From Burkholderiales bacterium (GTDB lineage: Bacteria; Pseudomonadota; Gammaproteobacteria; Burkholderiales; Ga0077523), in the NCBI GenBank assembly GCA_019747905.1, contig JAIEQG010000031.1, positions 1-64,000 of the forward strand: DNA of 64,000 bases. The letters run 5' to 3'. Below, piece by piece: positions 1-64,000 of the stretch. The notes under the pieces are model-generated. The model was given only the letters and a program-made list of their open reading frames with translations. It was not told the origin of the DNA and made no database searches. Positions within the stretch are counted from its first letter, which is position 1. Each line of letters starts with the position of its first letter. Both the position numbers and the translations under genes were made by a program.

Positions 1-56
1 ATCGAAAACGAGTCGAACATCCCTTCACCCACCCTCAATCCCGGGTTTCGGCACAC

Positions 57-932
57 TCATGAAATATCCGGGCTAGGATCATTCGCGACAACGAGGCGAT
101 CGGATAGACGGGTCAAGGTGCGGTTAAAGCTTTCCACAGTCTGCGCGTTCCACGTGAGGCTGAAGTGCATTGCAATGTTCCCGTCCTCCCGCGGAGGCGG
201 TGGAAGTAGCATGGTCGGCGAAGGGGAAGGTTTCTTCGTGTAAGGGCTGTGAGTCAGTATCAGCACATGGCGGGGGTCTAACGGGAAAAGAACTCTTGTC
301 CCGACCATTGCTATGCCCGGCTCAATTTGCGGTGAAACGCCCTCGTTGTGGAAGGAAACAGGACTATCGGAAGACACGAAAGCAGAGCCCGTTGCAGCCG
401 TGACAATGTCCCATTCCATGCAGGCGAACCAATCCGAGAAGGCGCCTAAGAGAATCCTCATGATTTCGATTCGAGCGCTATCGTAGACTTTGATTCGCAT
501 CGTCCCGGATCGAATCGCCTCCTGCATCTCGGACGGAGCACGCTTTTCCAGTGCTTCTTGCATAAGAACCTTCAAATGTTCCAGTTGCCGCGGAACGCGA
601 ATCCGTTGCATTTGAAGGTAGGAGATGAGCGTCGCAATGTCATCGTCATCGATCGAGTGAAGGTCTGCCACCAGTCTTGCCGTTGCATTTCGGGCTTTCG
701 GTTCGAGCCACGAACCCAGAGTCTTTTCTAAAACGTCGGGGTCTGTTCCGGCCGGCACCCAATCTTGCCGATAGTAGGCATTGATCTTCATGACCGCCTC
801 GGGCCTCTGTCGCCGCAAAGTCTTGCTTGGCCGGTCTAGGATATGTAAGAACCCGTCGCGATCGGTGAATCGTTCCAGATACCAGCGAGGGACAAAATGA
901 TGCTTCTTAGGCCGAGAGCCAGTGCGCGTCAT
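57..932 (-). CDS. DUF4238 domain protein
   Basis: A 291-residue protein with the DUF4238 signature at its start: a KKHHFVPRWYLERF-like segment at about residues 9-22, then a middle region rich in charged helices and a C-terminal part with 'FPLDPRHVLILTHSP', the usual end of the family. No signal peptide or membrane segment is visible, so it is probably cytosolic. The biochemical function of DUF4238 is not established; members are common in accessory and phage-associated regions. It is the last of three minus-strand genes (membrane protein, protease, DUF4238) lying downstream of the tRNA remnant near 4.06 kb. The separate gaps of about 170-200 bases leave open whether they form one transcript. 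Family assignment is firm; the role is unknown. Confidence 0.85.
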   Translation of the reverse strand: MTRTGSRPKKHHFVPRWYLERFTDRDGFLHILDRPSKTLRRQRPEAVMKINAYYRQDWVPAGTDPDVLEKTLGSWLEPKARNATARLVADLHSIDDDDIATLISYLQMQRIRVPRQLEHLKVLMQEALEKRAPSEMQEAIRSGTMRIKVYDSARIEIMRILLGAFSDWFACMEWDIVTAATGSAFVSSDSPVSFHNEGVSPQIEPGIAMVGTRVLFPLDPRHVLILTHSPYTKKPSPSPTMLLPPPPREDGNIAMHFSLTWNAQTVESFNRTLTRLSDRLVVANDPSPDIS

Positions 933-1103
933 GGTTTGGCCGAATCTGTCTTAAGGACATTGGCGTGGGTCGCGCATCCGGGAAGCATACGCGTCCGGGT
1001 CGTCGCCATTTCCGACGGCTACACAGTCAAGGTCCAGCCCCCATCCCTCTCCCGAGAACCGCGAGATCAAGGCACGCTTTGCCGGAAGTGATGCGCCGGA
1101 TCG

Positions 1104-2012
1104 CTATGTGCGCCGTTGATATCGAATCGTTGTGCCGCCAGGATGGCCAGAAATGTCCTCGATCAGTACGCGCTCCCAGCCCTCCGGCGTGAAGATTCCT
1201 TTGGCTGACAAATCTCGTAAGCGATAGCGACCCGCGTCCTCGCCAAGCCCCCCTTCAACTAGCTTCGATGGTACGGGGATTGCCATCATTGGCCACAACA
1301 TAGTCACGTATGAAACGTGTTCTTCGCCTTCAGTGCTCGGCGGAAGGCTTCCGCACACAATCCCGCAGACTTGACTCCGGTCGTTAATCACGAGGCCTCC
1401 GCTCATGCCGTGCTCGAATCTCGCATCCACTTCGAAGCACGGGAAGTTGTAGAGGCCACGATCACGCCCGGCCCAGTAATGCGCCTTAACAGTTCCAACT
1501 GACTGAGACCGATCCGCATTGCACGCAATGTGTTCAAACTTGCGAAGTGCATCGATTCGCGATCCGTCGAAACGGACATTGTGGATGCCGAATGCGCGAA
1601 CTTGCTCCCCCACCAATGGCGGATCGAAGGTCATGGGTGCCATCTTCCATTGGCGATGGTTCTTGTATTGCTCCGCCTTGTCATTCATGCCTCGGAGCCA
1701 AATGATCGCAATGTCCGAATGAGGTGATGTCCCGATGGAATCGATGCTCCAGACAACGTAGTCATGCTCATCGCCGTCCCATACGACCTGAATCACCCAG
1801 TACTCGAACGTCGCGAATCCGCTGAGGGCGATTGCAGGGTCGTGCCGAACAAGCTCCTCAACTACGTGCTTCGCGGTGACCGCCATATGCGGCCATGCAA
1901 TGAAGCACGACCCGTAGCACATCAAATTGCCAGCGGGACCGATGCCGATGAGTGTTGGCATTAGCTCATGTAGGTATCGGTCCGCGGGATTGGACGGACG
2001 GAACTCTGTCAT
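1104..2012 (-). CDS. Trypsin-like serine protease domain protein
   Basis: A 302-residue protein with the three parts of a chymotrypsin-fold protease in order: a histidine in 'AVTAKHV' (about residue 49), an aspartate in 'HSDIAIIWL' (about residue 100) and the nucleophile motif 'GMSGGLV' (about residue 205), followed by 'QVCGIVCGS'. There is no signal peptide or transmembrane segment, so an intracellular role is likely. Such stand-alone trypsin-like domains are frequent in accessory gene sets, including anti-phage modules, where they cleave a partner protein. The neighbours here (DUF4238 and a large membrane protein on the same strand) are uncharacterised. The triad makes the fold call solid; the substrate is unknown. 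Confidence 0.8.
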   Translation of the reverse strand: MTEFRPSNPADRYLHELMPTLIGIGPAGNLMCYGSCFIAWPHMAVTAKHVVEELVRHDPAIALSGFATFEYWVIQVVWDGDEHDYVVWSIDSIGTSPHSDIAIIWLRGMNDKAEQYKNHRQWKMAPMTFDPPLVGEQVRAFGIHNVRFDGSRIDALRKFEHIACNADRSQSVGTVKAHYWAGRDRGLYNFPCFEVDARFEHGMSGGLVINDRSQVCGIVCGSLPPSTEGEEHVSYVTMLWPMMAIPVPSKLVEGGLGEDAGRYRLRDLSAKGIFTPEGWERVLIEDISGHPGGTTIRYQRRT

Positions 2013-2214
2013 TGGGCGGCCAGTGGCCTTCGAACTGGCACCGGAAGTTTACAATTGGGCAGACCACTTCGGATCAGAAGCTCTACGCGGCCACGGAGAC
2101 CGAAGCGCGCGGCACAAAGGTGGGGATGTGAGTAGCTGCTGAACCAATCCTGCCGGGGGTGGAGGAAGCGATAGCAGAACCTTGGAAGGTAAACCACGCC
2201 TATTGCCCCTGAGG

Positions 2215-3999
2215 CTACGCTGCCGCAGGCGGTGGAGGATCAAGCTGAAGATACTCTTTGGGCGCTTCCGTGTTCAATCCCTTGTCATATGTAACGACAA
2301 GCCGGTTGTTGCTCTCGTCGAAAGTAAGGCGGCCAAACAAAACCGCGTCGGCAACGTCAGAATTGTCTTGTCTCAATTTCAAGTAGTTCTTGCGCGCCCA
2401 AATTCGCACGGCTTTGGCAAGTGCGTAGTGGCCCCGTTGCATCTGACCCGGTTTCCGCGAAGGAACATTCAAGCCGACAATATTCAGGCAGAGTCCGAGT
2501 AGTCTCGCGCCCTTGTAGTTTGGAAACTCTTCCATTCTTCGTATCTCCGTGTAAAGAAGCCTTCGCACCTTCATCCGAACGATGTCCCATGCCTTTTCGG
2601 CATCGTTGTGAAAGCTGCCGAACACGGAGGTCCACGCTATATTGTGATGAACCATCCAAGACGTAAAGGTCGGGTTGGTTACCTGGGAGGCGGAGAACAA
2701 CAGCTCGAATGCGAACTTTGCGAGATAGTCGTAGCAGTTCTCGTGATGGATATCGGCGCGCCGGTTGAAGATGGGGGCCGGAAGTGGCTCTTGCTTCTGA
2801 ATCAGCTCGACAAACCTCCTGAAGAAATCGGCTGAAACCTGGAAGCGCGACATGATCTCGTCACTGTTGGGGTTGTTCTCATCGTTGAGTAGATGTACAC
2901 CGCGAGCCGGACCTTCGAAAGACTCAATTGCGCGGTAGATCGCAAAGGAGTGGTTACTGAATAGGCGCCTCTTCAGATAGTCACTCACGGTCATCAGGGT
3001 CGCTCGCGAAAGGGCGGCCCACTGCTTCGAATCCCATGCACGCAGTTCTGAGTAGTCTATGTCGAGTGGAGACTTGAAATGATTGCCCATGTTCTCGACT
3101 AGGAGGTAGTTTCCATACAGCGCAAGCGATACAGGCTTTAGATAGCCCAGCAATCCAGTGTCGAAACCTTCCTCTTCTTCATAGATGAACGAGTGCTTCT
3201 GCGCGATCGCTTCACTCGATATGTTGCGGCAGAACTGTCCGGCAGGTACGTCATACCGATTGGCGGATGCAATCTCCTCGCAGAATGCTTGTGCAGTCAC
3301 CGGCGAGGCCGCGACAATCTGACGGCAAAGTTTCCGATTGCCAAGCAGTAGAAGTACGTCAGCAGCAATGCGCCCCACCTTTGGCTGAGTGCGCTTCGGC
3401 TTGCGCTTCTCGACTGATTCTTTATGGTGATCTTCGCGCGGCTCAGGCTTCATGCAGAGCTGTACGATCGATCGAGCCGAGAGAGCCAGTTCATTTCCCA
3501 CAACCTTAAGCTCGTCGTCATTTCCACGAAGTACGACTCGATAGAGCGCTCGCGCATATTTGAGAGCATTGCGCCGACCAAAGACAGGCGGGCGAATCAA
3601 TGCAAAGTACATCCACGTCATGAATGTACCGAGAAACAATCCGCCGGAAATGGCTTCGCACGTAGTGGGTGTCAGGCCAACCGTGTGGGGGACCCACCAT
3701 CCTTGAGCGATCCAAACACCACTTACAAGCGTATGCAGCCCAACGATGCCTATGACGATGAACGTGGACAGGTACAGTGGACCGGGGACACAAGCCAGTC
3801 GAAACCTGTAGCGAATATCCGCAATGGTGTAGACAACCGTTAGCAGAGCCAGCGCCGCGATGAACTCTGAGAACCCGAATAGATGTTCCGCTGGAGGATT
3901 GGCGATCGGGCCGAAGCAGAAATGCCAGTAGCAGGACTCTGGCAACGCTACCGGCGGGGGAATCGCTGCCACCTGTGACTCCCAGGCAATGCCGCTCAT
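2215..3999 (-). CDS. Large membrane protein of unknown function
   Basis: A 594-residue protein from the ATG whose first base is at 3999. An upstream TTG at 4050 would add 17 residues that look non-coding. Three hydrophobic segments fall within about the first 130 residues ('FIAALALLTVVYTIADI', a 'LYLSTFIVIGIVGLHTLV' stretch and 'GGLFLGTFMTWMYFALI'). A long soluble, probably cytosolic, domain of about 450 residues follows, with no motif I recognise. This layout, a membrane anchor plus a large cytosolic domain, resembles membrane sensors or effectors in accessory islands, but nothing in the sequence proves such a role. The gene is first in a same-strand trio with the protease and DUF4238 genes and starts 60 bases from the tRNA remnant. 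Confidence 0.6.
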   Translation of the reverse strand: MSGIAWESQVAAIPPPVALPESCYWHFCFGPIANPPAEHLFGFSEFIAALALLTVVYTIADIRYRFRLACVPGPLYLSTFIVIGIVGLHTLVSGVWIAQGWWVPHTVGLTPTTCEAISGGLFLGTFMTWMYFALIRPPVFGRRNALKYARALYRVVLRGNDDELKVVGNELALSARSIVQLCMKPEPREDHHKESVEKRKPKRTQPKVGRIAADVLLLLGNRKLCRQIVAASPVTAQAFCEEIASANRYDVPAGQFCRNISSEAIAQKHSFIYEEEEGFDTGLLGYLKPVSLALYGNYLLVENMGNHFKSPLDIDYSELRAWDSKQWAALSRATLMTVSDYLKRRLFSNHSFAIYRAIESFEGPARGVHLLNDENNPNSDEIMSRFQVSADFFRRFVELIQKQEPLPAPIFNRRADIHHENCYDYLAKFAFELLFSASQVTNPTFTSWMVHHNIAWTSVFGSFHNDAEKAWDIVRMKVRRLLYTEIRRMEEFPNYKGARLLGLCLNIVGLNVPSRKPGQMQRGHYALAKAVRIWARKNYLKLRQDNSDVADAVLFGRLTFDESNNRLVVTYDKGLNTEAPKEYLQLDPPPPAAA

Positions 4000-4058
4000 G
4001 AACTGTGCATCGCTTCCACCCACTCCCCCGATAGGTGCTCGCCCGTGCAAGTCAGGCG

Positions 4059-4125
4059 TGGTGCGCAGGGCGGGACTTGAACCCGCACGCCCGGTGAAGG
4101 GCTTCCCGCCTGAAGAATCCGGGAG
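4059..4125 (-). other. tRNA 3'-end remnant (tRNA-Leu-like), possible attachment site
   Basis: Read on the minus strand, this stretch ends in a T-arm (GCGGG-TTCAAGT-CCCGC), a 7-base acceptor strand and ACCA, preceded by a small stem-loop (GCCC/GGGC) like a class II variable arm. No matching 5' acceptor strand (GCGCAGG) exists upstream, so only the 3' part of a tRNA gene is present. Such fragments are the usual trace of an integrative element that used a tRNA 3' end as its site. The remnant separates the three accessory genes from the housekeeping genes. Assignment to leucine is tentative. Confidence 0.55.
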
Positions 4126-4215
4126 ATTCTACGACACGAGGTCAGCAGACCGCCGCGAGGAGCCCTTCGGCCCCTGAGTCAGCCGAAAATCGCAGGGCCA
4201 CAGCGTCCACGAAGT

Positions 4216-4234
4216 GGTGGGAAAAATGGTGGGA
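4216..4234 (+). repeat. Iterated GGTGGGA direct repeat next to tRNA-Ser
   Basis: Two copies of GGTGGGA (4216-4222 and 4228-4234) lie 12 bases apart, about 45 bases from the 3' end of tRNA-Ser. From memory, iterated GGTGG-type repeats are common between a tRNA 3' end and a P4-type tyrosine integrase gene, where they act as arm sites. No integrase is present in this window. Confidence 0.35.
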
Positions 4235-4276
4235 TAAACCACTGCACCACTCGGAATGCCCCGCCAATCCTAGAGA

Positions 4277-4368
<92 letters not shown>

Positions 4369-4444
4369 GGAAGGGGCGGAAGGATAGCCGAGGGGGTGTC
4401 GAAAGGGAAGGGCAGCCGACCCCGGACCGGCCGCCCTTATCGGT

Positions 4445-6412
4445 CTACTTAACCGCCTGTTTGAGTTGCGCCAGAATCGCTGGATTCTCCAGCGTCGACA
4501 CGTCCTGGGTGATCTCTTCGCCCTTGGCCAGCGCCCGCAGCAGCCGCCGCATGATCTTCCCGGAGCGGGTCTTGGGCAGGTTGTCGCCGAAGCGGATCTC
4601 ATCGGGCTTCGCGATCGGTCCGATCTCCTGGCCCACCCAGTTGCGCAGGGTGGTGGCGATCTCCTGGGCGGCCGCACCTTCCGGACGGGCCCCCTTCAGC
4701 ACCACGAAAGCGACTACCGCCTCACCCTTGATGTCGTGGGGCTTGCCGACCACGGCCGCTTCGGCCACCAGGGGATTGGCCACCAGCGCCGACTCGATCT
4801 CCATGGTGCCGAGCCGGTGGCCGGAGACGTTCAGCACGTCGTCGATCCGCCCCATGATCCAGAAGTAGCCGTCCATGTCGCGGTTGGCGCCGTCGCCCGC
4901 GAGGTAGTAGCGACCCTGGAAGTCTTCCGGGTAGTAGCTCTTCTTGAACCGCTCCGGGTCGCCCCAGATGGTGCGGATCATGGAAGGCCACGGCTTCTTG
5001 ATGACGAGGATGCCGCCCTTGCCCTTTTCCACGTCCTGGCCGGTCTCGTCGACGATGGCAGCCATGATTCCGGGCAGCGGCAGGGTGCACGAACCGGGCT
5101 TGAGCGGCGTCACGCCGGGCAGCGGCGTGATCATGTGGCCGCCGGTTTCGGTCTGCCACCAGGTGTCCATGATCGGGCAACGTCCGCCTCCGACGACGGT
5201 GTGGTACCACATCCACGCTTCCGGATTGATCGGCTCGCCGACCGAGCCCAGCAGGCGCAGGCTCGAGAGGTCGTACTGCTTCGGCAGGTCTCCGCCGGCC
5301 TTGATGAGCGAGCGGATCGCCGTCGGCGCGGTGTAGAAGATGCTGACCTTGTGGTTCTGGATCATCTTCCAGAAGCGCCCGGCGTCCGGATAGGTCGGCA
5401 CGCCTTCGAACACGATCTCGGTGGCGCCCACCGCGAGCGGACCGTAGGCGATGTAGGTGTGGCCCGTGACCCAGCCGACGTCGGCCGTGCACCAGAAGAC
5501 GTCGTTGGGCTTGATGTCGAAGGCCCACAGCATGGTGAGCATCGCGTGCAGCAGGTAGCCGCCGCTCGAGTGCTGAACGCCCTTCGGCTTGCCGGTGGAA
5601 CCGGAGGTGTAGAGAATGAAGAGCGGATGCTCGGCCTCGACCCATTCGGGTTCGCAAACGTCGGGCATGCCGCGCACGAGGTCGTCCCACCATACGTCGC
5701 GCGGTGCGTGGAAGTGGACGTTCTCGCCGGTACGGCGATAGACCACGACGTGCTTGATGCCGTCGCAGCCGCCCATGGAAAAGGCTTCGTCCACGGCGGG
5801 CTTGAGCGGGATCGCCTTGCCGCCCCGGTACTGGCCGTCGGCGCAGATCACCGCGACCGCCCCGGCGTCGATGATCCGCTCCTGCAGGCTCTTGGCCGAG
5901 AAGCCGCCGAAGACCACCGAATGGGTGGCGCCGATGCGGGCGCAGGCCTGCATGGCGACCACCGCCTCGATCGACATGGGCATGTAGACGAGTACCCGGT
6001 CGCCCTTTTTGATGCCGAGCTTCTTCAGCCCGTTCGCGAACTGGCAGACGCGGTGGTAGAGCTGCTTGTAGGTGATCTTGGTGACCGAGCCGTCGTCGGC
6101 CTCGAAGATGATCGCGACCTTGTCGGGCTGGCTCTTCAGGTGCCGGTCGAGGCAGTTGTACGAGACGTTGAGGCGGCCGTCCTGGAACCACTTGAAGAAC
6201 GGCGCGTTGGATTCGTCCAGCACCTGGGTGAACGGCTTGTTCCAGAGGACGTGCTCGCGTGCGAGCCGGCCCCAGAAACCGGTGTAGTCCGCCTCGGCCT
6301 CGGCACAGAGCTTCCGGTAGGCGTCCATCCCCTTCACGTTGGCCTGGGCGACCATGTCCGAGGGCGGGTCGAACACCCGGGTCTCGTGCAGGACGGATTC
6401 GATGGTGGTCAT
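4445..6412 (-). CDS. acs: Acetyl-CoA synthetase
   Basis: AMP-forming acetate-CoA ligase, which makes acetyl-CoA from acetate, ATP and CoA through an acetyl-adenylate. The 655-residue length matches the family. It has the adenylate-forming P-loop '[10 protein letters not shown]' at residues 269-278, a '[10 protein letters not shown]' motif in the middle and '[11 protein letters not shown]' near the C-terminus. The lysine there (about 619) is the one acetylated in regulated Acs enzymes. The start chosen is the ATG at 6412 (MTTIES...), preceded by a gap without coding character; the frame stays open upstream to 6559 but that extension is not family-like. The gene is divergent from the fumarase gene, with about 240 bases between them for both promoters. 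Confidence 0.96.
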
Positions 6413-6652
6413 GTGAGTCTCCGCGTGGTCTTGTCGAGGTTTCTTCTCGAGGGCAACGGTCACGAGCGCCCGTGCCGCAGGCCCCGCTATCGATGGCAGC
6501 GGGGGAGAAGATGTTGCCTTGTATACCAGGGAGGGCGCAACCGGCTTGATCCGGCTCAAGGACCAGCCTTCGAGTGTGCCTTCGCGTATACTTGCCGACT
6601 CTTCTTCGGGGCCGTCCGCGACGGCCCTCGAGCTTCATTTCCGATCCCTCCG

Positions 6653-8167
6653 ATGACCACGATCGCCCAGCAGGACTTCATCGAGAGCATCGCCGACGCG
6701 TTGCAGTACATCTCGTACTTCCACCCGGTCGACTACATCCGCAACCTGAACCGCGCCTACGAACTGGAGCAGTCCGAGGCCGCGAAGGACGCGATGGCGC
6801 AGATCCTCATCAACTCGCGCCTCTGCGCGGAGGGTCACCGGCCCATCTGTCAGGACACCGGGATCGTCAACGTCTTCCTCAAGGTGGGGATGAACGTGCG
6901 CTGGGACGCGACGATCGGCCTGGAGGAGATGGTCAACGAAGGTGTTCGCCGCGCCTACAACCACCCGGACAACAAGCTGCGTGCCTCGGTCCTCGCGGAC
7001 CCGGCCGGCACCCGCAAGAACACCAGGGACAACACGCCCGCCGTCCTCCAGGTGAGCCTGGTGCCCGGCGACAAGGTCGAAGTGGAAGTGGCCGCCAAGG
7101 GCGGCGGCTCCGAGAACAAGTCGAAGTTCGTGATGCTCAACCCGTCCGACTCCATCGTCGACTGGGTGATGAAGACCGTGCCCACCATGGGCGCGGGCTG
7201 GTGTCCGCCGGGCATACTCGGCATCGGCATCGGCGGCACCGCCGAGAAGGCGATGCTGATGGCGAAAGAGTCGCTGATGGAGCCCATCGACATGCAGGAA
7301 CTCATCGCGCGCGGTCCGAAGTCGCGCATCGAGGAACTGCGGATCGAACTGTACGAAAAGGTCAACGCGCTCGGCATCGGGGCCCAGGGCCTCGGTGGCC
7401 TCACGACGGTGCTCGACATCAAGATCAAGGACTACCCGACCCACGCCGCCAGCCTGCCGATCGCGATGATTCCCAACTGTGCGGCCACGCGGCACGTGCA
7501 CTTCGAGCTGGACGGTTCCGGCCCGGCACGGCTCGACCCGCCCAGCCTGGACGACTGGCCGCGGCTTACCTACGACACCTCCAAAGGCAAGCGCGTGAAT
7601 CTGGACACCGTCACGCCAGCGGAAGTGCAGACGTGGCAACCGGGTGAAGTGCTGCTGCTCAACGGCAAGCTGCTCACCGGCCGCGATGCCGCCCACAAGC
7701 GCATGGTGGACATGCTCGCCAAGGGCGAGCCGCTGCCGGTGGATTTCACCAACCGCTTCATCTACTACGTGGGGCCGGTCGATCCGGTCCGCGACGAAGT
7801 GGTGGGGCCGGCCGGGCCGACCACCGCCACGCGCATGGACAAGTTCACGCGCACGATGCTCGAGAAGACCGGCCTCATCGGCATGGTGGGCAAGGCCGAG
7901 CGCGGCCCGGCGGCGATCGAGGCCATCCGCGACCACAAGGCGGTCTATCTCATGGCGGTGGGCGGCGCCGCCTACCTCGTGTCCAAGGCCATCAAGGGTG
8001 CGCGCACCGTGGCCTTCGCCGACCTCGGCATGGAAGCCATCTACGAGTTCGACGTGAAGGACATGCCGGTGACGGTCGCGGTCGATGCCCGCGGCACGTC
8101 GGTGCACCAGACCGGTCCGCGCGAGTGGCAGGCGCGCATCGGCAAGATTCCGGTGGCGGTGGCCTGA
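6653..8167 (+). CDS. fumA: Fumarate hydratase, class I (iron-sulfur)
   Basis: Interconverts fumarate and malate in the TCA cycle using an oxygen-sensitive [4Fe-4S] cluster. The protein is 504 residues, a single-chain class I form with the alpha and beta parts fused. Three cysteines sit where class I enzymes bind the cluster: Cys66 in 'ICQDTG', Cys184 in 'GWCPPGILGIGIGG' and Cys276 in 'PNCAATRHVHF'. The start is the ATG at 6653 (MTTIAQQDF); the same frame is open far upstream, antisense to acs, and that stretch is not coding. L(+)-tartrate dehydratase is related, but single-chain length and TCA context favour fumarase. The symbol is given by family; strains with other fumarases may name it differently. 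Confidence 0.93.
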   Translation: MTTIAQQDFIESIADALQYISYFHPVDYIRNLNRAYELEQSEAAKDAMAQILINSRLCAEGHRPICQDTGIVNVFLKVGMNVRWDATIGLEEMVNEGVRRAYNHPDNKLRASVLADPAGTRKNTRDNTPAVLQVSLVPGDKVEVEVAAKGGGSENKSKFVMLNPSDSIVDWVMKTVPTMGAGWCPPGILGIGIGGTAEKAMLMAKESLMEPIDMQELIARGPKSRIEELRIELYEKVNALGIGAQGLGGLTTVLDIKIKDYPTHAASLPIAMIPNCAATRHVHFELDGSGPARLDPPSLDDWPRLTYDTSKGKRVNLDTVTPAEVQTWQPGEVLLLNGKLLTGRDAAHKRMVDMLAKGEPLPVDFTNRFIYYVGPVDPVRDEVVGPAGPTTATRMDKFTRTMLEKTGLIGMVGKAERGPAAIEAIRDHKAVYLMAVGGAAYLVSKAIKGARTVAFADLGMEAIYEFDVKDMPVTVAVDARGTSVHQTGPREWQARIGKIPVAVA

Positions 8168-8195
8168 CGCTCATCGCCGCGTTACAAGCTCAATG

Positions 8196-8290
8196 GCGGG
8201 CCTCCCCGCATTGCATGGTGGTGAACCTGGTCAGGTCCGGAAGGAAGCAGCCACAGCCATTCTCTGCAAGTGCCGGGGGTAGGGCTCGCC
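8196..8290 (+). ncRNA. ffs: Signal recognition particle RNA (4.5S type)
   Basis: The apical domain of bacterial small SRP RNA is present: GGTGAACCTGGTCAGGTC followed by CGGAAGGAAGCAGCC, with the symmetric and asymmetric loops that bind Ffh. The flanks pair to make the long stem (GGCGGGCCTCCCC with GGGGGTAGGGCTCGCC). The RNA works with Ffh in co-translational targeting of membrane proteins. It lies between the fumarase gene and dnaX; the ends are set from the pairing and may be off by a few bases. Confidence 0.95.
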
Positions 8291-8365
8291 ACCCTACGCG
8301 ACGCCGTTGCTTTTCGGACCTCTCGGTCCGAACGCAACGACGCGCTCGGGTGATGTCATGTGACT

Positions 8366-8450
8366 CCCCCTCATCCCCCAGCCCCTTCTCCGCCAGGGAG
8401 AAGGGGAGCTTCAAGCCCCGCTCCCTTCGGGAGAGGGGTGGGGGTGAGGG
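8366..8450. repeat. REP-like GC-rich palindromic element
   Basis: A compound palindrome in the ffs-dnaX gap. It has an inner hairpin with a 9-bp stem (CCCCTTCTC/GAGAAGGGG, 8382-8390 with 8398-8406), a second hairpin CTCCC-TTC-GGGAG (8421-8433), and outer arms rich in CCCC and GGGGTGAGGG that pair across the whole. This looks like the mobile REP/BIME-type repeats seen between genes in many proteobacteria; it could also act as a transcription terminator for ffs. Confidence 0.6.
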
Positions 8451-8537
8451 AGGCTTTGAAAGCCGCGATACGTTCGCATCGGGTCGCGTCAGCAATGGTG
8501 CCTTCTACCACGCTGCCCTTTTGATTTACCCTTCCGT

Positions 8538-10124
8538 ATGACCCTCGCTCTTGCCCGCAAGTACCGGCCGCGTACCTTCACGGAGGTGGTGGGGCAGGAG
8601 CACGTGGTGCGCGCGCTGACCAACGCGCTCACACAGAACCGGCTGCACCACGCTTACCTCCTCACCGGGACTCGGGGGGTGGGCAAGACGACGCTGGCAC
8701 GCATCATCGCCAAGGCGCTCAACTGCGAGACCGGCATCACAGCCACGCCGTGCGGCGTGTGCGGGGCGTGCAAGGAGATCGACGGGGGCCGTTTCATCGA
8801 CCTGATCGAGCTGGACGCCGCCTCCAATACGCAGGTGGACAGCATGCGCGAGCTGCTCGAGAACGCGCTCTACGCGCCCACCAGCGGCCGCTTCAAGGTC
8901 TACATCATCGACGAAGTGCACATGCTCTCGCGCAACGCGTTCAACGCGATGCTGAAGACGCTCGAGGAGCCGCCGGAACACGTCAAATTCATTCTCGCCA
9001 CGACCGACCCGCAGAAGATTCCGGTCACGGTGCTGTCGCGCTGCCTGCAGTTCATGCTGAAGCAGATTCCGCCGCCGGTGATCCGTGCGCAGCTCGAGAA
9101 GGTGCTCGGGCTCGAGGGCGTGCCGGCCGAGCCCGGCGCGCTCAACCTGATCGCGCGATCGGCGCAGGGCAGCATGCGCGACGCCTTGAGCCTGCTCGAC
9201 CAGGCCATCGCGCACGGTGCCGGCAAGGTGGAAGAGGCCGCCGTGCGCGACATGCTCGGTGCCGTGGACGCGGGCTACCTCTATACGCTGCTCGAGGCGC
9301 TCGCCGCTCGCGACGGCCCGGCCTTGCTGGCCCAGGCCGATGCGCTGGAGGCACGCGGCCTCTCCTTCGAATCAGCCCTGCAGGAACTCGCGAGCCTGCT
9401 GCATCGGGTCGCCGTTGCCCAGACCTTGCCCGAGACCGTGGCGGACGACGATCCGGAACGCGAGCGGGTGCTGAAGCTCGCACGGGCGCTCAGCCCGGAG
9501 GATGTCCAGCTTTTCTACCAGATCGCACTGCGGGGGCGTGGCGACCTGCCGCTGGCGCCGGACGAGTACGCGGGCTTCACGATGACGCTGATGCGCATGC
9601 TCGCCTTCCTGCCCGCGAGCGGTGAGGGTGGAGGAGCCCGACCGCAAAGCCGTCCCGCGATGGCTGCGGCTCCCACGCGGTCGACGCCGCTGCGGGCCGC
9701 CGAGCCGACGCCGGCCGCGACACCGGGTAGCCCCCGCAAGCTAGCCCCCGAAGCCTGGCCCGACACCGTTGCCCAGTTGAAGCTGGGGGGCATGGCCCGC
9801 ATGCTGGCGCAGCACTGCGCGCTGCAATCCTTCACCGACGGCCGCATGCAGCTGATCGTGCCGGAGGCGCACAAGCACCTGCTCGACGCCGCCTACCGCG
9901 AGAAGCTGAAGGCAGCGCTCGAAGAGCGCTTCGGCCCGTTGCGCCTCGACGTGTCCGTGGGGCAGGCCGCCGATGGCGGCACCCTGGCCGAACGCGAGGA
10001 CCGCGAGCGCGTCGAACGCCAGACGCGCGCCACCGAGTCGATCGAACGCGACCCGTTCGTGCGCGATCTCGTGGAGAATTTCGATGCGCGCGTGATCGAC
10101 GGCTCGATCCGCCCGCTGCAGTGA
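8538..10124 (+). CDS. dnaX: DNA polymerase III subunit gamma/tau
   Basis: Clamp-loader ATPase subunit of the replicase. 528 residues: an N-terminal AAA+ module with Walker A 'GTRGVGKT' (44-51), the zinc-module cysteines Cys63, Cys72, Cys75 and Cys78, and 'IIDEVHMLS' as Walker B. The lid and collar domains follow, then a Pro/Ala-rich linker (about 355-390) and a C-terminal tau region. I saw no A-rich slippery heptamer like the one that yields gamma in E. coli, so full-length tau may be the main product. It starts the dnaX-ybaB-recR cluster, a standard bacterial arrangement. Confidence 0.95.
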
Positions 10125-10158
10125 CGATTCCGAGGCAACGACAGGAGGGCACAAGCCC

Positions 10159-10485
10159 ATGATGAAGGGACAGCTCGCGGGCCTGATGAAGCAGGCCCAG
10201 CAGATGCAGGAGAACATGAAGAAGATGCAGGAGCAGCTCGCCACCCTCGAAGTCGAGGGCCAGTCGGGTGCCGGCATGGTAAAGGTCGTGATGACCTGCA
10301 AGCACGACGTCAAACGCGTCACCATCGACCCGAGCCTGCTCGCGGACGACAAGGACATGCTCGAAGACCTCGTGGCCGCGGCCATGAACGATGCGGTGCG
10401 CAAGGTCGAGGCGACCACGCAGGAGAAGATGGGCGCGCTCACCGGCGGCATGAACCTGCCGGCGGGATTCAAGCTTCCCTTCTGA
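10159..10485 (+). CDS. ybaB: YbaB/EbfC nucleoid-associated protein
   Basis: A 108-residue DNA-binding protein of the YbaB/EbfC family, which forms tweezer-like dimers and binds DNA with little sequence specificity. The N-terminal helix '[19 protein letters not shown]' is characteristic, followed by a beta-hairpin core and a C-terminal helix ending in a glycine- and proline-rich tail. It lies 34 bases after dnaX and upstream of recR, the conserved order. A good ribosome-binding site (AGGAGGG) precedes the ATG. Confidence 0.93.
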
Positions 10486-10560
10486 GCGCCGTCATAGAAG
10501 CTCGACGGCGCGTGCCCAGCAGCGCGCGGCGGCGACCCGAGGACCATCAGTCCATCGCAC

Positions 10561-11160
10561 TTGAAGACTCCCACCGCCCTCCAGACCCTGATCGAAGCCC
10601 TGCGCGTACTGCCGGGTGTCGGCCCGAAATCGGCGCAGCGCATGGCCTATCACCTGTTGCAGCGCGATCGCGATGGCGCAGGACGGCTGTCGTCCGCGTT
10701 GAGCGGGGCGCTGCAGCGCATCCAGCATTGCGAGCGGTGCAACAACTTCAGCGAGGAACCGGTCTGCGAGCTGTGCCGATCGGCGCGCCGTGATGCGTCG
10801 CTGCTGTGCGTGGTCGAAACACCCGCCGACCTCCTCATGATGGAACAGGCCCAGGCCTACCACGGGTTGTACTTCGTGCTGCTCGGGCGCCTCTCGCCAT
10901 TGGACGGCGTCGGCCCGCGCGAACTCAACCTCGATCGGTTGGTGAAGCGTGCCACCGACGGCGTGGTGCGCGAGACCATCCTTGCGACCAACTTCACGGT
11001 CGAAGGCGAAGCCACGGCGCACTACATCGGCGAGATGCTCCAGCCGCGCGGCATCAAGGTGTCGCGCATCGCCCGCGGCCTGCCGGTGGGCGGTGAACTC
11101 GAATACGTCGATGCTGGAACGCTCGCACAGGCCGTGATCGAACGCCGGGCGGTCGCCTGA
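10561..11160 (+). CDS. recR: Recombination mediator protein RecR
   Basis: RecR works with RecO and RecF to load RecA on gapped DNA. The protein is 199 residues, the usual length. It has an N-terminal helix-hairpin-helix ('[17 protein letters not shown]'), a four-cysteine zinc finger ('CERCNNF...CELC'), a Toprim domain (from '[14 protein letters not shown]') and the C-terminal '[15 protein letters not shown]' Walker B-like segment. The start is a TTG; no ATG or GTG is available in the right place, and RecR proteins commonly begin 'MK.P..L..LI..L..LPGVG'. It is the third gene of the dnaX-ybaB-recR operon. Confidence 0.94.
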
Positions 11161-11162
11161 CC

Positions 11163-12332
11163 ATGCCGCGATCGTCCAATCGGCCGCGCAGTGCGGCGGG
11201 CAGCGAAACCAAGCGCCCGACCGGCAAACCGCGTGGCAAGCCGGCCCAGCCGCACCCTGCACCGCGCCCGAGCACCCGCAGCGAACCCGCGCGCCAGAAC
11301 CGCGACGGCGCGCCTGCGCGGACCACCCGACGCCGCCCGGACGAACCCGTCCCCGCGGGCCGGGCGCGCCCCGAACGCCCGGTCGTTCCGACCGCGCGCC
11401 GCAGCGCCGCTGCACCTCGCACCGAAACGGCGCCGCAGACACCCAGCGCTTCCCAGAAGCTGCAGAAGGTGCTGGCGCAGGCCGGCCTCGGCTCGCGCCG
11501 CGAGATGGAGGAGCTGATCCAGGGCGGCAAGGTGCTGGTGAACGGACAACCGGCGACGCTCGGCATGCGCGTCGAGCCCGACGACGAGGTGAAGGTCGGC
11601 AGGCGGCAGATCCGCTTCAAGCTATCCGCACGCTTGCCGCGCGTGATCATTTACCACAAGCCGGAAGGTGAGATCGTCACCCGCAGCGATCCGCAAGGAC
11701 GCACGAGCGTGTTCGAGAAGCTGCCCGTCATTCGCAGCGGCAAGTGGCTCGCCATCGGCCGCCTCGACTACAACACGTGCGGACTGCTCGTCTTCACGAC
11801 TTCGGGCGAGCTCGCGAACCGCCTCACCCACCCACGCTTCGAAGTGGAGCGCGAGTACGCGGTCCGCATCATGGGCGAAGTGAACGACGAGCAGGGGCGG
11901 GCCATGCTGCGCGGTGTGCAGCTGGACGATGGCGAAGCCCGGTTCGATCTGCTCGCCGCCCAGGGCGGTACCGGCAGCAATCACTGGTACCGCGTCGTCG
12001 TCCGCGAAGGCCGCAACCGGCTGGTGCGGCGCATGTTCGAGCACTTCGGCCTGCAGGTGAGCCGGCTCATGCGCGTGCGCTTCGGCATCATCAACCTGCC
12101 GCCGCGCCTCAAACGCGGGCAGCACCTCGAACTCACCGAAGCGCAGACCCGCAGCGTGCTGGAATGGCTCGCGCGCGGCGGCGAGCAGTTCGGCGACATC
12201 CCGCTGGCTCCACCGCCCGCCAAGCCGGCCAAACCCCCGGCCCGCGCGGCGCGGCCGGCCAAGAAGCCGTCACGCGCGCCGGCCCGGCCCGGCGGCACTA
12301 CTTCCGGAAGACCTCGACGAAGGTCGCGTTGA
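11163..12332 (+). CDS. rluB: 23S rRNA pseudouridine synthase, RluB type
   Basis: A pseudouridine synthase of the RsuA/RluB/RluE/RluF family, in E. coli the enzyme for position 2605 of 23S rRNA. Of its 389 residues, about 95 at the N-terminus are a Pro/Arg-rich disordered extension, followed by an S4 RNA-binding domain ('SQKLQKVLAQAGLGSRREMEE...', about 98-160) and the catalytic domain with 'GRLDYNTCGLLV', where the aspartate near 201 is the nucleophile. A second basic Pro/Ala/Lys tail follows residue 345. Such low-complexity tails are common in betaproteobacterial RluB. It starts 2 bases after recR, and its 3' end overlaps the convergent FecR gene by 35 bases. RluB rather than RsuA is chosen from the length and tails. 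Confidence 0.85.
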   Translation: MPRSSNRPRSAAGSETKRPTGKPRGKPAQPHPAPRPSTRSEPARQNRDGAPARTTRRRPDEPVPAGRARPERPVVPTARRSAAAPRTETAPQTPSASQKLQKVLAQAGLGSRREMEELIQGGKVLVNGQPATLGMRVEPDDEVKVGRRQIRFKLSARLPRVIIYHKPEGEIVTRSDPQGRTSVFEKLPVIRSGKWLAIGRLDYNTCGLLVFTTSGELANRLTHPRFEVEREYAVRIMGEVNDEQGRAMLRGVQLDDGEARFDLLAAQGGTGSNHWYRVVVREGRNRLVRRMFEHFGLQVSRLMRVRFGIINLPPRLKRGQHLELTEAQTRSVLEWLARGGEQFGDIPLAPPPAKPAKPPARAARPAKKPSRAPARPGGTTSGRPRRRSR

Positions 12333-13902
12333 AGCCGTTGGCGATGTCGCCGATGCAGCCCGCGGCCACGGCAGTACCGTAACCGTCGGTACCGGCAAGC
12401 CCGACGCTGACACCGCCCGTGTACGTCCCGCCCGTGCAGCCCACGCAGTTCACGGTCGAATAGTTGCCGAAGTAGTCGCCCAGACCGCCGCCGGCGTTGG
12501 GTCCGAGCATCGCGGTCACGTCGAACTTCTTGCCCAGCGCAGAGAGGAAGTCGATGGTCGCGCCGAAAGTCGCCTGCTGCGCACCGAAGTCGATGGTGAG
12601 CGATGCGTTGGTGACCGACCCGGTGTAGGCCTGGCCGCCGGAGTACGCCACGGCTCCCGGCCCGCCCGCGGGCGTGTAGGACACGATCCCGCTGGTCGGG
12701 AGGGCCTGCTGCACACCGGTGTTCACGTTGTTGGCGGTCGCGAACAACAGCGGAAAGCCGGTGAGAGTCTGGCCGTCGGACCCGGTGACCGTACCGCCCG
12801 CCCAGCGTCCCCACGTGACCACCGTGGACCCGTCCGTCAGGGTTCCTCGGTTGGTAATGGTGCCGCCGGCGATCGAACCGCTCACGCCCTGCGTGGACGT
12901 GAAGGCGATCAGGTTGCCGGCGCCGTCGTAGGTGCCTTCGGCCTCGCCGCCGAAATAGAAGTCGGTACCACCCGTGGGAAAGGGAAACGCCACGACGAAC
13001 CCATCGCGCGGGGGCAGCACGTCCGGTGCGCCGGCAGCATTCTTGTCTTCGGTCGCCGAGGTCTGGACGGCCCCGGCCGGAATGGGATTGGGCACGGTAG
13101 GCGGGCCGATGCGGATTGGTATCGGGCTCAATATCGGATCCGCAGTGACGACGGTGAGCGGCGGATCCGTCCTCGCCTCCGATGCCGCAGTGATCGATCC
13201 CTCATCGGTTTTCGCTGTCTCCGTCTTCGCGCTCTGCGATTGATTCGGCCCCCGCTTCTGACCTTCCAGACGATCGGCCAGGAACGCCGGAGGCACCAGG
13301 AGCTTCTCCACGCCGACATCGGGGCGCGGCGCAAAGAACGCCTCGCCCGCGATGAACTCGAACGCGCCCTTGTTGTTGCTTGCCGCCACCTTGCCCTCGG
13401 TGACCGCGCCATACAGACCATCCTTGGCCGCGGTGCCGTTGGCGTTGATGCACGAACCCGCCTCGCACAGTGCGAGCGAATAGGCCGTGCCACGGATGCC
13501 GATGGTCGCGACCGACGTGCGCACTTCGTAGTTCGCCCGGTTGGTCTTGCCGATCAATCCGCTGATGGTGCGGAAGCCGCCCTTCAGCAGCCGGTAGAAG
13601 GCCCGTTCGCTGCCGTCCTGCTGGCCGCTGAAGCGATACTGGTCGATGGCGAGGGTGGTGCGTTCCTTCAGCGCGACCACGCTTTCGTCGGTCATGCGGA
13701 CCTGGAGGTTGCTGCCGGTGCCGGTGCGCAGCACGTCGCGATCGTTGATCGGCGCCCCTGCCGCGAGCTTCACTTCCTTGCCGTCGCGAACCGCGACTGC
13801 GTCGCCCGCAGCCATGAGCACCCGACCTGCCGCTGCCTGAGCCATGGCCGGCACCAGCAGCACGAGGGCGATCGGGAGCCCAAAGCGAGAACTGAACTTC
13901 AT
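12298..13902 (-). CDS. FecR-domain secreted protein, candidate Slam cargo
   Basis: A 534-residue exported protein. A Sec signal peptide (residues 1-26, ending near 'AMAQAAA', no lipobox cysteine) is followed by a FecR domain (about 27-190), with 'NDRDVLRTGTGSNLQVRMTDESVVALKERTTL' and 'TIGIRGTAY' as its hallmarks. After a Pro-rich linker comes a Gly/Thr-rich beta domain (about 270-534) with 'GGTDFYFGGEAEG', 'VTWGRWAGG' and 'ASLTIDFGAQQATFGATIDF', which resembles the small C-terminal barrels of surface proteins such as TbpB. The gene lies 11 bases downstream of the Slam-like barrel gene, so the two are probably co-transcribed. The start is the ATG at 13902; the frame is open further but lacks coding character. 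The export role of the pair is inference. Confidence 0.75.
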   Translation of the reverse strand: MKFSSRFGLPIALVLLVPAMAQAAAGRVLMAAGDAVAVRDGKEVKLAAGAPINDRDVLRTGTGSNLQVRMTDESVVALKERTTLAIDQYRFSGQQDGSERAFYRLLKGGFRTISGLIGKTNRANYEVRTSVATIGIRGTAYSLALCEAGSCINANGTAAKDGLYGAVTEGKVAASNNKGAFEFIAGEAFFAPRPDVGVEKLLVPPAFLADRLEGQKRGPNQSQSAKTETAKTDEGSITAASEARTDPPLTVVTADPILSPIPIRIGPPTVPNPIPAGAVQTSATEDKNAAGAPDVLPPRDGFVVAFPFPTGGTDFYFGGEAEGTYDGAGNLIAFTSTQGVSGSIAGGTITNRGTLTDGSTVVTWGRWAGGTVTGSDGQTLTGFPLLFATANNVNTGVQQALPTSGIVSYTPAGGPGAVAYSGGQAYTGSVTNASLTIDFGAQQATFGATIDFLSALGKKFDVTAMLGPNAGGGLGDYFGNYSTVNCVGCTGGTYTGGVSVGLAGTDGYGTAVAAGCIGDIANGFNATFVEVFRK

Positions 13903-13913
13903 GACAACCTCCA

Positions 13914-15242
13914 TCAGCGGTGGTCGTACCGCAGTTTGAGCAGTGCGACGTTGCGGGCGTATTGGTACAGCTCGAGATTGGAATCGTTGCGTGCGGCGAT
14001 GAGATCCAGGCGCAGGCTCAGCGCATCGGTGAAGCTGTAGCTGCCACCCAGCTCGAGCGCCTGGTACAGGTCGCGGCGGCGGGTGGCGAGGAACGCGTCG
14101 GGTTCCAGGTATTCGCTGCGCTGAACGCTGAGCGCCCCGTACAGGCCGGTCTTCGCAGTCGGTGTGAGCACCAGGCCCAGGCGGCCGCCGTACAGATCGC
14201 GCCCGAGGTCGTCGCGATTGCGGATGTTGGCCTCGCGCCCCAGGTTCGCGGTGGCGTTGAGAGTGGGTTTCCAGGCACCGGAAAACACCTTGCGGACCCC
14301 AGCGCCGGCGCTGTAGAAGTCGGCATCGCGCACCGCGTTCGTTCCCATGTAGGCAATGCGTGCGTACTGGCCGAAGACGTTGGTAGTCCAGCTCTCGCTC
14401 AACTGGTGATACCACTCGCCCGTGGCACCGAAGATGTCGCGGAAGCGCTCCTGATCGAGCCGCAGTTCGGTGGCCGACAGCGATGCACGGATCAGATCGC
14501 GGTCCTTCTGCCAGACGCCGCCGCCGAAGCCGGTGACGTTCAACTGGTCGAAGACGTCCAGACGATGGTAGAAGCGCGAATCCACCGATCCGCCCACGAA
14601 CGCGCTCCAGCGCTGCGACAGGGGAACGTTGATCTGGCCGCCTGCGCCGACCAGCGCGAAGCCATCGTCGGTCTTGACCCCGGCGGGTGCCACCACCACG
14701 GGCCCGAACAGCGGCAAGGTGATGTTGCCGCTCGACACGCCGCCGTTGACGTTGGAGTCGTAGCCATAGCCCGCTTCCGCGTAGCCCGTGAAGCGGGTGC
14801 GATAGCGGTTCTCCCGCGCCTTGATGGCCTCCTCGAAGCGCGCGATGTTGGCGCGCACGGAAGCCGGCGGGTTCGCCTTCAACACGCCATCGAACTCTTC
14901 GCGCGCCCGGGCGTCCTCACCCATCATGAAGTAGCCACGAGCGAGTTCGAGCCGCGCGTTGAGATTGTTCGGGTAGGTGATGACGTAGCGTTCCAGCGCC
15001 AGCGTGCCTTCGCCCGGATGGCCCGCGTCGATCGCGGCGACGCCGTAGTAGAAATCGAAGGCCGGGTTGCCGAGCTGATCCGGATAGCGGCGTCCGCGCG
15101 CATAGGCTTCCTTGGCCTGGCCCCGTTCCACCAGCTGGCGCAGCTCTTCGGCCGGGGTCGCAGCCAGCGCCGGGGCGACACCCTGGGTCAGCAGGAAGAA
15201 GAGCGCCAATACAAAGAGATAGGCACTGCTCCCGGAAAACAC
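13914..15242 (-). CDS. TPR plus beta-barrel outer-membrane protein, Slam-like (DUF560)
   Basis: About 442 residues from the GTG at 15242, which follows GAGG at a good distance; a TTG at 15260 is the alternative. A signal peptide ('AYLFVLALFFLLTQGVAPALA') leads to periplasmic TPR-like helices (about 25-150) and then a beta-barrel of alternating strands ('GYAEAGYGYDSNVNGG', 'FVGGSVDSRFYHRLDVFDQLNV', 'GQYARIAYMGTNAVRDADFYSAGAGVRKVF'). TPR plus a 14-strand-type barrel is the plan of surface lipoprotein assembly modifiers, which move lipoproteins and some soluble cargo to the cell surface. The adjacent FecR protein with a barrel-like C-terminus is the candidate cargo. It could instead be a general TPR-porin. 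Confidence 0.7.
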   Translation of the reverse strand: MFSGSSAYLFVLALFFLLTQGVAPALAATPAEELRQLVERGQAKEAYARGRRYPDQLGNPAFDFYYGVAAIDAGHPGEGTLALERYVITYPNNLNARLELARGYFMMGEDARAREEFDGVLKANPPASVRANIARFEEAIKARENRYRTRFTGYAEAGYGYDSNVNGGVSSGNITLPLFGPVVVAPAGVKTDDGFALVGAGGQINVPLSQRWSAFVGGSVDSRFYHRLDVFDQLNVTGFGGGVWQKDRDLIRASLSATELRLDQERFRDIFGATGEWYHQLSESWTTNVFGQYARIAYMGTNAVRDADFYSAGAGVRKVFSGAWKPTLNATANLGREANIRNRDDLGRDLYGGRLGLVLTPTAKTGLYGALSVQRSEYLEPDAFLATRRRDLYQALELGGSYSFTDALSLRLDLIAARNDSNLELYQYARNVALLKLRYDHR

Positions 15243-15303
15243 CAGGAAAGGCCTCGACAACGCGTCGATGGCACCCCGGGTGACGGGTGGCGACAGGCCT
15301 GCC

Positions 15304-16218
15304 TCAGGCGGGCAGTTCTTCCCGGCGCAAAAGGAAGACGAACTCGTCCCCGGCGTGGGTTTCCAGCCAGGTGAAAGGGACGGTGGGGTACGCCGTTTCG
15401 AGGGCGCCCCGGTTGTGCCCGATCTCGACGACAAGCAATCCTCCGGATGCCAGGTGCATTGGAGCCTGTTTCAGCAGCTTGCGTACCAGATCGAGCCCAT
15501 CGGTACCGCCGGCCAGCGCCAGGGCAGGCTCATGGCGGTACTCCCGCGGCAGCGCCGCCATGGCGGCGGCGTCCACGTAGGGCGGATTGGACACGATGAG
15601 GTCGTACTGCCGGTCGGCGAGGCCGCTCATCAGGTCGGACTGCAGCAGCTCGATGCGGTCCCCGAGCCCGTAGTCCCCGACGTTGACGCGGGCGACTTCG
15701 AGGGCATCCACGGAAATGTCGCTACCGTGCACCCGCGCGTTCGGAAAGGCCTCGGCGAGCAGGATCGCGAGGCAGCCTGACCCCGTGCACACGTCGATCG
15801 CCGAGGCGACGGTCTCCGGGTCTGTCACCCACGGTGCGAGACCGTCACGCAGCAGATCGGCGATGAACGACCGGGGAATCAGCACGCGCTCGTCCACATG
15901 GAATCGATAGTCCCCGAGCCACGCTTCCTGCGTGAGGTAAGGGGAGGGGATGCGTTCCTCCGCGCGACGGCGCAGGATCTCCACGATCGCCGCGATCTCT
16001 TCGCGCGTCAGGCGTGCGTCGAGGTACTGCTCGAAATCGGCGTGCGGCAGATCGAGCGCCCAGCCGAGCAGGTAGGCAGCCTCGGCGCGGGCATCGGGAA
16101 AACCGTGACCGAAGGCGAGATCGTTTGCCCGGAACCGCGTAACGGCAAAGCGCAGCAGATCGCGGATCGTGCCGAGCTGCGCGGCCGCGTCGACATAGGG
16201 GTCGGGCGGTTGCCCCAT
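15304..16218 (-). CDS. prmB: 50S ribosomal protein L3 N5-glutamine methyltransferase
   Basis: SAM-dependent methyltransferase that modifies a glutamine in ribosomal protein L3. 304 residues; an N-terminal helical domain (1-110), then a Rossmann methyltransferase with 'DVCTGSGCLAILLAEAFP' (SAM motif I) and the Gln-binding 'SNPPY' motif near residue 205. PrmB rather than its paralogue PrmC is chosen because of the length, the 'ALAGGTDGLDLVRKLL' continuation and the place after dapE, a conserved betaproteobacterial order. It ends 61 bases before the Slam-like gene start. Confidence 0.88.
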   Translation of the reverse strand: MGQPPDPYVDAAAQLGTIRDLLRFAVTRFRANDLAFGHGFPDARAEAAYLLGWALDLPHADFEQYLDARLTREEIAAIVEILRRRAEERIPSPYLTQEAWLGDYRFHVDERVLIPRSFIADLLRDGLAPWVTDPETVASAIDVCTGSGCLAILLAEAFPNARVHGSDISVDALEVARVNVGDYGLGDRIELLQSDLMSGLADRQYDLIVSNPPYVDAAAMAALPREYRHEPALALAGGTDGLDLVRKLLKQAPMHLASGGLLVVEIGHNRGALETAYPTVPFTWLETHAGDEFVFLLRREELPA

Positions 16219-16219
16219 G

Positions 16220-18536
<2,317 letters not shown>

Positions 18537-18658
18537 GGAACTTCTCCCGGTGCGGTACTTGGTTTCAACAGCGCGGCGGATCGCCTGCTGCCAGCACCTG
18601 GAGGGCAGTGCGCCCCAGCTTCGCTGGCCGCTGCTCCTGCACGGTTGCCGACATCGTC

Positions 18659-19480
18659 CTAATCCCCGCGCAAGAGTTCGTTGATGCTGGTCTTCGCGCG
18701 CGTCTTCGCGTCCACCTGTTTCACGATGACCGCGCAGTACAGGCTCACCTTGCCGTCGGCCGAGGGCAGGTTGCCCGAGACCACCACCGATCCCGGCGGG
18801 ATGCGGCCGTAGCTCACTTCGCCCGTCGCGCGGTTGTAGATCTTCGTGCTCTGCCCGATGTAGACGCCCATCGAGATCACCGACCCGGCGCCCACGATCA
18901 CGCCCTCCACCACCTCCGAGCGAGCGCCGATGAAACAGTCGTCCTCGATGATGGTCGGATTGGCCTGGATCGGTTCGAGCACGCCGCCGATGCCGACTCC
19001 GCCGGACAGGTGCACGTTCTTGCCGATCTGCGCGCAGGAACCCACGGTTGCCCAGGTGTCCACCATCGTGGATTCGTCCACGTACGCCCCGATGTTCACG
19101 AACGACGGCATCAGCACCACGTTCTTTGCGATGAAGGAACCCTTGCGGACCACCGCGTTGGGTACCACCCGGAAGCCGCCGGCCCGGAAATCTCCATCGC
19201 CGTAATCGGCAAATTTCGGGGCGACTTTATCGAAGTAGTTGGTGTAGCCGTCGCGGATGACGGCGTTGTCCGCGAGGCGGAACGACAGCAGCACCGCCTT
19301 CTTGATCCACTGGTGGGTCACCCAGTCGCCGCCCTGTTTCTCGGCCACCCGGAGCCGGCCGGCATCCAGGCCGGCGATGACCTCGCCCACCGCCTGCTTG
19401 AGTGGGGCGGGGGCGGAACCGGGATTGATGGCGGCGCGGTTCTCCCACGCTTCTTCGATGATTTTCTGCAGGTCGGACAT
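18659..19480 (-). CDS. dapD: Tetrahydrodipicolinate N-succinyltransferase
   Basis: Transfers succinate from succinyl-CoA to tetrahydrodipicolinate in the succinylase branch of lysine synthesis. 273 residues, as in the family; the ATG at 19480 gives the typical start '[20 protein letters not shown]'. Left-handed beta-helix hexapeptide repeats run through the second half ('[24 protein letters not shown]', '[21 protein letters not shown]'). It sits 16 bases after dapC and upstream of pilU and dapE. The frame is open upstream to 19744, but that part is antisense-like inside dapC. Confidence 0.96.
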
Positions 19481-19496
19481 GGGAGGCGGGCTCGCT

Positions 19497-20693
19497 CTAG
19501 CGGGGTTGGGAAAGGAATCGGCCGAGGCGCTGGGCGGCCTCGGTGCATTCTTCGGGCGGGGCGACCAGCGCGATGCGGACGAAACGCGCCCCGGGGTTGA
19601 CGCCATGGGCCTCGCGCGCGAGGTAACTCCCTGGCAGGACAGTGACATTATATTGTTCGAGCAGTGCCCGGGCGAAGCGGGTGTCGTCGTCGGGCGTCGG
19701 CATCCACAGGTAGAAGGCCGCATCGGGCATGCGCGCACCGGCACCGGGGGGCAGCAGGGCGGTGACCGTTTCGAACTTTTCGCGGTAGAGGCGGCGGTTC
19801 TCCACGACGTGCGCTTCGTCGTTCCAGGCGGCCTCGCTCGCCGCCTGCACGGCCAGGCTCATGGCGCTGCCGTGGTACGTACGGTACAGGAGGAAGGATT
19901 TCAGTACCGCACGATCGCCCGCGACATAGCCCGATCGCATCCCCGGCACGTTCGAACGCTTGGACAGGCTCCCGAAGACCACCAGTCGCGGGAAGCCGCT
20001 GCGGCCCAGCCGGGTCGCGGCTGCCAACGCGCCGAGCGGCGCCGCGCCCTCCTCGAAGTAGATCTCCGAATAGCACTCGTCGGACGCGATCACGAATCCG
20101 TACCGGTCCGACAGCTCGAACAGCGTCCGCCACTCGTCGAGCGACATCACGCGGCCCGTGGGATTTCCCGGGGAACAGACGTAGATGAGCTGCGTGCTCT
20201 TCCAGACCGCCTCCGGTACCGAACCGTAGCCGCACGCGAACCCGTCCTCCGGCACCTGGTTCAGGAAGTACGGCCGGGCGCCGGCCAGCAGCGCCGCCCC
20301 CTCGTAGATCTGGTAGAAGGGATTGGGAATCACGACCACTGGGTCGGACTGTGTCCGATCGACGACAGTCTGTGCGAAAGCGAACAGCGCTTCGCGGCTG
20401 CCGTTGACCGGGAGAACCTCGGTGGTCGGGTCGATTGCCGGCAGTTCGTACCGGCGCTGGAGCCAGGCGGCGATGGCCTCGCGCAGCGTCGGCCGCCCTG
20501 CCGTCGCCGGATAGGCGGCAAGCCCGCTCAAGCCCCGGGTCAGGGCCTCGAGAATGAACGGCGGTGTCGCGTGCTTGGGCTCGCCGATGGAAAGGTTGAT
20601 CGGGCGCAGCGCCGGATTCGGAACCACACCTTCGAACAGCGTGGCGAGCTTCTGGAACGGGTAGGGCTGGAGCCGCTTGAGATCGGGATTCAT
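19497..20693 (-). CDS. dapC: N-succinyl-diaminopimelate aminotransferase, DapC type
   Basis: PLP-dependent class I/II aminotransferase that makes N-succinyl-LL-diaminopimelate. 398 residues; '[11 protein letters not shown]' for phosphate binding, an '[10 protein letters not shown]' loop, 'SPGNPTG', '[10 protein letters not shown]' and the PLP lysine in '[18 protein letters not shown]'. Position directly upstream of dapD supports the DapC role over a general aspartate aminotransferase. It is divergent from smc, with about 210 bases for both promoters. Confidence 0.92.
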
Positions 20694-20907
20694 GGTCCGC
20701 CGTGGAACCGCAGCGCGAGGCGCTTCACGCGCGCGAAAAGTCCGGGATTATAGGAGGCGATGCGCGGCCGCGCTGTGTTTTCGGCGGAGGCAATTCGGTT
20801 ACAATCCGGTGCGCAACTCGCATCAACGCCTGGCCCGGCAACGGCGCCGGGCGCTTGATTTTTTGGCCGCTCATTTTTTCGTATCCCGCTCCCGAACGGG
20901 CTCGTCC

Positions 20908-23900
20908 GTGCGCCTCACCCACATCAAGCTCGCTGGTTTCAAGTCCTTCGTAGATCCCACGCACGTCGCTCTGCCGGGACAGCTGATTGGGGTGGTCGGC
21001 CCCAATGGCTGCGGCAAGTCGAACGTCATCGATGCGGTGCGCTGGGTCCTCGGTGAATCGTCCGCCAAGCACCTGCGCGGCGAGAGCATGGACGACGTGA
21101 TCTTCAACGGCTCCGGCGAGCGCAAGCCGGTGGGCCGCGCGAGCGTCGAACTGGTGTTCGACAACAGCCTGGGCAAGGCCGCCGGCGCCTGGTCCCAGTA
21201 CGCGGAGATCTCGATCAAGCGCGTGCTGGAACGTGACAGCGGCTCGACCTACTTCATCAACAACACGTCGGTGCGGCGGCGCGACGTCGCCGACATCTTC
21301 CTCGGCACCGGGCTCGGCGCGCGCGCCTACGCCATCATCGAACAGGGCATGATCTCGCGCATCGTCGAGGCCAAACCCGAGGAGCTGCGCATCTTCCTGG
21401 AAGAAGCTGCCGGGGTGTCCAAGTACCGCGAGCGGCGCAAGGAAACCGAGGCACGGCTCGACGACACCAAGGAGAACCTGCTGCGCGTGGACGACATCCG
21501 ACGCGAACTGCAGGGGCAGATCACGCACCTGGAAGCCCAGGCCGAGGCCGCCGAGAAGTATCGTTCCCTCGAGGCGGAGCTGCGCCGGACGCAGCAGCTC
21601 CTGTGGTTGATCCGCAAGCAGGACGCCGCGACGCAGCGGACCAGGCTGGCGCGCGAAGTCGAGCAGTTGACCGTGGACATCGAACAGGCCGGTGCGGCGC
21701 TGCGCGACGCGGAAAAGCGCCTCGAAACCCTGCGCGAAGGTCACTTCGCCGCGTCGGATGCCGTCCACGCCGCCCAAGGCCAGCTCTACGAAAGCAATGC
21801 CGAGCTGGCGCGCATCGAGCAGGAACTCGCCTTCCTGCGCACCAACCGCCAGCGTGCCGAGGCACGCGCCGGCGAGTTGCGCACCCAGATCGCCGACGAG
21901 GACCAGCGTCATGCCGATCTCGAGCGCACGCTGACGGACACCCGGGCTCAGTTGGCGTCCGTCACCGACGAGGTGGTCCGGCGCCGCGAGGCCCTGGCCG
22001 AAATCCAGCAGCAGTTGCCCGCTGCCGAGCAGGCCTATCGCGATGCGCGCACGGAATCCGAGCGCCTGCAGCAGGCGCTGGCGGAAACGCGGCGCAGCCT
22101 CGAAGTCGCCTCGACCCGGCGCGAGCATGCCGAAAAGCTGGTGGCCCAGCTCGAGGCCCGCAACCAGCGCCTCGCGGAGGAACGCGAAGCACTCGTGATG
22201 CCGGACACCGACGCCCTCGAACAACTGCAGACCGACGCGCTCGCACTGGATGACGAAATCGCGGCCCTGCGCCAGCGTCAGACCGACGCCGAACAGGCTC
22301 TGCCGGGCCTCGAGCAGCGCTTCCGCGACGCCACCCAGGGCGTGGAAGTGCTGCGCCAGAAACTGGCTTCGGTCGAAGCACGCCGCCATGCCCTGGTCGG
22401 ATTGCAGCAACAGGTGGGGTCGAGCGAGCAGATGGCCGCGTGGCTCGGCCAGCACGGCCTGTCGGAGCGCCCGCGCCTGTGGCAGCACATCCACGTGGAC
22501 AACGGCTGGGAGGACGCGCTCGAAGCGGTGTTGCGCGAGCGTCTCAACGCGATCGCGGTGCAGGATCCGGGCACTCTCACCGACTGGTTCGGTGCCTCAC
22601 CGCCCGGCAAGCTCGCGATCTATCGGACCGGGCAGACCGAGGCCGCCGAGCCTGCAGCCCCCCCGGCGGGTACCGTGCGGCTGCTGGACCGCGTGTCCTC
22701 GGCCGACGCGGTCGTCAAGGCGGTGCTGCGTGAATGGCTCGATCGGGTCTACGCGGTCGACTCGGCTGCCACGGCCCTCGGTATCGCCGAGCGCCTCGGC
22801 CCCGGCGAGATGGTCGTCACCCGCGACGGGCACATGTTCACGGCGCACAGCGTCGGCTTTCACGCCGCGGATTCCGAAATCCACGGTCTGCTCGAGCGCA
22901 AGGAGGAGATCGAACAGCTCGAGGCCGAGGTTCCCCACCTCGAAGCGGAATTGGCCGAACAGCGCAGCCGGTTGTCCGATGCCGAGGTCGAATTGTCCGA
23001 ACAGCGCAGCGCACTCGATCGCCTGCGCGGCGAGATTACCGACCTGTCCGAACGCCGGCACGAGATCGAACTCGAGGAGGTGCGCGCGTCCCAGGCAGTC
23101 GAGCGCGCGCGCGAACGGCATGATCAGATCGATCGCGAGCTGGCCGAGATCGCCGGCGAGCGCGAGCAGGAGCACGAAGCCCTGCAAACGGCGCTCGAAT
23201 CGCTCGGCACGCTCGACGCCGCGATCGCGGACCTGCAAGCCCAGGTGGCCGATGCCACCGAGCGCGACCGCGCTGCGGAGATCGAACTCGGTTCGGTGCG
23301 CGAGCGGGTGCTGCGCGCCGAACGCGATCATCAGGAGGCACAGTTCGGCGAGCGTACGGCGCAACACCGCATCGGCGAGCTCGAACGCACGCTGGCCGGC
23401 ATCGCCGAGCAACTCAACCGCGCGCGTACCGGACTCGCCCAGGCGGAGACGGAAGTGGCGGGCTTCGACGAAGCGCCCATCACCGAGCGGCTGCAAGGCG
23501 TGCTCGCGCTCAAGGTGGAGCGCGAAGCCGCGCTGGCGGGTGCCCGCGACAGCCTCGCCGAAGCCGAGACGGTATTGCGCAGCACCGAGCAGGAACGACT
23601 GTCCGCGGAACAGCGCCTCGAGCCGATGCGCAACCGCATCGGCGACCTCAAGTTGAAGGAGCAGGAAGCACGGCTCAACGAGGAGAGCTACGCCCAGCAG
23701 CTGGCGGAGGCCAAGGCCGACGAGGCCGAGCTTCTGGGGTCGGTGGAGAAGGCACCACGTCCGAATGCTTTGCAGGGCGACATCAACCGCCTGAACGAAG
23801 AGATCGCAGCGCTGGGCGCCGTCAACCTGGCCGCCCTGGATGAACTGGCCACGGCGCGCGAGCGCAACGGCTATCTCGAGACGCAGTCGGCCGACCTCAA

Positions 23901-24432
23901 CGAAGCCATGAACACGCTGCTCGACGCGATCCGCCGCATCGACCGCGAAACGCGCGAACGGCTGCGCGCCACCTTCGACGAGGTGAACAAGAACCTCGGC
24001 GAGATGTTCCCGGCGCTGTTCGGCGGTGGCGAGGCGAAGCTCGTGATGACCGGCGAGGAAATCCTCGACAGCGGCGTGCAGATCGTGGCCCGCCCGCCCG
24101 GCAAGAAGAATTCGTCGATTCACCTGCTGTCCGGCGGCGAGAAGGCGCTGACCGCGGTGTCGCTGGTATTCTCGCTGTTCCGCCTGAACCCGGCGCCGTT
24201 CTGCCTGCTGGACGAGGTCGACGCGCCGCTCGACGACAGCAATACCGGACGTTTCTGCGAGCTCGTGAAGAAAATGGCCGATCAGACCCAGTTCATCTTC
24301 ATCAGCCACAACAAGATCACCATGGAAATGGCCGATCAGCTGATCGGGGTGACGATGCCGGAGCTCGGGGTGTCGCGGGTGGTGGCCGTGGACATCGAGG
24401 AAGCGCTCAAGTTGCGGGAGGAGGCTGCTTGA
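20908..24432 (+). CDS. smc: Chromosome segregation protein SMC
   Basis: ATP-driven DNA-loop-extruding ATPase for chromosome compaction. 1174 residues from the GTG at 20908, which gives the standard start 'RLTHIKLAGFKSFVDPT'. Walker A 'GPNGCGKSNVID' is near residue 32. Two long heptad-rich coiled-coil arms flank a hinge (about 500-650, with 'GWEDALEAVLRERLNAI'). The C-terminal head has the ABC signature 'LLSGGEKALTAVSL' and Walker B 'FCLLDEVDAPLDD'. The partners ScpA and ScpB are not in the window. The order smc-zipA-ligA is typical of this group. Part of the frame upstream of 20908 is open but not SMC-like. Confidence 0.97.
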   Translation: MRLTHIKLAGFKSFVDPTHVALPGQLIGVVGPNGCGKSNVIDAVRWVLGESSAKHLRGESMDDVIFNGSGERKPVGRASVELVFDNSLGKAAGAWSQYAEISIKRVLERDSGSTYFINNTSVRRRDVADIFLGTGLGARAYAIIEQGMISRIVEAKPEELRIFLEEAAGVSKYRERRKETEARLDDTKENLLRVDDIRRELQGQITHLEAQAEAAEKYRSLEAELRRTQQLLWLIRKQDAATQRTRLAREVEQLTVDIEQAGAALRDAEKRLETLREGHFAASDAVHAAQGQLYESNAELARIEQELAFLRTNRQRAEARAGELRTQIADEDQRHADLERTLTDTRAQLASVTDEVVRRREALAEIQQQLPAAEQAYRDARTESERLQQALAETRRSLEVASTRREHAEKLVAQLEARNQRLAEEREALVMPDTDALEQLQTDALALDDEIAALRQRQTDAEQALPGLEQRFRDATQGVEVLRQKLASVEARRHALVGLQQQVGSSEQMAAWLGQHGLSERPRLWQHIHVDNGWEDALEAVLRERLNAIAVQDPGTLTDWFGASPPGKLAIYRTGQTEAAEPAAPPAGTVRLLDRVSSADAVVKAVLREWLDRVYAVDSAATALGIAERLGPGEMVVTRDGHMFTAHSVGFHAADSEIHGLLERKEEIEQLEAEVPHLEAELAEQRSRLSDAEVELSEQRSALDRLRGEITDLSERRHEIELEEVRASQAVERARERHDQIDRELAEIAGEREQEHEALQTALESLGTLDAAIADLQAQVADATERDRAAEIELGSVRERVLRAERDHQEAQFGERTAQHRIGELERTLAGIAEQLNRARTGLAQAETEVAGFDEAPITERLQGVLALKVEREAALAGARDSLAEAETVLRSTEQERLSAEQRLEPMRNRIGDLKLKEQEARLNEESYAQQLAEAKADEAELLGSVEKAPRPNALQGDINRLNEEIAALGAVNLAALDELATARERNGYLETQSADLNEAMNTLLDAIRRIDRETRERLRATFDEVNKNLGEMFPALFGGGEAKLVMTGEEILDSGVQIVARPPGKKNSSIHLLSGGEKALTAVSLVFSLFRLNPAPFCLLDEVDAPLDDSNTGRFCELVKKMADQTQFIFISHNKITMEMADQLIGVTMPELGVSRVVAVDIEEALKLREEAA

Positions 24433-24536
24433 AGCAACGCTGCCCCCTCCTGCGGAGCGCGCGCCGGCCTGCATGGCGGCGCCGTTCGGCCGGCTCGCTG
24501 CATGCAGCTCGAAACCCCTGCCTCACCCCTAACCCT

Positions 24537-24592
24537 CCCCCAGCACAGCTGGGTGAGGGGATGTACACCCCTTCCCCCAGCTGTGCTGGGGG
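24537..24592. repeat. 17-bp inverted repeat, REP-like
   Basis: A perfect 17-bp inverted repeat (CCCCCAGCACAGCTGGG, 24537-24553, with its complement at 24576-24592) around a 22-base loop, in the smc-zipA gap. The left arm is itself partly palindromic. It differs in sequence from the element at 8366-8450 but shares the CCCTCACCC / GGGTGAGGG style flanks, and could be a related mobile palindrome or a terminator/attenuator between smc and zipA. Confidence 0.6.
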
Positions 24593-24685
24593 AAGGCTGG
24601 GATGGGGGCCCGCCGTACCGAAATCCCGTCCCGACCCGCACCCTCTCGGAGACAGCACCGCCTGACCGGCGGGGGCCGCCGCACG

Positions 24686-27819
<3,134 letters not shown>

Positions 27820-27849
27820 AAGTTGCCCTTCTCCCGGATCCAGAAGCCC

Positions 27850-28731
27850 GTGCGCAAAGTCACCACCGCAGTATTTCCCGTCGCCGGCCTCGGCACCCGA
27901 TTTCTCCCGGCCACCAAGGCAAGCCCGAAAGAAATGCTGCCGATCGTGGACAAGCCGCTCATCCAGTACGCGGTGGAAGAGGCGGTGACCGCCGGCATCA
28001 CGCAGATGGTGTTCATCACCGGCAAGTCGAAGCGCGCCATCGAGGATCATTTCGACAAGGCCTACGAGCTCGAACAGGAACTCGAGGCCCGCGGCCGCAC
28101 CGCCTTGCTGGAAACGGTGCGCAACATCGTGCCGAAGAACGTGAGCTGCATCTACGTGCGCCAGCCCGAAGCGCTCGGCCTGGGCCACGCGGTGCTGTGC
28201 GCAAAACCGGTCGTGGGGGATGCCCCGTTCGCGGTCATCCTGGCCGATGACCTGATAGACGGCGAGCCCTCGGCGCTCCGGCAGATGGTCGACATCTTCC
28301 AGGAGCGCCAGGCTTCCGTCATCGCCGTGCAACAGATCCCGCGCGAGGAATCGAACAAGTACGGTGTGATCCGCAACGAACCGCTGGAAGGCAGGCTGCA
28401 CCGCATCGCGGCCATCGTGGAAAAGCCGCAGCCGAAGGATGCGCCGTCCAATCTCGCGGTGGTCGGGCGCTACATCCTCACGCCCTACATATTCCACTTC
28501 CTCGAGCGCATCGGCAAAGGCACGGGCGGCGAGATCCAGCTGACCGACGGCATTGCCCAGCTGCTCTACCACGAACCCGCACTTGCCTGGGAATTCCACG
28601 GCACGCGCTACGACTGCGGATCCAAGCTGGGCTACATGATGGCGAACTACGTGTACGGCCTGCGGCACCCGGAAGTGGGCGCGCCCTTCGCCGAGTTCGC
28701 CGCATCAGTCGCAAACGGGAAAACAACCTAG
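27850..28731 (+). CDS. galU: UTP-glucose-1-phosphate uridylyltransferase
   Basis: Makes UDP-glucose from UTP and glucose-1-phosphate, a precursor for surface polysaccharides. The protein is 293 residues from the GTG at 27850; a TTG at 27823 would add nine residues and is a real alternative, since the ribosome sites of both are weak. The motif 'FPVAGLGTRFLPATKASPKEMLPI' holds the nucleotide-binding glycine loop and the Lys that contacts phosphate. 'VEKPQPKDAPSNLAVVGRYIL' is typical of GalU. It starts the plus-strand block leading to the glycan locus. Confidence 0.93.
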   Translation: MRKVTTAVFPVAGLGTRFLPATKASPKEMLPIVDKPLIQYAVEEAVTAGITQMVFITGKSKRAIEDHFDKAYELEQELEARGRTALLETVRNIVPKNVSCIYVRQPEALGLGHAVLCAKPVVGDAPFAVILADDLIDGEPSALRQMVDIFQERQASVIAVQQIPREESNKYGVIRNEPLEGRLHRIAAIVEKPQPKDAPSNLAVVGRYILTPYIFHFLERIGKGTGGEIQLTDGIAQLLYHEPALAWEFHGTRYDCGSKLGYMMANYVYGLRHPEVGAPFAEFAASVANGKTT

Positions 28732-28739
28732 TTGCCTGC

Positions 28740-29294
28740 ATGCTCACCGCCGCGCGCGCCTGGGAGATCTTCGAATCCGCAGAAGTCGTATGCACGGCGG
28801 AGGCGGCCACCGCAGCGGTGAACCGGGTTGCGGACGAGGTTTCGAAGGCCTTGCGAAGCCGCTACCCGGTGGTGCTGTCGGTGATGGGCGGGGGCGTCGT
28901 GTTCACCGGCCAGCTGCTGCCGTTGCTGCGCTTTCCGCTCGACTTCGACTACATTCATGCCACGCGCTACCGGGGTGACACCACGGGCAAGGCGATCGAC
29001 TGGAAGGTGCGCCCGCGCGAAGACGTGCGCGATCGCGTAGTGCTGGTGGTCGACGACATCCTCGACGAAGGCTGGACCCTGGCCGCCATCCGCGACACGC
29101 TGCTCGAAGGCGGCGCGGCGGAGGTGCGCACCGCCGTGTTCTGCGAGAAACGCATCGGCCGTGCGCGACCGATCGAGGCCGACCACGTGGGGGTATCGGT
29201 GCCTGACCGCTACGTGTTCGGCTTCGGCATGGACGTCTATGGGGCCTGGCGCAATCTGCCGGCCGTGTATGCCCTCAAGGAGGAAGTGCGATGA
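28740..29294 (+). CDS. hpt: Hypoxanthine-guanine phosphoribosyltransferase
   Basis: A type I phosphoribosyltransferase of 184 residues that converts hypoxanthine or guanine with PRPP to IMP or GMP. The PRPP-binding motif is 'VVLVVDDILDEGWTLA' (about 100-115). The 'LSVMGGGVVFTGQLLPLL' loop and the 'DYIHATRY' segment fit the purine (HGPRT) subgroup. The gene overlaps the next, a 6-oxopurine-type nucleoside phosphorylase, by 4 bases (ATGA), so hypoxanthine released by the phosphorylase could feed straight into this enzyme. Confidence 0.88.
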   Translation: MLTAARAWEIFESAEVVCTAEAATAAVNRVADEVSKALRSRYPVVLSVMGGGVVFTGQLLPLLRFPLDFDYIHATRYRGDTTGKAIDWKVRPREDVRDRVVLVVDDILDEGWTLAAIRDTLLEGGAAEVRTAVFCEKRIGRARPIEADHVGVSVPDRYVFGFGMDVYGAWRNLPAVYALKEEVR

Positions 29295-30049
29295 GCGTGC
29301 CGCTAGGCATCATCGGCGGCAGCGGCCTGACCCAGCTGTCCACCCTGGAAACGACCCGGCAGCAGGTGATCCGCACCCCGTTCGGCGAACCTTCCGGGGC
29401 ACTCACCTTCGGCACGCTGAGCGGCCGCGACGTGGTGTTTCTCGCACGGCACGGTTACGGGCACACGATCCCGCCACACCAGGTGAACTACCGTGCCAAC
29501 ATCTGGGCCCTGCACGCCGCCGGGGTGCAACGCATCGTCTCGGTTGCGTCGGTCGGCGGCATCCGTGCGGACATGGGGCCCGGTGTCATCGCCATTCCGC
29601 ACCAGATCCTCGACTACACCTGGGGGCGCAAGCAGACCTTCTTCGAAGGGCCGGATCAGCCCGTGACCCACGTGGATTTCACCCATCCGTACACCGAATC
29701 CGTGCGGCAGGTGCTGCTCGCAGCAGCGCAGCACGCGGGCGAAACGGTCGTCGCGGACGGCGTCTACGCCGCTACGCAGGGGCCCCGGCTGGAATCGGCA
29801 GCGGAGATCGACCGACTGGAGCGCGACGGTGCCACCGTGGTCGGCATGACCGGCATGCCCGAAGCGGTGCTGGCTCGGGAACTCGAGGTGGCCTACGGTG
29901 CCATCGCCGTGGTGGTGAATCACGCCGCCGGACGCGGCGAAAGCCGCGACGGCATTCATCTGGAAGACATCAACAGGACACTCGCCGGTGCCATCGCGCG
30001 CGTGCGGCGCATTCTCGAATCCCTGGTGCAGATCGATGGCCGTCCGTGA
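29291..30049 (+). CDS. S-methyl-5'-thioinosine phosphorylase (MTAP/PNP family)
   Basis: A 252-residue nucleoside phosphorylase of the MTAP/PNP family, with the phosphate-binding start 'GIIGGSGL', '[23 protein letters not shown]' and '[13 protein letters not shown]'. In true MTA phosphorylases the base-binding loop reads T-D-Y-D; here the matching place reads 'VVVNHAAG', with Asn, which from family knowledge fits 6-oxopurine bases. Together with the overlapping hpt gene this points to phosphorolysis of methylthioinosine to hypoxanthine and methylthioribose-1-phosphate, as in pseudomonads. A plain MTA or purine nucleoside phosphorylase cannot be ruled out without a tree. It overlaps the def start by 14 bases. 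Confidence 0.78.
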
Positions 30050-30569
30050 AGTCATTCGCATGGGGGATCCCCGCCTGCTGCACAAGTCGCAACCGGTGGA
30101 GCGCTTCGACACGCCTGAACTGCACGCGCTCGTCCGGGACCTCGAAGACACCATGCGCGCCATGAACGGTGCCGGCATCGCCGCGCCGCAGATCGCCGTC
30201 AACCAGCGCGTGGTGATCTTCGGCGGCTTCAAGTCGCCGCGCTATCCCGACGCTGACGAAGTGCCGTACACCGTGCTGGTGAACCCGGTGCTGGAGCCCC
30301 AGTCCGAGGCCATGGAAGACGGCTGGGAAGGGTGCCTGTCGGTGCCCGGCATGCGCGGCGTGGTGCCGCGCTACACCCGGCTGCGCTATCGCGGCTTCGA
30401 TCAGTACGGCAAACCCATCGATCGCACCGTGGACGGTTTCCACGCGCGCGTGGTCCAACACGAGTGCGATCACCTGGATGGCATTCTGTATCCCATGCGC
30501 ATCCGCGATCTGCGCGACTTCGGTTTCGCGGACGTGCTCTTCCCCGGGCAACAGCTCGAGGATGACTGA
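30036..30569 (+). CDS. def: Peptide deformylase
   Basis: Removes the formyl group from nascent proteins. 177 residues from the ATG at 30036. The three family motifs are visible: 'GAGIAAPQI' (motif 1, about residues 44-52), 'EGCLSVPG' with the metal Cys, and '[13 protein letters not shown]' with the HExxH-like metal site and catalytic Glu. The start lies inside the previous gene, and the stop (TGA at 30567) overlaps an ATG of the next open frame, so this is a tightly coupled operon. It is not next to fmt, so it may be a second deformylase of the genome. Confidence 0.92.
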
Positions 30570-31313
30570 CGCATAGATGCCGGTCGAGGGAGTCGGCTCG
30601 GCCCGCTGACGAACGAGCGGCCCAAGTGCCTGGTGGTGCTCGCCGGCCGCAGCTTCCTGCAGTGGCAGCTCGACGCGCTTGCCGCTGCGTCAGTCTTGCC
30701 GGTCACGGTCGTCACGGGCTACCAGGCCGCTGCTATCGAGGCGCTCGGCGTCACGACCCGGCACTACCCGGACTGGTCACGCACGAACATGGTCGGTACG
30801 CTGCTGTCGGCTGCGCCCCTGTTCCGCCGGACCCCGCAGCTCGTGTCGTATTCGGACATCGTCTACCACCCGGACCACGTACGGGCGCTCGCCGCGGCGC
30901 GCGCGCAGATAGCGATAACCTACGATCGTGCCTGGCTCGAGCTATGGAGCCTGCGTTTCGAGAATCCGCTGTCCGACGCCGAGACTTTCGCCGTCGCAGG
31001 CGATCGCCTGACGGCGATCGGCGCGAAAGCCGTGTCGATGGATGAAGTTCGAGGTCAGTACATGGGCTTGTTGCGGTTCACACCCGAAGGCTTCCGCATC
31101 GTCGAGGAGGCCGTGCGCGCACTCCCTGCCGAGGCAGCCGCGCGCCTCGACATGACGGCGATGCTGCGTCTGCTGCTGGAGCAGGGCGTCGAGATCGGCG
31201 CAGTGGCGGTGGACGGACGCTGGGTCGAGGTCGACAGTCCTGCCGACATCGAGCGCTACGAACGTGTCCTCGCCAGGAATAGCGGGCGATGGGTCCACGA
31301 CTGGCGGTGGTGA
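30562..31313 (+). pseudogene. LicC-like sugar/choline nucleotidyltransferase with disrupted 5' end
   Basis: From about 30573 to 31313 one frame encodes a nucleotidyltransferase of the LicC/phosphocholine cytidylyltransferase group. It has the glycine loop 'AGRGSRLGPLTNERPKCLV', the segment 'HYPDWSRTNMVGTLLSA', 'SYSDIVYHP', 'NPLSDAETF' and 'GQYMGLLRFTP'. No start codon precedes the loop in this frame; the frame runs straight into the def stop at 30567. The natural coupled start, an ATG at 30562 overlapping that stop, is in another frame and hits TAG after four codons. A small deletion at about 30574-30580 would explain this. The only in-frame start left (GTG 30633) would lose the nucleotide-binding loop. 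It may be a young pseudogene or a sequencing error. It opens the glycan locus. Confidence 0.65.
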
Positions 31314-31371
31314 CGTCGATGATGCAGTGGCAAGCGTCGTGCTAAGCACATCGGCGACCCGCTCCGAAACC

Positions 31372-33393
31372 ATGCAACCCGCCCCCATCCAGCTCCCGGC
31401 GCCGGCAAGCCCTGCCGCACCAGCCGCAGGCGCGGCAGCCATTGCCGGCACGGAGGCGATCGCACGTCTGATCGAGATCGCGGAAGGCTTGCGCGCGGAG
31501 GGGCGGGACGCCGATGCCGTCGCCCTCTACACCCGCATCCTGGAAGCAGCCCCGGCGATGCCGGCGGCCTGGAACAATCTCGCTCTTGCCCTGGTGCGTC
31601 TCGGCCACGTGGATGCCGCCATCGAGGCACTCCGGACCGGTTGCGAGACGGCACCGCACATCCCCGAACTCTGGGCCAATCTGGCCGAGCAGCTTCACCG
31701 GCGCGGCGCGCGGTCCGATGCCATCGCCGCCTATCGGCGAGCGCTCGACCTGCGGGGCGACTGGCCCGAAGCGTGGAACAACCTCGGCATCCTCCTCCGC
31801 GAATGCGAACGGCACGAAGATGCCATCTCCTGCTTCGCCCGTGCCATCGAAGTGCTTCCCGGCTTCGCGGCGGCCCACTACAACCTGGGCAACGCGTTAC
31901 GCTCGCTCGGCCGGATCGATGACGCCCGCGCAAGCTTCGACCGCACACTGGCGCTCGACCCGGCGAACGCCGACGCAGTCCTCAACCGTGCCGGCGTCGA
32001 AACCGATCACGACGCGGCGGCACAGCTGTACGCGCTGGCGGAAGCCCTCGACGGACCTCGTGCCGACGCGCTCGCCGCGCGCGCTTGCGAGCAGCTCATG
32101 GGCTGCGACTGGGATGGCCACGACGCGATGGTGGCGGTGTTGCGTGAACGCGTTCTGGGAGGTGTCGGCCCACCCGCATCACCGTTTCAATGTATCCAAC
32201 TGATCGATGATGCAGGTCTGCAACAGGCGTGCGCACGACGCTGGACCCGACTCAAGGTGGCAGCCGTTGCGGAACGTCGTGCCGACATCGTGACCGGTGC
32301 CGCGGGCCCCCTGCGGATCGGTTATCTCTCCGGGGACTTCCGGGATCACGCGGTCGGACGGCTGATCGCTCCGCTCATCGCGGCCCACGACCGCGAGCGG
32401 GTGGAAGTGTACTGCTATGCGACGACCCGATCCGACGGCAGCGCTGTGCGCGGGTCGGTCGAACACGCCGCTACCGTGTTCCGCGAGGTGCCGGGGAGGG
32501 ATGCTGCTGCTCTGGCCGACGTCCTTCGTACCGACCGGCTGCACGTCCTTGTGGACCTGTCCGGCTACACGGAACACGGAGCGTCGAACGCACTGAGCCA
32601 CCGACCAGCACCGGTGCAGGCGACCTACCTCGGGTTTCCCGGCACCCTGGGCAACCCCGCCGTCGACGCGCTGATCGCGGACCGGATCGTGATCCCCCCC
32701 GCGAACGAACGACACTTCGACGAGGAGGTCGTGCGCCTGGGACCAGGCTTCCAACCCTGGCCGGATACGCCGGATCCAGTCGCCGACACCTCGCCCGGCG
32801 ACTGGGGGTTGCCACCGAACACATTCGTGTTCTGTTCGTTCAACGCCGCGTACAAGCTCAAAGCCGGGTGCTTTTCGACGTGGATGGAGATCCTTAAGCG
32901 CTGCGACGCCGGCGTGCTGTGGCTGCTGGACCCCGGAGCGAGGGGCCGGGAGCGCCTGGCAGTTCAAGCCCGGCGACAAGGTGTGGATCCCCGGCGCTTG
33001 GTATTCGCGCCGCGCGTGACCTACGAACAGCACGCTGGCCGCCTGGCCCATGCTCACCTGTTCCTCGACACCTTCGGTTACTCCGCCGGCGCCACCGCCG
33101 CCCAGACTCTCCTGGCCGGAGTGCCGATGGTCACGCTGCCCGGCGAGAGCTATGCTGCGCGGATGGGTGCTTCGGTCCTGACCGGCGTCGGCGGCGACAG
33201 CCTGGTCGCCGGCTCGGTGGACGGCTACGTCGATATCGCGCTGGCGCAGAGCGGATCGGTGGATGCATGCCGGCACACGGGTCGCCGGTTGCGGGAAGCG
33301 GCGGAAGACCAGCGCGACGCCCGTCTCCATGCGCGCGCCCTGGAGGACGCGTACCTACTTCTGGTCGCGCGCGCCGGCGAGCGCCTTTCATGA
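31372..33393 (+). CDS. TPR-containing GT41 glycosyltransferase (OGT/SPINDLY-like)
   Basis: A 673-residue protein related to eukaryotic O-GlcNAc transferase. Tetratricopeptide repeats fill about residues 25-235 (repeated W/NNLA...A...Y/F.RAL pattern). The C-terminal half is a GT41 catalytic domain with 'IGYLSGDFRDHAVGRL', 'DLSGYTEHGASNALSHRPAPVQ', 'YLGFPGTLGNPAVD', 'FCSFNAAYKLKAGCFSTW' and 'TLLAGVPMVTLPGESYAARMGAS', matching the UDP-binding end of OGT. The ATG at 31372 is chosen; an in-frame GTG at 31327 is possible, and neither has a strong ribosome site. It overlaps the next gene (ATGA) and belongs to the locus upstream of flagellin, so the acceptor is probably flagellin. Donor sugar unknown. 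Confidence 0.85.
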   Translation: MQPAPIQLPAPASPAAPAAGAAAIAGTEAIARLIEIAEGLRAEGRDADAVALYTRILEAAPAMPAAWNNLALALVRLGHVDAAIEALRTGCETAPHIPELWANLAEQLHRRGARSDAIAAYRRALDLRGDWPEAWNNLGILLRECERHEDAISCFARAIEVLPGFAAAHYNLGNALRSLGRIDDARASFDRTLALDPANADAVLNRAGVETDHDAAAQLYALAEALDGPRADALAARACEQLMGCDWDGHDAMVAVLRERVLGGVGPPASPFQCIQLIDDAGLQQACARRWTRLKVAAVAERRADIVTGAAGPLRIGYLSGDFRDHAVGRLIAPLIAAHDRERVEVYCYATTRSDGSAVRGSVEHAATVFREVPGRDAAALADVLRTDRLHVLVDLSGYTEHGASNALSHRPAPVQATYLGFPGTLGNPAVDALIADRIVIPPANERHFDEEVVRLGPGFQPWPDTPDPVADTSPGDWGLPPNTFVFCSFNAAYKLKAGCFSTWMEILKRCDAGVLWLLDPGARGRERLAVQARRQGVDPRRLVFAPRVTYEQHAGRLAHAHLFLDTFGYSAGATAAQTLLAGVPMVTLPGESYAARMGASVLTGVGGDSLVAGSVDGYVDIALAQSGSVDACRHTGRRLREAAEDQRDARLHARALEDAYLLLVARAGERLS

Positions 33394-36300
33394 AACCTCA
33401 ACGTGCACGCCCCGGTTCCACGGGAGACGTCGATGGCCGGCTACGCCAGGCTGCGGCTGCCCATGGCGCCGGGCAACTCGACGAAGCCCTGGCGGTGTAC
33501 GACACATTGATCCAGCGTCACCCCGGCGACTGGCGAGCGCACTATCTCTCGGGGCTGCTCATGCAGTCGCGCCACGATCTGCCCGGGGCGGCACAGCGGT
33601 TGCGCCGTGCCTCGACTCTCAACCCGGCACACGTGGACGGCTGGGTGGCATTGGCCGACGCCGAGTCGGCCTCCGGAAACGCACGGGGCGCCCACGATGC
33701 CGCCGAGGAGGCCGTTCGGCGCAGACCCGAAGACGCACGCGTCCTGTTCCGGCGCGCCTTGGCGCGTGAGGCGCTGGGAGAGTGGGAAGGGGCCATCGCG
33801 GACTATGAACGGATCGTCACCCTCGATCCGGCGTTCGCGGAAGCATGGAACAACCTCGGCAACGTCAGGCGTGCCGTCCGTCGCATCGACGACGCCCGCC
33901 GAGCCTACGAACGGGCGATCGAACTACGACCCGAGTTCGCGCAGGCCCACCATAACCTGGCGGTACTGCTCGAACTAGAACTCGGCGCGGTGCAGGATGC
34001 GTTGCCGCACTATCGGCGGGCAGTGGAGCTCGCGCCCGACTACGCGGAGGCCCACTGTCACCTCGGTGCCGCGCTGTGGCAACTCGGTCACGCACTGCAG
34101 GCGGTGGAATGCTACGAGCGTGCCCTCGCGCTGCGGCCGGACTATCCCGAGGTCTGGAACAACCTCGGTCTGGTCTATGCACGGGAGCGCCAATATCCCG
34201 AGGCCGAGGCGTGCTATCGCCGCGCGCTGGAGATCAACCCGGCGTTCTTCCAGGTGCACAACAATCTGGGCTTCCTGCAGCTGCGGCGCGAACGTCCCGA
34301 TCTCGCGGTGGCCGAGTTCGAAGCCGCCGCCGCCCTCGTTCCCGATGCCCCCGAGAGCCTGAACGGCCTCGGCATGGCGCTCAAGGAACTGGGACGCCCC
34401 GACGACGCGGTCGCTCACCTCGAACGGGCCGTCGCATTGCGCCCGACGCTGGCGCCAGCCTGGGCCAATCTGGGTGAAGCACTGGCCGCCCTGGGTGAAA
34501 CCGAGCGCGCGGAAGCGGCGCTCATGGAGGCGGACCGGCTCGAACCCAACGCGGGTCTCCGCTTGCGTGCAGCACTCGTGCTGCCGCCGGTGATGACCGG
34601 CCGCGACGGAATAGACGATTCGCGCGCGCGCATGGCTGCCAAGCTCGATGCGTTGCTGGCAAGCGACCTGGTGACCAACGACGCCGGGTTGCTCGCGCAC
34701 GCGGACACCCCGTTCTTCCTCGCGTATCACGGCCGTTCCGATCGGGAACTCCTCACGGAACTGGCTGCCGCTGCTGCACAGATGGCGCCGCAACTGCTGG
34801 CGACGGCACCGCATTGCCTGCGTTACGTGGGCCCTGGCGAGCGCATCCGCGTCGCCGTCGTGTCGCGATTCTGCTACAACCATTCCGTCGGCAACTTCTT
34901 CAATCCCATCCTGGCGCGCCTCGCGGCCGAGCCGGATTTCGAAGTGACGCTGTTCACCGTCGGCATGAAGACCGACGCCGTGCTGGAACGGTTCGCCGCG
35001 GCGTGCCACGAGCACGTGCAGCTCGATGACTCCCTGGAGCACGCTCGTTCGACGCTGACGGCCGGCAAGTTCGATCTGCTGATCTATCCGGAGATCGGCA
35101 TGGACGCATTCACCTACTTCCTGGCGTTCGCGCGACTCGCGCCGGTGCAGTGCGTCCTGCACGGACACTCCAACACCACGGGTCTGCCGGCCATGGACTA
35201 CTTCGTGTCCAGCCGGCTCCTCGAACCCGACGGCGGCCAGGACCACTACAGCGAGCAGTTGGTACTGCTCGATACGCTGATGATGCACCTCGAGCCGGTG
35301 CAGGTTCCGACGCTGCGCCTGCGCCGGGAGGAACTCGGGCTGGAAACCGGCGTGCGTCTGTACGTCTGCCCGATGAAGCTGCAGAAGCTCCACCCGGACA
35401 TGGACGGAGCCTTCCTCGGCATCCTCGAGCGCGATCCCGATGCGCGCATCGTGCTGTTCGACGACGACCGGCACACAGTTTGGCGGGAGCAGGTCCTCGG
35501 ACGTCTGCGGCGATCGCTGGGCGAGCGCATGGATCGGATCGTCGTGCGACCCTGGGCACCCCTGGCGGAGTTCGTGTCGGTGCTCGCAGCGGCCGACGCC
35601 GTGCTGGATTCGTTCCATCACGGCGGCGCCACCACGGCCAACATCTGCCTTTCTTGCGGCATTCCCATGATCACCTGGCCGGGACCCACGGGCCGCGGCC
35701 GAGGCCTGCTCGCGTACTACCGGTTGCTCGGCGTGGAGGATTGCATCGCACCCACCCAGGACGCTTTCGTGAACCTCGCGACCCGCTGCGCGCGCAATCC
35801 CGAGTGGCGTCGCGGCGTCGCCGATCGCATCGTTGGCGCATTGCCGCTGCTGCACGACAACGACGGCGTGTTTCGTGCATACGCGGACGCGTTTCGCACG
35901 ATGGTCGGCAGCGCGACCGGACTCCGGGAGTGCCCCGGTTACGGCGGGCGCCGCTATTTCGGCACCTATCCGCTCGCACGACTCGAGGACCTCGAAGCGG
36001 GGGGACAGGTCCGGACGCGGGCGCTCGATCTCGCCCGAGTAGCGACGCGGGTCCGGCCGCGCTACGTCGGCGAGGAAGCATCGCCGCCCGAGATCGAGGA
36101 AGCGCCGGCAGCAGGCATGGTCGCGTTGACCGGCGCCGCCGTCCATGGAGAGACGGCCGTGATCACGTGCGGCGACCGAGCCCTGGTGGAGATGACGGAA
36201 CATCCCGGGTTCGCCCGGTTCAACTACGTCTCACCGGCCGCCCCGATGCTGGACCGCGACCGTTTCGTGCTGCATGCGCTGCGCGTGCACCCGCAGGAGA

Positions 36301-37088
36301 TCGAGCGCGGCTTCTGGATGGGCGGACTGGGCAGCAGCAACTACTTCCACTGGATGATCGAGTTCCTGCCGCGACTCATCGGATACGCCGAGCACGTCCC
36401 GCGGGACACGCCGCTGATCCTGGACGAACGGGTCGCGGCCGTTCCGCAGCTCATGGAGGCCCTCGACACCTGTCTGGGCGGAGCCGTCGACGTCATCCGC
36501 CTGCCTCGCAATGCGCGTTGCTCAGTGCGCGAGCTGTGGCTCGGCACTCTGACGTCCTGGTTGCCGTTCGACTATCGCGAGGGACAGGTCATCCGCGCGG
36601 ACGACCAGCGGCTCAACGATGCCGCCCTGCGCTGGGTACGAGAGCGCATGCGCACCGCCGCGAGTGCAACGACGCGCAAGGGCCGGAAGCTCTATCTCCC
36701 CCGGGCCGGCTCCACCATCCGGCGGCTCGTCAACGCCGCGGAGGTCAGAGGGTTGCTGGAACGCAATGGCTTCGAACCCGTATTCCCAGAAAAACTCAGC
36801 CTGCATGCGCAAATACAGGCGTTCGCGGAGGCCGACATCGTCGTCGCGCCTTCCGGTGCCGGGATGACGAACGTCCTGTTCGCGTCGCCGGGCGCCCGCG
36901 TGATCTGCTTTCTGCCGGAGGAATGGCGGGCGTTCTCCGCCTATTCCACGCTGGCCCACGCCGCCGGCGCCGAGTGCCGCTGCGTGGGTGGCGAGGTGGT
37001 CGCCGATTCGTTCCGCATTCCGCACCAGCGCGACTACTGGGTCGACATGGAACAGCTCCAGGCCGCGCTTTCCTGGGCATCTCGATAG
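33390..37088 (+). CDS. TPR-GT41-GT61 double glycosyltransferase fusion
   Basis: A 1232-residue protein with three parts. Residues about 13-395 are eight to ten TPR units ('AWNNLGNVRRAVRRIDDARRAYERAIELRPEFAQAHHNLAVLLELE' style). Residues about 480-845 are a GT41-like domain ('RVAVVSRFCYNHSVGNFFNPI', 'CVLHGHSNTTGLPAMDYFVSSRLLEP', 'FHHGGATTANICLSCGIPMITWPG'). Residues about 905-1225 are a GT61/DUF563-type domain ('NYFHWMIEFLPRLIGY', 'RKLYLPRAG', 'IVVAPSGAGMTNVLFASPGARV'). GT41 with TPR is common; a GT61 domain behind it is unusual to my knowledge. It could add two sugars in sequence to one TPR-bound acceptor. It overlaps the GT41 gene before it and is followed after 13 bases by the acetyltransferase. 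Probable target: flagellin. Confidence 0.82.
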   Translation: MKPQRARPGSTGDVDGRLRQAAAAHGAGQLDEALAVYDTLIQRHPGDWRAHYLSGLLMQSRHDLPGAAQRLRRASTLNPAHVDGWVALADAESASGNARGAHDAAEEAVRRRPEDARVLFRRALAREALGEWEGAIADYERIVTLDPAFAEAWNNLGNVRRAVRRIDDARRAYERAIELRPEFAQAHHNLAVLLELELGAVQDALPHYRRAVELAPDYAEAHCHLGAALWQLGHALQAVECYERALALRPDYPEVWNNLGLVYARERQYPEAEACYRRALEINPAFFQVHNNLGFLQLRRERPDLAVAEFEAAAALVPDAPESLNGLGMALKELGRPDDAVAHLERAVALRPTLAPAWANLGEALAALGETERAEAALMEADRLEPNAGLRLRAALVLPPVMTGRDGIDDSRARMAAKLDALLASDLVTNDAGLLAHADTPFFLAYHGRSDRELLTELAAAAAQMAPQLLATAPHCLRYVGPGERIRVAVVSRFCYNHSVGNFFNPILARLAAEPDFEVTLFTVGMKTDAVLERFAAACHEHVQLDDSLEHARSTLTAGKFDLLIYPEIGMDAFTYFLAFARLAPVQCVLHGHSNTTGLPAMDYFVSSRLLEPDGGQDHYSEQLVLLDTLMMHLEPVQVPTLRLRREELGLETGVRLYVCPMKLQKLHPDMDGAFLGILERDPDARIVLFDDDRHTVWREQVLGRLRRSLGERMDRIVVRPWAPLAEFVSVLAAADAVLDSFHHGGATTANICLSCGIPMITWPGPTGRGRGLLAYYRLLGVEDCIAPTQDAFVNLATRCARNPEWRRGVADRIVGALPLLHDNDGVFRAYADAFRTMVGSATGLRECPGYGGRRYFGTYPLARLEDLEAGGQVRTRALDLARVATRVRPRYVGEEASPPEIEEAPAAGMVALTGAAVHGETAVITCGDRALVEMTEHPGFARFNYVSPAAPMLDRDRFVLHALRVHPQEIERGFWMGGLGSSNYFHWMIEFLPRLIGYAEHVPRDTPLILDERVAAVPQLMEALDTCLGGAVDVIRLPRNARCSVRELWLGTLTSWLPFDYREGQVIRADDQRLNDAALRWVRERMRTAASATTRKGRKLYLPRAGSTIRRLVNAAEVRGLLERNGFEPVFPEKLSLHAQIQAFAEADIVVAPSGAGMTNVLFASPGARVICFLPEEWRAFSAYSTLAHAAGAECRCVGGEVVADSFRIPHQRDYWVDMEQLQAALSWASR

Positions 37089-37101
37089 GGAGGCAGCACG
37101 C

Positions 37102-37836
37102 GTGAAGCATCCGTTGGCACTGGTGGAAACGGACGACGTGGGTGCGGACACGGTAGTGCACGCCTTCGCCGTGATCCGGGCTGGAGCAAGCATCGGACGG
37201 GGCTGCATCGTCCATCCCCATGCGGTGATCGAGAGCGGTGTCGTGCTGGGCGACGGCGTGGAGGTCTTCCCGGGCGCGTGCATCGGCCGCACTCCGAAAG
37301 GCGCGGGTGCGACGGCGCGCACGCCCGATTTCGCTCCCCGCGTCGTGATCGGGGACGGTTGCTCGATCGGTCCGCATGCCGTCGTCTACTATGACGTCGA
37401 GATCGGAGCCCACAGCCTGATCGGCGACGGCGCGTCGATCCGCGAGAAGGTGAGGATCGGCACGCGATGCCTCGTGAGCCGTGGCGTCACCATCAACTAT
37501 CGTTGCACCATCGGCGACCGCACGAAAATCATGGATCTCACCCACATCACCGGCAACACGACGATCGGCGCCGACGTGTTCGTCAGCACCCTCGTGGCGA
37601 CCACCAACGATTCCTCTCTCGGCCGGCTCGCCTACAGCGACGGCGACATGCGCGGCCCGGTGCTCGAGGACGGCGCCGCCGTGGGCGCGGGAGCCAACAT
37701 CCTTCCCGGCGTGCGCGTCGGTGCTGGTGCCGTGGTAGGTGCCGGTTCAATCGTGACCCGGGACGTCCCGGCCGGAAAGCTGGCCTTCGGTGCGCCGGCC
37801 CGCGTCGTTCGCGATGTCGTCCCGCAGGAGAAGTAG
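37102..37836 (+). CDS. Hexapeptide-repeat N-acetyltransferase (QdtC/FdtC-like)
   Basis: A 244-residue left-handed beta-helix acyltransferase. Hexapeptide repeats run nearly the full length ('[25 protein letters not shown]', '[18 protein letters not shown]', '[46 protein letters not shown]'). The GTG at 37102 has a strong GGGAGG site; the open frame before it overlaps the glycosyltransferase and is rejected. Beside a 3,4-ketoisomerase and a DegT aminotransferase, the likely job is N-acetylation of dTDP-3-amino-3,6-dideoxyhexose, the last step to dTDP-Fuc3NAc or Qui3NAc. The sugar cannot be told from sequence alone. Confidence 0.75.
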
Positions 37837-37842
37837 ACCGCC

Positions 37843-38268
37843 ATGGGCCTGGAACTTTGCCGTTTCATCGAACTGCCGATCGTTCACGACCCGCGCGGCA
37901 ACCTCACCTTCGTCGAAGGCGGCCGCCATGCACCGTTCGACATCAAGCGCGTCTACTACCTCTACGACGTTCCGGGCGGAGCGACCCGAGCCGGCCATGG
38001 CCACAAGGCGTTGCACCAGCTGGTCATCGCCATGTCCGGCAGCTTCGACGTCGTGCTCGACGACGGTTCGCGCACCCGGCGCTATCACCTGAATCGCTCC
38101 TACTACGGCCTCTACATCGCTCCGATGATGTGGCGCGAGATCGACAATTTCTCATCCGGGTCGGTGTGCATGGTGCTGGCGTCCGAGTTCTACGACGAGG
38201 CCGACTACTTCCGCGAATACGCGGACTTCAAGGCGGCCACCGAGGCAGCGGCGGCCAAGCGCCCGTGA
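37843..38268 (+). CDS. dTDP-4-keto-6-deoxyhexose 3,4-ketoisomerase (FdtA/QdtA-like)
   Basis: A 141-residue cupin of the WxcM/FdtA family. It begins '[17 protein letters not shown]' and '[14 protein letters not shown]', the family start, with the histidine pair of 'GHGHKALHQ' (His52 and His54, usually HAHK) in the active site and '[18 protein letters not shown]' at the cupin end. The family moves the keto group from C4 to C3 of dTDP-4-keto-6-deoxyglucose, giving either the galacto (FdtA) or gluco (QdtA) product. The flanking acetyltransferase and aminotransferase complete the pathway; rmlA and rmlB are not in the window. Confidence 0.85.
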
Positions 38269-39398
38269 GTGCACGTCCGACACCGTTGCCGCACGTGAGC
38301 GTTCCCTTCCTGGACATCGAGGGAATGCACTCGAGCATCCGGTCGGAACTCGACACCGCCTGGCAACGCGTGCTGGCGCGCGGACAATTCGTCATGGGCG
38401 ACGAACTCGCGGCGTTCGAAGAGGAGTTCGCGCGCTATTGCGAAGCCCCGCACTGCATCGGCGTGGGCAACGGCCTGGATGCGCTGACGCTCATCCTGCG
38501 CGCGCTCGATATCGGGCCCGGCGACGAAGTGATCGTCCCGTCGATGACTTTCATCGCCACCTGGCTGGCGGTATCGGAAGCCGGAGCAGTGCCGGTGCCG
38601 GTGGACCCGACCGAGGGCGGTTTCAACATCGACCCGCGTGGCGTCGAAGCGCGCATTACACCGCGCACCCGCGCCATCATGCCGGTACACCTGTACGGGC
38701 AGCCCGCGGACATGACGGCACTCGCCGAGATCGCACGACGCCACGGGCTCGCGCTGATCGAGGACGCCGCACAAGCCCACGGGGCGCGCCATGCCGGCCG
38801 TCGCGTCGGCAGTCTGGGCACCGCCGCGGGGTTCAGCTTCTATCCCGGCAAGAACCTGGGGGCGCTCGGCGATGGCGGGGCCGTGGTCACCACCGACCGG
38901 GCCCTCGCGGAGCGGGTCCGGCGCCTGCGCAACTACGGATCGTCGCGCAAGTACGTGCACGAGGAGCAGGGCGTCAACAGTCGCCTCGACGAACTGCAGG
39001 CGGCACTGCTGCGCGTGAAGCTGCGCCATCTTGATGAGTGGAATGCCGCGCGCCGCCGTGCGGTGGCAGGCTATCGCGCTGCGCTGTCGGGTTCCAGCGT
39101 CATCTTGCCGGCGGATGCCGCAGCGGCGGAATCGGCCTGGCACCTGTTCGTGATCCGCTCGAGCCAGCGCGATGCCCTCCAGACCCATCTGGCCGGCCAC
39201 GGCGTCCAGAGCGTGATCCACTACCCGGTGCCGCCGCACCTGCAAGGCGCTTACCGCCAAGGCGGGTGGCCGAAGGGCAGTCTGCCCCGCAGCGAGCGCC
39301 TGGCGGCGGAAGTATTGAGCCTGCCCATGGGGCCGACCCTTGCAGCGGCGCAGATCGAGGCAGTCGCCGAGGTTGTTCTGTCGTTCGGTCACGACTAG
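38265..39398 (+). CDS. DegT/DnrJ/EryC1 sugar aminotransferase (FdtB/QdtB-like)
   Basis: PLP-dependent aminotransferase acting on nucleotide keto-sugars. 377 residues from the GTG at 38265, which overlaps the ketoisomerase stop (GTGA). Typical parts: '[35 protein letters not shown]', '[11 protein letters not shown]', '[22 protein letters not shown]' and the PLP lysine Lys196 in '[17 protein letters not shown]'. In this context it should aminate C3 of dTDP-3-keto-6-deoxyhexose, the step between the ketoisomerase and acetyltransferase. It is the last gene before the flagellin promoter. Confidence 0.85.
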
Positions 39399-39445
39399 GG
39401 CAAGTACCGGCCGGCGAGGCAACGGATCGCGGCGGTTCCCAGGGC

Positions 39446-39472
39446 TAAAGTTTTCTCGAGAACCGCCGTACT
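39446..39472 (+). promoter_or_regulatory. Sigma-28 (FliA)-type flagellin promoter
   Basis: TAAA (39446-39449), a 15-base spacer, and GCCGTACT (39465-39472) match the FliA consensus TAAA-N15-GCCGATAA in the -35, the spacing and the GCCG core. It lies about 214 bases upstream of the flagellin ATG, giving a long untranslated leader (about 205 bases), which is usual for flagellin genes. Confidence 0.75.
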
Positions 39473-39685
39473 GTGTTCGCTACGCCCCGCGTGCAACGCG
39501 CGGATCGCAGGTCCTTTCGCGTAGCGCTTTTCCCCCTTCAGAGACCCGCCACCCGACTCAAGATTTCGGGGTTCGTGCCGTAAATCGCGGTGACAGAGGT
39601 TTGAAAGGCCTTAAGTGGCGAGGGTAACCAAAGTCAAGCAATGTTCTTCTTCTCCGAACTTTGACTTCTCTCGAAAGGGCTGCAA

Positions 39686-41170
39686 ATGGCACTGACCATC
39701 AACACCAACATCCCGTCGCTGAATGCTCAGCGCAACCTGACGACCTCGCAAGGCGCACTTGCTACCGCCCTGCAGCGTCTGTCCTCCGGTCTTCGCATCA
39801 ACTCCGCCCGCGACGACGCGGCCGGTCTCGCGATCTCCGAGCGACTCACCACCCAGATCCGCGGCCTCGACCAGGCCCGCCGCAACGCCAACGACGGCGT
39901 CTCGCTCGCGCAGACGGCCGAAGGTGCGCTCACCCAGACCGGCGAAATCCTGCAGCGTATCCGTGAACTGTCGATCCAGTCGGCCAACGCGACGAACTCG
40001 GCGACGGACCGCAAGGCGCTGAACGACGAAGTGAACCAGCTGATCCAGGAAGTGAACCGCGTGGCCAACACCACCACGTTCAACGGCCTCAAGATCCTCG
40101 ACGGGACCTACCAGGGCCAGCAGTTCCAGGTGGGCGCGAACGCGAACGAGACCATCGGTGTCTCGGTCCAGGGCGCCACCGCGAACGACCTCAAGAACAA
40201 CACCATCGCGCTGCAGTCCGCCGCCGACAACGACGGTCTGGGCACGGTGACCACCGCCGCCAACACGGCCGCCGCGGGTAACGGCGTCAACGCGCAAACA
40301 TTGACCATCGCGGGCGCCTCAGGTTCCTCGGCGGTCTCGGTCGCTGCCAACGATCAGGCTTCCACCATCGCCGCCTCGATCAACGCGATCGTGGGCAGCA
40401 CGGGTGTGGCGGCCAAGGCCACGACCACGGCCACGATCAATACCCTTTCGGCCTCCGGCACGCTGAGCTTCACCATCAACGGCGGCGGTACGGCGACGTC
40501 GATCTCGGCCCAGGTCACTACCACCGACATGACGGCGCTCGCTGCGGCGATCAACGACGTGAGCGGCAAGACCGGTGTGACAGCCACGCTGTCCGCGGAC
40601 AAGACCTCGGTGGTCGTGAAACAGTCGGAAGGCAAGGACATCACGATCGAAGGCTTCACCAACTCTGCCGGCGGCACCATCCAGGTGGACGGTTCGGCCA
40701 CGGCGGCGACCAACGAGGCGCTGACCAGCGGCGCCGCAGATAGCGCCCGTATCGCGGGCGAGGTCACGCTGAATGCCGACCAGGGCTTCACGGCAGTGTC
40801 GAACGGGGGTACCGACGTCATCATCAACGGTGCGACGACGACGGCGTCGAGCGCCTCGCTGCTGTCTTCCGTGGACATCTCGACAGTGGCGGGTGCCAAC
40901 AGCGCGATCGACATCATCGACGCGTCGCTGGCTCAGGTCAGCCGCATGCGCGCCAGCCTGGGTGCCATCCAGAACCGCTTCATCAACACCATCGCCAACC
41001 TCCAGACCACATCGGAGAACCTCAGCGCCTCGCGCAGCCGGGTCCGTGACGCGGACTTCGCAGCCGAGACCGCAGCACTCACGCGGGCGCAGATCCTGCA
41101 GCAGGCCGGCACCGCCGTCCTGGCGCAGGCGAACGCGATCCCGAACAACGTGTTGTCGCTGCTTCGTTAA
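39686..41170 (+). CDS. fliC: Flagellin
   Basis: Filament subunit, 494 residues. Conserved D0/D1 N-terminus '[18 protein letters not shown]' with '[23 protein letters not shown]' and a conserved C-terminus ending '[12 protein letters not shown]'. The middle (about 190-390) is a Ser/Thr/Ala-rich variable domain, many Ser and Thr being possible O-glycosylation sites. The first gene of a fliC-flaG-fliD-fliS-fliT run, preceded by a sigma-28-type promoter and followed by a strong hairpin that probably limits read-through. The glycosyltransferase and amino-sugar genes directly upstream suggest that this protein is glycosylated. Confidence 0.96.
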
Positions 41171-41180
41171 CAGGGTCTCA

Positions 41181-41209
41181 CCCGGCCGGGCTGGTCCCGG
41201 CCGGGGTTT
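41181..41209 (+). terminator. Hairpin after flagellin gene
   Basis: Two copies of the self-complementary CCCGGCCGGG (41181-41190 and 41196-41205) form a 10-bp stem with a 5-base loop, followed by GTTTC. It starts 11 bases after the fliC stop. The T-run is short, so it may act as a partial terminator or as a barrier that stabilises fliC mRNA above flaG-fliD. Confidence 0.65.
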
Positions 41210-41235
41210 CCTGACCGCGAACTGAGGATACGAAC

Positions 41236-41610
41236 ATGTTGCTCTCAGCACTGCAACGTGTGGCCACGACGGGGAACGCACCGGCGCAAACCGGTACGCC
41301 TGTCGTCCGCCAGGCACCACCGCCGGATACCGCCGCTTCGCCACGCGCGGGACCCGAGGGTCCGACGTCCCAGGTCTCCGAACCGAAACGCGCAGATGTC
41401 GAAGCGGCCGTAGCCGCGGCGCGTGAGCAGGTGCGATCGACCAATTCCAATCTGCAATTCAGCATCGACGAGGAATCCGGCAAGACCGTGGTCCGCGTTC
41501 TCGATGGTGTCACCAGCGAGGTGATCCGCCAGTTCCCCTCGGAAGAGATGCTCGCCATCGCCCGCAACCTGGGCCGGCTGGAAGGCATGCTCCTCGACAG
41601 GAAGGCATAG
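41236..41610 (+). CDS. flaG: FlaG family protein
   Basis: A 124-residue protein with the FlaG domain in its second half: 'NSNLQFSIDEESGKTVVRVLDGVTSEVIRQFPSEEML'. The N-terminal 55 residues are Pro/Thr-rich and disordered. FlaG proteins lie between flagellin and fliD in many polar-flagellated bacteria and influence filament length; the mechanism is not settled. It sits in that canonical place. Confidence 0.88.
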   Translation: MLLSALQRVATTGNAPAQTGTPVVRQAPPPDTAASPRAGPEGPTSQVSEPKRADVEAAVAAAREQVRSTNSNLQFSIDEESGKTVVRVLDGVTSEVIRQFPSEEMLAIARNLGRLEGMLLDRKA

Positions 41611-41715
41611 TTTTCAGGAGTTTGCAGGGTAGGGACACGGGCTGCGAAGTTCCTCAAGGAGCGCTTCGAGCCTGCCGATAACGTCGGGAGAATCAGCTCC
41701 ATCCAGACGTAAGCC

Positions 41716-43716
41716 ATGGCTATTTCATCCCCCGGTATCGGCTCCAACCTCGACGTCAACTCGATCGTCACGCAGTTGATGTCCATCGAGCGTCAGCCGC
41801 TGCTGGCCCTCGACACCAAGGAAGCGAGCTTCCAGGCGCAGTTGTCGGCTTACGGCAACCTGAAGGGCACCCTGTCGGCGTTCCAGACGTCGGTGGCAGC
41901 CCTCAACAGCGTTTCGCGCTTCCAGGCGCGCACGGTGACCAGTTCGGATCTGGGTGTCGCCACCGCGACGGCCACGTCCATCGCCAGTGTCGGCAGCTTC
42001 TCCCTCAATGTGACGCAGCTCGCGCAGAGCCACGCCGTGGTGGCTGCAGGCCAGGCGAGCGTGTCTGCTGCCATCGGGGCGGGCGCCAGCACCACGATCA
42101 GCTTCCAATTCGGGACCATCACCGGCGGCACGCTGACCAACGGCGTATACACAGGCGCGACCTTCACCCAGGACGGCACCCAGTCGAGCGGCTCGGTAAC
42201 CATCAGCGCCGAGAACAATTCGCTCGCCGGTATCAAGGACGCGATCAACAACGCGAATGTCGGCGTGACGGCGAGCATCGTCGGCGACGGCAGCGCCACG
42301 CCGTACCGCCTGGTGCTCCAGTCGACCTCGACCGGCGCCAACGTGAGCATGAAAGTCTCGGTGACGGGCGAAGCTGCCATTGCGAACCTGCTGTCATACG
42401 ACCCGGCAGGCACCCAGAATCTGACCCAGACGCTGGCCGCCCAGGACGCCGCCTTCACCGTGAACGGTCTCGCTCTCACGAGCCGGACGAACACCGTGTC
42501 CACGGCGCTGCAAGGGGTCAACCTGACGCTTGCCAAGGTAGGCAGCAGCACGCTGACCGTTGCCCGCGACACGGCCTCGATACAGACCGCCGTAACCGCC
42601 ATGGTGAAGGCCTACAACGACGTCGATACCACGCTCGACCAGCTCGCGAGCTTCAACGCAGAAACGCGACAGGCGGGACCGCTCAATGGCGATTTCGCCG
42701 TACGCAGCATCCAGGCGCAGTTGCGCAGCGTCCTGGGCGACAGCCTCGGCTCCGGCCTCTCGATCTCGAACCTCTCGCAGCTGGGCATCAGCTTCCAGCG
42801 CGACGGCAGCCTCGCTCTCGACACGGCCAAGCTCCAGGCAGCAATGGCCGGCACCGCGGCGGACGACCTCGCGGGCGCCTTCACGGCAACCGGCAAGACG
42901 ACCGACAGCCTGGTCAACTTCCTGGGCGCGACGGCGAACAGCACCCCGGGCCGCTACGCACTCAACGTGAGCACTCTCGCCACCCAGGGCAACGTGGTCG
43001 GATCGGCCGCCGCGAACCTGACGATCACCCAGGGCAGCAATGACTCCCTAGCTGTGAACGTGAACGGTGTGGTCACGACCGTCACGATCGCCGCTGGAAC
43101 CTATACGGCTGCCACGCTCGCGACTGCGGTGCAGTCGGCCATCAACGGCTCGACGGATATCCAGGCGGCCGGCGCAACCGTGGCGGTGACCGAATCGGCT
43201 GGCGTCCTGACGATCACGTCGAACCGCTACGGCAGCGCTTCCCAGGTCTCGGCGTCGGGCAACGCGGCTGCCGGCCTGCTGGGCGGTGCCCCGGTCGCCA
43301 CGACCGGCGTGGACGTCGCCGGCACCATCAACGGAACCGCCGCCACGGGCAACGGCCAGATCCTGAGCGGGCCGACCGGCAGCAGTCTCGACGGCATCCG
43401 GCTCGAAGTGATTGGCGGAGCCACCGGCGACCGAGGTACAGTGACCGTCGTGCGCGGGTTCGCCTCGCGCCTCGATGCGCTGCTCACGAACATTCTGTCC
43501 ACGACCGGCGTCATCACCAGCCGCACCGATGGCATCACCCGATCCATCGATGACCTGGGAGATCGACGCACCGCGCTCAACCGCCGGTTGACCGACGTCG
43601 AGGCCCGCTACCGGGCCCAGTTCACCGCGCTCGACACCATGATGAGCAGCATGCTCGCGACCAGCAACTTCCTCACGCAACAGCTGAGCGCACTCAACAA
43701 CACCCGGGATTCATGA
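41716..43716 (+). CDS. fliD: Flagellar filament cap protein
   Basis: The cap on which flagellin assembles at the filament tip. 666 residues, long for the family. Conserved N-terminal FliD domain ('SSPGIGSNLDVNSIVTQLMSIERQPL', coiled-coil start), two repeated beta-rich middle regions (about 85-190 and 400-560) and a C-terminal FliD domain with the helix 'RLTDVEARYRAQFTALDTMMSSMLATSNFLTQQLSAL'. It is followed 47 bases on by its chaperone-class neighbours fliS and fliT. Confidence 0.94.
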   Translation: MAISSPGIGSNLDVNSIVTQLMSIERQPLLALDTKEASFQAQLSAYGNLKGTLSAFQTSVAALNSVSRFQARTVTSSDLGVATATATSIASVGSFSLNVTQLAQSHAVVAAGQASVSAAIGAGASTTISFQFGTITGGTLTNGVYTGATFTQDGTQSSGSVTISAENNSLAGIKDAINNANVGVTASIVGDGSATPYRLVLQSTSTGANVSMKVSVTGEAAIANLLSYDPAGTQNLTQTLAAQDAAFTVNGLALTSRTNTVSTALQGVNLTLAKVGSSTLTVARDTASIQTAVTAMVKAYNDVDTTLDQLASFNAETRQAGPLNGDFAVRSIQAQLRSVLGDSLGSGLSISNLSQLGISFQRDGSLALDTAKLQAAMAGTAADDLAGAFTATGKTTDSLVNFLGATANSTPGRYALNVSTLATQGNVVGSAAANLTITQGSNDSLAVNVNGVVTTVTIAAGTYTAATLATAVQSAINGSTDIQAAGATVAVTESAGVLTITSNRYGSASQVSASGNAAAGLLGGAPVATTGVDVAGTINGTAATGNGQILSGPTGSSLDGIRLEVIGGATGDRGTVTVVRGFASRLDALLTNILSTTGVITSRTDGITRSIDDLGDRRTALNRRLTDVEARYRAQFTALDTMMSSMLATSNFLTQQLSALNNTRDS

Positions 43717-43763
43717 AGGGACGGGACAGCGCAGCCAGCGCCGACCGAACGAGGAGAACTGCA

Positions 43764-44246
43764 ATGAACGCAACCATAGATCGCGCCGCCAACTCGTACG
43801 CCGAAGTGGACGTCGAGGTCGGGGTCCTGGGTGCCAGCCCGGAAGCGCTGGTCGTGATGCTCTACGACGGCGCGATCAAGGCGATCGGGATCGCCCGCAG
43901 CGACATGCTGCGCAAGGACCACGCCGCCAAGGGCGCCCAGTTGTCGAAGGCCATCGGCATCATCGAGGAAGGGCTGCTCGCGTCGCTCGACCCCGTGGCC
44001 GGCGGCGAGATCGCAGCGAATCTGCAGGCGCTGTACGAGTACATGACGCGGCAACTGATGCTCGCGAACCTGCACAACAGCGTGGAGATCCTGGACGAAG
44101 TGACGCGCCTGCTGCGCGAGTTGAAGGGTGCCTGGGAATCGCTGATCACCATGCAGGCGAGCCGCTCGGCGGTCGCCGACGCCCCGGCAGTGCAAGCGAG
44201 CCAAGCGCCGGCGCCGCGTTCCTCGGCGAGCTACGGCAAGGCCTGA
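43764..44246 (+). CDS. fliS: Flagellin export chaperone FliS
   Basis: A 160-residue all-helical chaperone that binds the flagellin C-terminus and keeps it unpolymerised before export. The ATG at 43764 has a GAGGAGAA ribosome site. 'ASPEALVVMLYDGAIKAIGIA', 'KGAQLSKAIGIIEEGL' and 'NLHNSVEILDEVTRLLRELKGAWE' are typical. The last 25 residues are Ala/Pro-rich and longer than in E. coli. Confidence 0.94.
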   Translation: MNATIDRAANSYAEVDVEVGVLGASPEALVVMLYDGAIKAIGIARSDMLRKDHAAKGAQLSKAIGIIEEGLLASLDPVAGGEIAANLQALYEYMTRQLMLANLHNSVEILDEVTRLLRELKGAWESLITMQASRSAVADAPAVQASQAPAPRSSASYGKA

Positions 44247-44252
44247 TTCCCG

Positions 44253-44579
44253 GTGGAAGCCGCCGAGGTGGTCTCTGTCTGGATCGAGGTGCTCGCACTC
44301 ACCGAGCGCATGCTCGATTGCGCTCGCAAGAGCGACTGGGACGACCTGGTGCGCCTCGAGCAGGAGCGGGCCCGCCTAATCGAGGTGGCCCGTCAGGAGG
44401 AATCCGATCCGGTGAAGGCGCGGCAGCACCGCGACCGCAAGCGCGAACTGATCCAGGCGATCATGACCCGCGACGACGAGATTCGCCTCCTCACTCAGGA
44501 CTGGATGCGCGAGCTGCGCGAGATCCTCGCCAGCGTCAATACCGAACAGCGCCTCAACAAGACCTACTCCCAGCCCTAG
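44253..44579 (+). CDS. fliT: FliT-like flagellar export chaperone
   Basis: A 108-residue helical protein beginning with GTG, 6 bases after fliS. The pattern 'LTERMLDCARKSDWDDLVRLEQERARLIEV' and 'MTRDDEIRLLTQDWMRELREIL' fits FliT, the chaperone for the cap protein FliD and a regulator of FlhDC in enterics. Sequence conservation in this family is low, so position after fliS carries much of the weight. Confidence 0.82.
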   Translation: MEAAEVVSVWIEVLALTERMLDCARKSDWDDLVRLEQERARLIEVARQEESDPVKARQHRDRKRELIQAIMTRDDEIRLLTQDWMRELREILASVNTEQRLNKTYSQP

Positions 44580-44594
44580 TCCGGGCTGAATTGA

Positions 44595-44640
44595 ACGCCC
44601 CCCACGCTCCCTGCGGTCGCTGCCCCCTGAGGGGGGGCGT
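44595..44640. repeat. GC-rich nested palindrome
   Basis: ACGCCCCCC (44595-44603) pairs with GGGGGGCGT (44632-44640), with an inner CCCCC-TGA-GGGGG hairpin (44623-44635). It follows the fliT stop by about 15 bases and probably acts as a terminator; the style (CGCTCCCTGCGGTCGCTGCC between the arms) is like the intergenic palindromes common in Burkholderiales. Confidence 0.6.
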
Positions 44641-44711
44641 CAGTGCCTTGCGATTGACGCAGCTTGCGCCCGCCAGCACACTTTCCGCCGCTGCGAATCC
44701 CGTGGAGCGGC

Positions 44712-45098
44712 ATGGAACCCTTCGTCATTTCCTGGCGCGAGCTGTTGATCGGCTTGATCGCCGTGCTCGGCATTTACGTGGCCGAACTGCTCCTGCTGCT
44801 GCGACTGGGCAACCGCAAGGGCTTGAGGCTATGGCGCCGCGGGGCCGATGCCCACGTGGAGCACTACGCCGTGGCCGCCTTGAAATCCGAGTTGTCGGCG
44901 CTGCGTCAGCAGGTGGGGGCGCTGCGGGCGGAGGTGGACCGCCTGGCGACCGCAGCGAATCCTCCCCAGGCACCCACCCCCTACGGCAAGGCCATCGATC
45001 TCGCCCGCCATGGACGGCCGGCGGCCGATGTGGCCTCGAACACCGGGATCTCGCGCGGCGAGGCCGATCTGATCGTCGCCCTGTACCGACAGCGCTGA
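44712..45098 (+). CDS. DUF2802 membrane protein
   Basis: A 128-residue protein from the ATG at 44712 with a GGAG ribosome site. One N-terminal transmembrane helix ('ELLIGLIAVLGIYVAELLLLLRL', about 8-30), a short basic segment, a helical region 'ALKSELSALRQQVGALRAEVDRL' that should form a coiled coil, and a C-terminal helix-turn-helix-like part 'YGKAIDLARHGRPAADVASNTGISRGEADLIVALYRQ', the DUF2802 core. Function unknown; genes of this family often sit beside flagellar genes in betaproteobacteria, as here. Confidence 0.75.
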   Translation: MEPFVISWRELLIGLIAVLGIYVAELLLLLRLGNRKGLRLWRRGADAHVEHYAVAALKSELSALRQQVGALRAEVDRLATAANPPQAPTPYGKAIDLARHGRPAADVASNTGISRGEADLIVALYRQR

Positions 45099-45129
45099 TG
45101 GCAGCGCCGGCAGCTCCGGCGGCTTGGTA

Positions 45130-46248
45130 ATGGTCGACATCGCGCTCCAGTCACGGATCCTGTCGCTGCTGCGCGACGGCCGTGCAGCGCTGATCGAGGC
45201 CGCACCCGACCGCCCGAGCAGTGCAGCACCGCAATGGCGAGCCGGACAGACGCTCGAAGCCAGGGTCGAAACCAAGCTCGCCGACGGGCGGTCCCTGATC
45301 GACTTGGAGGGAACGCTCTTCCAGGTGCGCCTCCCGGAGCGCCAGGAGACCCAGGTCGGGCAACGCCTGCAACTCACGGTGATCCGGCCAGGGCCTGAGC
45401 CTACGCTGATGCTGCGGGCGCCGGACGCGGAGGCGCCGGCGGAGAGCGCTTCCAGCCGGGTGAGCCTCAGCACCCTGGCGAGCCGGGTAGCGACGATGCT
45501 GAGCGAGGGCAATACCGGCACAGGCAACACCCCTGCGCGTAGCGCAGCCCCGGCACCTCTGCCGCCGATCCTGCCAGCCCCGCCTGCCACCGGCGCCGCA
45601 CTGGCAGCGCCCCTGCGGCAGGCCCTCGAAACGAGCGGCCTGTTCTATGAATCGCATCAAGCCGAGTGGGTCGGCGGCAAGCGCGACCTGGAGGCCTTGC
45701 GCCAGGAACCGCAGGCCCGGATTGCACGGGACGAACAGACCAAGGCCGCCCTGGACCGGACGGACGGAGCGCGGTCGACCGCCCGCCTAGAGGACGAAGC
45801 GGTGACCGCCACCCGCTCGACGACTACCGTGACTACGCGCTCGGACCCCGCGATCGCTGCACCGCCGGCCACGCCGCTCCCGCCCGCCGTGGCCGGTATC
45901 GTCGACCGACAACTGGACGCGATCGCGAACCAGCAGATCGTGTGGCAGGGCCAGGTGTGGCCCGGGCAGACCATGGACTGGCGCGTCGAGGAGCAAGAGG
46001 CGCGCTCCGGCGAAGAGGAGAGTGGTGCCCGCTGGCGGACCGAGCTGCGGCTGCAGCTTCCGGTGCTGGGGGCCATGACAGCCCGGCTGGATCTCAACGG
46101 GGAGCACCTCGCCATTGCGATCGACGCGGGCGGTGGTCCGGTCAGTGTCGCTTCGATGCGTGCCGGTGAAAGCGACCTGCGCGCCATGCTCGAGGCGCGC
46201 GGTCTTGCGCTCGATGCCTTCCGCGTAGCGGACGATGCCGGCACCTGA
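45130..46248 (+). CDS. FliK-like flagellar hook-length control domain protein
   Basis: 372 residues: an N-terminal part with a beta-rich segment (about 35-95), a long Pro/Ala/Thr-rich linker (about 100-250) and a C-terminal Flg_hook-type domain ('LRLQLPVLGAMTARLDLNGEHLAIAIDAGG...ESDLRAMLEARGLALDAFRV', about 300-365), which in FliK contacts FlhB. It directly precedes and overlaps by 14 bases a gene for an FlhB C-terminal-like domain, so the pair mimics the FliK-FlhB contact that switches export specificity. It may be an accessory FliK rather than the main one. Confidence 0.72.
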   Translation: MVDIALQSRILSLLRDGRAALIEAAPDRPSSAAPQWRAGQTLEARVETKLADGRSLIDLEGTLFQVRLPERQETQVGQRLQLTVIRPGPEPTLMLRAPDAEAPAESASSRVSLSTLASRVATMLSEGNTGTGNTPARSAAPAPLPPILPAPPATGAALAAPLRQALETSGLFYESHQAEWVGGKRDLEALRQEPQARIARDEQTKAALDRTDGARSTARLEDEAVTATRSTTTVTTRSDPAIAAPPATPLPPAVAGIVDRQLDAIANQQIVWQGQVWPGQTMDWRVEEQEARSGEEESGARWRTELRLQLPVLGAMTARLDLNGEHLAIAIDAGGGPVSVASMRAGESDLRAMLEARGLALDAFRVADDAGT

Positions 46249-46531
46249 TCCGCAGTCCGTCGCCGTCGCGCTCGCCTATGAATCGGCCGACGGTGCACCG
46301 CGCGTCGTCGCCAAGGGGCGGGGCCTGCTCGCCCAGGCCATCATGGACAAGGCCCGCGAAGCCGGCGTGTTCGTCCACGAATCCCCCGAACTGGTGGCGC
46401 TGCTGATGCAGGTGGACCTCGATTCGCGTATTCCACCGCAACTCTATGTCGCGGTGGCCGAGCTGCTGGCGTGGATCTATCGCCTCGAGCGTGGCGAACC
46501 CGTGGGGCTCACGCCTCCAACTCGTGAATGA
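46235..46531 (+). CDS. Soluble FlhB C-terminal homologue (FlhX-like)
   Basis: A 98-residue stand-alone homologue of the FlhB cytosolic domain. 'VAVALAYESADGAPRVVAKGRGLLAQAIMDKAREAGVFVHESPELVALL' matches FlhB just after its cleavage site, but the NPTH autocleavage motif is replaced by DPQS and there are no membrane helices. Such orphan proteins can partly stand in for the FlhB C-terminal fragment in some species. The gene overlaps the FliK-like gene upstream, and its 3' end overlaps convergent glnD by 23 bases. Confidence 0.82.
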   Translation: MPAPDPQSVAVALAYESADGAPRVVAKGRGLLAQAIMDKAREAGVFVHESPELVALLMQVDLDSRIPPQLYVAVAELLAWIYRLERGEPVGLTPPTRE

Positions 46532-49097
46532 GGTCCGCCTCGAGCTTCACCACCTTGCGCTGATCCTGCAGTGCCTCGCCGCTCAGGAGGAACGTGTCCT
46601 CGGCGCGGGCCCCCAGCGTGTTGATCTTCGCGTTCTGCACGCTGATGCCGTACTGGGCGAGTATCCGGGCCACCCGGAACAGCAAGCCGGGACGATCGCC
46701 CGCGATCAGCGACAGGTAGTGGAAGCGGCCGCGTTCGTCGGGCCGGATGACCACTTCGGGTGTGATCGGGAACGCCTTCAATTGCCGCGACACTCGTCCG
46801 CGTGCGGGCGCGTCGAGGGGCGCGTTTGCCGTCAGCTTCTCGGCGAGTTCGTGCTCGATGTAGCTGATGAGATCGCGATAGTGGGAGCGCGTGTCGCTCG
46901 GGTCCATCACCTGGAAGCTGTCGAGCGCCCATCCATGGCGTGTGGTGTGCACCTTCGCCTCGACGATGCTGAAGCTGATCTTCTCGAAGAAGCTGCAGAT
47001 CTGCGCGAACAGGTTGTTGCGATCGGGGCAGTAGATCATCACCTGCAGCCCTTCGCCGATGGGTGACAGGCGCGCCTTCACCACCGGCACCTTGGTGTCC
47101 ACGCGATAGTTGAGCAGGCGCGTGTGCCACGCGACCTCCTGCGCATCGTGCTGCAGGAAATAGCTGTCGCTCAACTGGCTCCAGAGCGACATCTCGACAC
47201 CTTCGGGCAACGCGTACGCGCGGAGCTTCGCCAGTACCTCGTTCTTGGTGTGCTGCACCGAGCCCTCGATCGGTGCCGGCGAGCCACCCAGGCAGCGCTG
47301 CGTCGCGCGGAAGAGGTCCTCGAGCAGTTTCGCCTTCCACGCGTTCCAGACCTTCGGGCTGGTGCCGCGGATATCCGCAACCGTCAGCAGGTAGAGCGCT
47401 ACCAGGCGCCGGTCGTCGCCGACGAGCCGGGCGAAGTCGCGGATCACCTCGGGATCGGCGAGGTCGCGCTTCTGCGCGGTGGAGGACATGGTGAGGTGGT
47501 ATTGCACCAGCCAGCCCACCAGTTCGGTGTCCTCGGCCGACAGGCCGTGCGCCTTGCAGAAGCGGATCGCGTCGTGCTTGCCCAGCTCCGAATGGTCACC
47601 GCCACGGCCCTTGGCGATGTCGTGGAAGAGGGCGGCGAGGTAGAGCACTTCGCGCCGGTCGAAACCGCTCATCAACCGCGAGCACAGCGGATACTCGTGC
47701 GCCATTTCGGGGATGGCGAACCGGCGCATGTTGCGCACGACCATCAGGATGTGCTCGTCCACGGTGTAGACGTGGAAGAGGTCGTGCTGCATGCGCCCGA
47801 CGATGCGTCCGAACGCCGGCACGTAGAGGCCGAGCAAGCCGTGCTTGTTCAGGCGTCGCAGCGTGTGCGTGAGCCCCGCAGGTTCACGCAGGATCTCCAT
47901 GAACAAGGCGCGATTGCGCGGATCGTGGCGGAACGCCGCGTTGATCTGGCGCCGCGCATGCCATAGCGCGCGCAGGGTCTTGGCGCCAAGCCCCTTAACT
48001 TCCGGATGGCGCTGCCACAGCAGGAACGTCTCCAGGATCGCATGCGGCTGGCGCTCGTACAGATCGGCGCGGCGTGCTTCGAGGAGCTGGTTGCGAACCT
48101 CGAAGCGCGACGTGAGCTCGAAGGTTCCAGTCTCGGGCGGGGGCAGGATGCGGGTGCGCAGGTTGGCGAGCACGATAGAGCTCAACTGCAACACCGCCTT
48201 CGCGGTTCGGTAGAAGCGCTGCATGAGCTGCTCGCTCGCGCGCCGGGCGGGCGTGTCGACGAACCCCAAATCGCGCGCCAATCGGCTCTGGTGATCGAAC
48301 AGCAGGCGGTCTTCGCGGCGGTTGGCCATGAAGTGCAGCCGTACGCGCAGCGCCTGGAGCGTGCCCTCATGGCGCGCCAGTCGTGCCGCTTCCTGCTCGG
48401 TGATGATCCCGTGCTGGGTGAGATCGCGCCACGACTCGCCCAGGCCGCAGGCTCGCGTGATCCACAGGATCACCTGCAAGTCGCGCAGGCCCCCCGGGTT
48501 CTCCTTGATGTTCGGCTCGAGGCTGTACGCGACGTCATTGAACCGTTGGTGGCGCTGCTGCTGCTCGAGCAGCTTGGCTTCGCAGAAAGCCTTGTCGTCC
48601 ATCGCGTTCGCACACGCCTCGCGAAACCGCTCGAACAGCTCGGTGTCACCTCGGAGCAGGCGCGCTTCCAGGAGGTTGGTCTGCACCGAAACATCCTGCT
48701 TGAGCTGGTCAACGCATTCTTCGATGGTGCGCGTGCTGTGGCCGACCTCCATGCCGATATCCCACAGCGTGCCGACGAACTCCTCGATCTGGCGGTTACC
48801 CTCGCCAGCCTGTGCGGCCGGCAGCAACACCAGGATGTCGACGTCGGAGTAGGGAAACATCAGGCCACGGCCGTAACCCCCGACCGCGATCAGCGCCAGA
48901 CCGTCGGGCATCGCGAGCGTGTTCCAAACGTCTGCGAGTACCCGATCGGTCAGCTCGCGCTGGTGCACGAGCACTGCATGGGGATGCCCGCGCTCGAGAA
49001 ACTGCTGCTGGAGCCGGGCGCGCCCGTCCTTGAGCTCCTGCTTCCAGCGCGCCCGCGCCTCGGCGGGGCGGCGGACCGGCGCGTCCGCGACGTCCAT
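46509..49097 (-). CDS. glnD: Bifunctional uridylyltransferase/uridylyl-removing enzyme
   Basis: Senses glutamine and adds or removes UMP on PII proteins to control nitrogen metabolism. 862 residues: nucleotidyltransferase domain with 'GGYGRGLMFPYSDVDILVLLP' (about 72-92), a helical GlnD linker, an HD hydrolase domain with 'LAALFHDIAKGRGGDHSELG' (about 485-505), and two C-terminal ACT domains (about 675-750 and 790-860) that bind glutamine. It lies 13 bases after map on the same strand, the usual map-glnD order. Confidence 0.96.
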   Translation of the reverse strand: MDVADAPVRRPAEARARWKQELKDGRARLQQQFLERGHPHAVLVHQRELTDRVLADVWNTLAMPDGLALIAVGGYGRGLMFPYSDVDILVLLPAAQAGEGNRQIEEFVGTLWDIGMEVGHSTRTIEECVDQLKQDVSVQTNLLEARLLRGDTELFERFREACANAMDDKAFCEAKLLEQQQRHQRFNDVAYSLEPNIKENPGGLRDLQVILWITRACGLGESWRDLTQHGIITEQEAARLARHEGTLQALRVRLHFMANRREDRLLFDHQSRLARDLGFVDTPARRASEQLMQRFYRTAKAVLQLSSIVLANLRTRILPPPETGTFELTSRFEVRNQLLEARRADLYERQPHAILETFLLWQRHPEVKGLGAKTLRALWHARRQINAAFRHDPRNRALFMEILREPAGLTHTLRRLNKHGLLGLYVPAFGRIVGRMQHDLFHVYTVDEHILMVVRNMRRFAIPEMAHEYPLCSRLMSGFDRREVLYLAALFHDIAKGRGGDHSELGKHDAIRFCKAHGLSAEDTELVGWLVQYHLTMSSTAQKRDLADPEVIRDFARLVGDDRRLVALYLLTVADIRGTSPKVWNAWKAKLLEDLFRATQRCLGGSPAPIEGSVQHTKNEVLAKLRAYALPEGVEMSLWSQLSDSYFLQHDAQEVAWHTRLLNYRVDTKVPVVKARLSPIGEGLQVMIYCPDRNNLFAQICSFFEKISFSIVEAKVHTTRHGWALDSFQVMDPSDTRSHYRDLISYIEHELAEKLTANAPLDAPARGRVSRQLKAFPITPEVVIRPDERGRFHYLSLIAGDRPGLLFRVARILAQYGISVQNAKINTLGARAEDTFLLSGEALQDQRKVVKLEADLIHELEA

Positions 49098-49110
49098 GGA
49101 CTAAGGCGCC

Positions 49111-49905
49111 CTAGGGCTGCGGCGGCTGGGGCGCGCCGGCAGAGAGCGTCAGGACTTCGAAGCCTTCGGGGGTCACGAGCACCGTGTGCTCCCATTGCGC
49201 CGACAGGCTGTGGTCCTTGGTCACCACGGTCCAGCCATCGGCGAGTTGGCGGATGCCGGGTCGGCCGGCATTGATCATCGGTTCGATGGTGAACGTCATG
49301 CCGGCCTGCAACTTGAGGCCGGTGCCGCTGCGCCCGTAGTGCAGCACCTGCGGTTCCTCGTGGAACTTGCGCCCGATGCCGTGCCCGCAGAATTCGCGCA
49401 CGACCGAATAGCCGGAGCCTTCCGCGTGGACCTGGATCACGTGACCGATGTCGCCCAGGTGCGCCCCGGGACGCACGGACCGGATACCGCGCCACATGCA
49501 GTCGAACGTCACGTCGCACAGGCGGCGCGCCTGGATCGACGGTTCCCCGACGTAGAACATGCGACTCGTGTCGCCGTGATAGCCGTCCTTGATGATGGTC
49601 ACGTCGACGTTGACGACGTCACCGGCCTTCAGGCGCTTGTCGCTCGGAATGCCGTGGCAGACCACGTGATTGACGGATGTGCAGATGCTCTTCGGAAACG
49701 GCTGGTAGCCCGGCGGCGCATAGTTGAGCGGGGCCGGCACCGCACCTTGCTCCTGCACGATGTAGTCATGACACAGGCGATCCAGCTCGTCGGTGGTCAC
49801 TCCCGGCTTCACGTGCGGCTCGATGAAGTCGAGCACCTCCGCCGCGAGGCGACCGGCCACGCGCATCTTCTCGATGTCTTCGGGGGACTTGATGGTTACC
49901 GACAT
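49111..49905 (-). CDS. map: Methionine aminopeptidase, type I
   Basis: Removes the initiator methionine. 264 residues, type Ia without N-terminal extension. The metal ligands are visible: Asp in 'NVDVTIIKDGYHGDTSRMF' (two), His in 'GHGIGRKFHEEPQVLHYG', Glu in 'MTFTIEPMI' and a C-terminal Glu in 'QWEHTVLV', plus the substrate His of 'NHVVCHGIPS'. In most betaproteobacteria map is divergent from rpsB; here the other side holds no rpsB, which marks the island edge. Confidence 0.95.
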   Translation of the reverse strand: MSVTIKSPEDIEKMRVAGRLAAEVLDFIEPHVKPGVTTDELDRLCHDYIVQEQGAVPAPLNYAPPGYQPFPKSICTSVNHVVCHGIPSDKRLKAGDVVNVDVTIIKDGYHGDTSRMFYVGEPSIQARRLCDVTFDCMWRGIRSVRPGAHLGDIGHVIQVHAEGSGYSVVREFCGHGIGRKFHEEPQVLHYGRSGTGLKLQAGMTFTIEPMINAGRPGIRQLADGWTVVTKDHSLSAQWEHTVLVTPEGFEVLTLSAGAPQPPQP

Positions 49906-50342
49906 AATGTTTCAAACGCGATGCCCGCAAGGTTCTGCGGCAAACAAGACCGCGCCGGCGCTACGGACGCCGAGCAGCGCAGGGCGAAGCCCCGATCGGC
50001 ACGCGCGGTCGATACGATACCTTGAACAGTGCGTGCAAGCTGGCTGACCGAGCTTCACCTTGACGGGTCGGCAGCCTTGAAAGTCTAGCGCATTTTCAGG
50101 CCCCTCCCCAAGAGCGCATCCGGCAAACCACCCGAGACCCGGATTCCCTACTGAAGTCCGGGCGACCCGTACGGACGATCCGCTGTTCACTTGCCGGAAA
50201 TTTGGCAGCGTACCAGGCGAGGGGATCGAGATTCTCGACGGGCACTGGACTCCGCCCTCCTGCATGGAGGGCCGGCGACTCCCCCCAATTAATGAATGCG
50301 CCTCATAGGTCCATGCAGATTGTCCGGACTAATTGATCCGAG
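49906..50342. other. Island edge without a gene
   Basis: 437 bases upstream of map with no convincing coding frame or RNA. The map promoter must lie in the left part. Ribosomal protein gene rpsB, expected here from synteny, is absent. I see no integrase site or clear direct repeat. Confidence 0.5.
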
Positions 50343-50585
50343 TTGACGTCTGTGAACCAGGCCGAAACTGATCGCCTGTGGAATGCGATCGTGCAGAACG
50401 GCGGACAGGAAAGCGCTTGCGGATGGTGCAAGGACAAATGGGGCCTCAACTCGCAGATCACGCCGCGTGCTCTCAGCGACGCGATATCCGACCCCGACCG
50501 CGCGGCAGCCGAGCGAGCGTTCGAGGCGATGATGACGATGGGCAAGATCGACATCGCCGTGATCGAGGCGTCAAGACGAGGCTGA
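50343..50585 (+). pseudogene. 3' fragment of a PhnB/VOC-family protein gene
   Basis: About 80 codons matching only the C-terminal end of the VOC-fold '3-demethylubiquinone-9 3-methyltransferase' (PhnB-like) proteins: 'DRLWNAIVQNGGQESACGWCKDKWGLNSQITP' and the ending 'AFEAMMTMGKIDIAVIEAS'. Full proteins are about 140-160 residues, so the first half is gone. The sequence before it (TTGATCCGAG...) shows no coding continuity. It is a truncated remnant. Confidence 0.7.
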
Positions 50586-50875
50586 CGACCGCCGGTAAGG
50601 CGTGATTTCGTGAATGGCGGAACCTCGACCGTATTGACGCCTGCCATCAAATTGCCAATCCACGAAGGTTCTGTGATGCAGCGTCTGCCGCCATTCGGGA
50701 GGCAACATACTTTGGCAAGCTTCCTCCGGGTGGTATACCGTCGGCTCTATCGACTACAGCCGTGGCGCATCCAAGCTCCTAACACGCGTCAGTGGCGCGG
50801 GGCTATCGCGGGGATCTCTTGAGGACCAATCAAGTACGTCGAACCACCACGAGGAATACCAGGAGAACTAGACCG

Positions 50876-51223
50876 ATGAAGCTAACCACCGTACTCGCCG
50901 CTGCCCAGTTGGTGAACGACACGCTCCGCAAGGAGACTGGTGCGCGAGAACTCTCCACGACAGCAGTCGGCGCATTCCTCTGCGTAGCAATGGATGAAGG
51001 GACCTCCATGCAGGGAATCGAGAAGTCACTCGGAATCACGCAGTCAGCCGTGAGCCGCAACGTACAGTCGCTCGGTGGAGGGCGCCCCGATAGCCCCGGG
51101 GCCGGTCTTCTGACCATCGAAGTGAACCCCTACGACCAGCGACAGAAGATCGTGAAACTATCCTCCCATGGTCGCAAAGTCCTGGGGACCATCCAGCGAA
51201 TCATCGACGGGTGGCGTGCATGA
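50876..51223 (+). CDS. MarR-like winged-helix DNA-binding protein
   Basis: A 115-residue protein with an AGGAG ribosome site before the ATG at 50876. The sequence follows a MarR plan: 'STTAVGAFLCVAMDEGTSMQGIEKSLGITQSAVSRNVQSLG' is helix-turn-helix, followed by a wing segment ('LLTIEVNPYDQRQKIVKLSSHGRKVLGTI'). Small proteins of this kind occur in prophages and mobile elements. No adjacent partner is evident, so the target is unknown. The preceding gap (50586-50875) holds nothing else I can support. Confidence 0.65.
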   Translation: MKLTTVLAAAQLVNDTLRKETGARELSTTAVGAFLCVAMDEGTSMQGIEKSLGITQSAVSRNVQSLGGGRPDSPGAGLLTIEVNPYDQRQKIVKLSSHGRKVLGTIQRIIDGWRA

Positions 51224-51651
51224 GCCGACTATACGAATGCAAGGGCATCTGGTGATGCAAGGACCGGGACCTCGAGGGAGCCTTAGATCTTCGCGCACGC
51301 GTACCAAGTCGGTCGCCCACAAATTTACAAGGCCCGTGAACTCGCGCTGATGTGAGTGGCCCTTGTGACAGCACCAGAAGGCCTACGACTCTCGACGAGG
51401 CCGTTAGACTAGAATGCTCTCCGCAGGAGAGGACAATCGCCACGAGCCCGAGATTGGCCCCTGGATAGCACCAACGCAGAACACCCGTCAGCCTCGTCTT
51501 GCACCAGCAACCATACACGCCGGCCCAACTCTCGGGCCGCTGCAGCCATCTCCAAGTCGACAAGTTCCCCTCAATTCATCTTGAGGGAAGGCGAAGGCTG
51601 AGCAACTGCCGCCGTGGCACAGATGACACACAGGAATGCAGGTTCGCATAA
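51224..51651. other. Gene-free stretch
   Basis: 428 bases with no open frame that looks coding on either strand and no clear RNA or repeat. It is part of the scarred left end of the island. Confidence 0.5.
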
Positions 51652-52032
51652 GTGTGCCTTAGGTGTGTCGCGAATGAGGCGGGTGAAATGGGCACAACGC
51701 GTTGCAACCCATTAAGCAGTTGGCTCGCCGGAGTCGGCGAAGATGCGAACTACGAATACTCGATTCCGCTACTCCACGCTACGCCAGGGACGCCTAAAAT
51801 CCGTAAGCGCGACCGGGATCGCGCTGAGGCAATATGCCTAGCCGGAGGTCCCAAGCCGTCTCTCCGGGAGCGGGCCGTGGCGCTAGCACTCGAACGCGGT
51901 GTGGTTCGGACGCGCGACTTGACCGATATCGGTGTACCTCGCTGCTATTTAGCTCGGATGTGTGACGAGGGCCTGCTCGTGAAGGTCAGTTACGGCCTTT
52001 ATCGCGCGGGCGAACAACGGCACGCGGCGTGA
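51652..52032 (+). pseudogene. AbiEi-type antitoxin N-terminal domain fragment
   Basis: The last 60 or so codons of this 126-codon frame read 'RERAVALALERGVVRTRDLTDIGVPRCYLARMCDEGLLVKVSYGLYRAGE', the winged-helix domain found at the N-terminus of AbiEi-family antitoxins. The rest of an antitoxin and the AbiEii toxin are missing, and the first 60 codons look unlike protein. The frame stops at 52032 just after the domain. It is either a truncated antitoxin or a small stand-alone regulator; truncation is more likely given the neighbours. Confidence 0.5.
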
Positions 52033-52152
52033 ATACAGGATGTGAAGGCTAGACGTCATACGAGATCGGTAGGCCCGCCCTTGGAGGATCAGTGGTCGGC
52101 AGCCCCAACGCAAGATCGCTGCTTCACACTGGAGCGGTAATCGCGGTTGCCA

Positions 52153-53114
52153 TCAAGCCGCTGGTTTGGCGGACAGCCGTGGAATCCAGCGCACATAGAC
52201 GAGCTCGCTCGCCAGCTCGATCACCGTCTGGGTGACGACTACGGCGGGAACAAGCGGTACCCCGCCCGGAACGGCAAAGGCGAGCGGGAGGATCACAAGC
52301 GAGTTACGCGTGGCGGCGCTGAACGCCACAGCCCGCGTGCCGCCAGCGTCGAGGCCGCTGGCGCGCGCGACCATCCAGCCGAGCATCGGCGCCACGACGG
52401 CATAGGCCAGGTAGATCGGCGCCGCGGTCAACGCCGCACCCGCGGCCCCTCCGATCTGCGGCGTGACGGCTGCAAGGACGAGGAAGAGCACGAGGGCCGT
52501 TGCCGGCACCGGCAGCAGGCGAGCGCCATCGAGGCGCGCTTGCCGGTCGCCGTCCGGGCCGCCCATAGCTGCAAGGCTGCGGCAAGCAGCAGCGGCGCGG
52601 CGATCAGCCACAAGAACGCATGGATGAAAGGCTCTGGATTGACGAGACCGGAGGCGTCGCCGCCGAGCAGCACGCGCAGATAGATCGGCAGCAGCGCCAT
52701 TTGCAACAAGAGGAGCACCGGGTTTCTGCCAGCGGGCGTGGCGTCCCCGCGCCCGAGATGCGTGAACGTCACCAGATAGTCGACGCACGGGGTCAGCAGC
52801 ACGAACAGGACTGCCAACCGCAGCATCGGCTCGTCGGGCAGGAACTGCCCCAGGATTGCCGTCAGCAGCGGCATGACCAGGAAGTTGGTCGCAAGCAGCG
52901 TGCTGAGGAAGCGCGTGTTCCGCAGCGCTGATCCGAGTTCCGCCAAAGGCACCTGGAGGAAAGTGACGAACAGCATGAACGCCAGAGCTGGATTGGTCGC
53001 AGCTTCGAGCGCCTCCGCGTTCGTCATGCCGAAGCCGGCGAACGCCCCAACGGCGATGGCCGCCAGGTAGAGTGCGATCTGCCGCTCCTCGAGCGCCGCT
53101 CGAACCCGCTCCAC
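52153..53114 (-). pseudogene. Arsenite/bile-acid-type permease, frameshifted
   Basis: Two overlapping frames together encode one protein of about 320 residues of the BASS/ACR3-like 'arsenic resistance protein' group. The first half (53114 to about 52540: 'MERVRAALEERQIALYLAAIAVGAFAGFG', 'FVLLTPCVDYLVTFTHLGRGDA') is in one frame; the second half (about 52515 to 52153: 'LLPVPATALVLFLVLAAVTPQIGG', 'AFSAATRNSLVILPLAFAVPGG') is in another. The shift falls at about 52515-52540 and equals loss of one base. Hydrophobic segments are continuous across both parts, nine or ten in all. It is a recent pseudogene or a sequencing error. Confidence 0.75.
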
Positions 53115-53118
53115 TCAT

Positions 53119-53508
53119 GTCTCCTTCCTTGCCGCCTCGGTTGCCCCGCCACTTGATGTCACGCCCCTTCTACCATGTCGGTCAAAAAGCGCGCGTGCGG
53201 CCTGGTTTCTTCCGCGTCCGATTGGCGGTGGCCTCCGCTCGGTGGGACTGATTGGCCAGCGCACCCGCCACATGCGAGTTCTGTTCAGAAGCGTGATTCA
53301 GAACATCGATGGACACTTGAATACCGAATCCAATGCTCGTGGAGTTCTGCCGGAGCTTAGGCGTAGCGCCGGGTTCAAAAGCGTGGAGGAGACGTCTTTC
53401 GTTCCAACGCCGAGCGGCTCGATCTCTCTCTCTCGCGGAATTTGTTTGTCGTGATGCGAGAGGTCCCAAGTGACGTCGAGTGACGGGGTTTTGTCACAGA
53501 CGTTCATT
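53119..53508. other. Gene-free stretch between permease remnant and merR
   Basis: 390 bases with no convincing open frame. Nothing resembling an RNA or a MerR-type operator was found in it. Confidence 0.45.
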
Positions 53509-53925
53509 TCACGGCCCGTCCGGATGACCGGGAGAGTCGGCGAGCACTTCGATGATCCGGCAAGTCGCGACTTGCCCGTTGTCGCACTCCTTAATCATCC
53601 TGGTGAGCTCGGCCCTAAGCCCGAGTAGCCGGCGAATCCGGCTCTCCACGGCTGCGAGTTGATCGGTCGCGATCCGGCTCACCTGCTCGCAGGATGCTTC
53701 TGGCACGTCCTGTAGACCAAGCATCATCTTGATAGCCCCGATGTCGAAACCGAGATCCCGGGCATGGCGGATGAACGCCAGTCGCCGAACGTCCTCCGCT
53801 CCGTAGAGACGTCGTCCACTGTCGGTCCGGGGCGGCGGAGGTACGAGCCTGATCCGCTCGTAATAGCGAATCGTCTCGATATTAACGCCCGTGCGTTTGG
53901 ACAAAGCTCCAATGGTGATCATCAT
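53509..53925 (-). CDS. MerR-family thiol metal sensor (ZntR/CadR/PbrR-like)
   Basis: A 138-residue MerR regulator. The winged helix-turn-helix is at residues 3-70 ('TIGALSKRTGVNIETIRYYERIRLVPPPPRTDSGRRLY'), followed by the dimerisation helix. Three cysteines, Cys79, Cys114 and Cys122, stand where MerR, ZntR, CadR and PbrR bind thiophilic metals, so Cd, Pb, Zn or Hg is the likely signal. The first of two adjacent ATGs is used; a leader of about 20 bases from the predicted promoter lacks a clear ribosome site. The gene is divergent from the ligase operon across the operator at 53929-53959 and probably controls that site and the two near 59.7 and 59.9 kb. Confidence 0.9.
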   Translation of the reverse strand: MMITIGALSKRTGVNIETIRYYERIRLVPPPPRTDSGRRLYGAEDVRRLAFIRHARDLGFDIGAIKMMLGLQDVPEASCEQVSRIATDQLAAVESRIRRLLGLRAELTRMIKECDNGQVATCRIIEVLADSPGHPDGP

Positions 53926-53928
53926 TAG

Positions 53929-53959
53929 TTGATTCTGTAGTGGCTACAGGATGTATAGC
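53929..53959 (+). promoter_or_regulatory. MerR-type promoter/operator 1 (ligase-CDF-P450 operon)
   Basis: -35 TTGATT (53929-53934), a 19-bp spacer and -10 TATAGC (53954-53959). The spacer starts with the dyad CTGTAG-TGG-CTACAG (53935-53949). An over-long 19-bp spacer with a dyad between the elements is the hallmark of MerR-activated promoters. It drives the plus-strand genes from 54094, after a leader of about 130 bases. Confidence 0.85.
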
Positions 53960-53980
53960 AACCGACCGGAGGTGTGTAAA
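53952..53980 (-). promoter_or_regulatory. Predicted merR promoter
   Basis: On the minus strand TTTACA (53975-53980), exactly 17 bp, then TATACA (53952-53957), a near-consensus sigma-70 promoter. Its -10 overlaps the -10 of promoter 1, and its start point should fall within the operator dyad, so MerR binding would repress its own gene, as in classic mer and znt systems. Confidence 0.7.
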
Positions 53981-54093
53981 CTCTGCCGACAAGTAAGGCG
54001 TTGGATAGGCCACCTCGATGCTTGATGCGTCGATCGAGGAAACAAACCTGGAACAGGCGAGGCGAGGCCCGGGATAACGAAAGGAGAAGGCTC

Positions 54094-55437
54094 ATGAGCC
54101 AGCATCCCCTGTGGGAATCCGCTTCTCGGGAGCCGGAGATGGTGAAGGAGCGGCTTGCCGATATCGTGGCTTTTGCGCGAGCCAACTCTCCTTACTATCG
54201 CGATTTGTACAAGGACCTGCCCGCGAGGGTCGAGGACCCCAGCCTGTTGCCCGTCACCGACAAGAAGACGCTTATGGCAAACTTCGATAGCTGGGTGACG
54301 GATCGCGAGGTCACGATTGAGCCCGTCCGCAAGTTTATCGAAGATCCGAGCCTCGTCGGCGAAAAGTTCCTCGGAAGATATACGGTCGCCACGACCGCTG
54401 GCACCACAGGCAACCCCGGCATCTTCGTATTGGATGACAATCACACACGAGGCGGGACAACAAGCCTTCGAGAAGCGTTTAGAACCTGGCTTTCGCTCGG
54501 GGATTTTGTAAGGATTGTTCTCCGCGGGGCGCGAATTGCTGCGCTGCACGCCACCGGGGGTCATTTCGTCTCGGTCACAAGTTTTACCCGGTGGCGACGC
54601 TCCATCCGCCTTTTGGCGAAACTCGCTCGGGATTTTTCGGTGCACACGCCGATGAAGGAACTCGTCGATCGCCTCAACGAGTTCCGGCCAGCCGTTGTCC
54701 TTGGCTACGCCTCTACCGTCTCTCTGCTCGCTCGCGAGCAGGAGCTTGGACGCTTGCATATAAAACCGGTGTTGCTGGTGCTGACGGCGGAAGGACTTGC
54801 GCCGGACGAGTACGGGCAGATCGCCAAGGCGTTCGACGCCAATGTCGGAAACGTGTGGGGTTCCACCGAAATCGCCGGCACGGCCTTCAGCTGCGCCGAG
54901 GGATGGCTTCACGTCGTCGGCGAATGGATCATGGTCGAGCCGGTCGACGCCGAATACCGCCCGGTGCCGCCCGGCGAGCAGTCGCACACCGTGCTCGTTA
55001 CCAATCTCGCCAACCGGGTACAGCCGATCTTGCGTTACGATCTCGGTGACCGTGTCCTGCAAAGGCCCGATCCTTGTCCTTGCGGCAATCCTCTGCCTGC
55101 TATCCGCATCCAGGGCCGCTCCGCCGAGGTCCTCCGTTTTCGGACCAAAGCCGGCGAGGAGGTCTCGATTCCGCCGCTGGCGTTCGAGATCGATCACGTG
55201 CCGGGAGTCGATCTGGCCCAAGTCGTGCAAACCACGTCGACGAATCTGCGCGTGCGCCTGCGCTTTGAGTCCGGCGCTGACGCCAACCAGGCTTGGCAAA
55301 AGGTGCACGGCGAATTGAAGCATTTGCTCGCCAGCCACGGACTTGACCAAGTGACGATCGAGCGTGCCGAGGAGCCGCCGGAACAGGGCCGCGGCGGGAA
55401 ATTCCGCCAGGTCATGCCGTTGGCTCAGTCAGGATAG
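54094..55437 (+). CDS. PaaK/CapK-like AMP-forming ligase
   Basis: A 447-residue adenylate-forming enzyme related to phenylacetate-CoA ligase (PaaK) and CapK. 'TVATTAGTTGNPGIFVL' is the phosphate loop, 'NVWGSTEIAGTAFSC' is motif A5-like, 'PILRYDLGDRVLQ' is the A7 motif with the ribose Asp, and 'GRGGKFRQV' near the end holds the catalytic Lys. A strong AAGGAGAAGG site precedes the ATG at 54094. It probably activates a carboxylic acid as its adenylate and passes it to CoA or another acceptor; the substrate is unknown. As first gene of a MerR-controlled operon that also holds a fatty-acid P450, an acyl or hydroxy-acyl substrate is a fair guess. Confidence 0.78.
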   Translation: MSQHPLWESASREPEMVKERLADIVAFARANSPYYRDLYKDLPARVEDPSLLPVTDKKTLMANFDSWVTDREVTIEPVRKFIEDPSLVGEKFLGRYTVATTAGTTGNPGIFVLDDNHTRGGTTSLREAFRTWLSLGDFVRIVLRGARIAALHATGGHFVSVTSFTRWRRSIRLLAKLARDFSVHTPMKELVDRLNEFRPAVVLGYASTVSLLAREQELGRLHIKPVLLVLTAEGLAPDEYGQIAKAFDANVGNVWGSTEIAGTAFSCAEGWLHVVGEWIMVEPVDAEYRPVPPGEQSHTVLVTNLANRVQPILRYDLGDRVLQRPDPCPCGNPLPAIRIQGRSAEVLRFRTKAGEEVSIPPLAFEIDHVPGVDLAQVVQTTSTNLRVRLRFESGADANQAWQKVHGELKHLLASHGLDQVTIERAEEPPEQGRGGKFRQVMPLAQSG

Positions 55438-55475
55438 CCGGCCGATCCAGGCAAGAAATCTGAAGGAGAGCCGTC

Positions 55476-55667
55476 ATGAAAGAAGTCGCCAAATTCCTTG
55501 CCGGATTTGCAGCCAACCAGGTGCTCACGCATGGAGCCTTAGCCACTGCCGGCATTCAGTTCAGTCTGTTTGGGATCACCTACGACCAGCGGTTTAACAC
55601 GATCGCTGTTGTCGTTTGGGCGATCATTCTTCTTCTGCTCATCTACTACGCCTGGGCCAGGAGATGA
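55476..55667 (+). CDS. Small membrane protein
   Basis: A 63-residue protein with a strong GAAGGAG site. The N-terminal half is amphipathic ('KEVAKFLAGFAANQVLTHGALATAGI'), and the C-terminal half is one transmembrane helix ('NTIAVVVWAIILLLLIYYAW') followed by a short basic tail. No family recognised. It lies between the ligase and the CDF exporter in the MerR-controlled operon and may be an accessory subunit or a membrane-targeting factor for either. Confidence 0.65.
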   Translation: MKEVAKFLAGFAANQVLTHGALATAGIQFSLFGITYDQRFNTIAVVVWAIILLLLIYYAWARR

Positions 55668-55715
55668 CGAGCACGGCTCAATACGGCGTGCCTTTAAGAG
55701 AGCCGGACGTGAACC

Positions 55716-56342
55716 ATGCCAGGTGACGAAGAGACAGAGATCCGCCTTGATGCCCGCAATGTCGACGAACGACGCACGCTGCGCTGGGTACTCGGGATTA
55801 ACTTCACACAGGTTCTGGTTGCCGGTGCCGTCGGCATTCTGGCGGACTCCACAGGCCTCCTAGGTGCTGCTCTCGACAATCTGGGGGACGCCGCGGTTTA
55901 TGCGGTCAGCCTCTACGCGGTCGGCCATACGGCAATTGCCAAGGCTCGTGCGGCGAACCTTTCCGGCATTCTTCTGATCGTACTTGCTTTCGGATTGCTT
56001 ATAGAAGTCTTACGTCGGTTTTTCGCGGGAGCGGAGCCAATCGGGCTCGCCATGATTGTCACGGCGCTCGCGAACGCGGCGACCAACGTGGTCTGCCTTC
56101 GACTCTTGCGAGCTCATCGAACGCATGGTGTGCACTTCAAAGCGTCGTGGATTTTTACGACCAACGACATGGTGGCCAACGCGGGCATCGTCCTATCTGG
56201 TCTGTTCGTCATGCTTCTGAAGTCTCCCGTCCCCGATCTCGTGATCGGGGTTGTGGTCGTCGGAATCGTCCTCAAAGGCGGGTGGGAGATTCTCAAGGAG
56301 GCGCGCGAAGCCCGCGATTCCGCACAGGGAGATAGAGGATGA
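55716..56342 (+). CDS. Cation diffusion facilitator exporter (CDF family)
   Basis: A 208-residue, mainly membrane protein with about six hydrophobic segments. The metal-site signatures of CDF exporters are visible: in TM2 'LLGAALDNLGDAAVYAVSLYAVGH' (Asp pair spaced by four) and in TM5 'FKASWIFTTNDMVANAGIVLSG' (Asn-Asp). The usual C-terminal cytosolic metal-binding domain is missing, which is common in a short subgroup. It should export Zn, Cd or similar ions in exchange for protons. Part of the MerR-controlled operon; its stop overlaps the small ORF that follows. Confidence 0.85.
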   Translation: MPGDEETEIRLDARNVDERRTLRWVLGINFTQVLVAGAVGILADSTGLLGAALDNLGDAAVYAVSLYAVGHTAIAKARAANLSGILLIVLAFGLLIEVLRRFFAGAEPIGLAMIVTALANAATNVVCLRLLRAHRTHGVHFKASWIFTTNDMVANAGIVLSGLFVMLLKSPVPDLVIGVVVVGIVLKGGWEILKEAREARDSAQGDRG

Positions 56343-56446
56343 CCAAAGGTCTCCTGTGGGCCCGTAACCAGGCGTTTGTCTCTACGAGGCCGGAGGATCT
56401 CGCCGAACGTGATTTGGAGAGCCGCAATGCACCGGATTCCGCGTGA
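56339..56446 (+). CDS. Possible 35-residue coupling ORF
   Basis: An ATG overlaps the CDF stop (ATGA) behind a GGAG site and opens a 35-codon frame ('MTKGLLWARNQAFVSTRPED...') that ends 19 bases inside the P450 gene. It has no recognised homology. It may be a short coupling peptide that carries ribosomes to the P450 start, or it may be chance. No codon statistics were computed. Confidence 0.3.
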   Translation: MTKGLLWARNQAFVSTRPEDLAERDLESRNAPDSA

Positions 56447-57671
56447 CAGAACCCTAGATTCGACGATCGCCCTAATGGGTGATCCCTATAGATTTATCTC
56501 AAATCGGTGTCGACGCTACCGATCGGACCTGTTCGAAACGCGGCTTCTCCTGCGGAAGACCATCTGTATGACGGGTCCGGAAGCGGCCCGGCTTTTCTAC
56601 GATCCGAGCCGCTTCGTGCGCCGCGGTGCGATGCCTAAAGCCGTCCAGAAGACCTTGCTGGGAGTGGGCGGCGTGCAGGGCCTCGACGACGAAGCGCACC
56701 GGCAGCGCAAGCAGATGTTCATGTCGCTGATGACGCCTGAGCGGATCGAGCAGCTGGTGCAGTTGACGGCGGCCGAGTGGGAGATCCGCGCGCACGGCTG
56801 GACAGCCATGGGCGAGGTGTCGCTCTATCCGGAACTTCACTCGCTTCTAACACGCGCGGCCTGCGCCTGGGCGGGGGTGCCACTGGCGGATTCGGAGGTC
56901 GACGCGCGGACCCGGGAGATTGCTGCGTTGTTCGACCATGCCGGTTCGGTCGGATTGAGGCATTTCTGGTCGCGGTGGGCGCGAAAGCGGGCCGACGGCT
57001 GGGCGGCGGACATCGTCGAACAGATTCGTGGCGGCCGTATCCATCCACCGGAGCAGTCGGCCGCCCACGTCATCGCGTGGCATCGGGATCTGAACGGTGA
57101 GCTGCTGACGCCCCAAATCGCCGCTGTCGAGTTGATCAATGTGATCAGGCCGACAGTTGCCGTCTCGGTCTACATGGTCTTTGTCGCACATGCATTGCAC
57201 GCGCATCCCAAGGTTCGAGAGATGCTTCAAGCCGGAGATGACGGCTACGTCGGCCGCTTCGTCCAAGAGGTTCGCCGGTACTACCCCTTCTTCCCGGCAG
57301 TCGCTGCACGGACGCGCCAAGCCTTCGAATGGAACGGATACCACTTCTTGGCAGGACGACGTGTTCTCCTAGATCTATACGGCACCAACCAGGACCCGCG
57401 AACCTGGGAGAGACCGGAGGACTTCGAGCCCGAGCGATTCCGTCGATCGGATGAGAGTCCATTCGATTTCATCCCACAGGGCGGTGGGGATCACCACGTT
57501 GATCATCGCTGTCCCGGCGAATGGATCGCAATCGAACTCATGAAGCAGGCAGCGGATTTCCTTACGCGGCGAATGAGCTACGATGTGCCGGAGCAAGACC
57601 TGCGCATCGAATGGTCGCGGCTACCCGCATTGCCACATAGCCGGTTCGTGATTAGCAATGTGAGAATGTGA
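56427..57671 (+). CDS. Cytochrome P450, CYP152-type fatty acid peroxygenase
   Basis: A 414-residue P450 whose features match CYP152 (P450 BSbeta, SPalpha), enzymes that use H2O2 to hydroxylate or decarboxylate fatty acids without reductase partners. The heme Cys362 sits in 'GGGDHHVDHRCPGEW', and the acid-pairing Arg241-Pro242 is in 'IRPTVAVSVYMVF', one off from the Arg242, Pro243 and Cys363 I recall for BSbeta. 'HRQRKQMFMSLMTPERI' and 'DLYGTNQDPRTW' are also family marks, and the usual I-helix acid-Thr pair is absent. The ATG at 56427 follows GGAGAG. Last gene of the operon. A fatty-acid peroxygenase under metal control is odd and points to lipid chemistry or peroxide use under metal stress. 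Confidence 0.88.
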   Translation: MHRIPRDRTLDSTIALMGDPYRFISNRCRRYRSDLFETRLLLRKTICMTGPEAARLFYDPSRFVRRGAMPKAVQKTLLGVGGVQGLDDEAHRQRKQMFMSLMTPERIEQLVQLTAAEWEIRAHGWTAMGEVSLYPELHSLLTRAACAWAGVPLADSEVDARTREIAALFDHAGSVGLRHFWSRWARKRADGWAADIVEQIRGGRIHPPEQSAAHVIAWHRDLNGELLTPQIAAVELINVIRPTVAVSVYMVFVAHALHAHPKVREMLQAGDDGYVGRFVQEVRRYYPFFPAVAARTRQAFEWNGYHFLAGRRVLLDLYGTNQDPRTWERPEDFEPERFRRSDESPFDFIPQGGGDHHVDHRCPGEWIAIELMKQAADFLTRRMSYDVPEQDLRIEWSRLPALPHSRFVISNVRM

Positions 57672-57745
57672 AAGAGAATGGAAGCCGGGAATTGCCTCCA
57701 TAGCATGCATCCAACCTCACGGCCGATTCCACACTTCGCCGCCGC

Positions 57746-58294
57746 CTAGCGGTTCCCCGCCAGCATCAGGACCGCGGCGAGCACATAGGTGAAGACCAGC
57801 GGCGCGGCGGTCAGGGCCATTCCGAAGGCACGGGCGATTGGGCTCGCCGCATAGCCGATTGCGAACGCCGCCCGGCCGACGAGGTAAACCACGACCAGTA
57901 AGGGGATCAGGACGAGCTCTGAATCTCGCACGACGACGGCCAGAATGAGATGCGCTCCCAGCGTTAGCATGGTCTGCTCAAGCGAATTCTGAAGAATGGC
58001 CGCGCGTAAGGCGATCGCCGGTCTGGGAGGCCCGAATGCCGAGCCCTTGCGGTCCGCTGGAGTCCAGAAGCGGGCCTGCGACACCGCACCGACGCAGCCG
58101 GCCAGCCACAGGAAGATCAACAAATCCCATTTGAGAGCAAATGCGAGGCGATCACCCACCGCCGTCGTGCCGACGACGCCGACGACCTCGGGCGGCAACC
58201 ACAGGTACCCGGCGCCCAGCACCGCCACAGCGAAAAGCACTGCAAGGGCGCTTTGCCAGACAATGCTCCATTGCTCGCGGTCAAAGGACATCAT
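57746..58294 (-). CDS. MAPEG-like membrane protein
   Basis: A 182-residue integral membrane protein with four hydrophobic segments. 'AAILQNSLEQTMLTLGAHLILAVV' and 'LLVVVYLVGRAAFAIGYAASPIARAFGMALT' match the MAPEG fold (membrane-associated eicosanoid and glutathione metabolism proteins), with the Asn-x-x-Glu-Gln of the helix 2 motif. Bacterial members are mostly uncharacterised; some conjugate glutathione or reduce lipid peroxides. The gene starts inside the antiporter stop (ATGA) and is therefore controlled by operator 2. It converges with the P450 gene, 74 bases apart. Confidence 0.72.
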   Translation of the reverse strand: MMSFDREQWSIVWQSALAVLFAVAVLGAGYLWLPPEVVGVVGTTAVGDRLAFALKWDLLIFLWLAGCVGAVSQARFWTPADRKGSAFGPPRPAIALRAAILQNSLEQTMLTLGAHLILAVVVRDSELVLIPLLVVVYLVGRAAFAIGYAASPIARAFGMALTAAPLVFTYVLAAVLMLAGNR

Positions 58295-59577
58295 GATTCC
58301 TTCTCGTGGAGCCAGTCTGAATCTCTCGCCTCAGATGCACGTTTCTCGGCTGCAGCCTCTAAGATCTGGTGCGGCCGAAGGGTGGTCAGGACGATCTGCG
58401 CCAGCCCGTTCACATTCGCTGCGACAACGACCACGGTGAGCGCGAGATAGACCCAGCCGAGCCAGGTGAGCGTCCGGATCGTCAACGCGTCATCTTCGCG
58501 GAAGCTGAACGCGAGTCCTACCTGAGCGCTGAACAGCACAGCGAGCGTGAGCGCCCCAATAAGACCGAGCCGCAGGCGCAGCAGCAGTGCCAGCCCGAAT
58601 AACGACTGGGCGGCTGTGAGGAAAAACTCCTCGTGTTGACGGGCATCAAGCGGGAGCGCCATGAGGTTGCCGGCGCCGACGCTCATCGCCAGCGGCAGCA
58701 TCGCCACTAGCAAGGTCCACTGGTTGATCTTATCGCTGATCATCGTCGTGAGGCCGGCAACAGCTCGGTTCGACAGGACGAACAGGATCGCGACTGTGAC
58801 GGCGGGCGCTTCACTCGCGAGCGGCGCAAGCCACTGGATGAGCAGGAACTCGTCGATCCCGAGCACACGCCCGGAGTCAACCATCGCTTCGGCGAACGGT
58901 TCGGCAGAGAGGAAGATGACGGCGCCCGCTACCACGGCTAGCCCGATCATCAACGCCCATTGCTGCCCCGGGGGCAGCTGTTCGATTTCAGCGGCAAGCC
59001 CGGGCTCCTCCTGCTCGTCCCTAGCTTTCGGCAACTTTGTCACTCGCCACAGGTAAAGCGCGAATATTCCGACCAGCACCGCCGCATCGAGCGGTGCGAT
59101 GCTGTCCTTGAGCAGAATCGTGAAGGCATAGAGGCTTGGCAGCAGCAGAAAGACGATCTCGACGCTGTTGACCGGCGCGAGTGAGATCGCCCTGTTCCGC
59201 GAGCGCCACCAGTGGAGGAGCACCAGCAGCGGCCAGGCCATTCCAACGAGCAGCCGGTTTGCGCCCGTCATGTTGGCTGCGGCATAGTGGACGTAGTTAG
59301 ACTGCGGCGCCTGCCCAGCGCGCCAGGCGTAATAGATATCTACCGCATATTCGGGCAGCACGGTGATGATCGCGACCACCGCAAGGATCAGACCGGCTGA
59401 AATCTGCCCCTCCGCAGTCTCCGCCCCCCAGGAGAGCATGAAACCCGCCGCGAGGATCGCTATACCGAAGACCGCCGCGTCCAGGATCGGATCGGGCCGC
59501 CAGCCGACCGCCCGAAAATAGATCGCCGGAACGACGGCGAGGATTGCAATCGCGATCGATATCCGGAGATTTCGCAC
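58291..59577 (-). CDS. CaCA-family cation antiporter
   Basis: A 428-residue protein with about eleven hydrophobic segments and the two alpha-repeats of the Ca2+:cation antiporter superfamily: 'GAETAEGQISAGLILAVVAIITVLPEYAVDIYYA' with 'AANMTGANRLLVG', and 'LAPLASEAPAVTVAILFVLSNRAVAGLTTMISDKINQWTLLVAMLPLAM'. A charged cytosolic loop (about 182-205) separates the halves. It should exchange a divalent cation for Na+ or H+. Its start is about 140 bases downstream of MerR-type operator 2, which points the right way, so it is probably metal-induced together with the MAPEG gene. Confidence 0.85.
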   Translation of the reverse strand: MRNLRISIAIAILAVVPAIYFRAVGWRPDPILDAAVFGIAILAAGFMLSWGAETAEGQISAGLILAVVAIITVLPEYAVDIYYAWRAGQAPQSNYVHYAAANMTGANRLLVGMAWPLLVLLHWWRSRNRAISLAPVNSVEIVFLLLPSLYAFTILLKDSIAPLDAAVLVGIFALYLWRVTKLPKARDEQEEPGLAAEIEQLPPGQQWALMIGLAVVAGAVIFLSAEPFAEAMVDSGRVLGIDEFLLIQWLAPLASEAPAVTVAILFVLSNRAVAGLTTMISDKINQWTLLVAMLPLAMSVGAGNLMALPLDARQHEEFFLTAAQSLFGLALLLRLRLGLIGALTLAVLFSAQVGLAFSFREDDALTIRTLTWLGWVYLALTVVVVAANVNGLAQIVLTTLRPHQILEAAAEKRASEARDSDWLHEKES

Positions 59578-59714
59578 GTTGGCTTCTCCTCAGCGTCTGC
59601 CCGGTCGGTTTGGTTCCAAACCCGCAATGTATTTCGCGATTTCCCGAGGACTCAACATGCTTTCCCATCGCTGTGTGGCAGCTCGCGCCACGTGCCTCCG
59701 CGATCTGATTCGCT

Positions 59715-59745
59715 CGATTACATCCTGTAGCCACTACAGGATCAA
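59715..59745 (-). promoter_or_regulatory. MerR-type promoter/operator 2 (antiporter-MAPEG)
   Basis: On the minus strand: -35 TTGATC (59740-59745), a 19-bp spacer containing the same dyad CTGTAGTGGCTACAG, and -10 TAATCG (59715-59720). Identical spacer length and dyad to operators 1 and 3; it reads toward the CaCA antiporter. Confidence 0.8.
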
Positions 59746-59918
59746 CCATCATGGCCCCGACCGAAAAAGCTTTCTGAACGTACGGCCTTGCGAGAGGCCT
59801 CTCTGGGGACAGGTGACGACTTGGCCAAGATAATGCGCCGTGAAGGATGCTGGCCGGGACCTGCGACTGACGCGCGGGCGTCATGGCCGAAAGGCCAGAG
59901 TTCAATTTCGCAGAACCC

Positions 59919-59949
59919 TTGATTCTGTAGTGGCTACAGGAGATATGGT
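59919..59949 (+). promoter_or_regulatory. MerR-type promoter/operator 3 (metal ATPase operon)
   Basis: -35 TTGATT (59919-59924), a 19-bp spacer with the dyad CTGTAGTGGCTACAG (59925-59939), and -10 TATGGT (59944-59949). It lies about 50 bases upstream of the P-type ATPase start. About 175 bases separate it from the oppositely directed operator 2, with no gene between. Confidence 0.85.
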
Positions 59950-60000
59950 CCCTGCGGAGACCAGGCACCGAAGTTCAGATCGCGACCGTAGGAGAGAATG

Positions 60001-63000
60001 ATGAAAGTTGGTTCTGCGACGCTCAGCCCTGCGAGCTCGCTGCGCTTCAAAGTCGACGGCCTGGATTGCCAGAACGAGGTTCGCGCACTTCGCGCCGCGG
60101 TGGGGCCGTTTGTCGGCGGCGACGATAAGCTGTCATTCAATACTCAAGCCGGTGTCATGGAGGTGATGTCCGACAGTGCTCTGACGGTTGACGCCATCCA
60201 GCGGGCGGTGGCGACGACTGGCATGCAAGCGCATCTCCTGGGGGAGCCGGCGCAGCCTGGACCGGCGCTGCTGTTCCGCGTCGAAGGACTCGATTGCGAG
60301 AATGAGGTCGCGGCGCTCAAGCGTGAGATAGGTCCGCTGGTCGGTGGCGACGCTTGGCTGATGTTTGACACCGCGAACGGGCTCATGACCGTGGCCTCGC
60401 AGCGACAGGCGTCCGTCGACGATATCATCAGCCGCGTCGTCTCGACCGGCATGCGTGCTTTCCTTGTTGAGGATGGCGCCGCGGAAGCATTGATCTTCCG
60501 AGTCCATGGTCTCGACTGCAAGAACGAGGTGGCGGCCCTCACGCGGGAACTGGGTCCGCTCGTCGGCGCGGACAAACTGGCCTTCGACACCACGCAAGGC
60601 GCGATGACCGTGGCCCCTCAGAACCGGACGGCGCCCGACGTGATCGAACAAGCCGTGGCGCGAACGGGCATGCGCGCCGAGCCGTGGATGCCGCCGGCGG
60701 TCTCGTCCCCTGTGTCCGAGCCCTCCAGTAGGCCTGAAGATATGACGTGCGGCTGTGCCGCAGAGGTGCAGGAGGCACTCAGTCCGCCGATCCCGACCCG
60801 CTTGCCGGGCCAGATTGTGTTCCGCATTCACGGCATGGACTGTGCCGACGAGATCGCGGCGTTGAAGCGCGAGGTTGGTCCGCTTGTTGGGGAAGACAAG
60901 CTCGCCTTCGATCTTCTCAACGGCCGCATGTCGATCGACGTGGTGCCGAATGCCGCGCTCGAAGCCCGAGTTGAGAAGGCCGTCGCTCGTGCTGGTCTGC
61001 GCGCCGAGCCCTGGAGTGAAGGCAATACCAGCGAGGCCGCGCTGGCCGAAGAGCGTCGCAAGCAGGTGCAGTCGTGGCTGACAACCGCAAGCGGCGTTCT
61101 CACGGCGCTCGGCTTTGCGGTCCACGCCTGGCTTGGGGGCGGTGTCATCGCGGCCTTCGAAGCAGGCGAACACGCGTTGGGCTCGACACCGTTGCCGAGC
61201 ATGGTTCTTTATGCGGTCGCGGTACTCTGCGCGGCGCGCTACGTCGCGCCCAAGGCTTGGCTCGCGGCCAAGCGGCTTCGCCCCGACATGAATCTGTTGA
61301 TGATGGTTGCGGTCGCGGGCGCGATTGGCATCGGCGCCTGGTTCGAGGCTGCTACTGTTTCGTTCTTTTTTGCGTTAGCGCTGGCGCTTGAGGCTTGGAG
61401 TCTTGGTCGCGCGCGCCGGGCGGTTGCCGCCCTCATGGAACTCGCGCCGCCGACTGCACGTGTCAAGCTTGAAGACGGCTCCGAGCGCGAGGTCTCGGCG
61501 GCCGAGGTTCGGGTCGGCGCGCGCATCATCGTCCGGCCAGGAGACAAGGTGCCGCTTGACGGCCGGGTCGCCGCTGGCGAGAGCGAGGTCAATCAAGCAC
61601 CGATCACCGGTGAAAGCGTCCCCGTGTTTAAGGTAGAAGGCGACGACGTCTTTGCCGGCACCATCAACGGCGAGGGCGCAATTGAGGTCGTGACCACCAA
61701 GGCGGCGAACGACACGACCCTCGCCCAGATCATCCGCATGGTCGGTTCCGCACAGAGCCGGCGCGCGCCCAGCGAGCAATGGGTGGAGAAGTTCGCGCGC
61801 GTCTACACGCCTGCGGTGATGGTGCTCGCCGTTGCAATCTTTCTTGCTCCGCCACTGCTCTTGGGCGGTGCCTGGGACGTTTGGTTCTACCGCGCTCTCG
61901 TGCTCCTCGTGATCGCTTGCCCCTGCGCCCTCGTGATCTCGACGCCCGTGACGATCGTGGCGGCACTTGCCGGCGCAGCGAAACAGGGTGTCCTGGTGAA
62001 GGGCGGCGCCCATCTCGAAACGCCTGCGCACCTCAAAGCCATTGCCATGGACAAGACGGGCACGCTCACCGAAGGGCGGCCGCAGGTCGTTGAGATAGTG
62101 CCACTTGTTGGCCGCAGCGAAAGGGAGCTCCTCGGCTTGGCCGCGGCTCTGGAGGCGCGCAGCGCACATCCGATCGCTCGCGCCATCCTGGCGAAAGCCG
62201 CCGAACTGAACATCGCCGCCGAGCCTGCCGAGGCTGTCCAAGCCATCACTGGCCGAGGCGTCACCGGTCGAGTGGCCGGCCGCGAGATGTGGCTCGGCTC
62301 GCGCCGCTACATTGAGGAGCGGGGCATCGACTCAGCTGAAGTACTACAGCGCGCCGATGCGCTTTCGAGCGCCGGGCGCACTATCGTCGCGGTCGGCGTT
62401 GGTCAGGACGTCTGGGGGCTCGTCGCCGTTGCAGATGCTGTCAGGCCGGAAGCGAAAGACATTGTCACGGCGCTTCACCGCGCCGGGATCGAACACGTGG
62501 TGATGCTCACGGGGGACAACCGCGCAACGGCGGAGGCGATTGCGAAGCAGACGGGCATTGACGAGGTTCGGGCGGAACTTCTGCCCGGCGACAAGGTGGC
62601 CGCGGTCGAGGATTTGGTGCGGCGCTACGGATCGGTGGCGATGGTCGGCGACGGAGTCAACGATGCTCCCGCGATGGGCCGGGCCAATCTCGGTATCGCG
62701 ATGGGCGCCATGGGCAGCGACGCCGCAATCGAAACGGCCGATGTCGCACTGATGTCAGACGACCTGTCGAAGCTCTCTTGGCTAGTGCGCCACTCGCGCG
62801 CGACGCTCGCAGTGATCCGGCAGAACGTTGCGTTTTCAATCTTCGTGAAGCTCGTGTTCACGGCGCTGACCGTGGTTGGTCTCGCATCGCTGTGGGGCGC
62901 CATCGCGGCCGACGTCGGCGCATCGCTGCTGGTCGTTCTCAACGGCCTACGCCTCCTCAATCGTGGTCAGACGACGCTTGAGCGGGGTGGTCCTTCAGCC

Positions 63001-63066
63001 GGATCTGGTGTTCCGGCCCGTGTGCATCATGAGTCCACAGTCGCTGCGGTACGCCCGGCGCGCTGA
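60001..63066 (+). CDS. P1B-2-type Zn/Cd/Pb ATPase with four degenerate HMA domains
   Basis: A 1021-residue metal-exporting P-type ATPase, long for a bacterial ZntA/CadA (about 700-730). The N-terminal 340 residues hold four tandem HMA-like repeats with Cys23, Cys99, Cys173 and Cys281, each in a G(L/M)DCxxE motif: the second metal Cys is replaced by Glu. A Cys250-x-Cys252 pair lies in the linker before the fourth. The ATPase core follows: 'CPC' (640-642) in the membrane, 'DKTGTLT' with the phosphorylated Asp684, 'SAHPIARA', 'GDGVNDAPAM', and the final helices with Lys and Asp ('FSIFVKLVF', 'IAADVGASLL') typical of P1B-2. ATG at 60001 is better spaced from GGAG than the ATG just before it. Driven by operator 3. 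Confidence 0.93.
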   Translation: MKVGSATLSPASSLRFKVDGLDCQNEVRALRAAVGPFVGGDDKLSFNTQAGVMEVMSDSALTVDAIQRAVATTGMQAHLLGEPAQPGPALLFRVEGLDCENEVAALKREIGPLVGGDAWLMFDTANGLMTVASQRQASVDDIISRVVSTGMRAFLVEDGAAEALIFRVHGLDCKNEVAALTRELGPLVGADKLAFDTTQGAMTVAPQNRTAPDVIEQAVARTGMRAEPWMPPAVSSPVSEPSSRPEDMTCGCAAEVQEALSPPIPTRLPGQIVFRIHGMDCADEIAALKREVGPLVGEDKLAFDLLNGRMSIDVVPNAALEARVEKAVARAGLRAEPWSEGNTSEAALAEERRKQVQSWLTTASGVLTALGFAVHAWLGGGVIAAFEAGEHALGSTPLPSMVLYAVAVLCAARYVAPKAWLAAKRLRPDMNLLMMVAVAGAIGIGAWFEAATVSFFFALALALEAWSLGRARRAVAALMELAPPTARVKLEDGSEREVSAAEVRVGARIIVRPGDKVPLDGRVAAGESEVNQAPITGESVPVFKVEGDDVFAGTINGEGAIEVVTTKAANDTTLAQIIRMVGSAQSRRAPSEQWVEKFARVYTPAVMVLAVAIFLAPPLLLGGAWDVWFYRALVLLVIACPCALVISTPVTIVAALAGAAKQGVLVKGGAHLETPAHLKAIAMDKTGTLTEGRPQVVEIVPLVGRSERELLGLAAALEARSAHPIARAILAKAAELNIAAEPAEAVQAITGRGVTGRVAGREMWLGSRRYIEERGIDSAEVLQRADALSSAGRTIVAVGVGQDVWGLVAVADAVRPEAKDIVTALHRAGIEHVVMLTGDNRATAEAIAKQTGIDEVRAELLPGDKVAAVEDLVRRYGSVAMVGDGVNDAPAMGRANLGIAMGAMGSDAAIETADVALMSDDLSKLSWLVRHSRATLAVIRQNVAFSIFVKLVFTALTVVGLASLWGAIAADVGASLLVVLNGLRLLNRGQTTLERGGPSAGSGVPARVHHESTVAAVRPAR

Positions 63067-63105
63067 TCATGGCGTCCGGAAGCTAGATTATGAGGACGTA
63101 TTGAC

Positions 63106-63690
63106 GTGCAATCTGGAACCTTGCTTGGACGAGCTGCGCTGGCTGGCGCCGCCCTTGCCATCGCTCTCACTATCGACTTCGTCACGAAATGGCTCATCGT
63201 CAACGTTGTGATGGTCCCGCCGCACACGATCGAGATCGCACCATTTTTCAATCTCATGGTTGGTTTCAACACGGGTGTCAGCTTCGGGATGTTCCAAGAG
63301 CTCTTCGTCGATCGCCCACTGTTGCTCGCCGCGCTCATGGCGACGATTGCGGCGGGACTGTTCGTCTGGGCCCTGCGAACGACAAGGCGCATCGAGACAT
63401 TCGCCCTAGGTCTGATTGCTGGCGGCGCTGCCGGCAATGTGGTGGACCGGGTGCGTCACGGTGCGGTGATCGATTTCCTCGACCTCCACGTTGGCGATTG
63501 GCACTGGCCCGCCTTCAACATGGCGGACGTCATGATTACAGTAGGCGTCGTCCTGCTGATCACGGGCTCCCTTTGGCCGGCGCGATCGACGGTCTCGATT
63601 GACGAGAGGCCAGCAGATCGAGATTCAAGCGTTCGACCTCACAGCAAAAATGAACAGGAAAGGACCATTCCATGTCAGACACACCGATGA
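63106..63690 (+). CDS. lspA: Signal peptidase II (metal-operon paralogue)
   Basis: Lipoprotein signal peptidase of 194 residues with four transmembrane segments. The catalytic aspartates are Asp114 in 'GGAAGNVVDRVRHGAVIDF' and Asp141 in 'WPAFNMADVMITVG'; 'FNTGVSFGMF' matches the conserved Asn-Gly loop. The start is GTG. Extra lspA copies in Pb/Cd/Zn resistance operons are known (pbrB-type), which fits its place right after the ATPase. The last 40 residues are polar and overlap the start of the next gene by 19 bases. Confidence 0.88.
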   Translation: MQSGTLLGRAALAGAALAIALTIDFVTKWLIVNVVMVPPHTIEIAPFFNLMVGFNTGVSFGMFQELFVDRPLLLAALMATIAAGLFVWALRTTRRIETFALGLIAGGAAGNVVDRVRHGAVIDFLDLHVGDWHWPAFNMADVMITVGVVLLITGSLWPARSTVSIDERPADRDSSVRPHSKNEQERTIPCQTHR

Positions 63691-64000
63691 CCGCCCCTCA
63701 ATCGAGAGCCTCAGGTATGTTGTGCCCTCACTGCAAGATCGATCTCGTCATGGCGGATCGCCAGGGTATCGAGATCGACTATTGCCCCACTTGCCGGGGT
63801 GTCTGGCTCGATCGGGGCGAACTCGATAAAATCATCGAGCGTAGCGCCGCACATGACGCGCCTGCACCCGCACCACAAGGGATGCGCCCGCAGGACAACT
63901 ACCCGAACCAAGGCGGCCGCTATGACCAAGGCGGCTACGGTCGTCGCGATGATTGCGATGACCGCGGGCACCGGGGCCGCCGAGGGTTCCTTGGACAGCT
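63672..64000 (+). CDS. Zinc-ribbon (zf-TFIIB) protein, partial
   Basis: The first 109 codons of a gene cut by the window end. The ATG at 63672 follows GGAAAGGA. A zinc ribbon with Cys18-x2-Cys21 and Cys38-x2-Cys41 ('MLCPHCKIDLVMADRQGI' and 'YCPTCRGVWLDRGELDKII') matches the zf-TFIIB family, followed by a Gly/Arg/Asp-rich low-complexity tail. Function unknown; members often lie beside metal or envelope genes. It overlaps lspA, so it belongs to the same operon. Confidence 0.75.
   Translation, partial: MSDTPMTAPQSRASGMLCPHCKIDLVMADRQGIEIDYCPTCRGVWLDRGELDKIIERSAAHDAPAPAPQGMRPQDNYPNQGGRYDQGGYGRRDDCDDRGHRGRRGFLGQ

Follow-up and report, generated by a model that had tools for sequence, protein, structure and literature searches.

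The window, the whole 64,000-nucleotide stretch of DNA that was analysed, comes from a Burkholderiales bacterium and carries near its right end a gene set that likely sits on a conjugative island. The minus strand encodes a MerR-family regulator of 138 aa (53509..53925). Divergently from it, the plus strand encodes a PaaK/F390-synthetase-like adenylate-forming ligase of 447 aa (54094..55437), a 63-aa protein with a hydrophobic stretch on its C-terminal side (55476..55667), a 208-aa CDF (cation efflux) transporter (55716..56342) and a CYP152-family P450 (56427..57671). A MAPEG-family membrane protein of 182 aa (57746..58294) and a 428-aa protein of the sodium/calcium exchanger family (58291..59577) are found on the minus strand. 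They are followed on the plus strand by a CadA/ZntA-type P1B ATPase (59998..63066), whose 1022 aa include four HMA-like repeats at the N-terminus (GLDC-NE and GMDCADE motifs), LspA (signal peptidase II, 194 aa; 63106..63690) and a small Zn-ribbon (TFIIB-type) protein (63672..64000) that extends to contig position 64010. Finally, a SAM methyltransferase remnant (53257..53439, plus strand) consists of 61 C-terminal residues that are 69% identical; the full methyltransferase gene, with an operator of its own, is present in two relatives described below (L010 and L080), and only the remnant is left in the window.

The ligase has no Pfam match and scores under the cut-off of every NCBIfam model that it matches. 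Consistent with an ANL fold, Foldseek aligns it with PaaK-like and coenzyme F390 synthetase-like enzymes (E-value of 2e-24 to 4rvn, probability of 1.00 to PaaK-family structures), at about 20% identity and with TM-scores of 0.5-0.6; PaaK1, ClxA, NatL2 and 2-hydroxyisobutyryl-CoA ligase are matched as well. Lys436, which we take to be the C-terminal catalytic lysine, does not vary among the 35 aligned sequences. The P450 is predicted to be an H2O2-driven fatty-acid hydroxylase. Its closest solved structure is 3awm, a fatty acid alpha-hydroxylase, and it matches the P450SPalpha/CypC (CYP152) peroxygenases over its full length, including the heme-cysteine region (E-value of 3e-161 to 3awm), with 579 bits to the CypC model, just below the cut-off of 600. 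Unlike these peroxygenases, it is placed in a putative metal regulon. Estimates of dN/dS lie between 0.09 and 0.17 for the genes of the regulator, the 63-aa protein (0.14-0.16), CDF and CadA (all versus L010 and L011), CYP152 (versus L011) and the ligase (versus L010), and are higher for LspA (0.24-0.29) and for the divergent paralogue of the ligase that was compared in L011 (0.21). The 63-aa gene adjoins the ligase gene in L010 and L011, and the CYP152 gene in L042.

Cys79, Cys114 and Cys122, which the preliminary description had named as the metal-sensing residues, are indeed the only cysteines of the regulator. They conform to the CadR/PbrR pattern of Cys79 plus two C-terminal cysteines, and all three are kept in each of the five relatives in which the whole metal-binding loop was read. 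The best NCBIfam match of the regulator is CadR-PbrR (TIGR02047), at 105.9 bits against a cut-off of 151.45, with MerR (103.1 bits) and CueR (101.6 bits) scoring nearly the same, and the protein is under the cut-off of every NCBIfam equivalog matched. It has one residue more between its last two cysteines than CadR (6jgv). Naming the metal from the cysteine loop was dropped because of these near-equal scores and the longer loop.

The dyad CTGTAGTGGCTACAG is present in three exact copies, at 53935-53949 (plus), 59725-59739 (read on the minus strand) and 59925-59939 (plus), as had been described, each directly behind a TTGAT(T/C) -35 box and in the same orientation relative to it. P1 (53929..53959, plus), divergent from merR, combines a TTGATT -35, a 19-bp spacer containing the first dyad and a TATAGC -10, and points toward the PaaK-like operon (ligase, 63-aa protein, CDF pump and CYP152 P450). 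P2 (59715..59745, minus; TTGATC, 19-bp spacer with the second dyad, TAATCG) points toward the exchanger and MAPEG genes, and P3 (59919..59949, plus; TTGATT, 19-bp spacer with the third dyad, TATGGT) toward the CadA-type ATPase and LspA. Each promoter thus faces a separate gene set, in agreement with the preliminary description, and the flanks of the three sites differ among themselves. The 19-bp spacers and the -35 boxes of the geometry described earlier hold at all three promoters, whereas the A/T-rich -10 does not hold at P2: TAATCG is poor and unlike the -10 found at most CadA sites of relatives, which resembles TATGGT. The layout of MerR-activated promoters, with the dyad centred in a spacer of 19-20 bp, is complete at P1 and P3 and comes with this poor -10 at P2. 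Activity is likely for P1 and P3 and less certain for P2. The sites are of the 21-bp type, with the centre 7 bp from the -35, which is shared with CueR; they agree with the rule given in a published survey, and the helix residues Glu14 and Arg21 of the regulator (survey numbering, our alignment) are those reported there for such sites (PMC5045206).

Within the window, eight matches to the dyad occur at up to three mismatches, six of which are the three sites, each counted once per strand; shuffling 100 times gave a mean of 0.57 matches and a maximum of 3. The organism's own assembly (4,915,534 bases, 164 contigs, 91.5% complete) contains three exact copies, none with one mismatch and two with two mismatches. 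A reversed dyad was as common as the real one at up to one mismatch (2+1 matches) and far commoner at up to three (233+255 versus 28+18), so that loose dyad counts were dropped as evidence. A genome-wide motif search, which had been proposed as a check, was run with the 23-bp promoter pattern TTGATNCTGTAGTGGCTACAGNA: at up to two mismatches it has three matches in the own genome and the reversed control none. Among 369 genomes (own included), two others have one match each, and the reversed control also matches two genomes once each; the two outside matches to TTGATNCTGTAGTGGCTACAGNA adjoin genes for different MerR proteins (41% and 40% identity). It is the exactness of the copies and their promoter context, with three matches against none for the 23-bp pattern, and not the loose counts, on which a chance origin of the three dyads was rejected.

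The same MerR regulator, 68-90% identical, is encoded in the records of seven relatives. All seven have a site before CadA-LspA, of the form TTGATY-CTGTAG-NNN-CTACAG (TTGCTT in one). The ligase is found in only two of the seven, L010 and L011, and both have a site before the PaaK operon, one of them with one arm mismatch. The methyltransferase gene has a further site before it in L080 and, with one mismatch, in L010; the MAPEG gene has its own site in L080 (Bosea). At the place equivalent to P1 there is a site in L011 (9846) and an altered site in L010 (7489); in L010 the operator before the ligase operon is found at a new place (8523), about 1 kb from merR. The P3 block is identical from the -35 through the dyad in Chelativorans intermedius LMG 28482 (L011), which carries the island, within different flanks. 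Of 13 gene comparisons between relatives and the window, 11 gave a dS of 0.33-0.87 and two a dS of 1.4-1.6. At up to two arm mismatches, 17 sites occur in 169,838 bp of the relatives' loci, compared to 4 in 3,396,760 bp of shuffled sequence; L010 has four sites, and Bosea three, with at most one mismatch and away from any other merR. CYP152 was not found in the viewed stretches of L010, L078, L080 and L081, and no exchanger-MAPEG pair orthologous to the P2 operon was found in the comparison loci of the relatives. Since the sites precede the same genes although gene order has changed, the operators track these genes through rearrangements. The earlier proposal of one regulator over the whole island therefore stands for P1 and P3, whose sites recur at the same genes, and is weaker for P2, with its poor -10 and no orthologous pair.

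We consider it probable that one MerR sensor binds the three dyads and switches on predicted metal pumps together with predicted lipid and lipoprotein enzymes. In an ordinary CadR/PbrR-type cadA-lspA regulon, by comparison, only P3 and autoregulation of merR through the P1 dyad would count, and the other genes would be passengers. CadA-LspA is the sole target common to all eight loci (the window and seven relatives), Sphingobium (L078) keeps a dyad by merR that has lost the outward -35 and is followed by no ligase gene, and PbrR2 is believed to control a cadA and a pbrC homologue (PMC3431237). Passengers are nevertheless unlikely to explain the operator at a new place before the L010 ligase operon and those before the MAPEG and methyltransferase genes; moreover, purifying selection acts on the accessory genes, as their dN/dS values indicate, and these genes are found again next to metal genes that have unrelated regulators of the ArsR type. 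It is quite improbable that the dyads are real but mainly read by one or more other MerR proteins. A dyad of this kind does not by itself identify its sensor, as identical arms are used by MerR proteins elsewhere, for example in mer operons: 581,667 bp of other loci contain seven sites with these arms, most of them at mer or other merR genes, and a further regulator could be absent from the 91.5% complete assembly. The dyad, however, abuts this merR, and among the six MerR_1 matches in the own genome, which include the window's regulator, L056 has CueR-type residues, L053, L055 and L058 are unlike metal sensors, and L057 was left unclassed. Finally, identical 15-mers could be young copies, and the reversed control was equally common at up to one mismatch, but functionless products of recent duplication or chance are highly improbable given the differing flanks, the block kept in relatives at the dS values above and the promoter spacing specific to the MerR family at each site.

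The sequence comparison suggests a CadR/PbrR-like multi-operator regulon, that is a known kind of system, with more operators and with lipid genes. CadR/PbrR regulons (pbr of Cupriavidus metallidurans; cadA-pbrC of PbrR2) likewise have a Cys79 MerR sensor, a dyad in a 19-bp spacer and a P1B ATPase accompanied by signal peptidase II (PMC3431237, PMC1526738). The survey lists 172 regulators and 174 sites for CadR-PbrR and 100 regulators and 110 sites for CadR-PbrR-like, about one per regulator (PMC5045206); in contrast, the three sites here reach ligase, P450 and MAPEG genes, and the relatives' extra sites reach the methyltransferase too. The pbr lead-resistance operon also has a P1B ATPase followed by LspA (PbrC), but in the window no undecaprenyl-pyrophosphate phosphatase (PbrB) is fused to or beside LspA; BacA/UppP is encoded some 3 kb farther on, past DagK, MgtC and an IS. 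Plasmid clusters of Rhizobiales, Rhodospirillales and Rhodobacterales share adjoining CDF, LspA and CYP152 genes and, in most cases, the exchanger, whereas the regulator beside CDF is annotated as ArsR/SmtB-type (CmtR-type) and not MerR. Some of them also have CcdA. A full-length PaaK-like ligase was not found in these clusters; L038 has a 43-residue match, and L077 was judged by its annotation alone. Actinobacterial plasmids (Arthrobacter FB24, AK-1, Pseudarthrobacter and Pseudonocardia) carry ArsR - P-type ATPase - LspA - CadD - PaaK-like. They share the metal ATPase, LspA and the ligase with the window, and in FB24 and Pseudonocardia also a P450, but have an ArsR-type regulator and a ligase that is only 48-51% identical to the window's.

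In plasmid neighbourhoods viewed with annotation (13 of 115 matched CYP152 records and 12 of 83 matched ligase records), Actinomycetota, Bacillota and a planctomycete have PaaK-like or CYP152 genes next to a metal pump or an ArsR-type regulator. The preliminary description had counted several members of the regulon as not normally metal genes. This has to be revised: genes of the PaaK-like, CYP152, MAPEG and LspA types are found repeatedly next to metal pumps on many of the plasmids viewed, and for this reason look like overlooked metal-island genes. In a class-wide scan of 369 genomes (own included), the ligase was recovered in 3 others (38-41% identity); an order-wide scan of 399 genomes recovered CYP152 in 4 others (45-57% identity). 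Island genes were found around none of the four distant chromosomal CYP152 genes and none of the three distant chromosomal ligase genes, two of whose contigs are short, save for a weak P-type ATPase match in L065. The ligase scan of genome contigs gave three loci; L012 is without any island gene except the ligase. The lipid enzymes thus appear optional, since they are absent in some relatives and their distant chromosomal homologues lack the island. We found no open-access paper that joins CYP152/P450, F390-synthetase or peroxygenase with metal resistance.

We infer that the predicted divalent-metal sensor (53509-53925) binds the identical dyads in 53929-53959, 59715-59745 and 59919-59949. DNA distortion by MerR-family activators is established, and the metal-bound regulator would untwist the promoters with their 19-bp spacers and so activate them. 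CadA, CDF and perhaps the exchanger would export metal, while LspA, CYP152, the PaaK-like ligase and MAPEG may serve the upkeep or repair of lipids and lipoproteins of the envelope when the metal causes peroxide stress. In this scheme CYP152 would hydroxylate fatty acids with H2O2, and the ligase would activate a carboxylic acid as an AMP or CoA ester. More tentatively, and with the balance somewhat against it, several phyla might share a second metal-resistance arm made up of CYP152, LspA, a ligase that activates acids and, in many cases, a methyltransferase, an envelope-remodelling kit plugged into whichever sensor is available; here a single MerR would extend its operator to every piece while the genes are moved about. 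The sensors in question would be MerR here, ArsR/SmtB in Actinomycetota and Bacillota, and CueR-like dyads in Phenylobacterium.

If the proposed regulon is real, it would be a MerR regulon that has grown by placing copies of one operator in front of several operons, compared to about one site per regulator in the CadR/PbrR survey (PMC5045206). Toxic-metal resistance would then comprise regulated lipid and lipoprotein remodelling besides export, and a function open to testing could be proposed for many plasmid genes annotated as 'phenylacetate-CoA ligases' or 'cytochrome P450s'.

The dyad CTGTAGTGGCTACAG was found at all three places where the preliminary description had put it, within the predicted promoters P1 (53929-53959, + strand), P2 (59715-59745, - strand) and P3 (59919-59949, + strand). 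In 3/3 sites it lies immediately 3' of a TTGAT(T/C) hexamer, in identical orientation relative to it. The promoter geometry described there holds at all three with respect to the -35 and the 19-bp spacing; the 'A/T-rich -10', however, is wrong for P2, whose box is TAATCG, while P1 (TATAGC) and P3 (TATGGT) have usable boxes. P1 precedes a PaaK/F390-synthetase-like ligase (54094-55437, +), a 63-aa protein, a CDF transporter and a CYP152 P450 (56427-57671, +). P2 precedes a sodium/calcium exchanger-family protein and a MAPEG protein. Behind P3, the first gene encodes a CadA/ZntA-type ATPase whose four HMA-like repeats (59998-61100) carry single-Cys DC-x-N/D-E motifs in place of CxxC; LspA and a Zn-ribbon protein come next. 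The start codon of merR, the regulator gene (53509-53925, - strand), is 3 bp from the P1 -35 box (53925-53934), so that the transcript may have almost no leader and the promoter of merR itself would have to overlap the dyad.

A whole-genome motif search confined exact dyad copies to these three sites in the 4.9-Mb assembly, in which one-mismatch copies are absent and two copies differ at two positions. Since a reversed control pattern was equally common in this genome at up to one mismatch and commoner than the dyad at up to three, loose dyad counts were given no weight. A 23-bp pattern of -35 plus dyad, with up to two mismatches, matched three times in the genome, versus zero for its reversed control. 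Among the 369 genomes searched, this one included, it occurred once each in two others, and the control once each in two; the two outside matches of the pattern adjoin other MerR genes (40-41% identity).

The strongest evidence for a real regulon is that the putative operators follow their genes through rearrangement. We took seven loci whose records encode a MerR closely related to the window's: a Rhodospirillales MAG (L010, MerR 85%), Chelativorans intermedius (L011, 90%), Sphingobium pF1 (L078, 84%), Agrobacterium pAt3 (L079, 78%), Bosea AS-1 (L080, 83% and 70%, in two pieces), Sphingorhabdus (L081, 68%) and Agrobacterium pAtCFBP6624 (L036, 76%, encoded elsewhere on the plasmid). Scanning for TTG plus the arms CTGTAG-NNN-CTACAG at up to two mismatches gave 17 sites in 169,838 bp, 14 of them at up to one mismatch, compared with 4 sites in 3,396,760 bp of block-shuffled control sequence. 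Two of the 17 (L080 4202 and L010 19501) lie at other merR genes and were left out of this regulon. In 7/7 relatives CadA-LspA has a site in front of it, with CDF following in L010 (11888) and Bosea (12807). Others lie upstream of ligase-ligase-63-aa-CDF-CYP152 in L011, of ligase-ligase-63-aa in L010 (8523), of MAPEG in Bosea (12079), of a methyltransferase in L010 (6329) and Bosea (25971), of CYP152-MAPEG in L036 (8839, two mismatches) and, operator-like with one mismatch, of a DUF6639 gene in L010 (7489). Thus, sites recur before the same genes in new orders, which indicates that the operators travel with them. At the place in L079 matching L036 8839, CTATAGCCGCTACAG follows a degenerate -35. 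The dyad adjoining merR is exact in L078 and its outward -35 is lost, as expected if the dyad still serves autoregulation; no clear dyad was found at the place adjoining merR in Bosea. At L010 2229, an operator-like sequence with two mismatches also stands in front of an ORF that, judged by eye, encodes a TRAP-like transporter.

The regulator is a 138-aa protein whose cysteines, as had been described, are Cys79, Cys114 and Cys122, with no others. Against CadR-PbrR, MerR and CueR it reaches 105.9, 103.1 and 101.6 bits, respectively, each under its cut-off, and its best-scoring solved chain is CadR (6jgv). Because Cys79 is essential in every divalent-metal MerR regulator tested so far, according to PMC3431237, the signal is likely a divalent metal. 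In our own alignment, anchored on the conserved RYYE segment, it carries Glu14 and Arg21, the residues that PMC5045206 links to sites of this type. Five of the six MerR_1 matches in its genome were read: besides the window's, one is metal-sensor-like, with Lys at position 14 (L056), and three lack a metal-sensor look. Dyads with the same arms occur at 7 sites in 581,667 bp of other loci, mostly at mer or other merR genes, so the sensor is not identifiable from dyad sequence alone.

Values of dN/dS are 0.09-0.17 for merR, the 63-aa gene, CDF and CadA (each versus L010 and L011), for CYP152 (versus L011) and for the ligase (versus L010). LspA gives 0.24-0.29, and the comparison with the divergent L011 paralogue of the ligase gives 0.21. 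The middle segment of the second L011 ligase copy (11448-12794) is out of frame in alignment with relatives, reflecting either assembly error or decay. The window also holds a remnant of a SAM methyltransferase (53257-53439, +; C-terminal 61 aa, 69%). In L010 this gene is an open 221-aa frame with its own operator, and in L080 a match to it follows an operator; it seems to be a regulon member decayed in the window. A bile-acid-symporter-like (SBF) transporter (about 52153-53118, -) has a reading frame that breaks off, the Pfam SBF match of ORF 52428-53114 being restricted to residues 42-183. Beyond the window, CadA-LspA-Zn-ribbon is followed by DagK/YegS-like lipid kinase, MgtC, IS transposase and BacA/UppP genes (L009 4188-7617, contig 64187-67616), a stretch that adds to the envelope-lipid genes adjoining the metal island. 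TrbI and CagX-type conjugation genes at the contig end, with LysR on the opposite strand (L009 9212-11613, contig 69211-71612), suggest an integrative conjugative element. The opposite flank, to about 50 kb, carries genes that by eye resemble chromosomal flagellar, glnD and map genes. No dyad at up to one mismatch was found in 11 same-genus genomes (64-99% complete). We infer that the island is an acquired and probably conjugative element.

Among 13 of 115 matching plasmid records viewed around CYP152, which were drawn from the best-scoring ones (54-78% identity) and not at random, 12/13 have nearby metal transporters, metalloregulators or mer genes, with Skermanella counted on LspA and a CDF fragment; the Stanieria record has none. 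Around the ligase (13 of 83 matching records, from the upper end; 12 annotated), an ArsR-type metalloregulator, P-type ATPase or CadD lies within about 5 kb in nine of the records viewed (two Rubrobacter, Mycolicibacterium, two Arthrobacter, Pseudarthrobacter, Pseudonocardia, Metabacillus and Cytobacillus). Bradyrhizobium CB82, Haloarcula and Phenylobacterium were counted as not metal-linked among those viewed. On the Phenylobacterium zucineum plasmid (L014 9873, 18849, 18892), a ligase relative and CDF each stand behind a MerR-type promoter whose dyad differs from the window's, being CueR-like, of the CTCTAGCGGCTTGAG type; no relative of the window MerR was found in that stretch. Considering best places and listed matches only, CYP152 and LspA are at most 5 kb apart in 10/15 records with both (1.0 expected under random placement), or 8/13 without two near-copies (0.9 expected). 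No island genes surround four chromosomal CYP152 relatives from the same order, nor three ligase relatives from the same class, save for a weak ATPase match in one. The metal link is thus strong for the closer plasmid-borne relatives viewed and absent for distant ones.

Over its full length, the P450 aligns with 3awm, a fatty acid alpha-hydroxylase. The ligase model has a mean pLDDT of 87; among its matches are PaaK-family acyl-CoA ligases and 2-hydroxyisobutyryl-CoA ligase, with modest TM-scores of 0.5-0.6. A predicted 2-hydroxylating P450 adjoining a ligase whose family has a 2-hydroxyacid-CoA ligase among its members makes a tempting pairing.

The tally in PMC5045206 gives 172 regulators and 174 sites for CadR-PbrR, and 100 regulators and 110 sites for CadR-PbrR-like. 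The pbr operon is a known case of LspA alongside a P1B ATPase; in it, as PMC3431237 describes, a phosphatase supplies phosphate that precipitates Pb, and some reports cited there suggest that PbrC is needed for phosphatase maturation or activity. Unlike in pbr, the BacA/UppP gene of the window's locus is apart from LspA. An envelope arm of metal resistance may perhaps be shared more widely. The preliminary description had put one MerR over all three operators, and their recurrence in relatives supports this well for P1 and P3 and leaves it plausible for P2. At that strength, the island would be a MerR-type CadR/PbrR-like regulon with three predicted operators, differing from textbook cad/pbr in operator number and in its recurring lipid-, lipoprotein- and methyl-transfer genes.
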